Shown piece after piece: positions 1 through 64,000 of a DNA stretch of 64,000 nt (its first letter is position 1; each line of letters starts with the position of its first letter). Location of the stretch: contig JAKLKC010000039.1 of NCBI GenBank assembly GCA_023150875.1, positions 1 to 64,000 of the forward strand, written 5' to 3'. The position numbers and the translations under genes were made by a program. The stretch is from Myxococcota bacterium. Its GTDB lineage: Bacteria; Myxococcota_A; UBA796; UBA9615; JAKLKC01. The notes beneath the pieces are model-generated. The model did no database searches and had not been told where the DNA came from. It saw only the letters and a list, made by a program, of their open reading frames with translations.

Positions 1-132
1 CCCTCCTCGAGATCAGGTATCCCTGTCTTCGGACACTCAAGGGCCGTGGTAGACCACCACGTCGATAGGCCGGGGGTGGACACGTGGCGACACGTGAAGC
101 TGACCGGTACTAATCGCCCGTGAGGCTTGACC
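1..132 (+). rRNA. 23S ribosomal RNA, 3' end (partial)
   Basis: The left edge cuts into the 3' end of the large-subunit rRNA. The stretch around 98-131 (GCTGACCGGTACTAATCG followed by the GAGGCTTGACC tail) matches the conserved last bases of bacterial 23S rRNA. It lies about 70 bases before a 5S rRNA on the same strand, the usual order of an rRNA operon. The exact mature 3' end is estimated from the conserved tail. Confidence 0.93.
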
Positions 133-199
133 ACTCCTTTCCGCTTGCTACGAGCACTCAGCTCTTCACGCCCTCGACTCTTCGATGGTCCACCCTTTC

Positions 200-314
<115 letters not shown>

Positions 315-323
315 TCTTTTCTT

Positions 324-360
324 CGACGGCCCCCCGGGCGATATGCCCGCGGGGCCGTCG
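324..360 (+). terminator. rRNA operon terminator hairpin
   Basis: An inverted repeat with 16-nt arms (324-339 and 345-360, one mismatch) and a 5-nt GATAT loop starts 10 bases after the 5S gene and is followed by a short T-containing stretch. The arms are almost pure G+C. The next gene (411-1496) converges from the other strand and ends 50 bases away, so the hairpin could serve both directions. Confidence 0.8.
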
Positions 361-410
361 TCGTTCTGGGCCCACCCTGGCGGGTCCGCCCCCGGGACGG
401 GGGCGGTCCG

Positions 411-1496
411 TCACGCCTGGAGCATGGCGGTGGCGTAGAGCCACTTCGGGGACTCGGCGCCCAGGAGGAGCACCCGGTCTCCGGGGTGGACCCGCCCGGC
501 CTGGTCCAGCTCGTGGTAGGCGTGGAGGATGGCGCAGCCGGGGCAGTTGCCGAAGCGGTCGCCGATGAACCAGGGCTTGCGGTCGCCGTGGTCGTTCCCG
601 GCGTCGTCGTTTCGCTCGGCGACCTCGCGGTGGACCGTCCGGATCAGCCCGGGGTTCGCCTGGGGCCCGACCACGGCCTCGAAGTCGAGCCAACCCAGGC
701 CGTGGACCCGGTGGATGTGGTGGAAGGCGTGCTGGATGACCTCGGGCAGGTAGCGACGGATCAACTCGTGGTTGTTGACGACCCGGACGAAGGCCTCGCG
801 CCGGCGGCCGGCGGCGGTGCCGGGGATCCGGGAGACCGGCATCAGCGGCTCGGTGATGAGGCCGGGATCGACGTCGGGGAGGGGGGAGCCGGCGAGGCCC
901 CAGGTCAGGCGGCGGGGCTGGTCGGGCTCACCGGCGCTGACCACGGCGGCGGCGCCCAGGTCGGAGAGCATGAGGGTGTCCATCAGGTCCTCGACGGACC
1001 GGCTCGCAGGGGGGAGGACACGGGGCAGGTTCACCGGGGAGAAGCAGTCGGCCCCCGCCACGACCACGGTGCGGTGCTCTCCCGCTTCGATCATCAGTCG
1101 GGCGAGGTTGAGGGCCTGGACGACGCCCGCGCATCCGGAGCGCAGGTCCAGGAGACGGAGGTCGTGGAGGCCCAGGATGTGCTGGACCCGGGCGCTGGTC
1201 TGGGGCAGCTCGGTCTCGGGGGTGCAGGTGGTGACGACGAGGCAGTCGACCTGGCGGCGGTCGCCCCCCCAGCGGCGGATCGCGTCGTCGACGGCTCGGG
1301 CGGCGAGGTGGCTGGTGGTCTGGTCGGGGGCGACCTTGCCCGTCTCGGGATCGGTCGACCAGTAGCGGCCCCTCAGGCCGATGGCACCGTGGACGACGCG
1401 GGTGTCGGAGCCCGGGAGGAGGCGGAGGGCGTCGTCGGGGCCGACGTAGTGGGGCGAGAGGGCGGCTCCCGTGGAGCGCAGGATCGCTGCGGTCAT
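411..1496 (-). CDS. KAS III-like (thiolase-fold) condensing enzyme
   Basis: The protein has 361 residues, a little longer than typical FabH. It shows the 3-oxoacyl-ACP synthase III layout: nucleophile Cys122 in RSGCAGVVQAL, the late PQAN motif (residues 278-281) and the Gly-Asn motif FGNCPG (Asn317). Family members condense or transfer acyl-CoA/ACP groups through a Cys-His-Asn triad. Here the His position, normally PHQAN, reads GPQAN, so the catalytic His is replaced by Pro278 while Cys and Asn remain. A simple FabH assignment is therefore doubtful; an atypical acyltransferase or HMG-CoA-synthase-like role is possible. The gene follows the secreted Ig-like protein gene by 19 bases on the same strand and probably shares its transcript. 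Substrate is unknown. Confidence 0.8.
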   Translation of the reverse strand: MTAAILRSTGAALSPHYVGPDDALRLLPGSDTRVVHGAIGLRGRYWSTDPETGKVAPDQTTSHLAARAVDDAIRRWGGDRRQVDCLVVTTCTPETELPQTSARVQHILGLHDLRLLDLRSGCAGVVQALNLARLMIEAGEHRTVVVAGADCFSPVNLPRVLPPASRSVEDLMDTLMLSDLGAAAVVSAGEPDQPRRLTWGLAGSPLPDVDPGLITEPLMPVSRIPGTAAGRRREAFVRVVNNHELIRRYLPEVIQHAFHHIHRVHGLGWLDFEAVVGPQANPGLIRTVHREVAERNDDAGNDHGDRKPWFIGDRFGNCPGCAILHAYHELDQAGRVHPGDRVLLLGAESPKWLYATAMLQA

Positions 1497-1515
1497 CGAA
1501 GAAGGTCTCCCAAGG

Positions 1516-3408
1516 CTAGCGCGCCGTGCCGCCGGCGCCCCGTTGCTCCGCGGGGGGTTGGAGGTCCGTGGTGCCCGCCGAGGGATCGAAGCGGGCGGAG
1601 AGGGTCCTCCAGGACCGGGCCGCCGAGGCGCGGGTGGCGCCGCCGTGCAGGGGGAAGGCGGGGATCTCGGGGGAACGCTGGCGCGATTGCCAGATCACCA
1701 GGTCCTCCTTGAGGCCCCCAGCTTCGAAGCGGATCTCCTGGGGCCCACCGAGGGCCCCAGCATCGACCTGGAAGACCGCGAACCCGCGGTCGTCGGTGGC
1801 GGTGGCGGGGCCCACCCTCGCCGTGCCCCGGAGGACTCGGGCCGTGATGGGTACGCCCGGGACCGCCAGCCCGAGGCGGTCGATGGCCTGCACCAGGACG
1901 CCGGTCGGCCCGCCGGGCGTGAGCTGGTCGTCCAGGGGAATGGCCAGGAGGGTATGGGCGGCCCGGCCGTGGGCCAGGGGGGCGGCCCACGCGATCGAGG
2001 GCGTGTCCCCGGGGAGGACCAGTTCGTAGCGGCCGGTCGCCGAGTCCGGTGCGGGCGTGGGGGAGCCCGTCCCCGTCCAACCGCGGAGCTGCACGTCCGG
2101 CCTGGGGCTGGGGCGGTCGAAGGCATCGAGGACGGCGGCAGCGAGGGCGAGGGTCGACCCGGTGGGAGGCCAAGGGGTGACCGTGCCGCGGAGCCCCGTG
2201 GGCGGGGCGGGGACGATGTCCAGGGTGACGGAGTCCTGGGACGACGCCGGATCGCCGTCGAGGGTCGCGCTGATGGAGACGGTGGCCGGCGCCGCGACGG
2301 CGGGGGGGACGTAGTCCACCCGAAAGAGTCCCTTGCCCTCGGCGACGGGCTTCAGGACCTCGCCCGAGGTGGCCGCGACCTTCACTCGGGCCTTGGCGTC
2401 CGGACGGCCGTGGGGATCCGTGACCTGGAAGCGGAGCGGCAGCACGCGGCGGCCGTCCGCGGGGGTGTAGGGGGGAGCCGGGGCGAAGGAGAGGCGGGGG
2501 AAGGGGGGCGCGTTGAGGTTGAGATCGAGGGACTCCTTCGCCCCCCCCGGGTTCTCGATGGCGATGCGGGCCGAGGGCACGCCCGGCGGGACCTGGATGT
2601 CTGCCTCGGCCCTCCCGGCGGCGTCGGTGAGGTAGGGCCCGAAGGTGTGTCCGCCCACGTGGAAGACGAGACGGGCGTCGGCGCGCCCGGTGTCCAGCGG
2701 ATAGTGCACCACGCCCCAGAGGGGCAGCGCCAGGAAGGAGGCGCCGGACTCGGGGCGGTCGGCGTCGGCGACGGCGATCAGCGCGACCTGGGGATGGGTC
2801 TCGGTGGGGGGCGAGTAGACCGCCTCGTACCGGCCTCCCTCCCTCTCCACGAAGTCTCCTACGGTGCCGGCGTTGGCGGTGGCCACCAGCCGGACGCCGG
2901 TGGCCGGGCCGCCGCCCGGACCCCGGGCGACGACGGTGACCACCGCCTGCTGGGGCGCGTCGAGCCCCAGCACCAGGTGGTCCGGGGCGATGGCAGCCTC
3001 CAGGACGGGGGGCGGAGGCGCGAAGGAGATCTCGAAGGCGCGCTCGACGGTCGAGGTGCCCCAGCGGGCCTTCAGGGTGAGCGGAGCGGTCCTTACCTGG
3101 GCCGAGGCGGGCGCCTGCAGCGGCATCACGTAGACTCCGGGCCCGACCATCTCGGACGGTCCCAGGTGACCGACTCCGACCCGCGAGCCCCGGAAGCTCG
3201 CGTCCCGGACGGGGTTGCCCTCGGCGTCGAACAGCAACACCGCCAGGGTCTGGGCGCTGCCGTCGGCGAGGATCGGTCCCGGCGGGAGGAGGTGGACGTC
3301 CCCGGCCGCCGCGTGGGTGGCCGCGTGCACGGGGCGGCTCGTCGGCACGACGGTGGAGGTCGCGGCGACCGCGCCCAGGAGGGCGATGGCGATGCGGACG
3401 GGGGACAT
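1516..3408 (-). CDS. Secreted protein with Ig-like (invasin/Big-type) repeats
   Basis: The protein has 630 residues with an N-terminal signal peptide: a basic start, a hydrophobic stretch and an Ala-rich cleavage region near residue 30 (VHA/A). The rest is a series of beta-rich modules with recurring phrases such as LLFDAEGNPV, RFQVTDPHGRP, AVLDAFDRPSPRP and QAIDRLGLAVPGVP. These resemble invasin/intimin-like bacterial Ig domains, in which a strand of the form V.V.D..GNPV recurs about every 100 residues. A surface or periplasmic structural or adhesive role is inferred; no catalytic motif is seen. It is the first gene of a two-gene leftward unit with the KAS III-like enzyme. An ATTCTA (TAGAAT on its strand) lies about 55 bases before the start and may be the -10 element. 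Confidence 0.65.
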   Translation of the reverse strand: MSPVRIAIALLGAVAATSTVVPTSRPVHAATHAAAGDVHLLPPGPILADGSAQTLAVLLFDAEGNPVRDASFRGSRVGVGHLGPSEMVGPGVYVMPLQAPASAQVRTAPLTLKARWGTSTVERAFEISFAPPPPVLEAAIAPDHLVLGLDAPQQAVVTVVARGPGGGPATGVRLVATANAGTVGDFVEREGGRYEAVYSPPTETHPQVALIAVADADRPESGASFLALPLWGVVHYPLDTGRADARLVFHVGGHTFGPYLTDAAGRAEADIQVPPGVPSARIAIENPGGAKESLDLNLNAPPFPRLSFAPAPPYTPADGRRVLPLRFQVTDPHGRPDAKARVKVAATSGEVLKPVAEGKGLFRVDYVPPAVAAPATVSISATLDGDPASSQDSVTLDIVPAPPTGLRGTVTPWPPTGSTLALAAAVLDAFDRPSPRPDVQLRGWTGTGSPTPAPDSATGRYELVLPGDTPSIAWAAPLAHGRAAHTLLAIPLDDQLTPGGPTGVLVQAIDRLGLAVPGVPITARVLRGTARVGPATATDDRGFAVFQVDAGALGGPQEIRFEAGGLKEDLVIWQSRQRSPEIPAFPLHGGATRASAARSWRTLSARFDPSAGTTDLQPPAEQRGAGGTAR

Positions 3409-3626
3409 CGGGATGGCGCTCCGGCGCCGCGGGCGCCCCGGGGGGGCCGCCGCGGCGGCGCAATTCTAGGCGAAATGCGGGCTCCTTGCGCCGGTCCGGG
3501 CGGAGTCCGCGGTATCCTCCCGAACCAGGCCGCCCCGGGGCGGCGGGAGGCGACATGGAAGGCGACGGGATCCGGCCGCCCGATCCCCCTCCGGGCGGTC
3601 GGGCCGGGCGAGGGGAGGGGAGGGGC

Positions 3627-5096
3627 GTGAGGGCGCAGGGGTTCGGCCTCCTCGCGCTGTTGCTGGCGGGCGGAGCCGCCGCGGTGGGATGCCACGGCGC
3701 TCCGTCGTCCATCGGGGACGACGACGCCAGCGGCGAGGGCGGGGCGGACGATGACGATGAGCCGGTGGATCCGCCGCCGTGGGAGGCGGGTCTGCCCCCG
3801 ACGGCGGACCTCCAGGCGGATCGCCGGGGCTGGGTGGAGCTCCGGGGGATCGTGCATCTGCACTCGCCCCTGTCCCACGACGCCTGCGACAACGACCCGT
3901 TCCCCGACGGGGTCTTCAACGAGGAATGTCTCCAGAGCCTGCGGGGGGCCCTGTGCACCACCCGCCAGGACTTCGCGTTCCTCACCGACCACACGTCCTT
4001 CGCCGCGGACTTCCCCTGGCGGGACCTGCTGGAGATGCGGGAAGGGGACGAGGAGGCCCTGGACGCGGCCGGCCAGGTGGCGGGGATGCGGATGGCGTGC
4101 GGGGACGGCGCGTCGGTCCTGTGGATGCCCGGGGTCGAGGGGAACCTCATGCCGGTGGGCCTGCGGCGGCACGCCGGCGCCGACGACGACCCCCAGGCGA
4201 ACTCCCAGGTCTACGGGGCGGCGACCGAGGAGGCCATCGCGGCCATGCACGCCGCCGGGGCCCTGGTGCTGGTGCAGCACGCCGAGGGGGTCCCCCTGGA
4301 CACCCTGCGGGCCCTGCCGGGGATTGACGGCATGGAGGTGTACAACCTCCACGCCAACGTCGCCCCCGACATCCGCGAGGAGCACCTGGGGCTGGATCCG
4401 TGGGACTGGCTCGAGGGGGTCGCGCCCTTCCTCGACGACGGACCCGAGGGGCCGGAGCCGGACTTGGTGGTGCTGGGGTTCTGGACCCCCAACGAGCCCG
4501 ACCGGGAACGCCTGGACACGCTCCTGTCCGAGGGACGGCGTCTGGTGGCGGTCGCCGGTACCGACGCCCACGAGAATGCGCTGCCGATGCTCATGCGGGA
4601 CGGGGAGCGGGTGGACAGCTACCGCCGCATGCTGCGGTGGTTCAGCAACCACGTCCTCGCCGAGGACGATGGCCCCGACGCGGTGCGGCAGGCGCTGGCC
4701 GAGGGGCGGAGCTGGGTGGTCTTCGAGACCTTCGGGGTCCCCGAGGGCTTCGACTTCGTCGCCGTGGACGCCGCTGGGGAGGTCAAGGAGATGGGGTCCG
4801 TGGCGGGCTCGGCGGGCATGGTCCTGAAGGTGACGGCCCCCCGCCTCATGGGCGGCGATCCCGCCTGGGCCGACGCTCCCGAGGTCACGGTGCGCCTGAT
4901 CCGGGCGGCGGCGCCGGTGGGGGAGGTGGTCGCGGAGGCGGCGGGGGACCTGGAGTACCTGGAGCCCGCGCCCGGCGCATACCGGGTCGAGGTGGACATC
5001 GTCCCCCGCCACCTCGCGCCCTACCTGGGCGCCGATCCGTCCCTCTCCTCTCGCACCGTCACCTGGATCTACTCGAGCCCCATCTACGTGCAGTGA
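3627..5096 (+). CDS. Lipoprotein with PHP-type metal-dependent phosphoesterase domain
   Basis: The reading frame encodes a PHP-superfamily (CehA/McbA-like) hydrolase. Metal-binding signatures appear in order: HLHSPLSHDA, FLTDHTSF, PGVEGN, VQHAEG and VAGTDAHENA. I chose the GTG at 3627 (489 residues) because it is followed directly by a signal sequence with a Cys after AAAVG, and a purine-rich Shine-Dalgarno lies upstream. An ATG at 3555 with a GGGAGG site is the alternative and adds 24 residues. After the Cys comes an acidic linker (GDDDASGEGGADDDDE), typical of lipoproteins here. Family members are hydrolases of phosphoesters or related bonds; the substrate is unknown. The C-terminal 150 residues look like a beta-rich domain. 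Confidence 0.75.
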   Translation: MRAQGFGLLALLLAGGAAAVGCHGAPSSIGDDDASGEGGADDDDEPVDPPPWEAGLPPTADLQADRRGWVELRGIVHLHSPLSHDACDNDPFPDGVFNEECLQSLRGALCTTRQDFAFLTDHTSFAADFPWRDLLEMREGDEEALDAAGQVAGMRMACGDGASVLWMPGVEGNLMPVGLRRHAGADDDPQANSQVYGAATEEAIAAMHAAGALVLVQHAEGVPLDTLRALPGIDGMEVYNLHANVAPDIREEHLGLDPWDWLEGVAPFLDDGPEGPEPDLVVLGFWTPNEPDRERLDTLLSEGRRLVAVAGTDAHENALPMLMRDGERVDSYRRMLRWFSNHVLAEDDGPDAVRQALAEGRSWVVFETFGVPEGFDFVAVDAAGEVKEMGSVAGSAGMVLKVTAPRLMGGDPAWADAPEVTVRLIRAAAPVGEVVAEAAGDLEYLEPAPGAYRVEVDIVPRHLAPYLGADPSLSSRTVTWIYSSPIYVQ

Positions 5097-5258
5097 CCCG
5101 GCTCCCGCGCGCCGTCGGACCCGCCGCGGCCGGCCGCTCCCGGCCCGCACGGCGGGCGGTGCGCCGTGCGCGCTCCCTTCACCCGGAGAGGGACCCGGGT
5201 TATTCGGGTGGTGTCCGGTCGGGGGGGCTCGCCTCTCCCTCTGGCGAGGGGAGGTGGG

Positions 5259-6341
5259 ATGTCCGAGGGGAGGCGACGCAGTCCGGGGAACCACCCGGCC
5301 CTCGCGGCGGTGGCGCTGGCCTGCGCGTTGGCTGCGGGGTGCCCGGACGAGGCGCCTGAGGAGGCGAGCGCCTGCCCGGACCGGAAGGAGGCTCCGCCCC
5401 CGGACGGTGGATGGTGGGGCGAGGGCCCCGGCGGCGGGCCCGCTGGCGGCGACAAGCGGCCCGCGACGTCTCCCCTGGTGCCGCCCTTCCTGACGGGTGA
5501 CGGGCCTCGCTTCGACGTGCCGCTGCCCGGGCCGGCCCCCGACGACCTGTCGGGGAGGGTGCTGGCGCGTCTGGTCCACTCCGCCGCGGGAGGTGCGCCC
5601 TTCGCCACCGCCTCCGTCGATGCCTCGTTCTTCGAGGGGGGCGACGCGGTCCTGCCCTGGGTCGACGACCGGCTCCTCTCGGGAGCGGACTCCTGCGGAC
5701 GGCGCCACCGCGATGCCGACGCGCCAGCCACCGACGGGCGGGTGTTCCTGGAGGCGGGAAACCTCTGCGTCGTCGGAGGGCCTGCGTCCCTGGAGATCCC
5801 CCCGGAGACCACCGCGACGGGCCGGCGCGTCCACCAGGCGCCTGCCCTCGCCCCGGGGGGGGACCTCGTCGGCGGTGGGTCCTACGCCGTGTCCGTGACG
5901 GGCGGAGCCGACCTTGGCGCCCGGGAGTTCGCGGCCCCCCTCGACCTCCCCCCCGACATCGCCGTCTCGGCCCCCAGCCCCGGGGACGTCGACCTGGGCG
6001 GGGCCCTGGGCTTCCAGTGGGCGCCCCCGGCACCGGGGAGCACGTGGGACCCCGAGGTGGTGGTGGCGGCGGAGCCGGGCGCCCCGGGCTCCCCCCCCGA
6101 GGGGGCTGGACTGGTCTTCATCTCGCTGGTGGGGGCCGAGGGCAGGGTGGTGCACGAGGTCCACTGCGCCGCCGTCGACGACGGGACCTTCACGGTCCCG
6201 GAGCCCCTGGTGACCGGGCTGCCCGCGGGGCGGATCCGGGTGGAGGTCCGCAGGGCGGCCACGCGGTGGGTGGAGGCGGGACCCGGTCTCGCCGTCGCGC
6301 TCCAGGGGGAGGTCGCCGCGGTGCTGGAGGGGCACCGGTAG
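5259..6341 (+). CDS. Putative lipoprotein, unknown function
   Basis: The protein has 360 residues from an ATG preceded by a GGGGAGGTGG ribosome-binding site. The N-terminus is a lipoprotein signal with lipobox LAAGC, followed by a low-complexity Gly/Pro/Asp linker to about residue 70. The remainder is rich in Val, Asp, Gly and Pro and looks beta-stranded, with two sections (about 80-200 and 210-355) that could be Ig-like or carbohydrate-binding-like, but I recognise no family. The preceding gene is the PHP-domain lipoprotein on the same strand, about 160 bases upstream. Location at the outer or inner membrane surface is inferred from the lipobox only. Confidence 0.6.
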   Translation: MSEGRRRSPGNHPALAAVALACALAAGCPDEAPEEASACPDRKEAPPPDGGWWGEGPGGGPAGGDKRPATSPLVPPFLTGDGPRFDVPLPGPAPDDLSGRVLARLVHSAAGGAPFATASVDASFFEGGDAVLPWVDDRLLSGADSCGRRHRDADAPATDGRVFLEAGNLCVVGGPASLEIPPETTATGRRVHQAPALAPGGDLVGGGSYAVSVTGGADLGAREFAAPLDLPPDIAVSAPSPGDVDLGGALGFQWAPPAPGSTWDPEVVVAAEPGAPGSPPEGAGLVFISLVGAEGRVVHEVHCAAVDDGTFTVPEPLVTGLPAGRIRVEVRRAATRWVEAGPGLAVALQGEVAAVLEGHR

Positions 6342-6446
6342 GCCAGCGCGGGCGAGACGCTGGGGGGGCGGAGGCGGTGGCGGCGCCGGGTGGCAACGTC
6401 TATCATCGCCGCCCCTCCTGCAACGAGCCCCCCGGAGCCTGCCGCC

Positions 6447-8150
6447 ATGACCGCCCTCGTCGAGTGCGTCCCCAACTTCAGCGAGGGGAGGGATCGCGCC
6501 GTCCTGGACGCCATCGCCGGCGCTATCTCGGCCGTCGAAGGGGTGCAGCTCCTGGACGTCGACCCCGGCGCCGCCACCCACAGGACCGTGTTCACCTTCG
6601 TCGGTTCCCCCGAGGTCGTGCTGGAGGCCGCGTTTCGCGCCATCCGTGTGGCCTCCGAGCGGATCGACATGGGCCGGCACAAGGGGGAGCACCCGAGGAT
6701 GGGTGCCACCGACGTGTGCCCCTTCGTGCCCGTGGCCGGGGTCACCCTCGAGGAGTGCGCCGAGCTCGCCCGGCGTCTGGGGCGCCGGGTGGGCGACGAG
6801 CTGCGGATCCCCGTCTTCCTGTACGAGGCCGCGGCATCGCGGCCCGGCCGCAGGAGCCTCGCCGACATTCGGAAGGGGGAGTACGAGGGGCTGGCGGAGA
6901 AGATGCGGGATCCCGAGTGGGCCCCTGACTTCGGGCCCGCGGAGTTCAACCCCCGCTCGGGCGCGACGGTGATCGGGGCGCGGCCCTTCCTCATCGCCTA
7001 CAACGTGAACCTGAACACCCGCTCCGTCGCCCTCGCCAACGAGGTGGCCCGGGACGTCCGGGAGCAGGGGCGGCTCAAGCGGGACCCCCTCGGGCAGAAG
7101 GTCCTGGACGAGGCGGGGGACGCGGTCCGTGAGCCGGGCCTGCTCCCAACGGTCCGCGCCGTCGGCTGGTACATCGCCGAGTACCACCGCGCCCAGGTCT
7201 CCATCAACCTGACGGATCCCGAAGTGGCGGGGATGCACACCGCGTTCGACGCGTGCGCCGCGTCCGCCGAGCGCCGCGGACTCCGGGCGACGGGCTCGGA
7301 GCTGGTGGGTCTGGTCCCCAAGAGGGCCCTCGTCGAGGCCGGACGCCACTACCTCGCGCGCCAGGGGGCTCCCCGGGGGCTGCCGGAGGCCCGGGTCATC
7401 GAGGCCGCAGTGCAGTCCCTGGGGCTCGCCGAGCTGTCTCCGTTCGACCCGAAGCGGAAGGTGGTGGAGTACCGCGTCGTGCCCGAGGGGCGCCTGGTCT
7501 CCATGTCCGTCCGGGACTTCGCCGATGAGACATCGTCGGACAGTCCCGCTCCGGGCGGAGGCTCCATCGCCGCCCTGGTGGGGGGGCTGGCCGCGGCGCT
7601 GGCGTCCATGGTGGCGAACCTCACGGTGGGACGGAAGGGTCACGAGGCCGCCTGGGCGGACATGGACCGGGCGGGGGTGGCGGCCCAGGGGCACAAGGAG
7701 GCGTTGCTGGCCGCCGTCGACGAGGACACGGCGGCCTTCGACCGCGTCCTCGCCGCCCGGCGCCTGCCGAAGCGCACCGAAGAGGAGAGGGCGATCCGGG
7801 AGCGGGCGGTGGGCGAGGCCAACCGGGGTGCCGTAGCGGTGCCGCTCTCGGTCCTGCGGCGCGCGCCCGCCCTGGTGGACCTCGTCGCCGACGTCGCCCG
7901 GCGGGGCAACCCCAACGCCCTGTCCGACGCGGCGGTGGCGGCGGCCTGCGCCGCGACCTGCGCCGAGGGCGCCGCCCTCAACGTGCTCACCAACCTCTCG
8001 TCCCTCGGAGCCGATCCGGAATTCGTCCGCGAGACCCGTGCGGAGGTCTCCGAGACCCTGGATCGGGTGGTCCAGGCCTCGGCCAACGTGAGGGCGATGG
8101 TGCGGGCCTCGCTGGAGGAGGCGCTGGACGCGATCCCTCGGGGGAAATGA
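6447..8150 (+). CDS. ftcD: Bifunctional glutamate formiminotransferase / formiminotetrahydrofolate cyclodeaminase
   Basis: The protein has 567 residues, the length of full bifunctional FTCD. Residues 1-300 form the formiminotransferase part with CVPNFSEG, THRTVFTFVG and the HKGEHPRMGATDVCPFVPV region; His82 in GEHPRMG coincides with the catalytic His82 described for pig FTCD. A linker leads to the cyclodeaminase domain (from about residue 365), marked by SPAPGGGSIAALVGGLAAAL. It transfers the formimino group of formiminoglutamate (from histidine breakdown) to tetrahydrofolate, then releases ammonia to give methenyl-THF. No hut genes are nearby, so here it may mainly serve one-carbon supply. 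The ATG at 6447 starts at the conserved TALVECVPN; a TATCAT -10-like element at 6401-6406 argues against the in-frame GTG at 6390. Confidence 0.95.
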   Translation: MTALVECVPNFSEGRDRAVLDAIAGAISAVEGVQLLDVDPGAATHRTVFTFVGSPEVVLEAAFRAIRVASERIDMGRHKGEHPRMGATDVCPFVPVAGVTLEECAELARRLGRRVGDELRIPVFLYEAAASRPGRRSLADIRKGEYEGLAEKMRDPEWAPDFGPAEFNPRSGATVIGARPFLIAYNVNLNTRSVALANEVARDVREQGRLKRDPLGQKVLDEAGDAVREPGLLPTVRAVGWYIAEYHRAQVSINLTDPEVAGMHTAFDACAASAERRGLRATGSELVGLVPKRALVEAGRHYLARQGAPRGLPEARVIEAAVQSLGLAELSPFDPKRKVVEYRVVPEGRLVSMSVRDFADETSSDSPAPGGGSIAALVGGLAAALASMVANLTVGRKGHEAAWADMDRAGVAAQGHKEALLAAVDEDTAAFDRVLAARRLPKRTEEERAIRERAVGEANRGAVAVPLSVLRRAPALVDLVADVARRGNPNALSDAAVAAACAATCAEGAALNVLTNLSSLGADPEFVRETRAEVSETLDRVVQASANVRAMVRASLEEALDAIPRGK

Positions 8151-8297
8151 CGCCCGCACCCGAGAGGCGTCGGGGCGGTGAGGCCACGGCTCCGGGCGGT
8201 CGCCGGTCTCGGAGGGACTTCGTCCTTGAAAACGGGCGGCGGGTCGCGTTTCTCGTCTCCGGGCGCGGGTGACCGGCGGGGCACGACGGAGGGCGAC

Positions 8298-8486
8298 ATG
8301 ATCGACGGGATGCGGGCGGTGGACGGGGAGGCCGAGAGGGTCGCCCGGCTGGAGGCGCGGGTGGCGGTCCTGGAGGCGCGCCTCCGGTCGGTGCAGCGCG
8401 CGGTCCGCTGGTTGCTGGTGCGGAGCGGCGGCCGATACCCGGGCGCGCGTGCAAGGGACGACTCCGGGGCGGGCGGAGCACCTTGA
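8298..8486 (+). CDS. Small coiled-coil protein
   Basis: A 62-codon frame starts with ATG after a GGAGGGCGAC ribosome-binding site. Residues 8-38 have a clear heptad pattern (ERVARLEARVAVLEARL) predicting a short coiled coil, followed by a basic/aromatic VRWLLV segment and a Gly/Arg tail. I recognise no family. Its stop codon lies inside the -35 box of the rplU promoter. It could be a genuine small protein; the evidence is the start signal and the regular heptads, so confidence is moderate. Confidence 0.45.
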   Translation: MIDGMRAVDGEAERVARLEARVAVLEARLRSVQRAVRWLLVRSGGRYPGARARDDSGAGGAP

Positions 8487-8511
8487 CACGGGAGAGCCCC
8501 CTCCCTATAGT
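8483..8511 (+). promoter_or_regulatory. Sigma70-type promoter of rplU-rpmA-obgE
   Basis: TTGACA (8483-8488) and TATAGT (8506-8511) are separated by exactly 17 bases: a perfect -35 and a 5/6 match to the -10 consensus. It gives a leader of about 130 nt before rplU. The -35 box overlaps the stop codon of the upstream small coiled-coil gene. Confidence 0.82.
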
Positions 8512-8651
8512 GCCGCCTTTCCGGTGACTTGCCGAGGCGTGTCCGCCGCGGAGGCGCCGACGAAGAAGCCGAAGGTCGCGAACGTCCCGGGGGCGTGGGC
8601 AGCGCGCGGGGCCGGACGGCCGAGAAGGCCGACTCCAGGAGATCCCATCCG

Positions 8652-8960
8652 ATGTACGCCGTGTTGAGCCAGGGTGGCAAGCAGTACAAGGTCGTCGAAG
8701 GGGACGTCATCCGCTTCGACCGCATGGACGGCGCCGTCGGCGACGCGGTCCAGTTCGACCAGGTCCTCCTCGTGGGGGGTACCGAAGTCCAGGTGGGGCG
8801 TCCCGTGGTCGACGGGGCGAGGGTGAGCGGCGAGATCGTCGCCCAGGGCAAGGACCGCAAGGTCCTGATCTTCAAGCTCCGCCGGCGCAAGAACTACCAC
8901 CGCAAGCGCGGGTTCCGCCGTCAGTACACCGGCGTCCGCATCACCGGCATCCAGGTCTGA
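8652..8960 (+). CDS. rplU: 50S ribosomal protein L21
   Basis: A 102-residue protein of normal L21 length, starting [14 protein letters not shown] and containing the conserved VLLVGG and the [19 protein letters not shown] rRNA-binding segment near the C-terminus, followed by TGVRITGI. It binds 23S rRNA in the large ribosomal subunit. The ATG has an AGGAG site about 10 bases upstream; the open frame continues upstream to 8529, but that part is the untranslated leader behind the promoter. It is the first gene of the rplU-rpmA-obgE set, a very common bacterial arrangement. Confidence 0.97.
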
Positions 8961-9021
8961 GAGACGCCTCCGTCCCCCCTGGCCAGGCGGTGGACGGGCG
9001 GCGCTCCGAGCGAGGTCCGAG

Positions 9022-9282
9022 ATGGCTCACAAGAAGGGTCAAGGCAGCTCCCGCAACGGGCGCGATTCCGGCGGGCAGAGCCGTGGCATCAAGCGCTACG
9101 AGGGGCAGGTCGTCACCGCCGGGAGCATCCTGGTGCGCCAGGTGGGGAACAGCTTCCACGCGGGCGAGAACGTCGGCACCGGGCGCGACTACACCCTCTT
9201 CGCGCTCGTTCCCGGCACGGTCGAGTTCGGCCGCGCTCGGGGGGGCAGGCGCACCGTCAGCGTCGTGGCCGCCGAGGCCTGA
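9022..9282 (+). CDS. rpmA: 50S ribosomal protein L27
   Basis: An 86-residue protein beginning [20 protein letters not shown], the conserved N-terminus of L27 that reaches towards the peptidyl-transferase centre, with no extra leader peptide of the Firmicutes type. The core [18 protein letters not shown] and LFAL follow as expected. It sits 61 bases after rplU and 165 bases before obgE on the same strand. Confidence 0.98.
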
Positions 9283-9447
9283 GCCTGCTGGGGGAGGGCC
9301 GGGGGACCCTCCGGTCCGGGCGGCCCTCCTCGGGATCGCCCTTCGGTGGGGGGCCGCGGCTCGCCGGCGGAGGCGCACCGCTCCCCTGTCCCTTTCGCGC
9401 CCGCAGCGCGTCCGACCCCACCCACGCCGGGTCTCGCGTCCGTCACC

Positions 9448-10482
9448 ATGAAGTTCCTCGACGAGGTCGAGATCGAGGCCGCCTCCGGTAGGGGCGGCGA
9501 CGGGGTGGTGCACTGGCGCCGTGAGAAGTTCGTGCCCAGGGGAGGACCCGATGGCGGGGACGGGGGCCGCGGCGGGGACGTGGTCTTCCAGGCCACGCGG
9601 GACCGCAACACCCTGCTGCATCTCCGCTACGCGAGCCGCCTCGCCGCCGAGCCCGGCAAGGCCGGTGCCGGCGGGCTCAAGACCGGCGCGTCGGGGCGTG
9701 ACCTGGTGGTGGAGGTCCCCGTGGGCACGGTGGTGCGGGACGCCGAGACCGGGGCGCCTCGGGCGGACCTGGACCGGGACGGCATCGTCTGGGTGGCCCT
9801 GAGGGGAGGACGGGGGGGCAGGGGCAACGCCTCCTACGCCACCTCGACCAACCGCGCGCCGACGGAGCACGAGCCCGGGGAGCCGGGGCAGGAGGCCCGG
9901 TTCCTGCTGGAACTGAAGCTGCTCGCCGACGTGGGCCTCGTCGGCCTTCCCAACGCCGGCAAGTCGACGCTGATCTCCAGGATCTCGGCGGCGAGGCCGC
10001 GGATCGCCGACTACCCCTTCACGACCCTGGAGCCCCAGCTCGGCGTCGTCCGATACGGCGATCCCCGGGACCCCTCCTCGTTCGTGGTCGCCGACATCCC
10101 CGGCCTGGTGGAGGGGGCCCACGCCGGGGCGGGCCTGGGACATCGGTTCCTGCGCCACGTCGAGCGGACCCGCCTCCTCCTCCACCTGGTGAGCCTCTCC
10201 TCGTCCGACTCCCCGGATCCGCCGGAGCGGCGCTTCGAGGTGGTCGACGCCGAGCTTGCCGCATTCGACCCCGCCCTGGCGGCCCGGCCCCAGATCGTGG
10301 TCCTGACCAAGGCCGACACCGGCACCCCCGAGGAGGCGGAGTCGGTGGCGGCCCGGTTCCGCGACCTGGGACACGAGGTTTCCGTCGTCTCGGCGGTCAC
10401 GGGGCAGGGGCTCGATGGGCTGGTGAACGCGGTCGCCCGCGCCATCTCGGGGCTGGATCGGGAACGGGGAGGATCCCGTTGA
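9448..10482 (+). CDS. obgE: GTPase Obg
   Basis: The protein has 344 residues. The N-terminal glycine-rich Obg domain (1-158) begins MKFLDEVEIEAASGRGGDG and contains GGPDGGDGGRGGDV. The G domain follows with the P-loop GLPNAGKST, G3 DIPGLVEGAHAGAGLGHRFL and G4 TKAD. There is no long C-terminal Obg extension. Obg is an essential GTPase in 50S assembly and stress signalling. I chose the ATG at the conserved MKFLDE; upstream in-frame codons encode Arg/Pro-rich sequence that does not belong to the family. Its stop overlaps the TTG start of the next gene (TTGA). Confidence 0.97.
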   Translation: MKFLDEVEIEAASGRGGDGVVHWRREKFVPRGGPDGGDGGRGGDVVFQATRDRNTLLHLRYASRLAAEPGKAGAGGLKTGASGRDLVVEVPVGTVVRDAETGAPRADLDRDGIVWVALRGGRGGRGNASYATSTNRAPTEHEPGEPGQEARFLLELKLLADVGLVGLPNAGKSTLISRISAARPRIADYPFTTLEPQLGVVRYGDPRDPSSFVVADIPGLVEGAHAGAGLGHRFLRHVERTRLLLHLVSLSSSDSPDPPERRFEVVDAELAAFDPALAARPQIVVLTKADTGTPEEAESVAARFRDLGHEVSVVSAVTGQGLDGLVNAVARAISGLDRERGGSR

Positions 10483-11321
10483 AGTGGTTCGCCCGCTGGG
10501 CGATGGCGGCGATCCTGCTCCTCTCCGGATGCCGAAGGGCGGGGGACGCCGTGACCCTCGAGGAGCCGGTGACCCCGCCGCCCATGTCCGTGGGCACCCT
10601 CCAGGCGCTGGGGCCCCACGCGTTCCACGGCGAAGTCACCGTGCAGCATGCGGGCGGCGAGGGGAGGGACCGGGATGCCGCGCTGGAGCTGAGGTGGGGG
10701 GGCCTCGGGCGCTGGACCCTCATCGAGACCGAGCGGGGGCGGGTGCTGGTGGAGCGGATCTTCACCGACGGCAAGGGTTGGGCGCGGCGCGCGGACGGGA
10801 TGTTCGGGGCCGCCTCCCCCCATGACGCGGTGTCCGACCTCCAGCGGACCATCGTCTTCCGCGACCGGGCGTTCGCGCCCTTCCGGAGTCGGGTGGCGTG
10901 GCAGGCCATTCCCGACACCGAGATCGAGGGGCGCCGGGCGGTGGGGTTCCGCATGCTCCTCGCCGCCCCCGCCGCCGATCCGGCGAGGCCGGACGACACC
11001 GCGGCGCGGTCCGAGGGGCAAGGGGGAGACAACCGGGATCTCGTGTCCCTGGAGGGGGAGATGTGGGTGGACGGGAGCACCGGAAGCCGGCTCTCGGAGC
11101 GCTGGAAGGGCAGGTATGCGACCCGCCGCGGGCCGGGCAGGTCCGGCACTCCGGGCGAGGTCACCGTGACCTACGAAGAGGCGAGGTCCGGCATCGGGAT
11201 CTTCCCCGAGATCGATCCTCCCGCCGAGGGGCTCGTCGTGGACACCCCCGGGACCGGCCCGGCGGTGCCGCGGATCCCTTCTCGGAAGCGCGTGCCGGAT
11301 GGCGTGCCGATGGCCCGTTGA
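10479..11321 (+). CDS. Putative lipoprotein, unknown function
   Basis: The protein has 280 residues from a TTG start that overlaps the obgE stop (TTGA), with GGGGAGG six bases upstream. The N-terminus has a short signal sequence with lipobox LLSGC. The body alternates strands (FHGEVTVQHAGG, ALELRWGG, WTLIETERGRVLVERI, GRRAVGFRMLLAAP, LEGEMWVDGSTGSRL, EVTVTYEEARSG), a pattern like half-barrel LolA/LolB-fold proteins; this is a guess from the pattern, not a recognised match. Coupling to obgE makes co-expression likely. Confidence 0.6.
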   Translation: MKWFARWAMAAILLLSGCRRAGDAVTLEEPVTPPPMSVGTLQALGPHAFHGEVTVQHAGGEGRDRDAALELRWGGLGRWTLIETERGRVLVERIFTDGKGWARRADGMFGAASPHDAVSDLQRTIVFRDRAFAPFRSRVAWQAIPDTEIEGRRAVGFRMLLAAPAADPARPDDTAARSEGQGGDNRDLVSLEGEMWVDGSTGSRLSERWKGRYATRRGPGRSGTPGEVTVTYEEARSGIGIFPEIDPPAEGLVVDTPGTGPAVPRIPSRKRVPDGVPMAR

Positions 11322-11359
11322 TGAGCGTGTCCGCAGAGCTTCCGCCCGTCGCGGGCCCG

Positions 11360-11388
11360 TTGACGCCCCAGGGCCGGATCCATACGAT
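11360..11388 (+). promoter_or_regulatory. Sigma70-type promoter upstream of rsfS-rlmH
   Basis: TTGACG (11360-11365) and TACGAT (11383-11388) are 17 bases apart, 5/6 and 4/6 matches to consensus. The predicted transcript would begin near 11395, well upstream of the rsfS core at 11663, leaving a leader of more than 250 nt if the downstream start is used. Confidence 0.6.
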
Positions 11389-11443
11389 ACCGGCAGCATG
11401 GCAGGAGGGATGATCGCTCGTTTCTCGCCCCGCCTCCGACGAT

Positions 11444-12043
11444 GTGGCCCGGCGTCCGGCCGGGGGCTCCGCCTGGGGGAGGGCCGCGGACGGGCTTATC
11501 TGCGGCGACGGGGACTCCCCCATTCCCGGTCGTCGCCTGCGGCCGGATCCCACCCAACCGCGCGCAAGGCCGGAGGGCCGAGGCCGTTCCGGCCGCGCCT
11601 TCGTCGCCAGCGGATCGACGCGACCCTTCGCGGGGGTCGCGGGGATCCGCGGGAGGCTCCTCATCGAATCCAAGGCTAAGGCCCTGCTCCTCGCAGCGGC
11701 GACTCTGGAGAAGAAGAGCGAGGAACCCGTGCTGATGCGGGTCCAGGCGCTCACTTCGTTCACCGACTACTTCCTCGTGTGCACGGGGACCTCGAGCACC
11801 CACGTGCAGGCGATCGCCGACGGGTTGGAGCGCGTGGCCTCGTCGCACGGCTTCCACTCCCAGGGGATCGAGGGCAAGGGATCCGGCCGGTGGGTGTTGC
11901 TGGACTTCGGCGACGTCGTCGTCCACGTCTTCACTCCCGACCAGAGGGAGTTCTACGACCTGGAAGGGCTCTGGATCGATGCGCCCCGCGAGCCCATCCC
12001 GGGGGTGGAACCGCCCGGCCACCGGATGGCGGCCCGGGCGTAG
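11444..12043 (+). CDS. rsfS: Ribosomal silencing factor RsfS
   Basis: Residues 74-180 of this frame are a complete RsfS: IESKAKALLLAAATLEKK, then LTSFTDYFLVCTGTSSTHVQ, the GxEG motif QGIEGKGSGRWVLLDFGDVVVHVF and the REFYDLEGLW end. RsfS binds L14 and blocks subunit joining when nutrients are short. The only ATG/GTG/TTG in frame before the core is GTG 11444, which would add about 73 Arg/Pro/Gly-rich residues foreign to the family. The core starts at an ATC (11663) six bases after GGGAGG (11651-11656), so a non-canonical ATC start is a real possibility. The C-terminus has about 20 extra residues. rlmH follows, a classic pair. Confidence 0.9.
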   Translation: MARRPAGGSAWGRAADGLICGDGDSPIPGRRLRPDPTQPRARPEGRGRSGRAFVASGSTRPFAGVAGIRGRLLIESKAKALLLAAATLEKKSEEPVLMRVQALTSFTDYFLVCTGTSSTHVQAIADGLERVASSHGFHSQGIEGKGSGRWVLLDFGDVVVHVFTPDQREFYDLEGLWIDAPREPIPGVEPPGHRMAARA

Positions 12044-12108
12044 GCCCGGGTGGCCTGACCGGGGGCCATCGCTCCGCGGCGGGCGATCTTCCGGATGGGA
12101 GCGGGGAC

Positions 12109-12576
12109 GTGCGCGTCCGTGTGCTGGCAGTGGGCAAGGGACGGCGGACGGCGTTGTCGACGGCGGCCGAGGAATACCTGGACCGGTGCGCGCGTCATGG
12201 CGGCGTCGAGCTGGTGCGCATCCTCCCGGCGCGCGGGTCCGGCTCGGGGCCGGGCCGGGGGGCCACGGAGGAGGGGGTCAGGATCCTCTCCCGGATCGGG
12301 GCTTCCGCCCGGGTCGTGGCCATGGACGAGGGGGGGGACGAGTGGTCGAGCCCGCGCGTCGCGCGCTGCCTCTCCGAGGCGGCCCTGCGGGGGGTGGGGG
12401 CACTGGACTTCGTGATAGGCGGTGCCTTCGGGCTGTCCGAGGCGGTCAAGGAACGGGCGGATGACGTCGTGAAGCTCTCGGCGATGACCCTACCCCACGA
12501 GCTCGCCCTGCTGGTGCTGTGCGAGCAGCTCTACCGTGGCTTCACCCTCTGGCGGGGCGAGCCCTACCACCACTGA
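12109..12576 (+). CDS. rlmH: 23S rRNA pseudouridine-1915 N3-methyltransferase RlmH
   Basis: The protein has 155 residues, the usual RlmH length. The SPOUT-class C-terminus is clear: DFVIGGAFGLS (SAM-binding knot), AMTLPHELALLVLCEQLYRGFTLWRGEPYHH at the very end, where the family nearly always finishes with YHH or YHK. The N-terminus VRVLAVGKGR is also typical. It methylates pseudouridine 1915 in helix 69 of 23S rRNA on 70S ribosomes. I chose GTG 12109 with a GGGAG site seven bases upstream. It follows rsfS on the same strand by 65 bases. Confidence 0.95.
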   Translation: MRVRVLAVGKGRRTALSTAAEEYLDRCARHGGVELVRILPARGSGSGPGRGATEEGVRILSRIGASARVVAMDEGGDEWSSPRVARCLSEAALRGVGALDFVIGGAFGLSEAVKERADDVVKLSAMTLPHELALLVLCEQLYRGFTLWRGEPYHH

Positions 12577-12710
12577 GAGGGTGTGCCACCAATGTCCGCC
12601 TACTGCGCGTGCCGAATGGCCTGCTGCGCCGCTCCCGCCTCTGTCGGTCGGGGGTCGGAGTACGCTCGGTACGCCTTCCCCCCGGCCTCGGTCGGCCGTG
12701 TCCGACTCTG

Positions 12711-13454
12711 ATGCGCGCCCTCGCCGATCTCGCCACCGCCGCGCTTGGGTTGTTCCTGCCCCTCGCCTGCCCCGGGTGCGACGCGCCCATGGACGAGGTG
12801 CGTCGTGGCCGCCTCTGCGACGCCTGCGAGGGGCGCCTCGTACGCCTCGGGGGTGCCCTCTGCGGTCGGTGCGGCGTGCCCGTCCCGGGAGAGGGGCTCC
12901 CGGAGTGCCCGTCGTGCCGCCTCCAGCCGCCGGCCTTCGATCGGGCACGCGCCTGGGGGCGCTACGAGGGTGGGTTGCGGGACCTGATCCGGAGGCTCAA
13001 GTACCCGGGGCGCCGCGACCTGGCGCCTCCCCTCGCTGCCCTGCTCCTGGACGTGGCGGAGACCGAGCTCCCGCTGGACCGATACGACGTCGTCACGCCG
13101 GTCCCCCTCCATCCGGACCGGCTGGCGGAGCGGGGGTTCAACCAGTCCGGCCTCCTGTGCCGGCCCGTGGCCGCGTCCGCCGGGCTCCCCGTCCACCGGG
13201 ACCTGGTGCGCGTCCTGCCCACAGGCTCCCAGGTCGGGCTGCCGGCCGAGGCCCGCAGGGGGAACGTCGCCGGTGCGTTCGCCCTCCGGCGCGGGGCGGA
13301 AGGCCGGATGCGCGGCGCCGCCGTGCTCCTCGTGGACGACGTCGTGACCACCGGCGCCACCGGCTCCGCTTGCGCGGCCCTGCTCAAGGAGGCGGGCGCG
13401 TCCCGGGTGGACCTGATCTCGGTCGCCCGGGCCGAGCCCCGGGACCCGACATGA
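12711..13454 (+). CDS. comF: ComF-family phosphoribosyltransferase-like protein
   Basis: The protein has 247 residues. The N-terminal zinc-ribbon-like part has paired cysteines CPGC, CDAC, CGRC and CPSC. The C-terminal domain carries the PRPP-binding signature VLLVDDVVTTGATGSACA and the conserved PVPLHPDRLAERGFNQS. ComF proteins assist DNA uptake and single-strand DNA handling; in many bacteria the exact role is open. No other competence gene is in the window. The ATG is followed by a hydrophobic helix before the first Cys pair. Its stop overlaps the start of the M16 peptidase gene (ATGA). Confidence 0.88.
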   Translation: MRALADLATAALGLFLPLACPGCDAPMDEVRRGRLCDACEGRLVRLGGALCGRCGVPVPGEGLPECPSCRLQPPAFDRARAWGRYEGGLRDLIRRLKYPGRRDLAPPLAALLLDVAETELPLDRYDVVTPVPLHPDRLAERGFNQSGLLCRPVAASAGLPVHRDLVRVLPTGSQVGLPAEARRGNVAGAFALRRGAEGRMRGAAVLLVDDVVTTGATGSACAALLKEAGASRVDLISVARAEPRDPT

Positions 13455-14731
13455 CCGAAGTACATCGCCGCCGCCTGGGGAGCGGCCTGAGGGTGCTCCT
13501 GATCCCGACGCCGGCGCTCCACACCGCCGAGGTCGGGCTGTACGCCATGACGGGTCCTCGTTTCGAGAAGGCCGAGAGCAGCGGGCTCTCCCACTTCGTG
13601 GAGCACTGCCTCTTCCGGGGATGCGAGGCCTTCCCCGACGCCTTGGCGATGCACCAGGAGATCGAGTCCTGCGGTGGCCCCCTGTTCGGGAGCACCGCCC
13701 GGGACAACTCGCTGTTCACCCTGTCGGTGGTGCCCCGCCACGTCCGCCGCTCCGTGGAGTTGCTCGCGGAGTTCGTCCTGCGACCGACGTTCCAGGAGCT
13801 TGACCTGGAGCGGGAGCTGATCCTGGAGGAGAGGCTCCAGGAGCGGGACGGCGAGGGAAACGAGGTGGACCTCGACAACCTGTCCCGCAGGAAGCTGTGG
13901 CCGGGGCACTCCCTGGGCATGCCCATCCTCGGTCCCGAGTCCAACATCCGCCGCTTCTCGCGCCAGGACGTCTCCTCCCACTACCGGACCACCTTCGTCG
14001 CCCCGTCCTGCCTGGTGTACGTGGTCGGCCCGTTCGAGCCCGGCGAGGTGCTCCCGGTGATCGAGCGGGCGTTCGCGCCCCTGCCCGAGGGAGGGCTGCC
14101 GAGGATGGTGCCGGTGGACGGCGGGAAGATGCGGGGCTTCCGCAGCGCATACGTCCGCCACGACGCGAGCCAGGACGACCTCCTCCTCTCGTTCCGGACG
14201 CCCCCGCTGGACGACCCGCGGGCGGTGGCCCTGAGCCTGCTGGTGGGGATCCTCAGCGACGGCGTGTCCAGCCGCCTCCAGTGGAGGGTCTGCGAGCGCC
14301 TCGGCCTGGCCTACACCATCGAGAGTGGGCTCGACCTCTACTGGGACACGGGGGTGCTGGACATCGAGGCTTCGGTCGGCCCCGAGAAGCTCGACCGCCT
14401 GCTCCGGGAGGTGGTGGAGGTGCTGCGGGGCCTCAAGGCCGAGGTCCCCGGCGAGGGGGAGATGGAGCGAGCCCGGGAGCGGTATCGCCTGGGCGTGGAG
14501 TTCACCATGGACAGCCCGTCGCAGCTCGCCGGCTACTACGCGGGCACGGAGCTGTACACGCCAGCGCACGCCCTCTCCGACCGGCTGAACGCGGTGGACA
14601 ACGTCCAGCCGGAGGAGATCCGCGCCCTGGCGCGGGAGTTGTTCCACCCCGAGAACACCGTACTCACCGTGGTCGGCGAGCTCTCGTCCGCCCAGAGGGG
14701 GCGGCTGGACAACATCGCCCGGACCTTGTGA
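13451..14731 (+). CDS. M16-family zinc metallopeptidase
   Basis: The protein has 426 residues, about the length of short M16B peptidases. The inverted zinc motif HFVEH is at residues 48-52 and the downstream Glu ligand lies in ELILEE near residue 126, so the active site looks intact. The second half includes the conserved R..Y region (ERLGLAYTIESG). There is no signal peptide, so it is probably cytosolic, like processing-type M16B enzymes. Start overlaps the comF stop by 4 nt. A separate secreted pair of M16 proteins is encoded at 34858-37811. Confidence 0.9.
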   Translation: MTEVHRRRLGSGLRVLLIPTPALHTAEVGLYAMTGPRFEKAESSGLSHFVEHCLFRGCEAFPDALAMHQEIESCGGPLFGSTARDNSLFTLSVVPRHVRRSVELLAEFVLRPTFQELDLERELILEERLQERDGEGNEVDLDNLSRRKLWPGHSLGMPILGPESNIRRFSRQDVSSHYRTTFVAPSCLVYVVGPFEPGEVLPVIERAFAPLPEGGLPRMVPVDGGKMRGFRSAYVRHDASQDDLLLSFRTPPLDDPRAVALSLLVGILSDGVSSRLQWRVCERLGLAYTIESGLDLYWDTGVLDIEASVGPEKLDRLLREVVEVLRGLKAEVPGEGEMERARERYRLGVEFTMDSPSQLAGYYAGTELYTPAHALSDRLNAVDNVQPEEIRALARELFHPENTVLTVVGELSSAQRGRLDNIARTL

Positions 14732-14958
14732 CCGCGGGTCGGAGCGGCCGCCAGCGGCGGAAGGTGAAGCCCCCGGGAAGGGAGGGGCGGCCTGGAGTGT
14801 CGTCAGGGGCGGAAGGACCTCAAGGCCCCGCACCCGGGACCGAAGAGGGAGTGAGAGCGCCAGGAAGGCGATCCTCGTAGGGAGCGCGCGACTCCGCTTG
14901 GGCCGGTGGTACGGCCGGCGGACGGCGCCGAGGTCCCGACGAAGCTCCGGGAGACCCC

Positions 14959-15126
14959 ATGCGCAGCCAGACCATGGTGATCGAGACGACCCTGGGCGAC
15001 CTGATCTCCGAGTACTACCTCGCCTTCCTGGAGGAGTTCGGAGATCCGGAGCTCGCCGCGGTCGCCACCGAGGTGGCGCTGGCGGACCTGCTCGCCGTGC
15101 AAGAGACCCCGGCGATCGCCGCCTGA
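14959..15126 (+). CDS. Small conserved-looking acidic protein
   Basis: A 55-residue frame, MRSQTMVIETTLGDLISEYY to ETPAIAA, begins after CTCCGGGAGACCCC. It is acidic and helical, with a regular hydrophobic pattern (TLGDLISEYYLAFLEEFGD, then ELAAVATEVALADLL). Amino-acid composition is quite unlike the Arg/Pro/Gly-rich chance frames of this genome, which supports a real gene. I recognise no named family. It stands alone, followed at once by a nested inverted repeat that contains its stop codon and separates it from a convergent lipoprotein gene. Confidence 0.6.
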   Translation: MRSQTMVIETTLGDLISEYYLAFLEEFGDPELAAVATEVALADLLAVQETPAIAA

Positions 15127-15179
15127 TCGGATCCCTCCCGGAACCTGGCACGACCGGCGTGCCAGCGGGGGCGATCAGG
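15122..15179. terminator. Nested inverted repeat between convergent genes
   Basis: An inner hairpin CTGGCAC (15145-15151) / GTGCCAG (15159-15165) with a 7-nt loop sits inside an outer perfect 8-bp repeat CCTGATCG (15122-15129) / CGATCAGG (15172-15179). The outer arms contain the stop codons of both flanking convergent genes. There is no T run, so a bidirectional terminator is inferred from position and structure. Confidence 0.5.
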
Positions 15180-15723
15180 GGAGGGGGCTGAGCCGCCGGT
15201 CGGGGAGGATGGGGGCAGTGAAGGCCCCCTCGAAGACCCCGACGAAGGGTGTCCCGGCAGCGTCGGACTCCGGCAGGGCGAACTGGAACGCACCGGCGAC
15301 CTCGCCCCCCGGGACCAGTGCGCCCAGCAGGTCCACGGTTCCCGTGGGCACGTCGTCCAGGACGAGCTGGGTGTGCCCCGCGGCGTCGAGTTCGGTGTAG
15401 ACCACCACGTGGTCCGCCAGGTCGATGGTCCCGGGCACGTCCGCCTGGGACAGCGTGATGACGAGGGCGAGGGTCCGCCGCGCTGCGCGATCGGTCGCGT
15501 GGACGACGAGTTCATCGCCATGCTCGCCGGGGGAGAGCATGGCGAGCGCCTCGTCCGCCACGAACGGCTGCACCCCCTCGCCCCCGAGCTGCAACCTCGC
15601 CTGAAGGCTGCCCAGGGGGTGGTCCCCCGAGTCGAGCGCGCCGAACAGCGCGTCATTCGGCCCGCCGCAACCCGAGGCGGTCAGCAGGACGAGCAGCGCG
15701 GTGGTTGACGGGCGAAGGAGCAT
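15175..15723 (-). CDS. Putative lipoprotein, unknown function
   Basis: The protein has 182 residues from the ATG at 15723, chosen because it opens a clean lipoprotein signal peptide (MLLRPSTTALLVLLTASGC, Cys at 19). The mature part is mostly beta-type sequence (ELVVHATDRAARRTLALVIT, DHVVVYTELDAAGHTQLVLD) and contains no recognisable motif. A good promoter-like site (15762-15790) precedes it. The next gene upstream is the J-domain protein on the same strand, but the promoter suggests separate transcription. Confidence 0.65.
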   Translation of the reverse strand: MLLRPSTTALLVLLTASGCGGPNDALFGALDSGDHPLGSLQARLQLGGEGVQPFVADEALAMLSPGEHGDELVVHATDRAARRTLALVITLSQADVPGTIDLADHVVVYTELDAAGHTQLVLDDVPTGTVDLLGALVPGGEVAGAFQFALPESDAAGTPFVGVFEGAFTAPILPDRRLSPLP

Positions 15724-15761
15724 GGACCAACACACCATGACGTCATCGAGGACCCGGGCAG

Positions 15762-15790
15762 AATATGTCACCCGGCCCCCGGGGTGTCAA
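15762..15790 (-). promoter_or_regulatory. Sigma70-type promoter of the 15175-15723 lipoprotein
   Basis: Read on the minus strand, TTGACA (15790-15785) and CATATT (15767-15762) are spaced by 17 bases: a perfect -35 and a 4/6 -10. The transcript would start about 30 bases before the ATG at 15723. Confidence 0.68.
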
Positions 15791-15851
15791 CGTGCGCTCC
15801 GGCCCTCGCCGGGGGCGGCACGGGGTTCGGCGGGCGTAGGGAGTCGCCGTC

Positions 15852-16427
15852 CTACACGATCCGGATCTTGTACGGGTTCTTGGTCTTCTGGCGATGCTCC
15901 TCGAGACTGGTCTGGGCCGCCGAGAGCTGCTCCTTGAGGATCGCGTTGTCCGGCTCCGCCTGGAGCGCGAACTTGGTGTTCATCACGACGCCGTTCCAGT
16001 CCCCCGCCGCCCTCGCCTTGACGGCGAGGTCGTAGAACTTCTGCCCCTGCCGAGTGGTGCACACCCTCGCGGCGGCGGCTCCCTCGTCCTTCTCCTGCAC
16101 CAGCTCCGACCTGCCGAGCTTCGCCACATCCGCGGCGGGATCCGCCCTCAGCTTCCGATCGTAGATCGTCTTCAACTCCGGATCCTTGAGGACGGACCAG
16201 GCTTCGGCGATGCGGCGGTAGATCCGGGTCAGCTTCCTCTGGAGGTCCGGGTCGTTCAACCCGTAATAGCGGTCCGGGTGGAACCGCTTCGACTCCTGGG
16301 CGAAGGCCCGCTCGATGGCGGTGACCGGCGCGTCCCTCGGCACCCTCAACATCTGGTAGTAGTCGAGGGATTCAAGGATCCCGTAGAGGGCCTCTATCTC
16401 TACCAGGGTCTTGGTATCGACTTCCAT
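15852..16427 (-). CDS. J-domain co-chaperone
   Basis: The protein has 191 residues. A J domain covers about residues 20-92: YYQMLRVPRDAP, the HPD loop in RFHPDRYY, and YRRIAEAWSVLKDPELKTIYD. There is no Gly/Phe or zinc-finger region, so this is not DnaJ itself. Residues 120-185 look like a TPR-like helical hairpin (QKFYDLAVKARAAGDWNGVVMNT, then FALQAEPDNAILKEQLSAA). J domains stimulate the ATPase of Hsp70. The gene lies 93 bases downstream of a lidless DnaK-like protein on the same strand, so the two very probably work as a dedicated pair. Confidence 0.88.
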   Translation of the reverse strand: MEVDTKTLVEIEALYGILESLDYYQMLRVPRDAPVTAIERAFAQESKRFHPDRYYGLNDPDLQRKLTRIYRRIAEAWSVLKDPELKTIYDRKLRADPAADVAKLGRSELVQEKDEGAAAARVCTTRQGQKFYDLAVKARAAGDWNGVVMNTKFALQAEPDNAILKEQLSAAQTSLEEHRQKTKNPYKIRIV

Positions 16428-16520
16428 CGATGACTCCTGCCCCCGTCGCCACCGCGGGGGGCGTCGAGGGCTTGGAATGGCAGGCCGGGGGCGGGAGGGG
16501 GCGTTGATCCGAGGTGCGGA

Positions 16521-18092
16521 TCAGAAGCCCAGCGAGTCGAACCTCATCTCTTCGACCTCTTCCGGGCGCAGTCCGACCGAGGCGTCGATGCGGATCGAGG
16601 CGCTCCTTCCCGACTGGATGTCCTCGGCGGAGACGTTGAGGATGCCACTGGCGTCGATGTCGAAGGCCACCCGCACGCGGCACTCGCCGCGGGGGGCGGG
16701 GGGTAGCCCCACCAGGCTGAACTGCCCCAGGAGTTCCGAGTCGGCGGCGGCGCGGGACTCTCCCTGGAAGACCCGGATCCGCACCTCGGTCTGGTGGTCC
16801 CGGGTCGTGGTGAAGACCCGCGCCGCGTGGGTCGGGATCGGGGAGTTGCGTTCGATCACTCGCTCCACGAAGCCCTCCACCGTACCCACGCCGAGGGACT
16901 GGGGCGTGACGTCGATGAGGAGCGCGTCCGGGCCACTGGGTCCGGACAGGGCGTTGACCAGGCTGGACGCCTGCACGGCGGCGCCCACGGACACCACTTC
17001 GTCGGGGTTGACGCCGGACTCGGGCTCGCGGTCGAAGTAGGCCTGTACGGCGTCCCGGACCACCGGGGATCGGGTCATGCCACCCACCAGGACCACCGCC
17101 GAGATGTCCCGATTCGTCAGGCGGGCATCCCTCATCGCCTGATCGCACACCTGGAAGGTCCTGGCGATGAGCCCGTAGGACATTCGGTCGAACTGGGCCC
17201 TGGTGAGGGTGGCCTCGAAGTCCTGGTCGACGCCGCGGTCGTCCTTGTAGAGGGCGGGCACCTTCACCCGGGCGAGCTCCGAGTCGCTGAGGGAGCACTT
17301 GGCCGACTCGGCGGCGTCCTTCAGCTTCTGGAGCGCGATGGGGTTGCGCCGGACCCGGACCTGGTCGGCCTCCTTCAAACCCGACACGAGGTGCTTCACG
17401 ATGTTCTCGTCGAAGTCGTCCCCCCCGAGGAAGGTGTCCCCGGCGGTGGCCACCACCTCGAAGACGTCGCCCAGGACCCGGAGGATGGAGACGTCGAACG
17501 TGCCTCCCCCGAGGTCGTAGACCGCGACGTTGCTCTCCATCGCTCGGCCCACTCCGTAGGCGAGGCAGGCCGCCGTGGGCTCGTTGACGATGCGGAGCAC
17601 GTCGAGACCGGCGATGGTGCCGGCGTCCCGGGTCGCCTGGCGCTGGGAGTCGTTGAAGTAGGCGGGGACCGTGATCACCGCCTTGTCCACCGCCTCCCCC
17701 AGGTGGTCTTCGGCGATCTGGCGCAAGTGCCGGAGGATGAACGCGGAGATCTCCTGGAGGGAGTAAGTGCGGCCCTGGGCTCGAATCCGCACGTCGTGGT
17801 TCGGGCCCTCCACCAGTTCATAGGGCAGGACTTCCCGGGACTTGCGGACCTCCTCGCTGTGGAACGATCGCCCCAGGAGTCGCTTCGCCGACCAGATGGT
17901 GTTCGACGGGTTGTAGAGGACCTGCCGCCGAGCGGCGTGCCCCACGACCACGCTCCCTCCATAGCCGAAGGACACGACGGACGGATGGAGGCGATGGCCA
18001 TCGGGGCCGGGGATCACGAGGGGGCGCCCGCCCTGGATGACGGAGACGACGGAGTTGCTGGTGCCCAGGTCGATCCCGAGGGCGTGTGCCAT
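16521..18092 (-). CDS. DnaK-like Hsp70 lacking the C-terminal lid
   Basis: The protein has 523 residues against about 640 for DnaK. The ATPase domain is complete: phosphate-1 GIDLGTSNS, phosphate-2 [12 protein letters not shown], adenosine motif [11 protein letters not shown]. The interdomain linker is present as [14 protein letters not shown]. The beta-type substrate domain follows ([33 protein letters not shown]), then the protein stops after [15 protein letters not shown], so the helical lid and C-terminal tail are missing. This is unlikely to be the main DnaK, which should lie elsewhere with grpE. The open frame runs upstream to 18584, but the family start is the ATG at 18092. It is paired with the J-domain gene downstream. 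Confidence 0.92.
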
Positions 18093-18187
18093 GGGGCGGG
18101 GGTGACTCCTGTGAACGTGGGAGCGGGTCTCGCGGCGCAGCGGGAGGAGCCTCGGCCCCGGATCGGCCGAGGCGCCGCACCCCGAGT

Positions 18188-20545
18188 CTAACCCAGGACG
18201 CCGTCGCAGTTCTCGTCGTAGACGTTGCCGTTGATCTCGGGGGCGCCGGGATGGATGAAGGAGAGCTCGTCGTCGCAGTCGTTGCCGCCGGCGGCCGTGC
18301 CGATGTAGCCGTCCCCGTCGACGTCGATGAGGTCGGCACCGTTGCAGTCCTCGTCCACCCCGTTGTAAGGCGTCTCGGTGGCGCCGCCGAAGATCAGGGG
18401 GGCCGAGTCGTTGCAGTCGTCGCCCCCCATGCCCTCCCAGGGATGCCCGTCCCCGTCCACGTCGATGAGGTCGCCCGCGCTGCAGTTGTCGTCCACGCCG
18501 TTGTAGGGCACCTCGGTCTGGCCGGGATACACGGCGGAGTCCCCATCGTCGCAGTCGAGCCCGCCCGCGAGGAGCCCCTCCCAACCGTCGCCGTCGACGT
18601 CCGTGAGGTCGCCGCCGCTGCAGTCGTCGTCGTGGCCGTTGTAGGGCACCTCGGGCGCGGCGGGGTGCGTGCCCTGGCGCCCGTCGTCGCAGTCCGTACC
18701 GCCCGCGGCGACGGCGTCGTAGCCGTCCCCGTCGACGTCGGTCACGTCGAGTCCGGAGCAGTCCTGGTCGATGCCGTCGTACGGGACGTCGACGCCGCCG
18801 GGGTGGACGTCGGCGTCCTCGTCGTCGCAGTCGTCGCCGAACCCGCTCGGCCCGGTGAAGCCGTCGCCATCGACGTCCACGACGTCGAACCCGTTGCAGT
18901 TCTCGTCGATCCCGTTGTACGGGATCTCGGCGGCGCCGGGGTAGACGAGGGAGTCGAGGTCGTTGCAGTCGGTCCCGGCACCGGAGAACCCGTCACCGTC
19001 CACGTCCAGGAGGTCCGCCCCCGAGCAGTCCTGATCGATCCCGTCGTAGGGGATCTCGGGCGCCAGGGGATGCACGGCGGGGTCCAGGTCGTCGCAGTCC
19101 GTGCCCACGGGGTAGCCCTCCCACCCGTCGCCGTCCTGGTCGGCGTCGTCCTCTCCGTCGCAGTCCTGGTCGATGCCGTCGTACCGGACCTCGGCCGCTC
19201 CGGGGTAGACCGTCGCCGAGGCGTCGTCGCAGTCGTCGCCGTCAGGGGCCTCGTAGTGCCCGTCGGCATCGTCGTCCCGGTAGAGGACCACCAGCACGTC
19301 GTCCACGCGCTCGCGCCCGCCGGTGTCGGTCACGGTCAGGCTGACGAGGTGGGTGCCGTAGCTGAGGCCGGCGTGCTGGAAGGACAGGGAGCCAGCACCA
19401 TCGGCGCCATCGGAGTTGAACTCGCCGTCGATGTCGCTGGACCACCGCACCACCAGGTCCTCGGGAGCGTCGAGGTCGTCCCCCACGGTGGCGCCGAACT
19501 GGATGGGTTCGCCCACCGCGAAGACCGCGCCGTCCGCGGGTGAGGAGATCTCCGCCGTCGGGGCGTCGTGGTCGGGGTAGACGGTGAGGAAGACCGAGGC
19601 GTCGCACGTGGCGTCCTCGTCGGCGAGCACGTGCAGGGTGATGGCGTGGTCCCCCGCGGCCAGCCCGCTGTACCAGGTGCCCACCCGCCCGTCGTTGTCG
19701 GGGGTCACGGACGCGAAGAGCACCCCGTCCGAGAGCCACTGGGCGGTGAGCTCATTGGCGGGCACGTCGGGATCCGCGACCTCGCCCGCGAACAGGACGT
19801 TCTCTCCGAGGCCGACGATGGCCTCCGTCGGCGAGGTGATCGCGCACTCCGGCGAGGAGTGGGTGGAGGTGACGTAGAGGGACACCGTGGCCCTACCCTC
19901 GGCGCCTTCGGAGTCCACCGCGAGCACGCGGAGCTGCTGCTGGCCGGGGGCGAGGGACAGGGGCACCTGGATGGCCCCCGAGGACTCGGGGGTGACTCCG
20001 TCCACCAGGACGCCGCTCGCGGAGGACTCGATGGAGATCGTCATCGCCGACGGCGCGTCCACGTCGTCCGACACCCGGGCCTCGAGCTGGATGACGTCGT
20101 CGCTGTAGAAGAGGTCCCCGTTGCCAGGGGACTGGATCGTCACCTCGGGAGCGGCGTTCGCCTGGAGCGAGACGTTGGCGGACCGGGTGGTGGTCGCGCC
20201 GCCGCTGTCGACGGCGGTGACCGTGATCCGCTGGATCCCCGGGCTCAGGGCGGTGGTCTGGAAGGAGAAGTCCCCGGACTCCCCCAGCGTGATGGGGCCC
20301 ATCTCCCCGTCGACATCGCTGGACCAGGTGACGGTCAGGGCGCCGGGTCCGTCCACGTCGTCGCCGACCTTGCCGGCGAACGCCACGGCCTCTCCGTGGG
20401 GGAACGAACTGCCGTCCGCGGGCGCGTACAGGCTGATCGTGGGCGGCAGGTTCTCGACGACGTCGTCGTCGTCCCCCTCCTGGCAGGCCGCCAGCGGGAG
20501 GGCGAAGGAGAGAAGGAGGACCCAGCGCAGTCCGGAGCGGAGCAT
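18188..20545 (-). CDS. Large lipoprotein with Ig/PKD-like domains and eight MopE-type repeats
   Basis: The protein has 785 residues. It starts with a lipoprotein signal (lipobox LAAC) followed by the acidic QEGDDDD linker. Residues 30 to about 400 form four similar Ig/PKD-like modules, each with phrases like PTISLYAPADGSSFPHGEAV, VGDDVD and ITVTAVDSGG. From about residue 420 come eight units of the MopE type, DCDD...VYPGA.E.PYNGID.DC.G, with DVDGDG spacers that resemble calcium-binding loops. MopE repeats are known from a Methylococcus copper-related surface protein and are abundant in Myxococcota; their role here is unknown. No C-terminal sorting signal is visible. The ATG at 20545 fits the signal peptide better than the frame's earlier start. 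Confidence 0.8.
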   Translation of the reverse strand: MLRSGLRWVLLLSFALPLAACQEGDDDDVVENLPPTISLYAPADGSSFPHGEAVAFAGKVGDDVDGPGALTVTWSSDVDGEMGPITLGESGDFSFQTTALSPGIQRITVTAVDSGGATTTRSANVSLQANAAPEVTIQSPGNGDLFYSDDVIQLEARVSDDVDAPSAMTISIESSASGVLVDGVTPESSGAIQVPLSLAPGQQQLRVLAVDSEGAEGRATVSLYVTSTHSSPECAITSPTEAIVGLGENVLFAGEVADPDVPANELTAQWLSDGVLFASVTPDNDGRVGTWYSGLAAGDHAITLHVLADEDATCDASVFLTVYPDHDAPTAEISSPADGAVFAVGEPIQFGATVGDDLDAPEDLVVRWSSDIDGEFNSDGADGAGSLSFQHAGLSYGTHLVSLTVTDTGGRERVDDVLVVLYRDDDADGHYEAPDGDDCDDASATVYPGAAEVRYDGIDQDCDGEDDADQDGDGWEGYPVGTDCDDLDPAVHPLAPEIPYDGIDQDCSGADLLDVDGDGFSGAGTDCNDLDSLVYPGAAEIPYNGIDENCNGFDVVDVDGDGFTGPSGFGDDCDDEDADVHPGGVDVPYDGIDQDCSGLDVTDVDGDGYDAVAAGGTDCDDGRQGTHPAAPEVPYNGHDDDCSGGDLTDVDGDGWEGLLAGGLDCDDGDSAVYPGQTEVPYNGVDDNCSAGDLIDVDGDGHPWEGMGGDDCNDSAPLIFGGATETPYNGVDEDCNGADLIDVDGDGYIGTAAGGNDCDDELSFIHPGAPEINGNVYDENCDGVLG
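18191..19275 (-). repeat. Eight tandem MopE-type protein repeats (about 40-45 codons each)
   Basis: The DNA encodes eight diverged tandem copies of a unit of 40-46 residues, each with the skeleton DCDD - YPGA.E - PYNGID.DC.G - D.DGDG. The copies differ at many silent and non-silent sites, so the array looks old rather than recently amplified. The last copy is altered (EINGNVYDENCDG). Confidence 0.85.
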
Positions 20546-20667
20546 CGCACCTCCGTGCCGGCGTCGGGACAACGCGTCATGCCCGCGACGCCAACGCGGA
20601 TTCTACGACGGCGGGCGTCTCGGTGGAAAGCACGCACCGCGGCGAGGCGTCGAAAGGACCTGTACCT

Positions 20668-21486
20668 TCACCGTCCGCGACCTTCCTCCGCGCGGGCGGC
20701 GGTCTGGGCGACGGCCCGGATCAGCGCCGTCGCCTCGCCGTGTACGCGGCCGTTCGACGCGACGACGAGGGGATCCCCGGGCCGCCACGGGCCGCCATCG
20801 CCGTCGGTGACCCGCCCGCCGGCCTCCTCGACCAGCAGGGCGCCCGCGGCGGTGTCCCAGGGCTTCAGCCCGAACTCCCAGAAGGCGTCGAAGCGGCCCG
20901 CCGCGACGTCCACCAGGTCGAGGGCCGCCGAGCCGAAGCGGCGGATCCCGTGGGTCCGGCGCATGAAGGCCTCCACGAAGCACAGGTAGAACCCCGACCT
21001 CTCCCGGCGGTCGTACGGGAAGCCCGTGGCGACGAGGGAGGACGAGAGGTCCGGCGTCGCGCTCACGCGGAGGGCGTGGCCGTCGGTGGTGGCCCCGCCA
21101 CCCCGCACCGCGGCGTGGAGGCGGTCCTGGAAGGCGTCGACCACGACGCCCAGCACGGTCTCGCCGCCGTCCACCAGGGCGACGGACACGGCGACCCGCT
21201 CGACGCCGTGCACGAAGTTCGTGGTGCCGTCCAGGGGATCGACGAGCCAGAGGCGCCGGCCGGCGACCCCGCTGCTCCCCCCCTCCTCGGCCAGCACCGC
21301 GTCCGCCGGGAACGCGGCGGAGATCGCCTCGGTGACGATCGCCTCGGCGGCCCGGTCCACCTCCGTCACCAGGTCGATGGGGCCCTTCGCCTCGACGCGG
21401 CCGGGGCGATGCCCGCGGATCAGCTCGCCCGCCCTGCGGGCCGCACGGGACGCGACCTCAAGCTCCCTTCCCAGGTCCCTCTTCAT
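20668..21486 (-). CDS. suhB: Inositol monophosphatase family protein
   Basis: The protein has 272 residues, the family length. Metal and substrate motifs are intact: LAEEGGSS, WLVDPLDGTTNFVHG and, near the C-terminus, KPWDTAAGALLVEEAGG. It removes phosphate from myo-inositol-1-phosphate; SuhB-type members also act in rRNA transcription complexes in E. coli, which cannot be told from this sequence. It is the last of three leftward genes (dtd, a large secreted protein, suhB), 30 bases after its neighbour. The symbol follows the usual naming of the family. Confidence 0.88.
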   Translation of the reverse strand: MKRDLGRELEVASRAARRAGELIRGHRPGRVEAKGPIDLVTEVDRAAEAIVTEAISAAFPADAVLAEEGGSSGVAGRRLWLVDPLDGTTNFVHGVERVAVSVALVDGGETVLGVVVDAFQDRLHAAVRGGGATTDGHALRVSATPDLSSSLVATGFPYDRRERSGFYLCFVEAFMRRTHGIRRFGSAALDLVDVAAGRFDAFWEFGLKPWDTAAGALLVEEAGGRVTDGDGGPWRPGDPLVVASNGRVHGEATALIRAVAQTAARAEEGRGR

Positions 21487-21516
21487 CGTCGTCTTCCTTC
21501 CATGGGGCGGGGACCA

Positions 21517-23784
21517 TCAGTCCTCCGCGGTGCGGGGTGGGACGGTGGCGCGGAGTTCGGCGAGGCGCTCGGCCACCCGCCGGTCCTCTTCCTCGCCCGG
21601 CGCCGGCTCGTGCAGGGCCTCGAACTCCGCGAGGCGGTCGACCGCGTCCCACGCGCGACCCATGCGCACGAGCGCGGTGGCGCGGAGGAGGGCGCCCTCG
21701 GGGGAAGGCTCCGCCGCGAGGGAGCGGGTGGCGATGTCCAGCAGCGCTTCGGGGTCCGCGCTGGCGGCTTGGGCGCACGCCCCGAGGGCGTCCAGGACAG
21801 GCGCGGGGATCCGGGGGGACCGGGCCGCCTCCAGGAGGGCGGGGAGGGCCGGCCCCGGTTCTCCGGACGAGCAGAGAAGCGCCGCCACCGCGGGGAGGCC
21901 AGTCGCCGCCGCCCCTCCGGCCTCCATGGCGGACCGGGCCCACGGGACCGCGTCCGGCGGGGGATCCGGCAGGGTGGCCAGGGCCTCGGCCACCGCCCAG
22001 CGGACCGGCGCCGGCGCGTCGGCGGCCGATGGCCAGCCCTCCAGCGCCCGCGCCCGGGCCCCGTCGGGATCCCCGCGGACGTGCCAGGCGTCGTGGACGG
22101 CGAATGCGGTGCCGAAGGGGGATGGGAGGTCGGCGGCACCCGGGGGAACGGCCCCCGTGGCCAGGAGTTCCAGGCAGGAGGCCGCGGCGCCGGGGGGCCA
22201 GGGCGGGGGCAGGGCGCACGGACTGGGGGCCCCCCGGGAGATTGCCGTGGCGATGATCACCCGGGCGAGGAGGGGATCGGAGCCCGCGGCGAGCCAGGCG
22301 TGGCCTCCCGGGACCGGGAGGTAGAGCACCCTGGGCTCCGCTCCCACGCCGGAGACCAGGGCCTCCCCCCGTCCGCCGTCCCCCGGGCGGGACAGGGGGA
22401 CCACGAAAGCTCCCTCGGCGCCCGGCACCGGCAGGGGGGTGCCCGGGCAGGAGTCGGCCCGCCAGCGCGCGCGGGCGAAGGACGCGGAGATCTGCGCCCG
22501 AGCGGCCTCGGGGAAGGCGGAGAGGGCCGAGGGCACGGGACCGGCGCCGTCCCAGTCCAGGACCTCCCGGAGGGCCCGGACCGGGGAGGAGGGGGGCACA
22601 TCGTCCCAGCAGGTCGCGAGTCGCGCCCATCGCGCGAGGGACGCCCCCCGGGGGGAGGGCCCCAGGTCTCGGACCGCCTCCGCGGCGGCGATCACCGCCT
22701 CCTCCCACCGGCCGTCCGCCTGGAGCAGGGCCGCGCGGCTCGCGTGGAGCGCCCCCCTCAGCGTCCCCGGCCAATCCCCGGGTGGCGGAGGCCCCGCGGC
22801 GAGGACCCGGCCGCGCACGGCGGCGGCCCGCCCGGCCTCTCCGGGGGCGAGGGCCTCCGGCGGGCGGGTGGCGAGGAGGAAGTCCGCGGATCCCCGGGCG
22901 TCCTCAAGTCGGGCGAGATGGTCGAGCCCCGTGAGCAGCGCGCGGAGGGGGGGGGCCGCGGGCGGCGGCGCGGGGGGCCGGCGCCTCCAGCGGGCCTCCA
23001 CCCGGGCCACCTCCCTGCCGTCGTCGTCCAGCAGGGACGCGATGGCCTCCAGGGGAGTGCCGTCCGACCTCCGGGCCTCCACGGCCAGGGCGAAGTCCGT
23101 CGCCAGGACGGCGCGGCCCCAGGCCCCGGGCTCGCCCGTCGCCGCCACCCGCCACTTTCTCCCCCGGGCGTCCAGGGCGGCGGTCCGCAGGACCGGTCCC
23201 GCCGGCAGGGCGCCGGCCGTCGGGTCGGCCAGCGGGGGCTCCCCCTCACCGTACAGCTTCGCCGGGAGCCCCGGGGCCAGCGCGTGGGCCACCATCGACA
23301 GGACCGCCTGGCGGCCGGGCGCCGCGCCGGGATCGGGCTCGGCGAGGATCAGCCACGGGGGGAATCCGGGGATCAGGACCCCCTCCGCCCCCCGAAGGGC
23401 CTCCCATCGGGCGGGGTCCTCGCCGCAGGACGGGCCCGAGGGGGGGACCGAGAACTCGGCATCGGCGGACGTGAAGCGCAGCGTGGCCCGGCCCTCGCCG
23501 CCCCGGGGCGCCGAGACCAGCACCGCCGCGTCCAGGAGCAGCGTGCAGCCGTAGCGCGCCAGCCGGGCACGGATGGTGTACTCCGCCGGTCCCGCGGAGC
23601 GGGGCAGGCCGGCGCGCCAGGCCAGGCCGGGACCGGCCGGGTCCGCGGCGCCGGCCGGGTACGAGACCGCCATCGCCGGCGCCAGGGCCACCAGCGCGGC
23701 CAGGAGGAGGGGGGGCGGGAGCCCGGCGCGGGGTCGGGTCGGCCCCGCTCCGCCGCCCCCGCCGCCCCACCGCCACTTCCTCAC
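21517..23784 (-). CDS. Large secreted Ala/Pro-rich protein, unknown function
   Basis: The protein has 755 residues from a GTG start that overlaps the dtd stop (GTGA). After a Gly-rich leader comes one hydrophobic stretch (about residues 23-40) that can act as a signal peptide. The first third is beta-rich (YTIRARLARYGCTLLLDAAV, VLVSAPRGGEGRATLRFTSA). The rest is Ala-rich and helical with repeat-like helical pairs, for example AAVAALLCSSGEPGPALPAL and DPEALLDIATRSLAAEPSPE, similar to TPR or HEAT arrays. I recognise no family. Tight coupling to dtd suggests co-expression but no shared function is evident. Confidence 0.6.
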   Translation of the reverse strand: MRKWRWGGGGGGAGPTRPRAGLPPPLLLAALVALAPAMAVSYPAGAADPAGPGLAWRAGLPRSAGPAEYTIRARLARYGCTLLLDAAVLVSAPRGGEGRATLRFTSADAEFSVPPSGPSCGEDPARWEALRGAEGVLIPGFPPWLILAEPDPGAAPGRQAVLSMVAHALAPGLPAKLYGEGEPPLADPTAGALPAGPVLRTAALDARGRKWRVAATGEPGAWGRAVLATDFALAVEARRSDGTPLEAIASLLDDDGREVARVEARWRRRPPAPPPAAPPLRALLTGLDHLARLEDARGSADFLLATRPPEALAPGEAGRAAAVRGRVLAAGPPPPGDWPGTLRGALHASRAALLQADGRWEEAVIAAAEAVRDLGPSPRGASLARWARLATCWDDVPPSSPVRALREVLDWDGAGPVPSALSAFPEAARAQISASFARARWRADSCPGTPLPVPGAEGAFVVPLSRPGDGGRGEALVSGVGAEPRVLYLPVPGGHAWLAAGSDPLLARVIIATAISRGAPSPCALPPPWPPGAAASCLELLATGAVPPGAADLPSPFGTAFAVHDAWHVRGDPDGARARALEGWPSAADAPAPVRWAVAEALATLPDPPPDAVPWARSAMEAGGAAATGLPAVAALLCSSGEPGPALPALLEAARSPRIPAPVLDALGACAQAASADPEALLDIATRSLAAEPSPEGALLRATALVRMGRAWDAVDRLAEFEALHEPAPGEEEDRRVAERLAELRATVPPRTAED

Positions 23785-24233
23785 GCCGGGGCCCCGGGCG
23801 TGTCGAGGACCAGGGTCAGCGGACCTTCGTTGGTGAGCTCGACCTCCATCGACGCGCCGAACCGGCCTGTCCCCACCGGCAGCCCGCGTGCCCGCAGGCC
23901 CCGGGCGACCTCTTCATAGAGCGGCTCGGCCTCTTCCGGGCCGGCGGCCCCGGAGAACGAGAGGCGGTTCCCCTTGCGGCAGTCTCCGTACAGCGTGAAC
24001 TGGCTGACCAGCAGCACGCCGCCCCCCACGTCCGCCACCGAGCGATCGATCTTCCCGGCCTCGTCCGGGAAGACCCGGAGCCGGGCGAGCTTCCGTGCCA
24101 TCCACTCCGCCTCCGCGGGGCCGTCCCCCGGAGCGACGCCGAGGAGGACGGCCAGGCCGCGTCCGATCCCGCCGACGACCTCGCCACCGACCCGGACCTC
24201 CGCCCGAGACACCCGCTGCACCACCGCTCTCAT
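23781..24233 (-). CDS. dtd: D-aminoacyl-tRNA deacylase
   Basis: The protein has 150 residues, the standard DTD length. It starts MRAVVQRVSRAEVRVGG and has both catalytic signatures, the SQFTLYGDCRKGNRLSFS region and the TNEGPLTLVL (NxGPxT) motif near the end. DTD hydrolyses D-amino acids (and glycine from tRNA-Ala) off mischarged tRNA. The ATG at 24233 is the family start; the frame continues further upstream without coding character. First gene of the leftward dtd - secreted protein - suhB set. Confidence 0.96.
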   Translation of the reverse strand: MRAVVQRVSRAEVRVGGEVVGGIGRGLAVLLGVAPGDGPAEAEWMARKLARLRVFPDEAGKIDRSVADVGGGVLLVSQFTLYGDCRKGNRLSFSGAAGPEEAEPLYEEVARGLRARGLPVGTGRFGASMEVELTNEGPLTLVLDTPGAPA

Positions 24234-24407
24234 GCCCACCTCGGGCCCCCGCGCCGCGCCGCGGGGGGCAGGGAGTGTACCGCGCCCGGGGTGGGTGCCG
24301 CCGGCGCCCCCGGGCGTCCGGCCCGCGGGGGTCCTGTGATAGGATGGCCCCCCGAGGGGCGCGCCCGCCGGGGAGGACTCGGTCGCGCCGCCCGGGCCTT
24401 GTGGATC

Positions 24408-25649
24408 ATGTCGCCCACGCCTCTCCGCCCCGCCGATGCGCCCTGGGTCTCCGCCTCCGCGGGCGAGGAGGAGGTCGGCGTCCGCCCCACTTCCGACCCC
24501 GCCCCGGACGGCGAGATCTCCCCCGATCGTCGCCCCCCCCTGGACTACTTCGAGTTCCCGGTGCTGGTGGTGGACGACGAGAGGGAGAACCTCCTCGCCT
24601 TCGAACTCAACTTCCGCGACCAGTTCGAGGTCATCACCGCGGAGAGCGGCCCCGAGGCCCTGGACGTCCTCGCCGGGCGCGAGGTGGCGGTGATCGTCAG
24701 CGACCAGCGGATGCCCGGCATGTCGGGGGTCGAGCTCCTCGAGAGGACGGTGGAGCGGTGGCCCCTCCTGATCCGGATGATCCTGACGGGCTACACGGAC
24801 CACGAGAGCCTGATCGACGCCATCAACATGGGGCGGATCTATAAGTACGTCACCAAGCCCTGGGAGCCGGACTCCCTCGCCATCACCATCCGGAGGGCCA
24901 TAGAGGCATACGCCCTGGCCCGGGAGAACCAGCACCTCGTGGAGACGCTGCGTCGGCAGAACGAGGAGCTGGAGCGCATCGTGCACGAGCGCACCCTCGA
25001 GCTGCAGGACGCCAACTCGAGGCTACACAAGCTCGCGGTGACCGACGGGCTGACGGGTCTCTACAACCACCGGTACTTCCAAGAGAAGTGGAGGGAAGAG
25101 GTCCGGCGGGCCCGCAGGTACGGGGAGCCGCTGAGCCTGCTGATGATCGACGTGGACCAGTTCAAGAACTACAATGACACCGTCGGCCATCCGCAGGGGG
25201 ACGTGCTGCTGCGGGACCTCGCCAGCCTGCTGGAGCAGAGCGTGCGGGAGGTGGACGTGGTGGCGCGATACGGAGGGGAAGAGTTCGCCATCGTCCTGCC
25301 CAAGACCCCTGGTCCGGCGGCCCGCTCCCTGGGGGAGCGGATCCGCCGCAGCGTCGAGGAGTCCGAGTTCCCGAGGCGGGAGGTCCAGCCCGGCGGCAGG
25401 GTGACCGTGAGCGTGGGCATGGCCTGCTACCCCGAAGACGGCGAGACCGCCGAGGAGATCCTGGAGAGGGCCGACTCCGCGGCGTACCGCGCCAAGCGCG
25501 CGGGACGGAACCGCGTGGCGTGTTGGCGCCCGGACCTCGACGAGACGTGCGCCGGCGCCTCCGCGGACGCTGCGCCGGCCCAGGGGCTGGAGGACGCGCC
25601 CCCCATCCCCGACGAGTCCGTGGAGATCATCGAGGGGGTCGGCTCCTGA
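24408..25649 (+). CDS. Response regulator with GGDEF (diguanylate cyclase) output
   Basis: The protein has 413 residues from the ATG at 24408. A receiver domain spans about 50-165, with acidic pocket Asp56/Asp57, phospho-acceptor Asp99 in VSDQRMPG and Lys150 in YVTKPWE. A coiled-coil linker follows (about 172-208, QNEELERIVHERTLELQDA). The GGDEF domain (210-378) has active site GGEEF at 289-293 and an intact RxxD inhibitory site at 280-283, five residues upstream. It should make cyclic di-GMP from two GTP on phosphorylation, with product feedback. The cognate kinase is not in the window. A Ser/Pro/Asp-rich tail of about 45 residues follows. Confidence 0.93.
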   Translation: MSPTPLRPADAPWVSASAGEEEVGVRPTSDPAPDGEISPDRRPPLDYFEFPVLVVDDERENLLAFELNFRDQFEVITAESGPEALDVLAGREVAVIVSDQRMPGMSGVELLERTVERWPLLIRMILTGYTDHESLIDAINMGRIYKYVTKPWEPDSLAITIRRAIEAYALARENQHLVETLRRQNEELERIVHERTLELQDANSRLHKLAVTDGLTGLYNHRYFQEKWREEVRRARRYGEPLSLLMIDVDQFKNYNDTVGHPQGDVLLRDLASLLEQSVREVDVVARYGGEEFAIVLPKTPGPAARSLGERIRRSVEESEFPRREVQPGGRVTVSVGMACYPEDGETAEEILERADSAAYRAKRAGRNRVACWRPDLDETCAGASADAAPAQGLEDAPPIPDESVEIIEGVGS

Positions 25650-25744
25650 ACGGGGTAGAGCCCAGGGAGGGGCACGGCCGGGGGGAGGGGCCTGCCCGCG
25701 GGGGGGCGACGGTCGGTTCCGCCGCCCCCGGGACCCCGTTCGAG

Positions 25745-26224
25745 GTGAGGTGCGGCGGCGGGGCCGACCGCCGGGAGATCCTGGGGCTGGCTGACGAGGC
25801 GCTGGCGGCTTGGGGCCAGTTCGGCGCACCGCTGGCGGCGTGGCTCTCCCATCCCGGCGTGCGCACCTTCGTGGCGGTGGGGGGCGACACCGTCGCCGGG
25901 TTCCTGATGGTGGGCCTGGTCCCCGTCCTGGGCGGGCGCTCCCGCGTCGACGCCGAGGTCCTCGCGGTGGCGGTGTGGCCCGCCGCCAGGGGCCGCGGGG
26001 TGGGCGATCTCCTGATGGGCGAGGCGGTGGCGTGGCTGGTGGAGCGGGCCCGGGTCCTGCCCATCCGGCGTGTGGGCCTGTCCACGGCGGTGGACAACGG
26101 AGCCGCCCAGACGCTGTTCCGCCGCCACGGCTTCGAGGTGGCGGGGGTCCGCCGCCGGTACTACAGCACCGGCCAGGACGCCTACCGGATGTTCCTCCGA
26201 CTCTCGCCGCGAGGGGGGCCCTGA
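25745..26224 (+). CDS. GNAT-family N-acetyltransferase
   Basis: The fold is a GNAT: VAVGGDTVAGFLMVGLV, then AEVLAVAVWPAARGRGVGDLLMGEAV, which contains the acetyl-CoA-binding R.GRGVG.LL motif, and STAVDNGAAQTLFRRHGFEVAGV near the end. It resembles RimI-type enzymes in outline. The start is uncertain: GTG 25745 gives 159 residues, but a CTG at 25646 overlapping the stop of the diguanylate cyclase gene (CTGA) is possible and would add 33 residues. The substrate cannot be inferred. Confidence 0.8.
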   Translation: MRCGGGADRREILGLADEALAAWGQFGAPLAAWLSHPGVRTFVAVGGDTVAGFLMVGLVPVLGGRSRVDAEVLAVAVWPAARGRGVGDLLMGEAVAWLVERARVLPIRRVGLSTAVDNGAAQTLFRRHGFEVAGVRRRYYSTGQDAYRMFLRLSPRGGP

Positions 26225-26354
26225 CGACGCCGCGGCCCGCGCCCCCCGGGGAGCGAGCGGGACCCCGCGTTGCGGACCTCGGGGCTGGCTGTTAGTGTCC
26301 TCCCGATCCACCGCCACCCTCGGGCCCGCTCGCCGGAGGAACCGCCGGAAGCCC

Positions 26355-27470
26355 ATGCGCCGCCACACCCTGGGACAGTCTTCCCCGGCCCTGCCGCCGG
26401 GACTGCAGCGCACCCTGAACCTCATCCTCGTCGGGTCCCTCGGCCTGAACGCCTGGTTGATCTTCGGATCGCGGCCCGCGGGCGGCGAGGTGGCAAGGGA
26501 GGATGCGGGACCCGAGGAGTCCGTCCAGGCGGCCCTGCCGGCCGTGGCGGAGGTGGCGCCGGCCGCGGCGGAGCCGGTCCCCGTCACCCCCCAGGCGTCT
26601 CGGGTCGCCGCGGGCGGGTTCGACGGCCTGGAGCGGCTGGACCTGGACGTGGACGGTTCCCTCTCCCGGGTGTTCGCCGGCCAGGTGGAGGGGCGCCGCG
26701 CCGACTGGCTGACGGCCACCACGACCCGCCTGCTGGTCTGGGACTTGGACCCCTCCAGCGACCTCCGGTCCGGCGACTCCTTGAAGGTTCTCTACGATCC
26801 CATCGAGGACGGGCAGGAGGGAGAGGTCCAGATCGCCGCGATGCGCTACCGGAGCCAGAAGCACGGCAAGGAGTACCGCGGCTACTTCTATCGGCGACCC
26901 GGCGCGTCCTTCGGCGACTGGTACGACGAGGGTGGGGAGTCCGTCGCCGCCCGCCTCAAGGCGGAGCCCATCCGGGAGTACCAGCAGATCACCTCGCTGC
27001 TGAAGGACGGGCGGCGGCACAAGGGCATCGACTTCACCGCCCCGGTGGGGACCGAAGTCCTGCTTCCCTTCGACGGTACGGTCACCCGCGTCAACTGGAA
27101 CTGGAAGTCCAACGGCAACTGCGTCGAGGTCCGATACCGGGACGGCGTACACGCGAAGTTCCTGCACCTCGACCGGGTCGCCCCGGAGGTCCAGCCGGGC
27201 AAGGCGCTGAAGGCGGGCACGGTCCTGGCCGCCTCGGGCAACACCGGCCGCAGCAACGCCCCCCACCTCCATTACCAGCTCAACCGGGGCCCCGACGGGG
27301 CCGTCATCGATCCGCTGGACTACCACGGGACCGTCGCGGCCCGGCTGCCCGCGGCCGAGATGGCCGCCTTCGGGGCCGCCCGCGCCGAACTCGACGCGGC
27401 CCTCGACGGCGTCGCCCCGTCGCCTCCTGCGGTGGCCGCCGTGCCTTCCGTGCCGGCGGCGGAGCGCTGA
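26355..27470 (+). CDS. M23-family (LytM-like) peptidase, membrane-anchored
   Basis: The protein has 371 residues. An N-terminal hydrophobic segment (about 19-38) is a signal anchor, followed by an Ala/Pro/Glu-rich stretch and an OapA-like middle region (100-215). The C-terminal LytM domain has the zinc ligands His222 and Asp226 in HKGIDF and the HxH pair His304/His306 in NAPHLHYQL, so it looks catalytically competent. Such enzymes cut peptidoglycan cross-links or act as amidase activators. I chose the ATG before RRHTLGQ because the signal anchor follows within 20 residues. It is followed at 25 bases by a small unknown gene. Confidence 0.92.
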   Translation: MRRHTLGQSSPALPPGLQRTLNLILVGSLGLNAWLIFGSRPAGGEVAREDAGPEESVQAALPAVAEVAPAAAEPVPVTPQASRVAAGGFDGLERLDLDVDGSLSRVFAGQVEGRRADWLTATTTRLLVWDLDPSSDLRSGDSLKVLYDPIEDGQEGEVQIAAMRYRSQKHGKEYRGYFYRRPGASFGDWYDEGGESVAARLKAEPIREYQQITSLLKDGRRHKGIDFTAPVGTEVLLPFDGTVTRVNWNWKSNGNCVEVRYRDGVHAKFLHLDRVAPEVQPGKALKAGTVLAASGNTGRSNAPHLHYQLNRGPDGAVIDPLDYHGTVAARLPAAEMAAFGAARAELDAALDGVAPSPPAVAAVPSVPAAER

Positions 27471-27495
27471 CCCGGAACCCCGGAGGGAGCAGCCC

Positions 27496-27948
27496 GTGCC
27501 CGACCCGTGGGAGCCTCGGCCCGAAGGAGGGCCGGTCCGGCCGCCGTGGAAAGGGCCGGCGGGGCGGGCGGTCCGCCACGGGCGGGGAGGGGAGCCCGCC
27601 CTCCGGTTCTGGCTGGCGGTCCGGGGAGGCCGGGTCGCGCGGTGCGAGGCGTGGGCGGCGGAAGGGTGGTTCGACGCCGAGGAGACCCGCCTGCTGGGGG
27701 CGATGGTGGAGTTCAGGATCGCCCGATCGCCGCTGCTCACGGAGGCGGAGATCCTGAGGGAGCTGGGGCAGGGTCGCGAACCCGGTCGGGCCGCGGCCAC
27801 CTCCGAGGCGCTGGACGAGGCGCTGGCGGACTGGAGTGCCCGCTTCGGGGGCACCGCCGGCAGGGCGGCGGCCTTCCTGGGGGAGCTGCGGGAGGCGGTC
27901 CGGGACGCGAAGGGGGAGCCGTCCTACCGCGGCTACAAGCTCAGGTAG
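27496..27948 (+). CDS. Small cytosolic protein, unknown function
   Basis: The protein has 150 residues from GTG 27496, with a GGAGGGAGC site upstream. After a Pro/Gly/Arg-rich start, residues 35-70 (RFWLAVRGGRVARCEAWAAE) form a strand pair followed by helices (ETRLLGAMVEFRIARSPLLT, SEALDEALADWSARFGG). The strand-strand-helix outline vaguely recalls NifU-like scaffolds, but the cluster cysteines are missing, so I do not assign it. It probably shares a transcript with the M23 peptidase gene. Confidence 0.55.
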   Translation: MPDPWEPRPEGGPVRPPWKGPAGRAVRHGRGGEPALRFWLAVRGGRVARCEAWAAEGWFDAEETRLLGAMVEFRIARSPLLTEAEILRELGQGREPGRAAATSEALDEALADWSARFGGTAGRAAAFLGELREAVRDAKGEPSYRGYKLR

Positions 27949-27987
27949 TTCCCCGCCCCCGATCCCCCCGGGACGGCCGCGGCGGGA

Positions 27988-28491
27988 TCACGCGTCGCCG
28001 CCCTCCCCGGCGTCATCCTCGGCCGTCTCGCACAGGCCCACGAGTCGGTCCAGGGCGGCGTCGACCTGCCGTTGCCACCGCAGGGCCTGGGCCCGGGGGT
28101 CCATCCGCGTGGCCGCCGGGGGCGGATCGCCCCGCCGGAAGACCTTGAGGGACGCCCGCGTCGTGCCGGGCCCTGGCTCCAGGTCCAGGTGCCAGCCCAG
28201 GATCCGCCCAGGAGCCCCCGCGCCGGCCGTCGACGAACGCTGCTGGGTCTCGATCTCCAGGTGCCGGGGCTCGTCACGCTCCGCCAGCCGCGACGAGAGC
28301 ACCTCTCCGTTGGAGAGGTGTACGCGGCGGCTGCCGTCCGGGCGGGTGGACTCGCCGGTAACGTCTGGAAGGGCGTCGCGGTCCCAGAGCCAGTCCACGC
28401 TGGCGGCGAGGTCCGCGGCGCGGTGGTAGACGTGGCTCCGGGGCGCGCGGATCTCCCGGGAGGCCGATGCCAGGGGCGACGGGGCGGTCAT
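27988..28491 (-). CDS. SRPBCC (START-like) domain protein
   Basis: The protein has 167 residues. The opening SREIRAPRSHVYHRAADLAA, followed by beta strands (RRVHLSNGEVLSSRLAERD, RHLEIETQQRSS, GWHLDLEPGPGTTRASLKVF) and a long C-terminal helix (ALRWQRQVDAALDRLVGLCE), is the layout of polyketide-cyclase/START-like ligand-binding proteins. These bind hydrophobic molecules in a cavity; the ligand is unknown. It converges with the preceding small gene and is divergent from transketolase. Confidence 0.65.
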   Translation of the reverse strand: MTAPSPLASASREIRAPRSHVYHRAADLAASVDWLWDRDALPDVTGESTRPDGSRRVHLSNGEVLSSRLAERDEPRHLEIETQQRSSTAGAGAPGRILGWHLDLEPGPGTTRASLKVFRRGDPPPAATRMDPRAQALRWQRQVDAALDRLVGLCETAEDDAGEGGDA

Positions 28492-28819
28492 GCGGGATCC
28501 TCGTGCAGGCCGCGGGCATGGTAACCCGACGCGGCCGCCGGGGCTAGCCCGTCACGGATCGCTCCCCGCTCCGACGGATGCTCGCCGTTCCCCGGTCCGT
28601 GAACTCGCCTCGCCGTGGGATCGATCACGGTCTCCATGAGGCTTGCCGCACCCGACCGGCGCGTCTATCCTGGCCGCCTCTTCGCGGGAGGGGGTGACCC
28701 CGGTCCGGTCCCCTCCCCGTCCCCGGCTTCCCGGTGGGTCCGCTCCCGGGAGCCCGTCCGCGCGCTCCGGGCGGCGTCCCGTTCGCCCGCCCCGGCGCCT
28801 GCCTCCCTGGAGGAACTCG
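28492..28819 (+). promoter_or_regulatory. Divergent intergenic region with a promoter-like site for transketolase
   Basis: This 328-base stretch separates the leftward SRPBCC gene from transketolase. TTGCCG (28643-28648) and TATCCT (28666-28671) are spaced by 17 bases, each a 4/6 match, and would give a leader of about 140 nt. An open frame covers part of it on the plus strand, but its Arg/Pro-rich product does not belong to transketolase. I see no other element. Confidence 0.4.
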
Positions 28820-30778
28820 ATGTTCCGAATCGGCTTCGCCGGCTCCCACCTGACCCCCGAGCACATCCGGGGGCTGGAGGACCTCCACCGCCGATGCGCG
28901 GGGGACATCGTCCTCATGACGACCCTGGCGGGATCCGGGCATCCTGGAGGCTCGCTGAGCTCCCTCCACGCCCTGCTGACGGTGTACGCCAACGTCCGAC
29001 ACGATCCGGCCCGTCCCCTGGACGCCGATCGGGACCGGGTCTTCGTCAGCCACGGGCACATATCGCCCGGGACCTACTCGGTGCTCGGAGCCTACGGGTA
29101 CTTCGACCGGGAGGAAGCCCTCCTCGGGTTCCGGCGGTTCGGCAGTCCCTTCGGGGGGCACGTCGAGATCGGCGTGCCCGGCGTCGAGTGGAACACGGGC
29201 AACCTCGGCCAGGGCCTGAGCGCCGGGGTCGGCGCGGCGCTGGCGGGGCAGCTCCACGGGCGGGACTTCCGCACCATCGTGTGCATGGGCGACGGCGAGC
29301 AGCAGAAGGGGCAGATCTCCGAGGCACGCCGCACCGCGGTCAAGTACAGCCTGGACCGCCTCGTCGCCATCGTGGACTACAACGGGCTCCAGATCGGCGG
29401 GCGCACCAGCGACGTCATGCCCCAGGACATCGCCGCCGGCTGGAGGGCCGACGGGTGGAACGTGTGGGAGGTCGACGGACACGACTGGTCCGCGCTGTAC
29501 AAGGCGCTGCGCCGGGCGTACCTCGGCGAGACCCCGGAGCCGGGCCGCCCGACGGCGATCATCGCCCGCACGGTGATGGGCCACGGGATCCCCTTCATCG
29601 AGAACGACGCGGCCTACCACGGGTCCACCCTCACGTCGGACCAGGCCCGCAGGGCCCTCCAGGGCCTCGGCGTCCCCGACGCCCTTGACGAGCTCCAGTC
29701 CCGGCGCAAGGCGCTGCCGAAGGGGGAGATGCGCCACTCCTTCCCCGAGGCGCCCCTACCGGCGATCGAGGTCGGGGCGCCGGTGGTCTACCCCCCGGAG
29801 AAGGACGGCAAGGCCGCCTACACCGACAACCGCTCCGCGTACGGCCGCGCCATGGCCGACCTCGCCCGGCTGAACAACGCCGGCGGGGCCAGGCGGATCG
29901 TGGCGGTGTCCTGCGACCTCGAGGGCTCGGTCAAGCTCAGCGACTTCCGTCGGGTCGATCCCGAGGCGTTCATCGAGGCCGGGATCCAGGAGCACAACGC
30001 CGCGACCATGGCGGGGAGGCTGTCCCGGGAGGGCTTCTCGGCCTTCGTGTCCACCTTCGGCGTGTTCGCGGTCACCGAGGTGTTCAACCAGCAGCGCCTC
30101 AACGACTACAACGCGACGAACGTGAAGGTGGTCGCCACCCACTGCGGCCTCGACGTCGGCGAGGACGGCCCGACCCACCAGTGCATCGACTACATCGGGC
30201 TGCTCACCTCCACCTTCGGTTTCGAAGTCTTCCTGCCCGCCGACCCCAACCAGACGGACCGGATCGTCCGGGCCATCGCCGGCCGTCCCGGGAACCAGTT
30301 CGTGGGGATGGGCCGCTCGAAGATGCCCCTGGTGACCCGGGAGGACGGCAGCCCCTTCTACGACGGCGCCTACCGCTTCCTGCCCGGGAAGGCGGACCGC
30401 CTCCGGGAGGGTGGCGCCGCGGCGATCCTGGCCTGCGGCCCCATCGTGGGCGAGGCCCTGGCGGCGCGGGAGATCCTGGCCCGCGAAGGGATCCAGGTGG
30501 AGGTGTGGAACCACGCCTCGGTCAAGCCCCTCGACGCCGAGGCCGTGCGCGCCGCGGCCCGCACCGGGCTCGTCCTGACCGCCGAGGACCACCACGTCGA
30601 CACCGGGCTCGGGAGCCACGTCAGCAACCTGGTGGCGGAGGAGGGACTGCCCTGCCGGGTGGTCCGGGCCGGTGTCAGCGGTTTCTGCGGTTCCGGAAAG
30701 CCTTCCGAGCTGTACGCGGCCATGGGGCTCGACGCCGAGGGGCTGGCGCGGCGGCTTCGCTCGGCCCTGGGGGCGTGA
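28820..30778 (+). CDS. tkt: Transketolase
   Basis: The protein has 652 residues. The thiamine-pyrophosphate domain has AGSGHPGGSLSSLHALL (37-53), SHGHISPGTYSVLG and the GDG...N motif (GDG 157-159, Asn188 in VDYNG). The pyrimidine-binding half has the conserved Glu in EAGIQEHNAA and a C-terminal transketolase domain (EVWNHASVKPLDAEAV). It exchanges two-carbon units in the pentose phosphate pathway. Sequence style is closer to the short, split-type enzymes than to E. coli TktA, with both halves in one chain. GGAGG lies seven bases before the ATG. It stands alone with its own promoter-like site. Confidence 0.92.
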   Translation: MFRIGFAGSHLTPEHIRGLEDLHRRCAGDIVLMTTLAGSGHPGGSLSSLHALLTVYANVRHDPARPLDADRDRVFVSHGHISPGTYSVLGAYGYFDREEALLGFRRFGSPFGGHVEIGVPGVEWNTGNLGQGLSAGVGAALAGQLHGRDFRTIVCMGDGEQQKGQISEARRTAVKYSLDRLVAIVDYNGLQIGGRTSDVMPQDIAAGWRADGWNVWEVDGHDWSALYKALRRAYLGETPEPGRPTAIIARTVMGHGIPFIENDAAYHGSTLTSDQARRALQGLGVPDALDELQSRRKALPKGEMRHSFPEAPLPAIEVGAPVVYPPEKDGKAAYTDNRSAYGRAMADLARLNNAGGARRIVAVSCDLEGSVKLSDFRRVDPEAFIEAGIQEHNAATMAGRLSREGFSAFVSTFGVFAVTEVFNQQRLNDYNATNVKVVATHCGLDVGEDGPTHQCIDYIGLLTSTFGFEVFLPADPNQTDRIVRAIAGRPGNQFVGMGRSKMPLVTREDGSPFYDGAYRFLPGKADRLREGGAAAILACGPIVGEALAAREILAREGIQVEVWNHASVKPLDAEAVRAAARTGLVLTAEDHHVDTGLGSHVSNLVAEEGLPCRVVRAGVSGFCGSGKPSELYAAMGLDAEGLARRLRSALGA

Positions 30779-30803
30779 GGGGCGCCTCGTCCCGGGTCGC
30801 CTC

Positions 30804-31577
30804 CTACTGGACCACGTCTTCCATCTGGCGGAGGAACTGCTCCAGGAGGACACGCTCGTCCCGCATGGCGGGACTGGGATCGTCCTCGGGCAGGCGCGAG
30901 AGGGCCTCCCGGACCGCCCGGACCGCCTCGCCCCTCGCCTGCTGGTAGGCGGCGATCTCCTCGCGGCGCGCCTTCACGGCCTGCCGGAGCTGGGCCATCG
31001 CGCCGAGCATCGCCGGCGGTCCGCCGAACTCCCCCTTGTACCAGCCCTCGAACGCCGCCCCCTGGCGGTCGTACCGGGCGAAGATGTCGGGCTCCCGCTG
31101 GGACGCCTGGGCCACGCGGTAGATCATGCCGTACCAGGCGTCGGCGGCATCCCGGAGGGAGCCACCCGTCGTCACGCCCGGCGGGGGCTCGGTGTACGGG
31201 AGGGACTGGAAGGCCCCGCCACCCTGGGCCGGCGTCCACTGGGAGCGCCCCCAGAGCCAGAAGTCGCCCCGGGTGAACACCGCCCGGGTGCCCACCTCCT
31301 CCACTTGGAAGCTGCGGGTGTGCAGGAAGCTCACCAGGAGGACGAAGAGGACCGCGGAGCCGGCGATCCACGCGCCGGGCCGGAACAGGCCGAGGGGGCG
31401 GGGTCCGATGTCGAACGAGGGGTGGACCGTGCGTTCCCTCGGCGGATCGGCCTCGGATCCCTCCCCGGCCCGACCGGGGCGGGGAGCGCGATCGCGCCCG
31501 TCTCCGGGGGCTTCGGCGAGAGAAGGGGCGGCGGTGGTCGCCTCGCCTTCGGCGCTCGCTGAGGGGGACTCGGGCAT
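30804..31577 (-). CDS. Single-pass membrane protein, unknown function
   Basis: The protein has 257 residues from the ATG at 31577. The first 70 residues are disordered, acidic/Pro-rich cytoplasmic-type sequence. One transmembrane helix lies at about 73-91 (AWIAGSAVLFVLLVSFL). The outer part has an aromatic-rich region (RGDFWLWGRSQWTP) and a helical C-terminus (LRQAVKARREEIAAYQQARG, DERVLLEQFLRQMEDVV). No family recognised. It converges on transketolase and a TAGAAT -10-like element (31668-31663) lies about 86 bases upstream. Confidence 0.6.
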   Translation of the reverse strand: MPESPSASAEGEATTAAPSLAEAPGDGRDRAPRPGRAGEGSEADPPRERTVHPSFDIGPRPLGLFRPGAWIAGSAVLFVLLVSFLHTRSFQVEEVGTRAVFTRGDFWLWGRSQWTPAQGGGAFQSLPYTEPPPGVTTGGSLRDAADAWYGMIYRVAQASQREPDIFARYDRQGAAFEGWYKGEFGGPPAMLGAMAQLRQAVKARREEIAAYQQARGEAVRAVREALSRLPEDDPSPAMRDERVLLEQFLRQMEDVVQ

Positions 31578-31736
31578 GGAGGGCGGGTCCTGGATTGGCC
31601 GCGGAAGAGGAGGTCCTTGCCGGCGGTGGGGCGGCCCGTGGCGCGGCTCGCCCCTCGGCGGCATTCTAAGAGCGCCCTCCCACGGGGCGCAACGAGGGGC
31701 CAGCGATGGTCGCCCAGGGGCGGGGTGTCCCGTCGC

Positions 31737-32450
31737 TCACGACACGCTCCAGGGGTCGAAGCCGCCGGGTGGGGTCCGCCGCGGCGAGCCGGGAGCTCCG
31801 TGGGCCTTCAGGGCCTCCAAGGAGAGGACGAAGGCGGGGGCGCCGCGGGCGGCGGACAGGCGGGCCGTGGCCCCTGCCGGGACCTCCAGGACATCCCCCG
31901 GCGCCAGGTCCCGCGTTCCCTCCGCGCTCCGGGTCGCCCGGACCCCGCCGCCCAGGACGACGTGCCAGCCGGGTGCCGGGGAGGCGAGGTTGACCTGCCT
32001 GCCCGGCAGGGGCAGGCGTCCTCCCAGGCGCCGGGCCTCGACGACGACGGACTCGTTGCGGTGGACCAGGAGGGGTAGGGGCAGGCGGCGGGCCATGAGG
32101 TCCCGCAGCAGGTGGATGCGGCGGGGCTCCCGGGCGGGCGTCGGGGTGGAGACGAGCAGGCAGACCGCCCCGTCGGGGGCCCCCCCCCGGAGAGAAGCGC
32201 CCCGGTCCCCGGGCTGGAACCACCCGTCCCCCGGCGCGAGGTCCTCGGCGGAGCGACCGTCCTCCACCAGGTCCAGCGCCCCCACCAGCACCAGCAGGAG
32301 GAAGCCCTGGCCGGGGGGTGCGAGGCGCCGCGGTTCGCCCCCGCCGGTGACTCGCAGGGCCTTGAGGGCGAGACCGGGGACCCGGACCAGGGTGTGGGGG
32401 ATCCCGGGAGGAGCCGCGGCGGCGGCGGCGAACACGTTGGCGTCGGGCAC
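31737..32450 (-). CDS. Cupin-fold protein with two domains
   Basis: The protein has 237 residues from a GTG start. Two related beta-rich halves can be seen. The first runs GFLLLVLVGALDLVEDG to LAPGDGWFQPGD; the second runs WHVVLGGGVRATRSAEGTRD to LAPGDVLEVPAGATARL. The phrase LAPGD....P.G, repeated in both, is the cupin motif-2 pattern, though metal-binding His residues are mostly missing. Function is unknown. A TAGACT -10-like hexamer ends only seven bases before the GTG, so the mRNA may be leaderless. It is divergent from the Nudix gene. Confidence 0.6.
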   Translation of the reverse strand: MPDANVFAAAAAAPPGIPHTLVRVPGLALKALRVTGGGEPRRLAPPGQGFLLLVLVGALDLVEDGRSAEDLAPGDGWFQPGDRGASLRGGAPDGAVCLLVSTPTPAREPRRIHLLRDLMARRLPLPLLVHRNESVVVEARRLGGRLPLPGRQVNLASPAPGWHVVLGGGVRATRSAEGTRDLAPGDVLEVPAGATARLSAARGAPAFVLSLEALKAHGAPGSPRRTPPGGFDPWSVS

Positions 32451-32537
32451 ACGGCGAGTCTAACCCCCCGCGCCCCCGTCCGCCCACGCCGGTGGGGGCC
32501 ACCCGGTCGACTCCCGGCGTGGTAGCTTCCCTCTCCC

Positions 32538-33017
32538 ATGCGAGCCCGCGACCTCGCCTACCGCACGGCCTACTCCGCGATGCGCGCGTGGTGGAGGGCC
32601 GCCGCCCCTCTCTCCGTCGGCGTCCAGGGGATCTTCCTCCACGGGGACCGGATCGTGCTGGTGCGCCACCCCTACGGGCACCCAGGCTGGAGTCTGCCGG
32701 GCGGAGGCGTCGGCCGGCGGGAGGCGCCGGAGGTGGCGGTGGTGCGGGAACTCCGCGAGGAGACCGGCTGTTCCGGGGAGGTCGACGGGCTCCTGGGGGC
32801 CTACTTCTCGACCCGGGAGGGCAAGAGCAACCACGTCCTGGTGTACGTCGGCCGCCTGGTGGCCGAGCCCCGCCCGCGTCCGCCCCGATCCGGCGAGGTC
32901 GTCGCCGCCGCGCTCTTCGACCTGGACGACCTCCCCGAGCCCATGAGCCCGGGCAGCGACAGGCGCATCTCCGAGTGGCGCGCCTCGGCGGGGCTGGTCC
33001 CGATCCGCGAGTGGTAG
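32538..33017 (+). CDS. Nudix hydrolase
   Basis: The protein has 159 residues. The Nudix box is complete: GGGVGRREAPEVAVVRELRE followed by ETG (G-x5-E-x7-RE-x2-EE-x-G), with the loop helix Glu residues that bind Mg2+. Upstream is the usual GIFLHGDRIVLVRHPYGHPGWSLPGG strand. Nudix enzymes hydrolyse nucleoside diphosphates linked to another group; the N-terminal basic/aromatic helix gives no substrate clue. It stands between the divergent cupin gene and the convergent rhodanese gene. Confidence 0.92.
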   Translation: MRARDLAYRTAYSAMRAWWRAAAPLSVGVQGIFLHGDRIVLVRHPYGHPGWSLPGGGVGRREAPEVAVVRELREETGCSGEVDGLLGAYFSTREGKSNHVLVYVGRLVAEPRPRPPRSGEVVAAALFDLDDLPEPMSPGSDRRISEWRASAGLVPIREW

Positions 33018-33027
33018 GCCCGGGCCG

Positions 33028-33462
33028 TCACTCGGTGGCGTAACCGGCCCGCAGCCAGGCGGAGGTGCCCCCCAGGACGTCCACCGGGTGGAACCCCGCC
33101 CGGCGCAGCGCCACCGCCGCCGTGGCGGAGCGCCCGCCCACCTTGCAGATCACGTAGATCGGCCCGTCCTTCCAGGGGGAGAGCTCCCCCAGCCGCCCCT
33201 CGACCTCGTCGATGGGGACGTTCACGGAGCCGGGCACGTGGCCCGAGGCGAACTCCAGCCGGGAGCGGACGTCCAGCAAGAGGGGCACCTTCCCCGCATC
33301 CAGGGCCGCCTTGAGGCCGGCGACGTCCACCTGGGAGGGGTAGGGCGGTTCGGGCGCCACGAGGCCCGGTGGGGGAGGGGGCACCGGCGCGGTGGGGCCG
33401 CAGCCCGTCGCCGGGGCGACGAGGGCGAACGCGAGGACCGCGGCGGGGGTCACCCCTCGCAC
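33028..33462 (-). CDS. Rhodanese-domain lipoprotein
   Basis: The protein has 144 residues from the GTG at 33462, which sits behind GGAGG and opens a signal peptide with Cys after APATG. A Pro-rich linker (APVPPPPPGLVAPEPP) leads to one rhodanese domain with LLLDVRSRLEFASGHVPGSVN and the active-site loop Cys in VICKVGGRSATAA. It should carry sulfur as a persulfide, or bind oxyanions, in the periplasm. The start overlaps the end of the OsmC gene by 13 bases, so the two are translated from one message. The two share a redox/sulfur theme. Confidence 0.88.
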   Translation of the reverse strand: MRGVTPAAVLAFALVAPATGCGPTAPVPPPPPGLVAPEPPYPSQVDVAGLKAALDAGKVPLLLDVRSRLEFASGHVPGSVNVPIDEVEGRLGELSPWKDGPIYVICKVGGRSATAAVALRRAGFHPVDVLGGTSAWLRAGYATE

Positions 33463-33887
33463 GGTGCCTCCCCGGTCGCGTCCTGGAGGATCCCGAGGGA
33501 GAGCTCGGGCGGCGCGGACAGGGTGCCCCAGACCGGGCACCCCCGGACCGATCTCTCGATGGCGGGCAGGTACTTCGCGGGGGTGGCGGGGGGCACGTGG
33601 ACCGCGAGGGCGAGGCGGGAGATGCGCGCGGGGCCCTCATCCGCCTTGTCGAACTCCACGTCCACCCGGAGCCCGTCCACCGCCAGCCCGCGCTTCGCGA
33701 GGAAGGCGGCGGCGTAGTAATGGGCGCAGGCCGCCGCCGAGGCGGCGAAGACCGGCAGCGGCGAGGGGCCCTGGCCGTCGCCGCCTTGGGACTGTGGCTG
33801 ATCGAACACCAGCGTGTGCCTCCCCACCCGGACTCGGGCCGCCACGTTCCCCGCGGACTCCACCTCGAAGCGTACCGTCGACGTCAT
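33450..33887 (-). CDS. OsmC/Ohr-family peroxiredoxin-like protein
   Basis: The protein has 145 residues, the family length. The two redox cysteines are in place: Cys54 in AASAAACAHYY (the first Cys helix) and Cys117 in VRGCPVWGTL. OsmC/Ohr proteins reduce organic hydroperoxides with thiol or lipoyl partners. A good GAGGAGAGCGC site precedes the ATG at 33887. The overlap with a rhodanese lipoprotein downstream is notable; OsmC-like domains and sulfur-handling proteins often occur together. Confidence 0.87.
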   Translation of the reverse strand: MTSTVRFEVESAGNVAARVRVGRHTLVFDQPQSQGGDGQGPSPLPVFAASAAACAHYYAAAFLAKRGLAVDGLRVDVEFDKADEGPARISRLALAVHVPPATPAKYLPAIERSVRGCPVWGTLSAPPELSLGILQDATGEAPCEG

Positions 33888-34009
33888 GCGCTCTCCTCGC
33901 GGTGTCCAGGGCTCGGAGTTGCCCCCCGAATCCTGGGTATCTCGGCCGTTCCAGGCAACGATCGCGCCAGATCGGGACCGATCTCCCGATGCCGCCGTGC
34001 TCCCGTCCG

Positions 34010-34834
34010 TCATGGCCGGGAAGTCGCATCGGGTGGATCCCTCCGGGGCGGCGTCCACTGCTCGGTCAGGTTCACCCAGCGGCCCGAGGCGGCGGGGCTG
34101 AGGACCCGCAACGTGCGTGCCCCCTTCCGGCGGTCCAGGAGCACCACCTCGGGGCGGGGGTCGCCGGTCAGGTCCCGCACGTCGTACAGCTCGGTGGGCA
34201 GCCGGCCTTCGCCCCCGGCGCCGGGGCTGGGGAGGGGCACCTCGACCGCGGCCTCGATCACCCTCGGCGTCCCGTCTACGGCGGGGGCGGTGAACAGCAG
34301 CGTGCTGAAGCGCCCCGGTCCCGCCGGCTGGCCGCCGTCCTGGGAGCACGCCAGGGGGGCCACGGCGTCGGCCACCGGATGCCCGCGCTCGCACCGCACG
34401 GAGATCGCCTGGAGGTACAGGGGCATCTCGGTGGCGGCGTGGCCCAGGTGCCTGAGGCCACGGGAGATCCTCGTCCGGGTGAGGGAGTCGTGGGGGGCGC
34501 CGCGACGCCGGAAGGTGTCCGCCGCGAGCTGGGCCAAGACCGGATCCGGCTCCACCTCCTCCACCTGTCCGTCCAGGGCCGGTCGCTCCGCCAGGCCGTC
34601 TCCCTGGGTGGGATCCCCGTAGAGTGCCGCCATCCGCTCGTGGAGCTGGGGCAGGTCCGGCCCCGGGGGGTCCTGGGGGACGAACCAGTAGAGCACCGCC
34701 AGGGCGATGCCGATCAGCAGCCCCTCGGACGCGGCGTGCCCCCGGGTCCGCTGGGATGCGGCCGGAGGAGGCGGAGTCCCTCCCCCGGGACCCGGCGGCG
34801 GGGGAGGACTCGGTGGTGGCGACCCTGTCTCCAT
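34010..34834 (-). CDS. Membrane-anchored protein with Pro-rich N-terminus, unknown function
   Basis: The protein has 274 residues. The first 30 are almost entirely Pro/Gly/Ser, followed by one membrane helix (about 38-53, EGLLIGIALAVLYWFVP). The outer part has helices to about residue 150 and a beta-rich C-terminal half (RFSTLLFTAPAVDGTPRVIE, LYDVRDLTGDPRPEVVLLDR), which could be an FG-GAP-like or propeller strand set. No family recognised. It lies 23 bases after the inactive M16 gene and is probably the third gene of that operon. Confidence 0.6.
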   Translation of the reverse strand: METGSPPPSPPPPPGPGGGTPPPPAASQRTRGHAASEGLLIGIALAVLYWFVPQDPPGPDLPQLHERMAALYGDPTQGDGLAERPALDGQVEEVEPDPVLAQLAADTFRRRGAPHDSLTRTRISRGLRHLGHAATEMPLYLQAISVRCERGHPVADAVAPLACSQDGGQPAGPGRFSTLLFTAPAVDGTPRVIEAAVEVPLPSPGAGGEGRLPTELYDVRDLTGDPRPEVVLLDRRKGARTLRVLSPAASGRWVNLTEQWTPPRRDPPDATSRP

Positions 34835-34857
34835 GGCGACGGCGGGGAGCGGGGTGT

Positions 34858-36402
34858 TCAGCGGGGGGCGGCGGGGGCGGGGGCGGGGGCGGCGGCGATC
34901 ACCTTCCCCTCGGGATCGCGGATCTCGGGTGCGGGCAGGCCCGCGGCGACGAGCTGGGGCTCGATGGCGGCGCGGTCTCCCACCGCCACCACGATGCCGG
35001 AGGCGGAGATCCGGGCGGCGACCTCGGCCACCGCGGCGTAGGTCAGCGCGTCCCGCGCCGCGGCGGACGTCGCGTCCCGATCGGGGGGGAGGCCGAGGAG
35101 GGCCAGGCCCGCGAGGCGGTTCGCGGCCGTGAAGACCCCCTCGTAGGTCTCCACGTCCTCGTTGCGGAGGCTGGACCGCGCCTTCGCGATCTCCTCGGCG
35201 GTGGGTCCCGAGGCGGAGATCCCCGCGAGCTCCTTCAGCATCTCGGTCAGGGCGGCGCCGGTGACCTCCGTCTGCACCGAGGCGGCCGCCGCGAAGGCGC
35301 CGGGGCCGCGGGTGAAGGGGACCGAGGAGCGGGCGCCGTAGGTGTAGCCCTTGTCCTCCCTGAGGTTCTGGTTCAGGCGGGAGGTGAAGGAGCCGCCCAG
35401 CGGGACGTTGACGAGGGCCAGGGCGTCCTGGACCGGGTCACTCGCCGCGGGCCCGGGCCACACCACCCGGAGCATCGTCTGGGGACTCCCGGGCCGGTCG
35501 ACCACCACCAGCCGGGGCCAGGGGCCCGTGGGGGGCGGCGGCGTCACCGGCGCCCCGGGATCACCTTCCGGGGCCTTCCAACGGGCGAAGATCGGGGGGA
35601 GCGCGGCGCGCACCTCGTCCTCGGTCACGTCCCCCACGACCACCATCACCGCGCGGTCGGGGCGCCACGCCTTGCGGTGGAACCCCTTCACGTCCTCGAG
35701 CTTCAGCCGCTGCACGGAGTCCACGCTCCCCTGGACCGCGTGGCCGTAGGGGTGGTCCGGCCCGAACAGGGCCGCCAGGGAGGCGACGTGGGCGACGTCC
35801 CTCGGCTCGAAGGCGCGGCTCCGCAGGTCCCCGAGCCACAGGGGCTGGATGCGCTTCCACTCGGTGCCCTCGAAGCGGGGCCTGGCCACCACGTCGGCGA
35901 GGATGTCCAGGGCGGGGAGCAGGTTCCCCTTGATCACCGCGAGGGAGGCCGTCGACCCGTCGAAGCCGGCGCTGACCTGGACCTTCGCCCCCAGGGACTC
36001 GGTCGCCCGGGAGAGGTCGAGGGCTCCCCGGCTCCCGGCGCCCTGCTGCATCATCTCGGCGGTCAGCGCCGCGAGACCGCCCTTGCCCTTGGGGTCCGCC
36101 GAAGAGCCCGCCGGGACGACGATCACCACTCCCACGAGGGGGAGGCCGTGTCGTTCCACCAGCCACACCTCGGGCAGGCCTTCGATGGCGATGACCTTCG
36201 GCACCGGCGGGGCGTACGCGGTAGGCTTGGGGAGGAGGGGGGGAGGCCCCAGGGGATCCGGAGGGGGCGGGGGTGCCTCGGTGGTCGCCGCGGGGGGAGG
36301 TGGCGGCGCGACGTGCTTCGGCGCGCAGCCCGAGGCGCCCAGGGCCAGTGCGGGGAGGAGCGCCGCCAGGGCCCGGGCGGCGAGGGTGGGGGAGGGGCGC
36401 AT
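34858..36402 (-). CDS. M16-like lipoprotein without the zinc motif (inactive partner)
   Basis: The protein has 514 residues. A lipoprotein signal (lipobox ASGC at about 26) and a Pro-rich linker lead to an M16 fold: GLPLVGVVIVVPAGSSADP, GLAALTAEMMQQG, then the C-terminal domain with NLREDKGYTYGARS. At the place of HxxEH the sequence reads ALTAEMMQQG, so neither His is present and zinc cannot be bound in the usual way. In several bacteria M16B subunits come as active/inactive pairs; this gene directly follows the active one (shared A in TGATG), so a heterodimer anchored to the membrane is likely. Confidence 0.87.
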   Translation of the reverse strand: MRPSPTLAARALAALLPALALGASGCAPKHVAPPPPPAATTEAPPPPPDPLGPPPLLPKPTAYAPPVPKVIAIEGLPEVWLVERHGLPLVGVVIVVPAGSSADPKGKGGLAALTAEMMQQGAGSRGALDLSRATESLGAKVQVSAGFDGSTASLAVIKGNLLPALDILADVVARPRFEGTEWKRIQPLWLGDLRSRAFEPRDVAHVASLAALFGPDHPYGHAVQGSVDSVQRLKLEDVKGFHRKAWRPDRAVMVVVGDVTEDEVRAALPPIFARWKAPEGDPGAPVTPPPPTGPWPRLVVVDRPGSPQTMLRVVWPGPAASDPVQDALALVNVPLGGSFTSRLNQNLREDKGYTYGARSSVPFTRGPGAFAAAASVQTEVTGAALTEMLKELAGISASGPTAEEIAKARSSLRNEDVETYEGVFTAANRLAGLALLGLPPDRDATSAAARDALTYAAVAEVAARISASGIVVAVGDRAAIEPQLVAAGLPAPEIRDPEGKVIAAAPAPAPAAPR

Positions 36403-37811
36403 CACTTGTCCTCGTCCGCCGGAGCGGGCAGGACCCGCAGGACGGCGGCGCGGGCCGGGTCGAGCACGTCCCGGGCGAAGGCGGAGATCCCGGAGGGGGT
36501 CGCGTCGGTGTAGCGGGCGAGGTCCCGGGAGACGTAGCCGGGGTCGCCGACGGCGGCCTCGTAGGCGTTGAGGAGCGAGGCCCTCTCGGCGACGGACTGG
36601 AGGCGGGAGACGAAGTCCGTCTGGATGCGGTTCCGGGCGCGGGAGACCTCGTCCTCCGTCACCCCCTGGGCGCGGACGGCCCCCAACTCCTTCGAGAGGG
36701 CGGCGGCCAGGGCATCGGCGGTGACCCCCTCCCGGGCCGTCGCCCACACCACGAACCTCGAGTCCAGCTCCCCCGACCACTGGCCAGCGTAGACGTCCTG
36801 GGCGACCTGCTGCTCGTAGACCAGGGACCGGTGCAGGCGGCTCGCCTTGCCCGTCGCGAGCACGCCGGCGAGGACGTCCATCTCGGCGTCGCCGGGGGTG
36901 AGGTGGGCCGGGCTGCGCCAGGCCATCACCACTCGGGGGAGCTCCACGCGGTCCGTCAGGGTCTCGGACCCCGGAACGAAGCCGGGATCCTCCTGAGCCG
37001 CGGCGTGGGGAGGGGGCTCGGGGGGGCTGGGGATCCAGCCGAAGTAGCGCCGCACCAGGTCCTCGACCGCCGCGGGATCGATGTCTCCGGCGACGACGAG
37101 GGAGGCGTTCCGGGGGACGTACCAGGTGGCGAAGAAGGCCCGGACGTCGTCCACGGTCGCCGCCTGGAGGTCCTCGTGGGACCCGATCACCGTGTGGTGG
37201 TAGGGGTGCCCGGGGGGGTACAGCAGGTCGGGCAACCGCAGGTCGACCACGCCGTAGGGCACGTTCTCCGACGTCTGGCGCCTCTCGTTCCGCACCACCT
37301 CCCGCTGGAGGTCCAGCTTCTCGGCGTCGATCTGGGGTCCGAGGGAGGAGAGCCGGTCGGCTTCCAGCCAGAGCAAGAGGGGCAGGATGTGGGAGGGGCC
37401 GACGTCGAAGTAGTCGGTCCGGTCCTCGCTGGTCCAGGCGTTGTTCCAGCCGCCGGCCGCCTCCATCCAGGCGTCGAAGCGGCCCCGGGGAGCCCGCTCG
37501 GTGCCCATGAACATCAGGTGCTCGAAGAGGTGGGCGAAGCCCGTGCGGCCGGCCTGCTCGTCCTTGGAGCCGACCTCGTAGCTCAGGTTCACCGCCACCA
37601 GCGGTACGGTGTGGTCCTCGTGGAGGATCACCTTCAGGCCATTGTCCAGGGTGAAGGTGGTGAAGGGGATCTCCAGGTCCGGGGCGGCGGCGGGGGCCGC
37701 CTGGGCGGGCTGGGCCGGCGAGGCCGCCACACCGGGGGAGGGGGCCGCGCCGAGGCCGACCAGGCAGACCAGCGCGGCGAGGAGCGGTCTCGGGCTTCCG
37801 GGCAGGGACAT
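36402..37811 (-). CDS. Secreted M16-family zinc peptidase (active partner)
   Basis: The protein has 469 residues with an N-terminal signal peptide (residues 1-30, ending GVAA). The M16 zinc motif HLFEH is at 94-98 and the downstream Glu lies in EVVRNERRQ (about 171-176). TLDNGLKVILHEDHTVPLVAVN at the start of the mature domain is typical of the family. It probably degrades or processes peptides in the periplasm together with the inactive lipoprotein partner encoded next. It is the first gene of a leftward operon reaching at least to 34010 and perhaps to OsmC/rhodanese. A TGTAGAAT extended -10-like element lies at 37882-37875. Confidence 0.92.
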   Translation of the reverse strand: MSLPGSPRPLLAALVCLVGLGAAPSPGVAASPAQPAQAAPAAAPDLEIPFTTFTLDNGLKVILHEDHTVPLVAVNLSYEVGSKDEQAGRTGFAHLFEHLMFMGTERAPRGRFDAWMEAAGGWNNAWTSEDRTDYFDVGPSHILPLLLWLEADRLSSLGPQIDAEKLDLQREVVRNERRQTSENVPYGVVDLRLPDLLYPPGHPYHHTVIGSHEDLQAATVDDVRAFFATWYVPRNASLVVAGDIDPAAVEDLVRRYFGWIPSPPEPPPHAAAQEDPGFVPGSETLTDRVELPRVVMAWRSPAHLTPGDAEMDVLAGVLATGKASRLHRSLVYEQQVAQDVYAGQWSGELDSRFVVWATAREGVTADALAAALSKELGAVRAQGVTEDEVSRARNRIQTDFVSRLQSVAERASLLNAYEAAVGDPGYVSRDLARYTDATPSGISAFARDVLDPARAAVLRVLPAPADEDK

Positions 37812-38123
37812 GGGGACCTCGGGGCGGGGGCGATCCGGCCGAAGGGCGGGGGAGGGGGCCGGAGGGAGCCGGCCATTCTACAACTCCCCCCCGAACCCGT
37901 CGCGCTCGTGAGTATTCCGTTCGCCGTCCGCCGGCCGGGGCTCGGGACCGACACCCGCGCCGCGCCTCACGTCCCGTCCCGGACACCCGACAGGACCCCC
38001 GGTGCTCGTCCGGTCCGGCCTCGACGGACCTCGTCCCGTCCCACCCGGGGCTGGCCGCTCCCCGGTGGGGCTCGCAACGTTGACCGAGGTCGCCGGGCAC
38101 GAGCCGGGGAGGAGTTCGCCCGG
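37812..38123. promoter_or_regulatory. Divergent intergenic region between M16 operon and propeller lipoprotein
   Basis: This 312-base region should hold promoters for both directions. On the minus strand TGTAGAAT (37882-37875) is an extended -10-like element about 64 bases before the M16 start; no good -35 accompanies it. On the plus strand I see only a TTGACC near 38079 with no matching -10. A GGGGAGGAG ribosome-binding site precedes the plus-strand ATG. Confidence 0.35.
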
Positions 38124-39764
38124 ATGAACCGATTGATCTTCGGAACGCTCGCGGTCCTGCTCGCCGCCTCCCAGTGGGGCTGCCAGGACGACCCCGACGC
38201 TGGCCCCGCCGACGGGGACGGGTCCGGCGACGACGACACCGACCCCGGCCCCTCCGGATCCACCGCGGACGCCGATCACGACGGGTACAGCCCCGCCGAG
38301 GGCGACTGCGACGACGCGGACGCCGACGTCCACCCCTTCCAGGGCGAGGCGTGCGACGGCCGGGACACCGACTGCGACCCCGCCACCGCCCAGGAGGCGG
38401 ACGCGGACGGCGACGGGGCCTCGGTGTGCGAGGGGGACTGCGACGACGCCGATCCCGCGCGGGGTCCCGGCGACGGGGACTCCGACGGGGCGTCGACGTG
38501 CGACGGCGACTGCGACGACACCGATCCCGACGTGACCCCGAGCCCGGGCGCCGGCGGGACGGGGTTCGTGCGGGGCTGCGCGCCCGCGGTGTCGGCCTCC
38601 CAGGAGTGGGACGGCGACTTCGTGGCCCAGGCGACGGTGGTCCAGACCGACGGCGGCTGGCGCATGTACTACCGGGGCCACAGCGACGCCAACCTCAACG
38701 CCATCGGCCTCGCCGAGTCGGAGGACGGCTTGACCTTCGAGCCCTACGAGGCGAACCCGGTCTTCACCCTGGACGGCGCGACGTGGGAGTCGGGAGGGAT
38801 CAGCGCGCCCGCGGTGGTGGTTGACGAGGCCGACGCGACCGCGCCCTGGAAGCTGTACTACCACGCCAAGCGCGCCGACGGCACCCGGGTCATCGGCCTC
38901 GCCACCAGCGCCGACGGCGTCGCCTGGACCCGGTGGGGGGACGGGCCGGTGGTGGACACCGGGCCCGACGGGGCCTTCGACTCGGTCAACGCCCACACCG
39001 CCACCGTGCTCGCGGGCGGTGGCGTCTATCACCTTTGGTACAGCGGCAAGGCGCCCGACCCGTCCGGCGAGGGGGACGCCTACGCCGTGGGCCACGCGAC
39101 CTCGACCGACGGCGGCTACACCTTCGTCAAGGACGAGGCCAACCCGGTGCTCGCGGCCGGCGACGGGGACGCCTGGGACTCGGCCCGAATCGTCTTCCCG
39201 CAGGTGTCCCTGGACGGCGGCCGGTATTGCATGGTGTACGCCGGCTCCCCCGACGAGCACTACTACGGGATCGGCTACGCCTGGTCCCTGGACGGTGTCT
39301 CGTGGAGCCGGTCCTGGGACGAGCCGATCCTGGAGCCCGACGCCGACGGCCGATGGGACGGGGCGGAGATCTGGAGCGCCTCGCTGGTCCGGGGGACCGA
39401 CGCGGACCGGCTCTACTACTCCGCGACCGAGAACGTCGACGCCGCCCCCGCCGCCATCGGCATTGCCGTGAACCGCGCCCCCTCCGTCGACCTGCTGGGG
39501 CCGGACGAGGGGGAGGAGCTGGGCTCCGGGGAGGACGTGTGGCTGGTGGCCCGGGCGGAGGACGACGACCCCGCCGGCCTCGCCGTCGTGTGGGAGAGCG
39601 ACCGGGACGGCGTGCTGGACGAGACGCCCCCCGACGCCTCCGGCAGGGTCCGGCCGCCCCCCGTCTCCCTCTCGCCCGGCACCCACGAGGTCTCCGTCAC
39701 CGTCACCGACTCCATGGGCCGGGCGGGCACGGGCCGGGTGACCGTGGAGGTGTCGGGGCTCTAG
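38124..39764 (+). CDS. Lipoprotein with metal-binding-like repeats and a five-bladed beta-propeller
   Basis: The protein has 546 residues with a signal sequence ending in Cys (SQWGC) and an acidic linker. Residues 45-140 contain three DCDD units with D.DGDG spacers, similar to the MopE-type repeats of the 18-20 kb lipoprotein. Residues 150-440 hold five blade-like repeats of the form GLA.S.DG..W......PV: IGLAESEDGLTFEPY, IGLATSADGVAWTRW, VGHATSTDGGYTFVK, IGYAWSLDGVSWSRS and IGIAVNR. This resembles glycosidase-family GH43/GH32-type or sialidase-like propellers, but I cannot identify catalytic acids with certainty. A final Ig/PKD-like domain follows. Surface carbohydrate binding or hydrolysis is an inference. 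Confidence 0.75.
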   Translation: MNRLIFGTLAVLLAASQWGCQDDPDAGPADGDGSGDDDTDPGPSGSTADADHDGYSPAEGDCDDADADVHPFQGEACDGRDTDCDPATAQEADADGDGASVCEGDCDDADPARGPGDGDSDGASTCDGDCDDTDPDVTPSPGAGGTGFVRGCAPAVSASQEWDGDFVAQATVVQTDGGWRMYYRGHSDANLNAIGLAESEDGLTFEPYEANPVFTLDGATWESGGISAPAVVVDEADATAPWKLYYHAKRADGTRVIGLATSADGVAWTRWGDGPVVDTGPDGAFDSVNAHTATVLAGGGVYHLWYSGKAPDPSGEGDAYAVGHATSTDGGYTFVKDEANPVLAAGDGDAWDSARIVFPQVSLDGGRYCMVYAGSPDEHYYGIGYAWSLDGVSWSRSWDEPILEPDADGRWDGAEIWSASLVRGTDADRLYYSATENVDAAPAAIGIAVNRAPSVDLLGPDEGEELGSGEDVWLVARAEDDDPAGLAVVWESDRDGVLDETPPDASGRVRPPPVSLSPGTHEVSVTVTDSMGRAGTGRVTVEVSGL

Positions 39765-39771
39765 AGCCCCG
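39754..39771. other. 18-bp perfect palindrome holding both stop codons of convergent genes
   Basis: CGGGGCTCTAGAGCCCCG is its own reverse complement. The TAG stop of the propeller lipoprotein (39762-39764, plus) and the TAG stop of kdsD (39763-39761, minus) share the central CTAG. There is no loop or T run, so terminator action is uncertain. Confidence 0.6.
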
Positions 39772-40729
39772 CCCGCACCAGGTCGTGGAGCCGGAGCATC
39801 GCCAGGGGGCGCCCCGAGGCGGGCTCCACCACCGGGAGGACCGCGATCTGGGTGGGACGGTCCTCCATCCGCCGCAGCGCCTCCACCGCGGGGGTCTGGG
39901 GCTCCACCGTCACCGGCCCCCGGGTCATCCAGCCCGCCACCCCGCCGTCCAGCAGCCCGCCACCCCGTAGGACCGCTCGCCTCACGTCCCCGTCGGTGAG
40001 GATCCCGGCCACCTCGCCCCCGCTCCCGACGACGCTCACCGCCCCGGCTCCCCCCTCTCCGATGGCCGAGATCGCCTCGCGCATCGACGCGCTCCAGGGG
40101 ACGGTGGGGTTGGCGGCGGTCCGGGGAAGCACGTCCGCCACCCGGAGGGCGAGGCGCCGCCCGAGGGACCCCCCGGGGTGGAGGACCGCCAGGTCCGCCG
40201 GCCCGACCACCCGGCGCCGGGCCACCGCCATCGCCAGCGCGTCCCCCATCACCAGCGCCACCGTCGCCGAAGTGGTGGGCGGGAACCCCAGCCCGCCCCC
40301 CTCCTCGGGGGAGCCGGCCTCCAGGACCACCACCGCCGCCCGCGCCAGCGCCGACCGTGGGGATCCGGTGAGGGCCACCACCGGGCACCGCAGGCGCGCG
40401 AACGCCGGCAGAAGGTCCAGCACCTCGGGCGTCCGCCCGCTGTGGGAGACGGCGACGACCACGTCTCCGGCCCCCACGAGGCCGAGGTCCCCGTGGGCCG
40501 CCTCGCCGGGGTGCAGGTAGACGGCGGGGGTGCAGGTCGACCGCAGCGTTGCGGCGAGCTTGCGGGCGACGTCCCCCGACTTCCCCATCCCCGTCGTCAC
40601 CACCCGTCCAGTCCGTCCCCCCGCGACGAGGTCCACGGCGGCGTCGAACGATGCGTCCAGGGCGGCTTCCGCGCGCTCCAGGGCATCGAGGGCGCTGCGG
40701 AACACGGCGCGGGCGACGTCGCGGGGCAT
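39761..40729 (-). CDS. kdsD: Arabinose-5-phosphate isomerase (KpsF/GutQ/KdsD family)
   Basis: The protein has 322 residues. A SIS (sugar isomerase) domain covers 1-190 with VVTTGMGKSGDVARKLAAT, HGDLGLVGAGDVVVAVSHSG and GGSLGRRL, then two CBS domains (205-322; VAGILTDGDVRRAVLRG, VEALRRMEDRPTQIAVLPVV). It converts ribulose-5-phosphate to arabinose-5-phosphate, the first step to the Kdo sugar of lipopolysaccharide, which supports a Gram-negative cell. The start at ATG 40729 matches the family N-terminus. No other Kdo genes are in the window. Confidence 0.92.
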   Translation of the reverse strand: MPRDVARAVFRSALDALERAEAALDASFDAAVDLVAGGRTGRVVTTGMGKSGDVARKLAATLRSTCTPAVYLHPGEAAHGDLGLVGAGDVVVAVSHSGRTPEVLDLLPAFARLRCPVVALTGSPRSALARAAVVVLEAGSPEEGGGLGFPPTTSATVALVMGDALAMAVARRRVVGPADLAVLHPGGSLGRRLALRVADVLPRTAANPTVPWSASMREAISAIGEGGAGAVSVVGSGGEVAGILTDGDVRRAVLRGGGLLDGGVAGWMTRGPVTVEPQTPAVEALRRMEDRPTQIAVLPVVEPASGRPLAMLRLHDLVRAGL

Positions 40730-41145
40730 GGCCCGAGGGTACCACGCGCCCCGGTCCCGCCGGGTGCAGGCGCCGTTCCCCACCCGTTCGGGACGGGGGG
40801 GCCGTTCACCCGCGCCGTTCTTCCGATCCCTCTCCCTTGTCCCGCGAACGGGGCCGGCTACGGTTGTGCCATCTCGACGCCGTGACGGCTCGGACGCCGT
40901 CCGGAAGGTCGGGGAGTCTGCGTCCCGAAGGCGCGGCGGTGCGAAGCAGGGCGCGGCGCGCGCGAGCCGGAGTCGGAGAAGGTGAGAAGGAGATCGAGAC
41001 GAGAGTTGGCCTCCGTGACGCGAGGACCTCCGTTCGAAACGGTGGGGGGGACCCGGGTCCGATGCCGGGCCGGGGCGATCCCCGCGGGGGAGGCGAGCGT
41101 GGGGCGGGTGCGACGTGCCCGGCCGGCCGCCTCGGGGGGAGGAGC
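40730..41145. promoter_or_regulatory. Divergent intergenic region upstream of the 41-45.6 kb gene set
   Basis: This 416-base gap lies between kdsD (leftward) and a lipoprotein gene (rightward). The best promoter-like pair on the plus strand is TTGTCC (40837-40842) with TACGGT (40859-40864), spacing 16, weak. Frames read through the gap but give Arg/Gly-rich products. A strong GGGGGGAGGA site precedes the ATG at 41146. I see no RNA gene or repeat. Confidence 0.3.
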
Positions 41146-41883
41146 ATGTCCGGAACGGTCCATTTCGAGTCGAGCGCATGGGTGGGGCGCGCGGGGAGCG
41201 TGGCGGCGGCGGTGGTCACGTTGGCCGGGTGCGATCCCGGCGGGGGGATCGGCACCTGGGAGGAGGACTTCACCATCGCGGGCAGCGCGGTGACGAGGGC
41301 GCCCGAGGGCTGCTCCACCGGGAGCGCCGTGGTGTGGACGGAGAGGTCCGCCTCTCCCGAGGAGATCGGAGGCCGTGTCGGCTCCGCGTTCGGGCTTGCG
41401 GTTGAGGACGAAGCGTGCCAGCGCCTGGCCGACCTGGCGGAGGAGATCGAACCGTGGCTGAGCGGGGGGGGAGGCAGCGTGCTGGCGGCCGCGTTCGGCG
41501 AGCTCTACGAGCAGACGGAGGCGCTGCTGGCCGCCGATTCCGACGCCGTCTCGTGCCTGGCGACGGACGGCGGCGGGCTCCAGCACCGGTTCGCGTTCGT
41601 CGCCGACACCGACTCGATCCGGCCGTGGATCGACGGGACACCCTTCCCCGACACCGGTGATGACGACACCGGCGCGGACGACGACACCGGCGCGGACGAC
41701 GACACGGAGGCGGCGGACGACGACACCGACACGGAGGGACGGGAGCCGGGTCCCGACGAGGGCGAAGAGGGCCGCCTGATCCTCGGGGGCCTGGAGAACT
41801 ACTGGTCGTGCCAGCTCGGGGACGTGGCGCTCTGGCTGGTGACGCCCGAGTCCCAGAACCGTGTCCTGGGGTCCTGGCGCTAG
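41146..41883 (+). CDS. Putative lipoprotein with acidic DDDTGA repeats
   Basis: The protein has 245 residues from the ATG behind a strong GGGGGGAGGA site. A signal sequence ends with lipobox TLAGC. The mature part contains Cys residues at PEGCSTG, DEACQRL, AVSCLAT and YWSCQLG, possibly two disulfides. Residues 172-195 are a DDDTGA/DDDTEA tandem repeat, an acidic spacer followed by a last conserved-looking stretch (LILGGLENYWSCQLGDVALWLV). No family recognised. It heads a rightward set of three unrecognised envelope genes (41146-45596). Confidence 0.6.
   Translation: MSGTVHFESSAWVGRAGSVAAAVVTLAGCDPGGGIGTWEEDFTIAGSAVTRAPEGCSTGSAVVWTERSASPEEIGGRVGSAFGLAVEDEACQRLADLAEEIEPWLSGGGGSVLAAAFGELYEQTEALLAADSDAVSCLATDGGGLQHRFAFVADTDSIRPWIDGTPFPDTGDDDTGADDDTGADDDTEAADDDTDTEGREPGPDEGEEGRLILGGLENYWSCQLGDVALWLVTPESQNRVLGSWR
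41659..41712 (+). repeat. 18-bp tandem repeat encoding DDDTGA
   Basis: Three units of 18 bases (41659-41676, 41677-41694, 41695-41712) code for DDDTGA, DDDTGA and DDDTEA; a partial fourth follows. The high similarity between units 1 and 2 suggests recent slippage, so the number may vary between strains. Confidence 0.75.
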
Positions 41884-41903
41884 GCGCCCGCGGAGGCTGC
41901 GAC

Positions 41904-43601
41904 ATGCGGAGGTCAAACGAGATGACGAGCGAAGGACGGATCCCCGGCCGGCCGGCCCGGTGTCGGCGGCCCCGGGTGGGGCCCATGGGACTCGCGGGGG
42001 CGGCCCTGGCGGGCGTGCTCTCCGGCGGGGCGTGCCTCTCCAACGCCCCCCTGGAGCGGCCGGAGGGCGGGGCCCTCGGAGCGATCGCTCCCAAGGAGAT
42101 CCCCGTCGACGTCGTGGTCGCACCCGGCATCGACGGGGCGTCGGTGCGGGGGCGCCTCGTGGCGGAGACCAACGCCCTGGTGAACATCTGGAGGTCCGAG
42201 GATCTGAGGGAGGGACTGCGGGAGGCGGCGCCGGTCCTTCTTTCCCACGCACCCCGGTGGGTGGCGGTGGAGGGGACCGCGGACGCCGTGCAGGTGCGTT
42301 TCGAGCCCCTCCCCCCCGCCGAGGTCCTGGTGCCGCCACCGGACCGCAGGCCGTCGCCCCGGGCGGCGGTGCTGAGGGCGACGGTGGGTGTCGGGGAGGG
42401 GGCACGCAGCTTCAGCGTGCCCCTGACCGAACGGGGCCTGGACCTCGTCCCGGTCGCCCTGGAGGTGCTGTACCGGCGCGATCCCGCGTCCGCGGTGTTC
42501 GCGGCCGAGCTGGCGGCGGACCGGGATCCTGGGGAGTCCCCGGCCCTCCCGTTCTCCGAGGCGGTGGCGATGTTCCGCAGGTGGAAGGGGGACCGGGAGG
42601 TGGCCTCGCTCCCCCTCTGCGGCGGGGACGAGGCCGCCGGGCCTGCCGGCGATCCCATGAGTCCCTTCGCCGCCGGGCACGGCATGTACGCCCTGTTCAA
42701 GTCCGCCCAGGAGAGGGCGCGCCAGCGGGACTGGAAGGGGGCGGCGGCGCTGCTGGACGAGGCCGACGCCCTGAAGGCGTCCGGAGTGGACGCGGCGACC
42801 TGCCGGCTCGCGGACGGTTCGACCTACGACACCCTCCTCGGGTACGAGGCGTACGTGCGGAGGGCACGGCTCCAGTCCGCCTGGCACGACGTCGAGCGGG
42901 GGATGGTCGCGGGCGCCGGTGTGCTGGACACCCCCGCCCTGGGGGAGGAGCAGGCGAGGGAGCTGCGCGCCCGCATGGTGGCCGCCACGTCCGCCTGCGA
43001 CGAGGCGCTGGGCCGCCTCACCGAGAGTCCGGAGCTGCTCGTGACGTGCGGCGCCGCCTACGGCGTGAGGGCGTGGAACGCGCCGACCGAGGAGGAGAGG
43101 TCCGTCTTCTACATGCGTTCCGAGGAGGCGTTCCAGGCGGGGCTGAAGCGGTCCCGCTCGCCGTGGGACCGCCTGGAGTACGCCCGGTTCCTGATCGCCT
43201 CGGAGCGCGCGCGCACCGGGTCGGCCCGGGCCCGGGACTGGAGCGACGCGCCCTGTCGGGAGGTGCGGGGCGCCCGGGACGCCGTCCGGGACGGGGGGTT
43301 CCCGCCCGGGGTGCCCCCGGCCCTGGTGGTGCGCGAACTCGCCTGGAGCATCGAGGTGCTGGACGGGACGTGCGGGAACCCCAAGGAGGCGTTCGCCATC
43401 GCCCGCCTGCGGGGCGTGGAGATCGACGGCGAGTTCCCCCCCGACGAGGTGGCCCGCTTCATGGCCGACGGGGACCGGATCGGGATGCCCGCGGTGGAGG
43501 GGCGACTTCCCCTGCCGCGCCTCACGGGCCTCCTCGATCCCCTCACCCGCTCGACCCTCCTGCCCTTCAGCACGCCCGAGGTCCGGGGAGGGAAGATCTG
43601 A
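41904..43601 (+). CDS. Secreted helical-repeat protein, unknown function
   Basis: The protein has 565 residues from the ATG at 41904. The N-terminus is basic with a hydrophobic stretch (MGLAGAALAGVLSGGACLSN); the Cys is preceded by GGA, which is not a standard lipobox, so either a lipoprotein or a cleaved secreted protein is possible. After a beta-rich first half, residues 245-480 look like TPR-type helical pairs (MYALFKSAQERARQRDWKGA, AALLDEADALKASG, then SEEAFQAGLKRSRSPWDRLE). No family recognised. It lies 20 bases after the preceding lipoprotein gene and so shares its transcript. Confidence 0.6.
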   Translation: MRRSNEMTSEGRIPGRPARCRRPRVGPMGLAGAALAGVLSGGACLSNAPLERPEGGALGAIAPKEIPVDVVVAPGIDGASVRGRLVAETNALVNIWRSEDLREGLREAAPVLLSHAPRWVAVEGTADAVQVRFEPLPPAEVLVPPPDRRPSPRAAVLRATVGVGEGARSFSVPLTERGLDLVPVALEVLYRRDPASAVFAAELAADRDPGESPALPFSEAVAMFRRWKGDREVASLPLCGGDEAAGPAGDPMSPFAAGHGMYALFKSAQERARQRDWKGAAALLDEADALKASGVDAATCRLADGSTYDTLLGYEAYVRRARLQSAWHDVERGMVAGAGVLDTPALGEEQARELRARMVAATSACDEALGRLTESPELLVTCGAAYGVRAWNAPTEEERSVFYMRSEEAFQAGLKRSRSPWDRLEYARFLIASERARTGSARARDWSDAPCREVRGARDAVRDGGFPPGVPPALVVRELAWSIEVLDGTCGNPKEAFAIARLRGVEIDGEFPPDEVARFMADGDRIGMPAVEGRLPLPRLTGLLDPLTRSTLLPFSTPEVRGGKI

Positions 43602-43661
43602 CATGAACCGCACGAGGCCGCGGCTGCACCGCCGGTACACCCCGTCGGGGACGGGTGGGGC

Positions 43662-45596
43662 TTGACCGCGACCACCACCGAGATCGGCCCGGGCGGGGGG
43701 GGCAGGGAGGCCCCCGCACCCCCCGCCCAGGGCTCGGGTTCCCCGCCGGCTCCTCCTCCGCCGCCCAGGCCCGGTCCGCGCCCGTGGATCCTGGGTCTGC
43801 TGAAGCACAAGTGGGCCCTCGGCGCGGCGTCCTTCGGGGCGATCTGGCTCTTCACGCTCGTGTGGAACGCTACCCTCACCGTCGTCCCCGTCCCCACCAC
43901 CCTCCTCGGCGGGGAGGACCGCCCCGGCTGGCTCGCCACGCTGCGGGACGACTTCGTCGTGGCGGGGAACGAGGCCCTCCACCCCGATCCGACGCCGTCC
44001 GCCTACTCGGACCTCCCCGTGTGGCTCTGGTCCGAGTGGTTCCACTACGGCCTCGCCATCGGCGAGTCCGCTCCCCGACTCCACCGCCCGCTGGAGCTGC
44101 CGCCGTTCAAGCCCCTCGGCGTCGAGGTCCCGGCGGACGTCGGCCCGTCCAGGCGTGGGCGGAACTGGGTCCCGAGCCGGGTGGACTACCCCCCCGCGGC
44201 GGGGGCCGCCGGGGACGCCGTCCGCCAGGTCCGGTGGACCTTCAACGGCCGACCCCACCCCGCCCTGGCCCCCACCGGCGACGGGAAGGGTGAGGGCGGC
44301 ATCGTCGTCGCCTGGCTCCAGCCCGATCGGGACGACGTCCAGGACTGGAAGCCGGGATGGGTCTGCCAGGCGGTGGAGGCCGCGCTGGCCTACGATGCCC
44401 CCGCCCAGGTCCTGGTGTGGCAGGTGGCGCACCGCCGCTTCGCGGACGCCCGGGCCGCGTTCCGCCGCATCCCCTGGATCCCGGGCCGGCCGCCGCGGCG
44501 ACCGGCAGCGTCCCGGGCCGTCACCGCCATCCCCTTCTACCTGGACCCCAAGGTCGGGCTCCAGGACCTGGACACCGCCCTGGAGCTGCTGGCCGAGTCC
44601 GTGCTGGGTGTGCCCCCCGAGCGCCTGGAGGGTCCCCCGCCCGGGGCGGACCTGCCCCGGGAGGTGGAGGCGGGGTGGCTCTGGGCGACGGACCGGACCC
44701 TGCCCGCCGCGGGGCCCGTCTATCGAGCTCCGGCCTGCCACCTGGCCGATCTGCACGCGAGGCTCGCCGGGCACCTCGCCGAGGGGGTCGACGAGGCCGG
44801 CAGGGCTCGGGACCAGGGGACGGCGCTGGCCGCCGGGTGGGCCGAGCTGTGCGTGGCCTTGGGGAGGCCGCCCCCCGCGGCGGGCGCCCCGGACTCGAGG
44901 ATCCGAGAGCTGGGGACGTGGGCGGCACGCCTCGGCGGCCTGCACCTCGGCCTCGCGGGGACCCTCGCCGCGCTGGGTCGGCCGGACCCCGAGGGGCGGG
45001 AGTGGGGGCGGTCGGACTACGCCGCCCTCGCCCGCGCGGAGCGCGCCTTCGGGGGCGCCCTCGCCTCCCTCGCCCCCGCCCTCGGGCCCCAGACCCCTTC
45101 CCCGGCCTCCCTCGCCCCCGCGGATCCTGCCCGCGACCTCGCGTCCGGCCCCCCCGAGTCCCACGCCCACGCCGCCTGGGTGTGGGGCCGGGTGGCTTCC
45201 GCCCGCTGCGACCTCACCCGGGACTGGCGCCGTGACGAGCTGGTCACCGCCGTGGGGCTCCTCCAGGGCTGGTCCCGGGACCTCGGCGGCGTCGGACTCG
45301 AGCCGGCGGACTGGCTGGCCATCGAGAGGCGGCTGTGCCACCTGACGCCCGGCCCGGAGGCCGGCGAGGCGGCACGCCGGTCCTGGGAGAACGCGGTCCG
45401 GGCGGCGGAACGCCACGCCCATCGCCCCGCCCCGGGAGCCTTCGGCGGCGACGAGTGCCGGATGGGGGAGCCGATGACCGAGGTGCAGGACGAGGGGGTG
45501 CGGCCGAGCTGCACCGACCCCGATCCCCGCCCCTACTTCGCCGCCCTCCACGAGGCCGGGTACGTGGAGGCCTGCGGGGCCGACCGGGCCCCCTGA
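43662..45596 (+). CDS. Single-pass membrane protein with large exported domain, unknown function
   Basis: The protein has 644 residues from a TTG start behind GGTGGGG. Residues 1-40 are Pro/Gly-rich and cytoplasmic; one transmembrane helix follows at about 49-67 (WALGAASFGAIWLFTLVWNA). The exported part carries many Trp residues and mixed beta/alpha sequence; the C-terminal region from about 400 is helical and Ala-rich. I recognise no family. A 20-codon frame, ATG 43603 to TGA 43665, lies between the previous gene and this one and its stop overlaps this TTG (TTGA). It is the last gene before the dcw cluster. Confidence 0.55.
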   Translation: MTATTTEIGPGGGGREAPAPPAQGSGSPPAPPPPPRPGPRPWILGLLKHKWALGAASFGAIWLFTLVWNATLTVVPVPTTLLGGEDRPGWLATLRDDFVVAGNEALHPDPTPSAYSDLPVWLWSEWFHYGLAIGESAPRLHRPLELPPFKPLGVEVPADVGPSRRGRNWVPSRVDYPPAAGAAGDAVRQVRWTFNGRPHPALAPTGDGKGEGGIVVAWLQPDRDDVQDWKPGWVCQAVEAALAYDAPAQVLVWQVAHRRFADARAAFRRIPWIPGRPPRRPAASRAVTAIPFYLDPKVGLQDLDTALELLAESVLGVPPERLEGPPPGADLPREVEAGWLWATDRTLPAAGPVYRAPACHLADLHARLAGHLAEGVDEAGRARDQGTALAAGWAELCVALGRPPPAAGAPDSRIRELGTWAARLGGLHLGLAGTLAALGRPDPEGREWGRSDYAALARAERAFGGALASLAPALGPQTPSPASLAPADPARDLASGPPESHAHAAWVWGRVASARCDLTRDWRRDELVTAVGLLQGWSRDLGGVGLEPADWLAIERRLCHLTPGPEAGEAARRSWENAVRAAERHAHRPAPGAFGGDECRMGEPMTEVQDEGVRPSCTDPDPRPYFAALHEAGYVEACGADRAP

Positions 45597-45844
45597 TCGC
45601 CCCCGGCGCCGGGCCGCCGATCCACGGTGATCCACCGTCGGGAGCGGCCTCAGCCGCCCTCTCCCCGCCCATCCCCGCGCTCCGGCCCCCACATCGGGAG
45701 GGGGATCCCGGGGGGCGTGTGGCGATACGGAACACATTCACCCCCACGGGTAGTGCTCCATTTCGCTTCATGCACCACATCTGGTGGCCCCGGCCGCGCG
45801 GTCGCCATGGCCCGCCAAACGTTGAAAACAAAGGAAAAAAGACG
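45597..45844 (+). other. Intergenic region before the dcw cluster, AT-rich at its end
   Basis: About 250 bases without a gene. A weak hairpin ACGGTG/CACCGT (45624-45638, 3-nt loop) follows the upstream stop. The last 30 bases (about 45815-45844, with GAAAACAAAGGAAAAAAGA) are unusually A-rich for this genome and sit directly upstream of the mraZ -35 box, the position of an UP element. Nothing else is seen. Confidence 0.45.
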
Positions 45845-45874
45845 TTGACAGCCCCGCGGAGCCCGACCTAATGT
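45845..45874 (+). promoter_or_regulatory. Sigma70-type promoter of mraZ and the dcw cluster
   Basis: A perfect TTGACA (45845-45850) is followed after 18 bases by TAATGT (45869-45874, weak -10). The A-rich tract directly upstream supports a strong promoter. MraZ-type boxes begin at the end of the -10. Confidence 0.6.
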
Positions 45875-45907
45875 GGGCCCACGTGGATCGTGGTGGATCG
45901 AATGGGA
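45873..45907 (+). promoter_or_regulatory. Candidate MraZ operator (four TGG[G/A] boxes)
   Basis: Four direct repeats, GTGGG (45873-45877), GTGGA (45883-45887), GTGGA (45893-45897) and ATGGG (45902-45906), are spaced by 10, 10 and 9 bases. E. coli MraZ is known to bind TGGGN repeats with 5-nt spacers upstream of its own gene. Position between the -10 and the mraZ start fits autorepression of the whole cluster. Confidence 0.65.
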
Positions 45908-45955
45908 TCAGGACGGCATCGAGTGGCGACCTCGGGGCGGCGGAGAGCCTGAGGG

Positions 45956-46417
45956 GTGTACCAGGTCCGCGGCCAGTTCCACGTCACGATGGACGACAAG
46001 GGCAGGCTCGCCCTGCCGGCGCGCCTGAAGGACGCGTTGCAGAAGCACGGCGACGAGTCCCTGGTGCTGACCTACTTCGGCGGTGGGGTCCACGGGTACA
46101 CGCAGGCGACCTGGAGGCGGCTGGAGGAGAGGTTCGCGGACATCTCGCCCTTCGACCGGAGGAACCGCGCGTTCCTGCACGGTTTCATGGCGAACGGCAC
46201 CGAGGTCCCGGTGGACCGGCTCGGGCGGACGTTGCTCCCCCAGTATCTGCGCCAGAAGGCGGGACTGAGCAAGGAGCTGGTGGTCATTTCGTACCTGGGG
46301 TGGATCGAGGTCTGGGATCGCGTCCGCTGGGAGGAGCGCCTCGAGGAGGCGACGCGAGAGATGGACGAGACGGGCGGGCCGCAGGAGTTCCTGGTGGGGA
46401 TGGAGGAGACGGCCTAG
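45956..46417 (+). CDS. mraZ: Transcriptional regulator MraZ
   Basis: The protein has 153 residues, usual for MraZ. Two AbrB-like (SpoVT) halves are visible: MYQVRGQFHVTMDDKGRLAL with PARLKDAL, and GTEVPVDRLGRTLLPQYLRQ, with the DxxGR motif in both. The GTG start opens directly at the family N-terminus. MraZ forms ring-shaped oligomers that bind the dcw promoter and repress it; candidate boxes lie 50-80 bases upstream. rsmH follows after 13 bases. Confidence 0.95.
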   Translation: MYQVRGQFHVTMDDKGRLALPARLKDALQKHGDESLVLTYFGGGVHGYTQATWRRLEERFADISPFDRRNRAFLHGFMANGTEVPVDRLGRTLLPQYLRQKAGLSKELVVISYLGWIEVWDRVRWEERLEEATREMDETGGPQEFLVGMEETA

Positions 46418-46430
46418 GGAGGATCGCGAG

Positions 46431-47372
46431 GTGACGTACCACGTGCCGGTGATGGTCCGTGAGGTGCTCGACGCCCTGCGGGTCCGGCCGGACGGTCGGT
46501 ACCTGGACGGGACGGCGGGGGGCGGCGGGCATGCGGAAGCCATCGCCGCCCGGTTGTCGGAGCGGGGGCGGCTCGTCGCCCTGGATCGGGACGAAGAGGC
46601 GGTGGCGGCGGCGGCGGCGCGGTTGGCGCCGTATGGGGATCGGGTCGTGCTGGCGAAGTCGGCGTTCTCGCGGATGGAGGAGGTGGTCCGGGACCTGGGA
46701 CTCGGGACCGGATCGTTCGACGGGGTGCTGCTGGACCTGGGCGTCAGCAGCCGGCAGGTGGACGATCCCCTGCGGGGCTTCTCCTTCCAGAAGGAGGGGC
46801 CCCTGGACATGAGGATGGACCGGGGCCAGCCGACCACGGCGCGGGACCTGGTGAACGGAGCGGAGGAACGAGAGCTGGCGGCGATCTTCAGGGACCTGGG
46901 GGACGAGCCGAGGGCGGCGCGGATCGCCCGGGAGATCGTCCGGCGGAGGGCGGAGGGGCCCATCGAGACCACGACGGACCTCGTGAAGGCGGTGGAGGCG
47001 GCGGTGGGCCCCCGGGGCGCCCGCAGCCATCACCCCGCGACGCGGGTGTTCCAGGCGCTGCGGATCGCCGTGAACCGGGAGGTGGAGGAACTGAACGAGG
47101 GGCTCGGCGCGGCCTTCCGCCTGCTGGCGCCCGGGGGCCGGCTGGCGGTGATCGCGTTCCATTCCGGTGAAGACCGGGCGGTGAAGAGGTTCATGCGGGA
47201 CCGGGAGGGGAGGTGCGCGTGCCCCCCCGAGGTCCCGATCTGTGTGTGCGGGCGGAAGCCAGAGCTCCGGGAGGTGCGCCGGGGCGGGGTCACCGCCGGT
47301 GAAGACGAGGTCCGGGCCAATCCCCGGGCGCGCTCGGCCCGACTGCGGATCGCCGAGCGGATCCCGGGCTGA
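46431..47372 (+). CDS. rsmH: 16S rRNA (cytosine-1402 N4) methyltransferase RsmH
   Basis: The protein has 313 residues. It begins MTYHVPVMVREVLDALRVRP (GTG start) and has the SAM-binding GTAGGGGHAEAIA (residues 27-39), FDGVLLDLGVSSRQVD, RGFSF, GPLDMRMD and the late AVIAFHSGEDRAVKRFM motif, all diagnostic. It methylates N4 of C1402 in the 30S P site. Second gene of the cluster, between mraZ and ftsL as usual. Confidence 0.97.
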   Translation: MTYHVPVMVREVLDALRVRPDGRYLDGTAGGGGHAEAIAARLSERGRLVALDRDEEAVAAAAARLAPYGDRVVLAKSAFSRMEEVVRDLGLGTGSFDGVLLDLGVSSRQVDDPLRGFSFQKEGPLDMRMDRGQPTTARDLVNGAEERELAAIFRDLGDEPRAARIAREIVRRRAEGPIETTTDLVKAVEAAVGPRGARSHHPATRVFQALRIAVNREVEELNEGLGAAFRLLAPGGRLAVIAFHSGEDRAVKRFMRDREGRCACPPEVPICVCGRKPELREVRRGGVTAGEDEVRANPRARSARLRIAERIPG

Positions 47373-47534
47373 GCCGGGCGAGGGGAGCGAAGAACCGTCC
47401 GGGGAGGGCCCGCGGCCCCGGGGACACGGCATCGCGGGTCGCTGTTCGCAGGGAAGTCAAGGGTCGGGCGCAGGACGCGCCCGGCCCGAGGGGGGCGGGT
47501 CGCGGCAGGAGGTCCGCTCCCCCACGGAGGTACC

Positions 47535-47912
47535 ATGGCGGTCGCCGCGTCCACTCGCACGTCACCCGTTCACGCCCCCGAGACCCGGGTGGAGGTCCAC
47601 CCCGGTGGACTCGACGCCCCGGTCCGGGTCGTCTCACCCCCCCCCGCGCCCCGGTCGGGGATCGGCGTGCTCGCCGTGGTGGGCGCCTTGCTGGGTGGCC
47701 TGGTCATCGCCGGGGTGCGGATGGAGCACCGCGACCTGGGGTACCAGCGGGAGGAGGTCGGCCGGCGCCTGGAGGAGGCCCGGGAGGAGCAGGCGCGCCT
47801 CGCGGCCCGCCTCGCCGAGCTGCGGGCGCCGGACCACCTCGGGCCCGCCGCGGCCGCCCTCGGCCTCCACGCCCCCGATCCCGGCCAGATCCATCGCGTC
47901 GAGGCGCCCTGA
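47535..47912 (+). CDS. ftsL: FtsL-like cell division protein
   Basis: The protein has 125 residues. It has the FtsL layout rather than clear sequence identity: a 40-residue cytoplasmic part, one membrane helix (about 43-62, GIGVLAVVGALLGGLVIAGV), a coiled coil (EEVGRRLEEAREEQARLAAR) and a short C-terminal part with GPAAAALGLHAPDPGQIHRV. Its place between rsmH and ftsI makes the call firm. FtsL forms the FtsQLB divisome complex with FtsB and FtsQ. GGAGG precedes the ATG. A 162-base gap separates it from rsmH. Confidence 0.85.
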   Translation: MAVAASTRTSPVHAPETRVEVHPGGLDAPVRVVSPPPAPRSGIGVLAVVGALLGGLVIAGVRMEHRDLGYQREEVGRRLEEAREEQARLAARLAELRAPDHLGPAAAALGLHAPDPGQIHRVEAP

Positions 47913-47932
47913 GGGCGGAGGGGCAGGGGACC

Positions 47933-50149
47933 GTGGAGCGCCCGAGGACCAACAGGAGCCGCCCGGCGGCGCCGAGGGGGACGGCCGCCCCCCGCCGGGG
48001 TGGCGCGCCGCCCGGGCGTGGGCCGGACATCGCCGCGCGGACGCGGGTCGTGCTGGGCCTGTTCGCCCTGGCCCTCGCCGCCGTCCTGGGGCGCGCCGTC
48101 TGGCTGTCCGCGGTCCCGAACGAGCAGCTCTCCGCCGCGCTGCGCCGCCAGCAGCAGGCGACGGTCAAGCTCAACCCCCGGCGGGGCCGGATCCAGGACC
48201 GCGCCGGGAGGGACCTCGCCGTCTCGGTGACCGTGCCGTCGGTCTTCGCCGATCCCCAGTTCCTGGTGGAGACGGGGGGGGATCCCGTGGACGTCGCCGC
48301 CCGGCTCGCGCCCCTGCTGGACCTGCCCGCCGCGGACCTGGCCAAGGCGTTGCGCGCCCCGGGGCGGTTCGTGTGGCTCGCGCGCCAGGTCCCCACCGAC
48401 GTCGCCACCGCCATCGAGGAGCTCCGATTGCCCGGCGTGCGGGTGACCGACGAGTTCGAGCGGCGCTACCCCAACGGGACCCTCGCGGGGCAGGTGCTCG
48501 GGTTCACCGGCACCGACGGGGCGGGCCTGGAGGGCCTGGAGAAGCGCTTCGACTCCCGCCTCCGGGGTCGCGAGGAGCGCCACACCGTCCTCCGGGACGG
48601 GAAGCGGCGGAACATCACGCCGGAGGGGGTGGCGGTGACCCGGGAGGTCCAGGGGGACGACCTGGTCCTGACCCTGGACCGCAACATCCAGTTCGCCGCA
48701 GAGCAGGCGCTGGCGGAGGCGGTGACGAAGTGGGAGGCCCGGGCTGGCCTCGTGGTGGTCATGGACGTCCAGACCGGCGCGGTGCTCGCGCAGGCCACGG
48801 CACCCCCCATGGACCCCAACTACTTCGCCCGCTACGACCGCTCCACCTGGCGGGACATGTCCCTTTCCTTCAACTATGAGTCGGGATCGGTGCTCAAGGC
48901 GTTCCTGATCTCGTCGGCCCTGGAGGCGGGCGTGGTGACGCCCGACACCCGCTTCGACTGCGAGCTCGGCGCCTACAGGTTCGGCCGGAGGACCATCCAC
49001 GACTCCCATCCCTACGGGGTGCTGGACGTGAGGGAGATCCTGAAGGTGTCGAGCAACATCGGCACCACCAAGGTCGCCGAGCGCCTGGGAGCCGAGGCGG
49101 TGTGGAGCTGGTACCGTGCCTGGGGGTTCGGGCAGCCGACGGGGATCGACCTCCCCGGGGAATCCGGAGGCATCCTGCGGCATTGGAAGAGCTGGTACCC
49201 CATCGACCTCGCCACCCACGCCTTCGGCCAGGGGGTCTCGGTCACCGGGCTCCAGATCGCCGCCGCCCTCTCCGCCGTCGCCAATGGCGGTCGCCTGATG
49301 AGGCCGTACATCGTGCAGGAGGTCCGCTCCCCCGACGGCTCCGTCGTCGAGAGGACCGAGCCCACCGAGGTGAGGCGGGTGATCTCCCCCGGGACCGCCG
49401 CCGAGATGCGCGGGATGATGGCGGGGGTGATGGAGGAGGGGGGCACCGGGACCCTGGCGAGGCTCGACGACTACACCGCCGCCGGAAAGACCGGCACCGC
49501 CCAGAAGGTCAACCCCGAGACCGGGCGCTACCAGTTCTGGGTCAGCTCGTTCGTCGGCTTCGCGCCCGTCGAGGACCCCCGGGTCGCCATCGTGGTGACC
49601 CTGGACGAGCCCAGGCGGCATCACTACGGCGGCACGGTGGCGGGACCGGTGTTCCGGGCGGTGGGCCGACAGGCGCTGACCACCCTGGACGTCGATCCGC
49701 TCCCCGACCGGATGGCCCGCCTGCCCGTGAACACCCCGGCCCCGGCGGGACCGGCCGCGCCGCCCTCCAGCCCCGCGCTGGCCGGTGCCGGTTCGGGATC
49801 CGGGACCGCGGCGGCCGCGGGGGAGCTTCCCCCCGCCGTCATGCCCGACCTGCGGGGGGCGTCCCTGCGGGAGGCCCTGCGGCGCCTCGCCGGCGTCCAG
49901 GCCCGCATCGACCTGGAGGGCTCGGGGGTGTTGACGGAACAGCACCCCGCGCCCGGGGCGCGCCTCGCCGGGATCTCCTCGGTCCGACTCGCCTTCGCGC
50001 CCCCAGCGCCCCCTCCTCCGCCGAGCGCCCCGGGCGGTGGCCTGGGGTCCGCCCCCGTGGCCGCGCCCGGTGCCGCGGCTGCCCCAGCGGCCACCCCCGG
50101 GAGGGTCGGGTCCCCCGGGGCCCACCGCCGCGAGGGGGACCTCCCTTGA
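47933..50149 (+). CDS. ftsI: Septal peptidoglycan transpeptidase FtsI (PBP3) with PASTA domain
   Basis: The protein has 738 residues, longer than E. coli FtsI. After a basic tail comes one membrane anchor (about 39-57), then the pedestal domain (RRGRIQDRAGRDLAVSV). The transpeptidase has SxxK at Ser319 (SVLK), SxN at 373-375 and KTG at 519-521; the usual YEPGS is YESGS here. After a Pro/Ala linker a PASTA domain (about 623-690, PDLRGASLREALRRLAG) is attached, known from Gram-positive PBP2x and many deltaproteobacterial FtsI. It crosslinks septal peptidoglycan with FtsW. GTG start; its TGA overlaps the TTG of murE. Confidence 0.96.
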   Translation: MERPRTNRSRPAAPRGTAAPRRGGAPPGRGPDIAARTRVVLGLFALALAAVLGRAVWLSAVPNEQLSAALRRQQQATVKLNPRRGRIQDRAGRDLAVSVTVPSVFADPQFLVETGGDPVDVAARLAPLLDLPAADLAKALRAPGRFVWLARQVPTDVATAIEELRLPGVRVTDEFERRYPNGTLAGQVLGFTGTDGAGLEGLEKRFDSRLRGREERHTVLRDGKRRNITPEGVAVTREVQGDDLVLTLDRNIQFAAEQALAEAVTKWEARAGLVVVMDVQTGAVLAQATAPPMDPNYFARYDRSTWRDMSLSFNYESGSVLKAFLISSALEAGVVTPDTRFDCELGAYRFGRRTIHDSHPYGVLDVREILKVSSNIGTTKVAERLGAEAVWSWYRAWGFGQPTGIDLPGESGGILRHWKSWYPIDLATHAFGQGVSVTGLQIAAALSAVANGGRLMRPYIVQEVRSPDGSVVERTEPTEVRRVISPGTAAEMRGMMAGVMEEGGTGTLARLDDYTAAGKTGTAQKVNPETGRYQFWVSSFVGFAPVEDPRVAIVVTLDEPRRHHYGGTVAGPVFRAVGRQALTTLDVDPLPDRMARLPVNTPAPAGPAAPPSSPALAGAGSGSGTAAAAGELPPAVMPDLRGASLREALRRLAGVQARIDLEGSGVLTEQHPAPGARLAGISSVRLAFAPPAPPPPPSAPGGGLGSAPVAAPGAAAAPAATPGRVGSPGAHRREGDLP

Positions 50150-51660
50150 GCGGGCTGGCCCCGGCGCCCCTCTCCCGCCTCCTCCAGGCCCTCCCCGAGG
50201 TCCCGGAGCGGCGGGGGGCGCCGGACGTGCCCGTCCGCGGCCTCGCCTACGACTCCCGGAGGGTCGGCCCGGGGGAGCTGTTCGCGGCGATCCCCGGCTC
50301 CACCGCCGACGGGCACCGCTTCGTGGCCCAGGCCATTGCCGCCGGGGCCTCCGCCGTCCTGTTGCGGGACTGGCCCGAGGGACCCTGGCCCGCAGGGGTC
50401 GCCGGGGTCCGGGTGTCCGATCCCCGCCGCGCCCTCGCCCGCCTCGCGGCCGCCCTCCACGGGGACCCGTCCCGGGGGATGACGGTGGTGGCGGTGACCG
50501 GCACCAACGGCAAGACCACCAGCGCCTCGCTGATCGCGGGGATGCTGGCCGCCGGCGGGGCGCGGACCGCGCTGCTGGGCACCACCGGGACCTGGTTCGA
50601 GGGGGAACGCCGCCCCTCGGAGCGCACCACCCCCGAGGGGGCCGACCTGCACGCCCTCCTGGGCGAGCTCCGCGCCCGGGGCGCCGGCGCCGTCGCCCTG
50701 GAGGCCTCCTCCCACGCCCTGGACCAGGGGCGGCTCGCGGGTCTCCACGTGGACGTCGCCCTCTACACCCACCTCAGCCGGGATCACCTTGACTACCACG
50801 GGTCCATGGACGCCTACGCCGCGGCCAAGGAGCGTCTCGTCACCGAGGTGCTGGCCCAGAGCGGCAAAGGCGGGCGGCGGGGGCTCGCCGCCAACGCCGA
50901 CGACCCCGCCGGGGCCGCCATCGCCGCCAAGTGGCCGAATACGCTCCGGTTCTCGGCACGGGGCCAGGCGCGGGCCGACGTCGCCGTGGAGGAGGCCCGC
51001 TTCGGGATCGACGGGTTCGAGGCCCGGGTGCGGACGCCCCGCGGCCCCGTCGAGCTCCGCTCTCCCCTCGTGGGCGCGCACAACCTGGAGAACGCCCTGG
51101 GGGCGCTGGCGGTGGGCCTGCTCCTGGGTCTCTCCGCCGAGGACGCCGCCGCGGGGATCGGGGCCGTGGGGAGCGTGCCCGGGCGCCTGGAGAGGGTGAG
51201 GGCGGAGGGGACGGGGCCGTCGGTTTTCGTGGACTACGCCCACAGCGACGACGCCCTCGCCCGCGTGCTGGAGGCGCTCCGCCCCCTCACCCGGGGCCGG
51301 CTCACGTGCGTGTTCGGTTGCGGCGGGGACCGCGACCGGGGCAAGCGCCCGCTGATGGCGGCGGCGGCGGCCCGGGGGGCCGACCGGGTGGTCCTCACCA
51401 GCGACAACCCCCGGAGCGAGGACCCCCTCGCCATCCTCGCCGACGCCGCCGCCGGGCTCCCCCCGGGCGCCGACGCCGTCGTGGAGCCCGATCGCGCCTC
51501 GGCCATCGCCCTCGCCGTCGCCGAGGCCGGGCCGGACGACGTCGTCCTGGTGGCCGGGAAGGGCCACGAGGGCTATCAGGAGGTGGGGACCCGGCGCGTG
51601 CCCTTCGACGACCGGGCCCACGCGCGCGCCGCCCTCGCGGCGCCGAGGAAGGCTCGATGA
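50146..51660 (+). CDS. murE: UDP-MurNAc-L-Ala-D-Glu:meso-DAP ligase
   Basis: The protein has 504 residues from a TTG start overlapping the ftsI stop (TTGA). The ATP site is TGTNGKTT (118-125). YDSRRVGPGELF near the start and the diaminopimelate-selecting motif DNPR (420-423, DNPRSEDP) indicate that meso-DAP, not lysine, is added. VLVAGKGHEGYQ is near the end. It acts in the cytosol as the third amino-acid addition step. The upstream part of the open frame belongs to the ftsI region in another frame and is not coding here. Confidence 0.96.
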   Translation: MSGLAPAPLSRLLQALPEVPERRGAPDVPVRGLAYDSRRVGPGELFAAIPGSTADGHRFVAQAIAAGASAVLLRDWPEGPWPAGVAGVRVSDPRRALARLAAALHGDPSRGMTVVAVTGTNGKTTSASLIAGMLAAGGARTALLGTTGTWFEGERRPSERTTPEGADLHALLGELRARGAGAVALEASSHALDQGRLAGLHVDVALYTHLSRDHLDYHGSMDAYAAAKERLVTEVLAQSGKGGRRGLAANADDPAGAAIAAKWPNTLRFSARGQARADVAVEEARFGIDGFEARVRTPRGPVELRSPLVGAHNLENALGALAVGLLLGLSAEDAAAGIGAVGSVPGRLERVRAEGTGPSVFVDYAHSDDALARVLEALRPLTRGRLTCVFGCGGDRDRGKRPLMAAAAARGADRVVLTSDNPRSEDPLAILADAAAGLPPGADAVVEPDRASAIALAVAEAGPDDVVLVAGKGHEGYQEVGTRRVPFDDRAHARAALAAPRKAR

Positions 51661-53114
51661 CGGCCGCGTCCCAGGCGTTCGCGCCCCCGTTCCGGTTCAC
51701 CGCCGAGGCGCTGGTCTCCGCCGTCTCCGGCCGCGCCGCCGCGCCCCTGCCGCCCGGCACCTGGTCCATCACCACCGACTCCCGCCTGTCCGGCCCCGGA
51801 CGGGTGTTCGTCGCGCTGCGGGGCGAGAAGCTGGACGGCCACGCCTTCGTCCGGGACGCCCTGGCCTCCCCCGGCTCGGGGGCGATCGTCGAGGGGGGCC
51901 ACCCCGCCCTCGCCGGGCTCGACCCCGGCCCCGGCCGCTTCGTGGTGGAGGTCCGGGACACCTCCCAGGCCCTCCTGGCCCTGGGGCGCGCCGCCCGGGA
52001 CACCTTCCAAGGCCCCGTGGTGGCCCTGACGGGATCGGTGGGCAAGACCACCACCAAGGAGATGATCGCGGCGATCCTGTCCCAGCGCGGGGCGGGGCTG
52101 GCCACCGAGGGCAACCTCAACAACCTGGTGGGCGTCCCCCTCACCCTGCTCCGGCTCTCCGCCGACCACCGATGGGCGGTCCTCGAGATGGGGATGAACG
52201 CCTTCGGCGAGATCGACGCCCTCGCCCGCTGCGCCCGGCCGGGGGTGCGGCTGATCACCCGGATCGGCCGCGCCCACCTGGAGCGGCTCGGGGGGATCGA
52301 GGGGGTCGCCCGCGCCAAGGGAGAGCTCTTCGCGACCGCCGGGCCGGGGGACGTGCTGGTGGTGAACGCCGACGACCCCATGAGCCCCACCCTCCCCGTG
52401 CCCGAAGGGGTGAGGGTGGTGCGGTTCGGCGAGGCGACCGGGGCCGAGGTGAGGGTGCTGGCGGCCCGGCGGGAGGGGATCGACGCCTGGAGGGCGGTCT
52501 TCGCCCTCGGGGACGAGTCGGTGGACGTGCGGGTCCCCCTGGCGGGCCGGCACAACCTGGGCAACGCCCTCGCCGCCGCTGCCGTGGCCTACGCCCTGGG
52601 ACTCTCCGGCCCCGAGGTCCGGGTCGGCCTGGACGCCGTGCGGGCCCCCGCGATGCGCATGCAGGTGGTGGAGCTCCCCGGGGGGGCGGTGCTGATCAAC
52701 GACGCCTACAACGCCAACGAGACCTCGGTGGCGGCGGCCCTGCGGACCCTCGCCGACGAGCCCGCCCCCCTGCGGGTGGCCGTGCTGGGCGACATGCTGG
52801 AGCTGGGGGCGGCGTCCCTGGCCTCCCACCGCGAGGTCGGTCGCCTCGCCGCGGGCTCGGGTCTCACCCTGCTGGTGGGGGTGGGGCCCCACTCGGCGGA
52901 TACGGTGGCGGCGGCGCGGGCGGCGGGCCTGCCCGAGGCCCGGGCCCAGCACGCGCGCACCCACGCCGAGGCGGCGGCCCTGGTGCGCCCCTTCGTGGTG
53001 CCGGGGGCCCGGATCCTCCTGAAGGGCTCCCGGGGCATGGCGATGGAGAGGGTCGCGGAGATCCTCCTGGAGGCTCCGGCCGGCCCGGAGGCCCGGGGAG
53101 GCGAGGAAGCCTGA
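51657..53114 (+). CDS. murF: UDP-MurNAc-tripeptide D-Ala-D-Ala ligase
   Basis: The protein has 485 residues, start overlapping the murE stop (ATGA). It has SITTDSRLSGPGRVFVAL, the ATP loop LTGSVGKTTTKEM, NLNNLVGVPLTLL, EMGMNAFGEI and the catalytic-domain INDAYNANETSV with HNLGNALAAAAVAY. It joins D-Ala-D-Ala (from Ddl) to the tripeptide to give the UDP-MurNAc-pentapeptide. A 120-base gap to mraY follows. Confidence 0.96.
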   Translation: MTAASQAFAPPFRFTAEALVSAVSGRAAAPLPPGTWSITTDSRLSGPGRVFVALRGEKLDGHAFVRDALASPGSGAIVEGGHPALAGLDPGPGRFVVEVRDTSQALLALGRAARDTFQGPVVALTGSVGKTTTKEMIAAILSQRGAGLATEGNLNNLVGVPLTLLRLSADHRWAVLEMGMNAFGEIDALARCARPGVRLITRIGRAHLERLGGIEGVARAKGELFATAGPGDVLVVNADDPMSPTLPVPEGVRVVRFGEATGAEVRVLAARREGIDAWRAVFALGDESVDVRVPLAGRHNLGNALAAAAVAYALGLSGPEVRVGLDAVRAPAMRMQVVELPGGAVLINDAYNANETSVAAALRTLADEPAPLRVAVLGDMLELGAASLASHREVGRLAAGSGLTLLVGVGPHSADTVAAARAAGLPEARAQHARTHAEAAALVRPFVVPGARILLKGSRGMAMERVAEILLEAPAGPEARGGEEA

Positions 53115-53234
53115 CGCGACTCGGGGCGGGCCGCGAGCCCTGCCCCCGGCGCGGAATCCATGTATCGTTCACCGCTCGCCCCGGCCGGCCACCGTCCCGG
53201 GGGGAGCGCGACCCGTTGTCCGGGGAAGGGCGAA

Positions 53235-54314
53235 GTGCTCTACCACCTCCTCGTCGAGCTGCGGAGCAGCTCCATCCTCTTCAACGTCTTCCGGTACATC
53301 AGCTTCCGGACGGCGGCGGCCATGATCACGGCCCTGCTGATCGCCTGGCTTGTGTACCCCCCGTTCATCCGCCTCCTCCAGCGGATCCGCGTGGGACAGA
53401 TGGTGCGGACCGACGGCCCGGAGACCCACAAGGTCAAGCAGGGGACCCCCACGATGGGGGGGCTGGTGATCCTGGCGGCGACGGTGCTCTCCACCCTGCT
53501 CTGGGCGCGCCTGGACAACCCCCTGGTGTGGGGGACCCTGGCCATCGCCGTCGCCTTCGGCGCGGTGGGGTTCATGGACGACTACCAGAAGGTGACCCGG
53601 AAGGACACCCGCGGCGTCTCCGGCAAGGCCCGGCTGGCCATCGAGGCGGTCGCCACGGCGGCGGTGATGGGAGTGCTCGTGTACCGGTACGCCCTCTCCA
53701 CCGTCGTGGCGGTCCCCTTCCTCAAGGACGTCGGCCTCGACCTGGGGGCCCCGGGCTACGTCGTGTTCTCGACCCTGGTGATCGTGGGGTGCGCCAACGC
53801 CGTCAACCTGACCGACGGGCTGGACGGCCTCGCCATCGGGCCGGTGATGACCTCGGCGATGACCTTCGCGGTGCTCGCCTACCTCGCCGGCAACTTCAAG
53901 TATGCGGAATACCTACAGATTCCTCCAGTGGCGGGCGCGGGGGAGCTCACGGTGCTCGCCGTCACCATCGTCGGCGCCGGGCTGGGGTTCCTCTGGTACA
54001 ACACGTTCCCGGCCTCGATCTTCATGGGGGACACCGGCAGCCTGCCCCTCGGGGGCGCCATCGGGGCCCTGGCCTTCCTCAGCAAGAACGAGCTGCTGCT
54101 GGCCCTCGTGGGCGGGGTCTTCGTGGTGGAGGCCCTCTCGGTGATCGTGCAGGTCGCCTCGTTCAAGACCACGGGCCGGCGGGTGTTCCGGATGGCGCCC
54201 ATCCACCACCACTTCGAGCAGCAGGGGATGTCCGAGCCCAAGGTGATCGTGCGCTTCTGGATCGTGTCCATCCTCCTCGCCCTCTTCGCCCTGATGACCC
54301 TCAAGCTGCGGTGA
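53235..54314 (+). CDS. mraY: Phospho-MurNAc-pentapeptide translocase MraY
   Basis: The protein has 359 residues, the normal length, from GTG 53235 at the family start VLYHLLVELRSSS; GGGGAAGGG lies upstream. Ten membrane helices are expected. Catalytic motifs are intact: TPTMGGLVIL, DDYQKVTRKDTRGVSGKAR, NLTDGLDGLA, and the APIHHHFEQQG loop. It moves phospho-MurNAc-pentapeptide onto undecaprenyl phosphate to make lipid I. The frame opens earlier (53160), but those codons do not match the family. Confidence 0.97.
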   Translation: MLYHLLVELRSSSILFNVFRYISFRTAAAMITALLIAWLVYPPFIRLLQRIRVGQMVRTDGPETHKVKQGTPTMGGLVILAATVLSTLLWARLDNPLVWGTLAIAVAFGAVGFMDDYQKVTRKDTRGVSGKARLAIEAVATAAVMGVLVYRYALSTVVAVPFLKDVGLDLGAPGYVVFSTLVIVGCANAVNLTDGLDGLAIGPVMTSAMTFAVLAYLAGNFKYAEYLQIPPVAGAGELTVLAVTIVGAGLGFLWYNTFPASIFMGDTGSLPLGGAIGALAFLSKNELLLALVGGVFVVEALSVIVQVASFKTTGRRVFRMAPIHHHFEQQGMSEPKVIVRFWIVSILLALFALMTLKLR

Positions 54315-54316
54315 CC

Positions 54317-55690
54317 ATGGAACAGCTCGCCCTCGCCGGCCGCCTCGTCGTCGTCGTCGGCCTCGGTCTCTCGGGGCAGGCGGCGGTGCGCCTGCTGGCC
54401 GCCCAGGGCGCCCGGGTGGTGGCCAACGACCGGCGGGGCGAGGCGGAGCTGGGGGAGGTCGCCGCCCGGGTGCGGGCCGTGGGGGCGCGGATCGTGGCGG
54501 GGGACCACCCTCCGGAGCTGGCCCGGGGGGCGGACCTCGTGGTGGCCTCCCCCGGGGTCCCCCCCTCGAACCCGGTGCTGGCCGCCGCCCGGGCGCGGGG
54601 GGTGCCGGTTTGGGGGGAGCTGGAGCTGGGCTGGCGCGCCCTGCCCGGGGTGCCCTTCGTGGCGGTCACCGGGACCAACGGGAAGTCCACGACGACGACG
54701 TGGACCGGGGGCCTGCTGGAGGCCGCGTTCCCCCGGGTCTTCGTGGGGGGCAACCTGGGCCTCCCCCTGTGCGACGCCGCGGCGGAGGGGGGCTGGGACG
54801 TCGCCGTGGTGGAGGTCTCCAGCTTCCAGGCCGAGACCGCGCCCTCCCTGCGGCCGGCGGCGGCCGCGGTCCTGAACGTCACCCCCGACCACCTGGACCG
54901 CTACCCCGACGTCGCGGCCTACGCCGCCGCCAAGGCGCGCCTGTTTCGCCTCCAGGGGCCCGGGGACCGGGCGGTCCACCGGCGTGGCGATCCCCTGGCG
55001 GAGGGGGTCGCGCGGTCGGGGCGGGCGGGGATCTCCTCCTTCGGCCTCGGCCCCCTGCCCCAGGGCGGCGAGGCGGGTGCCGGGTGGGAAGGAGGGGAGC
55101 TGCTGCTGCGGCCCGAGCCGGGGGGAGAGGTGGAGGCCTACTCCCTGGACGGGTTCACGGTGGCGGGCACCCACAACGTCGAGAACCTGATGGCGGCGGC
55201 CCTGCTGGCCCGGTATGCCGGCGCCCCGCCCGAGGCCGTCGCGGCGGCGATCCCCCGCCTGCGCTCCCTGCCCCACCGCCTGGAACCCGCGGGCGAGGCG
55301 GCGGGAGCCGCGTGGTACGACGACTCCAAGGCCACCAACGTCGACTCCGCCCGGGCCTCCGTCGGGGGGCTCCCCGGCCCCGTGGTCTGGCTGCTGGGGG
55401 GCCGCCACAAGGGCTCCCCCTACACCCCGCTCAGGGACGTGGTCCGGGGCAGGGTGCGGGCGGTGGTGGCCTTCGGCGAGGCCGGCGACCTGGTGGCCCG
55501 GGACCTGGCGGGCGCAGGGGCCGACGTCGTGCGGGTGCCGGGGCTCCGGGACGCGGTGAGGGCCGCCGCCGGCCTGGCCCGGCCAGGGGACGCGGTGGTC
55601 CTCTCGCCGGCGTGCAGCAGCTACGACGAGTTCCGGAACTTCGAGGAGCGGGGACGCGCCTTCCGGGCGTGGGTGGAGGAGCTGCCGTGA
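54317..55690 (+). CDS. murD: UDP-MurNAc-L-Ala:D-Glu ligase
   Basis: The protein has 457 residues. It begins MEQLALAGRLVVVVGLGLSG, has the ATP loop VTGTNGKSTTT, VEVSSFQAE, TPDHLDRY and YDDSKATNVDSARA, all typical of MurD. It adds D-glutamate to UDP-MurNAc-L-Ala. A GTG at 54311, two codons earlier, overlaps the mraY stop (GTGA) and may be the actual start; the difference is two residues. Confidence 0.96.
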   Translation: MEQLALAGRLVVVVGLGLSGQAAVRLLAAQGARVVANDRRGEAELGEVAARVRAVGARIVAGDHPPELARGADLVVASPGVPPSNPVLAAARARGVPVWGELELGWRALPGVPFVAVTGTNGKSTTTTWTGGLLEAAFPRVFVGGNLGLPLCDAAAEGGWDVAVVEVSSFQAETAPSLRPAAAAVLNVTPDHLDRYPDVAAYAAAKARLFRLQGPGDRAVHRRGDPLAEGVARSGRAGISSFGLGPLPQGGEAGAGWEGGELLLRPEPGGEVEAYSLDGFTVAGTHNVENLMAAALLARYAGAPPEAVAAAIPRLRSLPHRLEPAGEAAGAAWYDDSKATNVDSARASVGGLPGPVVWLLGGRHKGSPYTPLRDVVRGRVRAVVAFGEAGDLVARDLAGAGADVVRVPGLRDAVRAAAGLARPGDAVVLSPACSSYDEFRNFEERGRAFRAWVEELP

Positions 55691-56850
55691 ACCTCGTGCC
55701 CCGGGGCGTGGACCGCGCCCTGCTGCTGTCGGTGGTCTCCCTGGTGGTGCTCGGCGTCACGATGGTCTACTCCGCCGGGGGGATCTACGCCGCCGACCTC
55801 CACGGGGACCGGCTGTTCTTCCTGCAGCGCCAGGCCCTCTTCGCCGGGGTGGGGCTGGCGGGGATGGCGGTGGTGGCCCGGATCCCCTACCAGGCGTATC
55901 GCCGCTGGACCTACCCCGCCCTCGGCCTGGTGGCGGTGCTCCTGCTGGCGGTCCTGGCATTCGGGACGTCGGCGGGGGGCGCGACCCGCTGGCTGCCCCT
56001 CGGGCCGTTCCAGTTGCAGCCCAGCGAGCTCGCCAAGCCGGTCCTGCTGGTCTACCTCGCCTACTCGCTGGAGAAGAAGCAGGAGCTGATCGAGACCTTC
56101 GCGGTCGGGATCCTCCCCCACCTCGTGGTGGTCGGGACCATCCTCGCGCTGATCCTGGTGGAGCCCGACTTCGGCACGACGATGACCATCGCCGCGATCC
56201 TGTTCGCGATGATGTTCGTCGCCGGCACCCGGCCCCGCCACCTGCTCGCCCTCGGCGCGGTGGGCGCGCCCGCCGCGTACTTCGTGCTGATGGGCGCCGA
56301 GTACCGCCGCAAGCGGATGATGGCCTTCTGGGATCCCTGGGCGGACCGGGAGGGCACGGGGTACCAGCTCATCCAGTCCTGGCTCAGCTTCCACGGGGGC
56401 GGCGTGACCGGGCTGGGCCTGGGCAACGGCCTCCAGAAGCTCCACTTCCTGCCCGCCGCCCACACGGACTTCATCTTCGCGGTGATCGGCGAGGAGCTGG
56501 GACTCGCAGGGGTGGCCCTGGTGCTGGGGCTGTTCGGGACCCTGGTGTATCGCGGGGCGCGCTGCGCCTCGTTCGCGCCGGACCTCTTCGGGCGCCTGCT
56601 GGGGACCGGGATCACCTTCATGATCGGCCTGCAGGCCTGCTTCAATATGGGGGTGGTGACGGGGATGCTGCCCACCAAGGGCCTCACCCTGCCCTTCGTC
56701 AGCTACGGCGGGTCGTCGCTGGTCTTCGGCCTGGCCATGGTGGGGGTCCTGCTCAACATCTCCGCCCAGGCCAGCCGCCGGTCCGCCACCACGAAGCGCG
56801 AGTCGGAGGCCCGGGCGGACCACCCCGACCCCGAGCCGGTGGGGGCCTGA
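55687..56850 (+). CDS. ftsW: Septal peptidoglycan polymerase FtsW
   Basis: The protein has 387 residues with about ten membrane helices. SEDS motifs are clear: ATRWLPLGPFQLQPSELAK, LVEPDFGTTM, the large loop with YQLIQSWLSFHGGGVTGLGL, HTDFIFAVIGEELGL (catalytic Asp) and LTLPFVSYGGSSL. FtsW polymerises lipid II glycan strands at the septum with FtsI. GTG start overlaps the murD stop. A short basic/acidic tail follows the last helix. Confidence 0.96.
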   Translation: MNLVPRGVDRALLLSVVSLVVLGVTMVYSAGGIYAADLHGDRLFFLQRQALFAGVGLAGMAVVARIPYQAYRRWTYPALGLVAVLLLAVLAFGTSAGGATRWLPLGPFQLQPSELAKPVLLVYLAYSLEKKQELIETFAVGILPHLVVVGTILALILVEPDFGTTMTIAAILFAMMFVAGTRPRHLLALGAVGAPAAYFVLMGAEYRRKRMMAFWDPWADREGTGYQLIQSWLSFHGGGVTGLGLGNGLQKLHFLPAAHTDFIFAVIGEELGLAGVALVLGLFGTLVYRGARCASFAPDLFGRLLGTGITFMIGLQACFNMGVVTGMLPTKGLTLPFVSYGGSSLVFGLAMVGVLLNISAQASRRSATTKRESEARADHPDPEPVGA

Positions 56851-56854
56851 TCCC

Positions 56855-57982
56855 GTGGCGCGGGTGCTCATCGCCGGTGGAGGCACCGGGGGCCACTTCT
56901 TCAGCGGGATGGCCGTAGGGGAGGCGTTCGTCGCCCGGGACCCCAAGAACCAGGTCGTCTACGTGGGCACCCGGTCCGGGATCGAGGCCAGGGTGGGCCC
57001 CCGGGAGGGGTTGGACGTGCGGTTCGTGCGGGTGAGCGGCCTCAAGGGCAAGGGAGCGGCGGCGAGGGTCGCCGGCCTGCTCCGCCTGCCCCTGGCCCTG
57101 TGGGACAGCCTGGTCCTGCTGCTCCGCCTCCGCCCCGCCCTGGTGGTGGGCGTGGGCGGGTACGCCTCGGGGCCGGTGGTGCTGGCGGCGAAGCTGCTGC
57201 TGCGCCCGACGGCCATCGTGGAGCAGAACAGCATCCCCGGGTTCACCAACCGCGTGCTGGGCCGCGTCGTCGATCGGGTCTTCACCGCGTTCCCCGAGAC
57301 CGCGGCGTACTTCCCCCGGCGGCGGGTGGTGTTCACCGGCAACCCCATCCGGCGCCGCCTCGCCGAGACCCTGACCCTGGAGAACCGCTCCACTCCCGGC
57401 CCCGCGGCCGGCGGGGAGGTCCACGTCCTGGCCTTCGGGGGAAGCCAGGGGGCGCGGAGCCTCAACCGGGCAATGGTGGCGATGGTCTCGGAACTCCCGG
57501 CCGGGCTGCGGGGCCGGATCCGGGTGGTGCACCAGACCGGAGAGCACGACCACGCCGAGGTCGTCGCCGGCTACGCCCGGGCCGGCTTCGACCGCGTAGA
57601 GGTGCTTCCCTTCATCCACGACATGGCCGGGGCATACCACGAGGCGGACCTGGTGGTCTGCCGCGCCGGCGCCTCCACCCTGGCGGAGGTCACCGTGAGC
57701 CGGCGCCCCTCGGTGCTGGTGCCTTACCCCCACGCCATCTACAACCACCAGGAGCTCAACGCCCGCTCGCTGGTGGACCGGGGGGCGGCGGTGATGCTGC
57801 TGGACCGCGACCTGGGCGGGGCCTCCCTGGCCGGGGCCATCGCCGGGCTCGTGTCCGACCCCGAGCGCCTCGCGCGCATGGCGGCGGCGGCGGCGGACCT
57901 GGGCCGGCCCCAGGCGGCCCTGGACGTCGTGGACGAGTGCTACCGCCTCGCCGGCCTGCTGCGCTCCCCCCGGGCGAGGTGA
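56855..57982 (+). CDS. murG: UDP-GlcNAc:lipid I N-acetylglucosaminyltransferase MurG
   Basis: The protein has 375 residues from GTG 56855. It begins with the acceptor loop [15 protein letters not shown] (the usual P is S), then [35 protein letters not shown] and [13 protein letters not shown]. It adds GlcNAc to lipid I on the inner face of the membrane to make lipid II. It follows ftsW by 4 bases. Confidence 0.96.
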
Positions 57983-57993
57983 CGAGGACCGCC

Positions 57994-59382
57994 GTGGCCC
58001 GCTTCCGCAAGACCCGCCGCATCCACTTCGTCGGCATCGGGGGCATCGGGATGAGCGGCATCGCCGAGGTGCTGATCGACCAGGGCTACGAGGTCTCCGG
58101 CAGCGACCTGAAGCCGGGGGCGGTCACCCACCGCCTGGAGGGCCTGGGCGCCGCGGTGCGCTACGGCCACGAGGCGGGGAACGTCCGGGGCGCCCACGTG
58201 GTGGTGCGGTCCAGCGCCGTCGGGGAGGACAACCCGGAGGTGCGGGCGGCGGTAGACCTGGGGATCCCGGTGATCCCCCGGGCGGAGATGCTGGCGGAGC
58301 TGATGCGGATGAAGCACGGGCTCGCCGTCGCCGGGACCCACGGCAAGACCACCACCACGTCCCTGCTGGCCACCTGCCTCGCCGCGGCGGGCCTGGACCC
58401 GACGGTGGTGGTGGGGGGCCGGATCAAGGCCCTCGGCACCAACGCCCGCCTGGGCCAGGGGGAGTACCTGGTCGCCGAGGCGGACGAGAGCGACGGCTCC
58501 TTCCTGAGGCTGTCGCCGACCATCGCCGTGGTCACCAACATCGACCCCGAGCACCTGGACCACTACGGCGACTTCGAGGCGGCGAAGGACGCGTTCCTCC
58601 GGTTCGTGGACCGCGTGCCCTTCTATGGCGCCGCCGTCCTGTGCCTGGACCACCCGGTGATCCAGGACATGCTGCCCCGGGTCAGGAAGCGCGCCATCAC
58701 CTATGGGCTCGCCTCCCAGGCGGACTTCCGGGCAACGTCCATCGGGCACTCCGGCACCGAGTCCACCTTCACGGCCCACCGGAGGGGAGAGGTGCTGGGG
58801 GACGTGCGCCTCGCCATGCCCGGGCGCCACAACGTCCTCAACGCCCTGGCCACCATCGCGGTCTGCGACGAGCTGGACGTCCCCTGGGAGACGGTGCGCT
58901 CCGCCCTGTCGGAGTTCGGCGGCGTGGGGCGGCGCTTCGAGGTGAAGGGGGTCCGGCGGGGCGTGACCGTGGTGGACGACTACGCCCACCACCCCGAGGA
59001 GATCCGGGCCACGCTGCGGGCGGCGCGGGATGGTTTCCCGGGCCGCCTCGTCGCCGTCTTCCAGCCCCATCGCTACAGCAGGGTGCGGGACCTCTTCGCC
59101 GAGTTCGTGCGGGCGTTCAACGATGCCGACCTGCTGTACGTCACGCCGATCTACGCCGCGGGGGAGGCGCCCATCCCGGGGATCGACGCGGATGCCCTGT
59201 GGCGGGGGCTGCGGGAGCACGGGCACAAGACCGCGGGCCTGGCGAACGGGCGCGGGGACCTGGTGCGGGAGGTCGCGGCGGCGGCGCGCCCCGGGGACGT
59301 GGTGATCTCCCTCGGCGCCGGCGACATCACGACCTTCGGCGACGAGCTGCTGGGGGCCCTCGGGCCCCCGGCGGGGGAGTAG
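57994..59382 (+). CDS. murC: UDP-N-acetylmuramate:L-alanine ligase
   Basis: The protein has 462 residues from GTG 57994, which has AGGA five bases upstream; an earlier GTG at 57979 overlaps the murG stop and is the alternative. It has [17 protein letters not shown], the ATP loop [31 protein letters not shown] and [11 protein letters not shown], all diagnostic of MurC. It adds L-Ala to UDP-MurNAc, the first peptide step. murB follows after 6 bases. Confidence 0.96.
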
Positions 59383-59388
59383 GGGGCG

Positions 59389-60369
59389 GTGGCGCGGGGG
59401 CTGGACGCGCTGGCGCGGTCGGAGCTCCTGGAGATCGACCCCGGGGAGGTCCTCTTCGACGAGCCGATGTCGGCCCGGACCGGAATCGGGATCGGTGGGC
59501 CCGCCGACGCCTTCGTCCGGGTGCGGGACGTCGAGTCCCTCCGGGGCCTCCTGGCCTGGTGCCGCCGTTCGCGGGCCCGCGCCCTGGTGATGGGGGAGGG
59601 CGCCGGGCTGCTGGTGGCGGACGCCGGGATCGGGGTGGTGATCGCCCTGGGAGAGGCGTTCGGCGTCATCGAGTCCTCGCCCGCGGGCGGGGACGCGCCG
59701 GAGGGGGACGCGGGTGGGAAGGTGTCCGCTCCGGGCGAGGCCCGGGTGCGGGCGGGGGCCGGCGCGCGCCTTGCGGACGTCCTGGCCTTCGGCCGGGAGC
59801 GGGGGCTGTCGGGGCTGGAAGCCCTCGCGGGTCTGCCCGGCACCGTGGGCGGCGCCCTGGCGATGGGAGCGGGCGGCAGGGGAGGGGGGCTGCCTACGGC
59901 GGTGGCCTCGGTGACCTGGCTGACCACCCGGGGGCGCCTTGAAGAGGTCCCCCGGGAGGCGCTGGACTTCGGGGCCGGGGGCCTCGCCGTGCCCGAGGGG
60001 CACGTCATCGTCGCGGCGGAGCTGCTCCTGCGCCCCTCCTCGCCCGAACGGGTGGGGGCGGCGATGGAGGCGGCCGCCGCCCGCAGGGCCGGGTCCGAGC
60101 CCAAGGGGGTGCGCGCGGCGGGGGGCGTCTTCCGCGACCCCGCGATGGGGGAGCCCGCCGGAGAGGTGATCGAGCGCCTCGGGCTCAGGGGGATCCGCAT
60201 CCGCGGAGCGAGGATCAGCGAGGTCCACGGCAACTGGGTGGTGAACGAGGGGGGCGCTACGGCCAGGGACGTCCTGCTGCTGATGGACTACGTGCGGGAC
60301 CGGGCCCGGCGGGAGGCGGGCGTGGAGCTGGTGGACGCCCTGCGGGTGGTCGGCCGGGTCAGGAGATGA
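59389..60369 (+). CDS. murB: UDP-N-acetylenolpyruvoylglucosamine reductase MurB (divergent)
   Basis: The protein has 326 residues from GTG 59389. FAD-domain landmarks are recognisable but altered: GIGIGGPADAFV, GEGAGLLVAD (usual GGSNLLV), LAGLPGTVGGALAMGAGG and RGARISEVHGNWVVN with the conserved Glu278. At the catalytic proton-donor position the sequence is AAGGVFRDP where MurB has AGSVF(K/R)NP or the Cys variant, so Gly246 replaces Ser/Cys. It should reduce the enolpyruvyl group to lactyl with NADPH/FAD. Its place between murC and ddl makes the identity secure; activity is the open question. Last gene before a separate promoter-like site. Confidence 0.9.
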   Translation: MARGLDALARSELLEIDPGEVLFDEPMSARTGIGIGGPADAFVRVRDVESLRGLLAWCRRSRARALVMGEGAGLLVADAGIGVVIALGEAFGVIESSPAGGDAPEGDAGGKVSAPGEARVRAGAGARLADVLAFGRERGLSGLEALAGLPGTVGGALAMGAGGRGGGLPTAVASVTWLTTRGRLEEVPREALDFGAGGLAVPEGHVIVAAELLLRPSSPERVGAAMEAAAARRAGSEPKGVRAAGGVFRDPAMGEPAGEVIERLGLRGIRIRGARISEVHGNWVVNEGGATARDVLLLMDYVRDRARREAGVELVDALRVVGRVRR

Positions 60370-60442
60370 GGCGGTCCTGCCCCCCGATCCGGCACCGCAT
60401 GAACCTCACCCGGGCGATTTTCCTGGAGGGCCACTTTTCCTT

Positions 60443-60471
60443 TTGACAGCATGATCACGCTTTACCAGAAT
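60443..60471 (+). promoter_or_regulatory. Internal sigma70-type promoter upstream of ddl
   Basis: TTGACA (60443-60448) and CAGAAT (60466-60471) are spaced by 17 bases (6/6 and 4/6). The surrounding 60 bases are less GC-rich than the cluster. The -10 overlaps an in-frame ATG at 60470, so the transcript must use the later ATG at 60494. Confidence 0.62.
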
Positions 60472-60493
60472 GACCGGACGGGACTCAGCGAAC

Positions 60494-61438
60494 ATGTTCG
60501 ACCACCATCGCCGCGGACGGGTGGGCGTCCTGCTCGGGGGCTTGAGCGCCGAGCGGCCGATCTCCCTCAACACCGGGGGCGCCATCCTCCGCGCCCTCCT
60601 CGAGCGCGGCCACGACGCCGTGGCCATCGACGTGGGCCGGGATCTGCACCGGCGCCTCGCCGAGGAGGGAGTCGAGGTCGCCTTCAACGCCCTGCACGGC
60701 ACCTTCGGCGAGGACGGTTGCGTCCAGGGCCTGCTGGAGGTGCTGGGAATCCCCTACACCGGCTGCGGCGTGGCCGCGTCGGCGCTCACCATGGACAAGA
60801 TCCAGACCAAGAGGGTGCTGGAGCACGCGGGCGTCCCGACGCCGGAGTGGGTGCTGCTGGAGGGGGCGACCCTCGCCCCGGGATCGGTCCCGCTGGCGCC
60901 GCCCCTGGTGGTCAAGCCCGTCTCCGAGGGCTCCTCGGTGGGGATCTCCATGGTCGCCCGGGCGGAGGAGCTGCCCGCGGCGCTGTCCGAGGCGGCCCGC
61001 CACGGCGGGCGCGTGCTCGTCGAGAGGCGCATCTCCGGTCCCGAGGTCACCGTGGGCGTGCTGGACGGCCGGGCCCTGGCAACGGTGGAGATCCGTCCCC
61101 GGGACGGCTGGTACGACTGGCACCACAAGTACACGCCGGGGGCGACGGACTACATCTGCCCGGCCGACCTGGGCGCCTCCGTCCTGGAGGAGCTGCACTC
61201 CATGGCCGAGAGGGCGGCGGCGGTCACCGGCTGCGAGGGGGCGGTCCGGGTGGACTTCATGGTGGAGGGGGGCACGCGCCCTCTGGTCATCGAGATCAAC
61301 ACGGTCCCCGGCATGACGGAGACCAGCCTGCTGCCCAAGGCGGCGGCCCGGGCCGGCCTGTCGTTCGGCGACCTGTGCGAGCGGATCCTGGCCGGGGCGC
61401 GCCTGCGCTCCCCCGGGGCGGCGGAGGGGGCGGGATGA
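60494..61438 (+). CDS. ddl: D-alanine:D-alanine ligase
   Basis: The protein has 314 residues, normal for Ddl. It has VGVLLGGLSAERPISLNTG, ALHGTFGEDGCVQGLLE, PYTGCGVAASALTMDK, the ATP-grasp loop VSEGSSVGIS and the Mg2+-binding end VIEINTVPGMTETSLLPKAA. It makes the D-Ala-D-Ala used by MurF. The ATG at 60494 is preferred over that at 60470 because the latter overlaps the -10 box. The stop overlaps the ftsQ start (ATGA). Confidence 0.95.
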   Translation: MFDHHRRGRVGVLLGGLSAERPISLNTGGAILRALLERGHDAVAIDVGRDLHRRLAEEGVEVAFNALHGTFGEDGCVQGLLEVLGIPYTGCGVAASALTMDKIQTKRVLEHAGVPTPEWVLLEGATLAPGSVPLAPPLVVKPVSEGSSVGISMVARAEELPAALSEAARHGGRVLVERRISGPEVTVGVLDGRALATVEIRPRDGWYDWHHKYTPGATDYICPADLGASVLEELHSMAERAAAVTGCEGAVRVDFMVEGGTRPLVIEINTVPGMTETSLLPKAAARAGLSFGDLCERILAGARLRSPGAAEGAG

Positions 61439-63084
61439 GCGTCCTGGACGGCCAGAAGGTCTCCCCCCGGCAGCCCAACCGCCGCCTGCGGGCCCAGGCC
61501 CGGGATGCCACCGCCCGGATCGCCCGGGTCGACGTCGGTCGTGACGAGGCGGCCCGGCGGAAGTCCGCCCCGGTGGAGGAGCCCGCGATCCCGCGGAAGC
61601 CCGCCCCGGTCGAGGAGCCGGCGGTCCGGCGAACGTCCGTTCCGGTCGAGGAGCCCGCGCTCCGGAGGAGGTCCGCACCGGGGCCGGTGGAGTCGTCCCG
61701 GCGGTCGGAGGGGGCCGAGCCCGCCGCCGTGGCACGGGTGCGGCGGTTCCCGACGGAGATCGCCGACATCCGGGGGCCCGCCCCCCGGCGGGCGGGACCG
61801 GCGATCGACGGCGGCGAACCCGAACCCGAGGTCCGGTCCCGGCCGGTCCGCGCCGTCGCCGGGATCGGGGACGAGGGCCTCGCCGCCCTCGCGGCGGCGA
61901 CCCGCACAGGATCGCGGGCCGTGGCCCGGGTCGGTGCCGGCTGGCTGACGCGCCTGCCGCTGGTGCTGGTCCAGGGCCCTGCGACCGCGGCCCTGGCCGC
62001 CGGAGTCTTCCTGGCCGCCTCCCTGGGCGGCATGATCGTCGTGGGCCGCGCCGCCGGAGAGGGGCTCGGCCTCGCCGGCCGCCTGTTGGCCTTCGTGCCG
62101 ATCCTCCTGACCCAGGGGTGGGGCGCGGCGGTGCGCGGGCTCCGACCGGTCGCCGTCCGGGTGGAGGCCCTGTCCCGGGGGGTGGTCCTGGGGGAGCTGG
62201 ACGAGATCCGGGACGGCACGCCGGACCTCGCCGAGGTCGGGCAGGACGTCGCCCGGGCGGTGGGGGTGCTCCGGGACTTCGCGGCTGCGCGGCGCCCCGA
62301 GATCCCGCGGATCCGGGTCCCGTCCCGTCGCCGCGCGGCTCTGGCCGCGGTCGCCGGGCTCGGCATCGGCGGCGTGCTGTGGGGGGTGGCGCTGGGCGGG
62401 TGGGCGTTGAACCGGGAACTTCACCGGGCACCCTGGCTGGAGGTCAACACGATCACGGTGGAGGGAGTCTCCCGGCTGAGCCGCGAGGAGGTCCTGCGGG
62501 CGGCCGGGATCCGCCCCCGGGTGAACGTCCTGGAGGTGGACCTGGAGGCGGCCTTGGAGCGCATGCAGGCCATGCCGTGGGTGCGGACGGCGGTGGTCAA
62601 GCGCCGCTTCCCGGACCGGATCTCCATCCGCATCGAGGAGAGGGAGCCCGCGGCCCTGCTCGCCGCGGGGGGGCTGTGGCTGGTGGACGTGGGGGGCGAG
62701 GTCTTCAAGCCCGTCGAACCGGGGGAGTCGTACGACCTGCCGGTGGTGACGGGGGTGGCCCCCCCCGGCGCCGGCGAGGCCGGAGAGGCCACCGCGAGCC
62801 TGCGGGCGGCGCTCCGGGTGGTGGAGGCCTTCCAGGGGCGGCGTCGCCTCAGCCCGGGGGACATCGGGGAGATCCGCGTGGAGGCGGACGGCCGCCTCCG
62901 GGTGTTCACGGCGCGGGAGGGGGTGGAGCTCAAGCTGGGACGCGAGTCGTGGGACCAGCGGGTGGGGCGCCTGGACACCCTCCTGGACCAGGAGCTGATG
63001 ACGCTGTCGGCGGTGGAGTCGGTGGACCTGGACCTGGCGGACGAGGCGGTGGTGCGGCCCCGTGCGAAGAAGCGCGACGGCTAG
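61435..63084 (+). CDS. ftsQ: Cell division protein FtsQ with long N-terminal extension
   Basis: The protein has 550 residues, about twice the usual FtsQ. The family part is C-terminal: a membrane helix at about 301-324, a POTRA domain (335-403; LEVNTITVEGVSRLSREEVL, PRVNVLEVDLEAALERM, WVRTAVVKRRFPDRISIRIE) and the FtsQ beta domain after it. Before it lie a basic/Pro-rich tail with three 12-residue repeats (PVEEPAxxR, residues 43-78), and two further hydrophobic stretches (about 173-203 and 214-227). FtsQ links early and late divisome proteins through FtsB/FtsL. Its start overlaps the ddl stop and ftsA follows after 19 bases. Confidence 0.9.
   Translation: MSVLDGQKVSPRQPNRRLRAQARDATARIARVDVGRDEAARRKSAPVEEPAIPRKPAPVEEPAVRRTSVPVEEPALRRRSAPGPVESSRRSEGAEPAAVARVRRFPTEIADIRGPAPRRAGPAIDGGEPEPEVRSRPVRAVAGIGDEGLAALAAATRTGSRAVARVGAGWLTRLPLVLVQGPATAALAAGVFLAASLGGMIVVGRAAGEGLGLAGRLLAFVPILLTQGWGAAVRGLRPVAVRVEALSRGVVLGELDEIRDGTPDLAEVGQDVARAVGVLRDFAAARRPEIPRIRVPSRRRAALAAVAGLGIGGVLWGVALGGWALNRELHRAPWLEVNTITVEGVSRLSREEVLRAAGIRPRVNVLEVDLEAALERMQAMPWVRTAVVKRRFPDRISIRIEEREPAALLAAGGLWLVDVGGEVFKPVEPGESYDLPVVTGVAPPGAGEAGEATASLRAALRVVEAFQGRRRLSPGDIGEIRVEADGRLRVFTAREGVELKLGRESWDQRVGRLDTLLDQELMTLSAVESVDLDLADEAVVRPRAKKRDG
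61558..61681 (+). repeat. 36-bp tandem repeat in ftsQ
   Basis: Three and a half units of 36 bases starting at about 61558, 61594 and 61630 encode (R)K.APVEEPA..R. They differ at several positions in each unit. The array lies in the cytoplasmic, Pro/Glu/Arg-rich tail of FtsQ. Confidence 0.75.
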
Positions 63085-63103
63085 GGGGAACGGGAGGCGG
63101 CAG

Positions 63104-64000
63104 GTGGGGCGCGAGAACGTCATCGTCGGGTTGGACATCGGCACGTCGAAGGTCAGCGTCGTCATCGGCGAGGAGACCGAGCAGGGCCTCGACGTGATCG
63201 GGCTGGGCTCCCACCCGAGCGACGGCCTCCGCCGGGGCGTCGTCATCAACATCGAGGCCACGGTCCGCAGCATCCAGGCCGCCATCGAGGAGGCGGAGCT
63301 GATGGCGGGCTGCGAGATCGGCGCCGTCTACGTCGGCATCGCCGGGGGACACATCCGCTCCCTCAACAGCCAGGGCAACGTGACGGTGAAGGAGAAGGAG
63401 GTCACCGAGCTCGACGTCCAGCGGGTCCTGGACAGCGCCCAGGCCCTCGTGATCCCCAGCGACCGCGAGGTGATCCACATCATCCCCCAGGAGTACGTCG
63501 TCGATCACCAGGACGGCATCAAGCACCCCCAGGGGATGAGTGGAGTGCGGCTGGGTGTCCGGGTCCACATCGTCACCGCCGCCGTCACCAGCGCCCAGAA
63601 CATCGTGAAGTCCTGCAACGCCGCGGGGTTGGTGGTCAAGGACATCGTGCTGGCCCAGCTCGCCTCCGCCGCGGCCTGCCTGACCGACGACGAGAGGGAG
63701 CTGGGGGTGATGCTGGTGGACATCGGCGGGGGGACCACGGACATCGCCGTCTACCGGCGAGGAGCGGTGGTGCACACCCAGGTCATCGGCCTCGGCGGGG
63801 ACCACGTCACCCACGACATCGCCTACGGGCTCAGGACCCCCACCCAGGCGGCGGAGGCGATCAAGCGGCGGTACGGCGTGGCCATGGCCTCGATGGTGGA
63901 CCGCAACGAAGTCTTCGAGGTCCCGTCCGTGGGTGGGCACCGCTCGCGGGAGGCGAACCAGATGACCCTGGCCCAGATCGTCGAGCCCCGGGTGGAGGAG
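63104..64000 (+). CDS. ftsA: Cell division protein FtsA (cut by the right edge)
   Basis: A GTG behind GGGAGGCGG opens a frame with no stop before the window ends (299 codons seen, about 70% of the protein). It reads MGRENVIVGLDIGTSKVSVV, with the actin-fold phosphate-1 motif, the 1C domain (GAVYVGIAGGHIRSLNSQG), DREVIHIIPQEYVVD and phosphate-2 VDIGGGTTDIAVY. FtsA tethers FtsZ to the membrane and recruits division proteins. The C-terminal membrane helix, and ftsZ which should follow, lie beyond the window. Confidence 0.96.
   Translation, partial: MGRENVIVGLDIGTSKVSVVIGEETEQGLDVIGLGSHPSDGLRRGVVINIEATVRSIQAAIEEAELMAGCEIGAVYVGIAGGHIRSLNSQGNVTVKEKEVTELDVQRVLDSAQALVIPSDREVIHIIPQEYVVDHQDGIKHPQGMSGVRLGVRVHIVTAAVTSAQNIVKSCNAAGLVVKDIVLAQLASAAACLTDDERELGVMLVDIGGGTTDIAVYRRGAVVHTQVIGLGGDHVTHDIAYGLRTPTQAAEAIKRRYGVAMASMVDRNEVFEVPSVGGHRSREANQMTLAQIVEPRVEE

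Follow-up and report, generated by a model that had tools for sequence, protein, structure and literature searches.

A predicted three-box MraZ autoregulatory operator at the mraZ promoter of a Myxococcota bacterium

MraZ forms a ring, which is an octamer in Mycoplasma, and the Mollicutes hosts are AT-rich. The MraZ site of Mollicutes was given as (AAAGTGKN3)3 (Fisunov et al. 2016, as quoted in an excerpt of PMC5282649), and the mraZ operator of E. coli (Eraso et al. 2014) is of the three-box form according to the excerpted text of PMC8475190. In the E. coli K-12 sequence, three GTGG at 10-bp steps follow TTGACA-18-TAAACT, the second hexamer of which we read as the -10 of the mraZ promoter, and a degenerate GGGG comes next on the same lattice. 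For the promoter PmraBc of Burkholderia cenocepacia, an excerpt of PMC7761207 describes four repeats of 7 nt, separated by 3 nt each and located downstream of the -10; MraZ bound the fragment carrying them in EMSA. For M. genitalium, two cryoEM entries of MraZ with its promoter exist (9R4J and 9SZ7), the latter bearing the entry title "MraZ in complex with 4 box promoter".

The window analysed here is a stretch of 64,000 nucleotides from a Myxococcota bacterium, in which mraZ extends over positions 45956..46417 (+ strand) and encodes 153 amino acids. The assignment of this ORF to MraZ in the preliminary description was confirmed. The Pfam MraZ family was matched with an E-value of 2e-22 and 79.4 bits (cut-off 23) in two stretches corresponding to two MraZ domains, and NCBIfam TIGR00242 was the top-ranked family with 93.3 bits, 5 below its cut-off of 98.35. 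Two D-x-x-G-R motifs (D13/G16/R17 and D87/G90/R91), which we take to be DNA-binding, are invariant in an alignment of 40 sequences from 55 MraZ loci, that of the window included. The predicted fold (mean pLDDT 93.2) matches MraZ of M. pneumoniae (1n0f_B; Z 19.6, rmsd 1.9 over 138 residues, 27 % identity) and also MraZ solved with its promoter. Upstream of mraZ, a 644-aa ORF (43662-45596) is located, which has no Pfam match.

The region ahead of mraZ very probably represents an ordinary MraZ autoregulatory operator, composed of three direct GTGG boxes at the mraZ promoter. The promoter has a -35 hexamer TTGACA (45845..45850, +) agreeing with the consensus in six of six positions and, after a spacer of 18, a probable -10 hexamer TAATGT (45869..45874, +), which agrees with TATAAT in only three of six positions and was missed by a consensus promoter scan. 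Judged by the usual spacing, transcription would start near 45881. Four TGGR sequences are present at and directly after this weakly matching -10 on the + strand, 53-82 bases ahead of the mraZ start (45956): TGGG at 45874, TGGA at 45884 and 45894, and TGGG at 45903, with steps of 10, 10 and 9 bp. In three of the repeats the core is GTGG (45873, 45883 and 45893), forming an exact 10-bp lattice of GTG-containing direct repeats at the mraZ promoter. Scores in bits were derived from a weight matrix of the relatives' boxes only (n = 109) and amounted to 7.19 for candidate MraZ box 1 (aatGTGGgcc, core 45873..45876, +), 6.93 for candidate box 2 (cacGTGGatc, core 45883..45886, +) and 7.61 for candidate box 3 (gtgGTGGatc, core 45893..45896, +). 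With this matrix, the three-box lattice from 45873 reached the top score on both strands of the 64-kb window. A palindromic reading of the region (GTGGGCCCAC, 45873-45882; CCACGTGG, 45880-45887) was set aside by eye, as it is not kept in same-order relatives.

Box 1 and the -10 overlap by two bases: the first GTGG begins 4 nt past the -10 start and includes the last two bases of the hexamer, an arrangement also present in two relatives (L005 and L007). In L008, ATGG rather than GTGG is found 4 nt past the -10 start, the box of L004 is offset by 13 nt, and the mraZ upstream regions of L006 and L009 revealed no convincing promoter. Given this offset, obstruction of the -10 would fall to box 1 and that of the start site to boxes 2 and 3. 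Like the window, E. coli has three sound boxes with GTGG at exact 10-bp steps behind a TTGACA-18 promoter; its box 1, however, lies 13 nt past the -10 start versus 4 nt in the window. The Mollicutes site, as quoted, shares its consensus and 10-bp period with the consensus of the class to which the window belongs (AAAGTGGR), but permits K (G/T) after GTG, where the boxes of the window read GTGG. In B. cenocepacia, the repeats, as far as excerpted, are likewise placed downstream of the -10 and over the transcription start, yet four of them are full compared to three sound boxes in the window. The entries 9R4J and 9SZ7 agree with the window in MraZ fold and box principle, the DNA being compared by entry titles only, while their MraZ is 27 % identical to that of the window across 138 aligned residues.

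The search for MraZ covered 58 genomes including the window's own, 56 of which were matched (no mraZ was found in G005 and G034). Readable mraZ upstream regions were available for 54 relatives besides the window, L058 being left out of all box counts for want of upstream sequence; dropping two near-duplicates (L011 of L010, L020 of L019) yielded 52 loci for the matrix, pair, G-quadruplex and alignment counts. Across the 54 relatives, 71 pairs of GTGG are spaced at exactly 10 bp, whereas shuffled sequences gave 0.9 on average and at most 4. Pairs are also frequent at 20 bp (41 vs 0.7), 30 bp (18 vs 0.7) and 21 bp (16 vs 0.7), and all remaining distances account for at most 6 pairs each. A 10-bp pair occurs in 35 of the 52 non-duplicate loci, comprising 109 boxes with the consensus AAAGTGGRDN, and none was detected on the + strand of the other 17, among them all nine loci (9/9) of genus g16, family f7. 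When the loci were aligned by the box that opens their longest chain, information per column was confined to the box columns: it amounted to 0.9-2.2 bits at the GTGG positions of boxes one to three, against 0.11 bit on average in the flanks. Since GTGG was the selection criterion for the first two boxes, the third box and the flanks provide the fair test. The check proposed with the preliminary description, namely whether the boxes are kept in the relatives' mraZ upstream regions while the flanks drift, thus supports the predicted MraZ operator, the identity of which is further indicated by the known consensus and by its place.

Several observations on individual relatives are added here. Two of the f7/g16 loci devoid of a + strand array (L034 and L044) harbour two reverse-strand GTGGG boxes 20 bp apart, possibly an altered MraZ operator; scoring of reverse-strand boxes in family f7 revealed no consistent 10-bp array. 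L016, L017, L013, L018, L033, L025 and L057 contain long arrays, with five to seven boxes, and gaps of 20-22 bp in some of them suggest that a box was skipped or shifted. A DnaA-box-like element (TTATCCATA) is located about 130-155 nt before mraZ in seven of the nine g16 loci (L032, L036, L037, L040, L044, L047 and L049), and L014 contains a perfect inverted pair, TTATCCACA-GC-TGTGGATAA, about 110-120 nt before mraZ. The latter has no other occurrence in 71 genomes of the class, and the window has no DnaA-box-like element. Sites of this type before mraZ may hint at a link between replication initiation and the dcw cluster.

That the repeats are chance G-rich sequences of a GC-rich genome is extremely unlikely. 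Taken alone, three TGGR at exact 10-bp steps are weak evidence, as the single occurrence of this pattern in the window stands against 0.15 expected from dinucleotide shuffles, 13 of 100 of which contain at least one. Moreover, the strict pattern of three GTGGR at 10 bp occurs twice in the window's own genome, at mraZ and at G000:C180:127434 (reversed-pattern control, 1), and the four-TGGR pattern is likewise found at mraZ and at one further place, G000:C110:56501. The site is, however, positioned at the mraZ promoter, scores highest in the window with the relatives' matrix and is strongly conserved, and it is this conservation in relatives that refutes the chance reading in substance. The match at G000:C180:127434 was considered as a further MraZ site, but it is located where a small reverse ORF begins, and we regard it as chance. 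A wider MraZ regulon in this genome was rejected, the loose three-TGGR pattern (117 forward and 135 reverse matches) being too unspecific in view of control counts of 84 and 85.

Conservation of the G-rich boxes could alternatively reflect a G-quadruplex, as proposed for the mraZ promoter of S. aureus, where, according to the accessible text of PMC11796246, a G-rich stretch at the same place, after the promoter, is treated as a G-quadruplex drug target. This is very unlikely for the class studied here. A three-tier G-quadruplex motif was found in only two of 52 relatives and in one of the 70 named loci listed (see below), compared to 35 and 53, respectively, with 10-bp GTGG pairs, and only 47 of 109 boxes continue with a G after GTGG. 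In the window, the motif (four runs of at least 3 G, loops of 1-7) is absent from both strands, and a G-quadruplex as the conserved feature was accordingly rejected. In a term search of the main text of PMC11796246, neither MraZ boxes nor direct repeats came up. The comparison suggests that the S. aureus stretch is placed where MraZ boxes are found in other bacteria, and it may itself be the MraZ operator.

The operator had previously been described as consisting of four boxes. All four TGGR are indeed present, but they are unequal: three are sound (6.9-7.6 bits), and the fourth is doubtful (ATGG, 45902..45905, +; 9 bp past box 3). Its TGGG at 45903 is not preceded by the leading G, and ATGGGA scores 2.28 in its own 9-bp register and -1.02 on the lattice, so that no fourth GTG box was found on the lattice of the window (45903). 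In the 21 relatives with at least three chained boxes, GTGG is present at +30 in eight, and neither GTGG nor ATGG occurs at +29 or +31 in any. Five relatives of the same order could be read in this region, and each of them has a chain of three boxes, at 10+10 bp in four and at 10+20 bp in L009. The further proposal of an operator larger than the three-box form in this lineage was hence not upheld, the fourth site being off the lattice and without counterpart in any relative, and the same-order relatives chaining to three. Most likely, the TGGG at 45903 is not a full box and at best a weak one. An additional GTGG (GTGGC, 45923..45926, +; score 4.68), which is absent from the preliminary description, stands alone on the same 10-bp lattice at +50 and is possibly a weak box; of the 21 relatives, one has GTGG at this position.

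It is rather unlikely that the operator truly has four or more boxes, with the fourth one bound despite its 1-bp shift and a larger complex being formed. In its favour, the TGGG at 45903 is followed by ATC as in boxes 2 and 3, strict four-box arrays are located at mraZ in eight genomes of the class, and spacings of 9 and 11 bp separate some boxes elsewhere (e.g., in L033 and L016). These points are countered by the missing leading G and the low score, by the lack of [GA]TGG at +29 in all 21 relatives (0/21) and by the three-box chains of the same order. The strict four-GTGG pattern matches 14 of 71 class genomes, the window's own not being among them; the eight matches at mraZ belong to other families, and the remaining six are elsewhere or unchecked with respect to mraZ. 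An equally doubtful but broader view would regard the MraZ operator of the class as an evolving 10-bp lattice, holding two to about seven boxes depending on the family, with skipped or 1-bp-shifted positions. The window would then display a three-box core, a decaying or emerging fourth box (45903) and an outlying sixth position (45923), and the number of boxes would tune the strength of autorepression.

Irrespective of the window, box number is variable across bacteria, and four boxes are common. Among the matches listed, 80 named RsmH-linked loci were obtained, 71 with mraZ and 70 with a usable upstream region (L128 was dropped, as no start was found). In these 70, the longest series of GTG cores spaced by exactly 10 bp comprises one core in 11 loci, two in 24, three in 24, four in 10 and five in 1, and the ten genomes with four cores are mostly Bacillota. 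Runs of at least two GTGG were found in 53 of the 70 on the coding strand vs 2 of 70 in the strand control. Four-box operators are therefore not new, given B. cenocepacia, the title of 9SZ7 and the 10 of 70 listed named genomes.

The mraZ gene is the first of the dcw cluster, all genes of which from mraZ via rsmH to ftsA reside on one strand. It is followed by rsmH (mraW; 46431..47372, +; Pfam 4.4e-106; TIGR00006, 321.7 bits, over the cut-off), a 125-aa ORF without Pfam match in the place of ftsL, and a gene for an ftsI-like division-type transpeptidase with a PASTA domain (47933..50149, +; Pfam). Further downstream are Mur ligases in the places of murE, murF, murD and murC, an mraY-type transferase, ftsW, murG, murB, ddl, ftsQ and ftsA, which extends beyond the window end; names were assigned by domain and order. 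Control of this whole cluster by MraZ, as suggested in the preliminary description, is plausible judging from the sequence, and only that, since no terminator-like sites were found from 45600 to 64000, yet a promoter-like TTGACA-17-CAGAAT (60443-60471), the sole such site found in this range, directly precedes ddl. The reach of MraZ differs between bacteria; in M. genitalium, mraW, MG_223 and ftsZ are affected and MraZ is termed a repressor (excerpt of PMC8475190).

For the three-box operator, we infer binding, repression and downstream reach in the cluster by analogy to relatives. The three direct GTGG boxes, one helical turn apart, would begin inside the -10 and span the transcription start. 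On these, the MraZ ring could dock its DNA-binding loops at successive boxes along one face of the DNA and thereby block RNA polymerase. As a consequence, MraZ would limit its own synthesis as well as that of the co-transcribed genes behind it.

The predicted operator extends a known operator type to an unstudied lineage, which is of little significance in itself. Across the 54 relatives and the 70 listed named loci, however, the number of boxes differs widely while the 10-bp period stays fixed, and this variability would suit testing how operators of two, three, four or more boxes are read by the MraZ ring.
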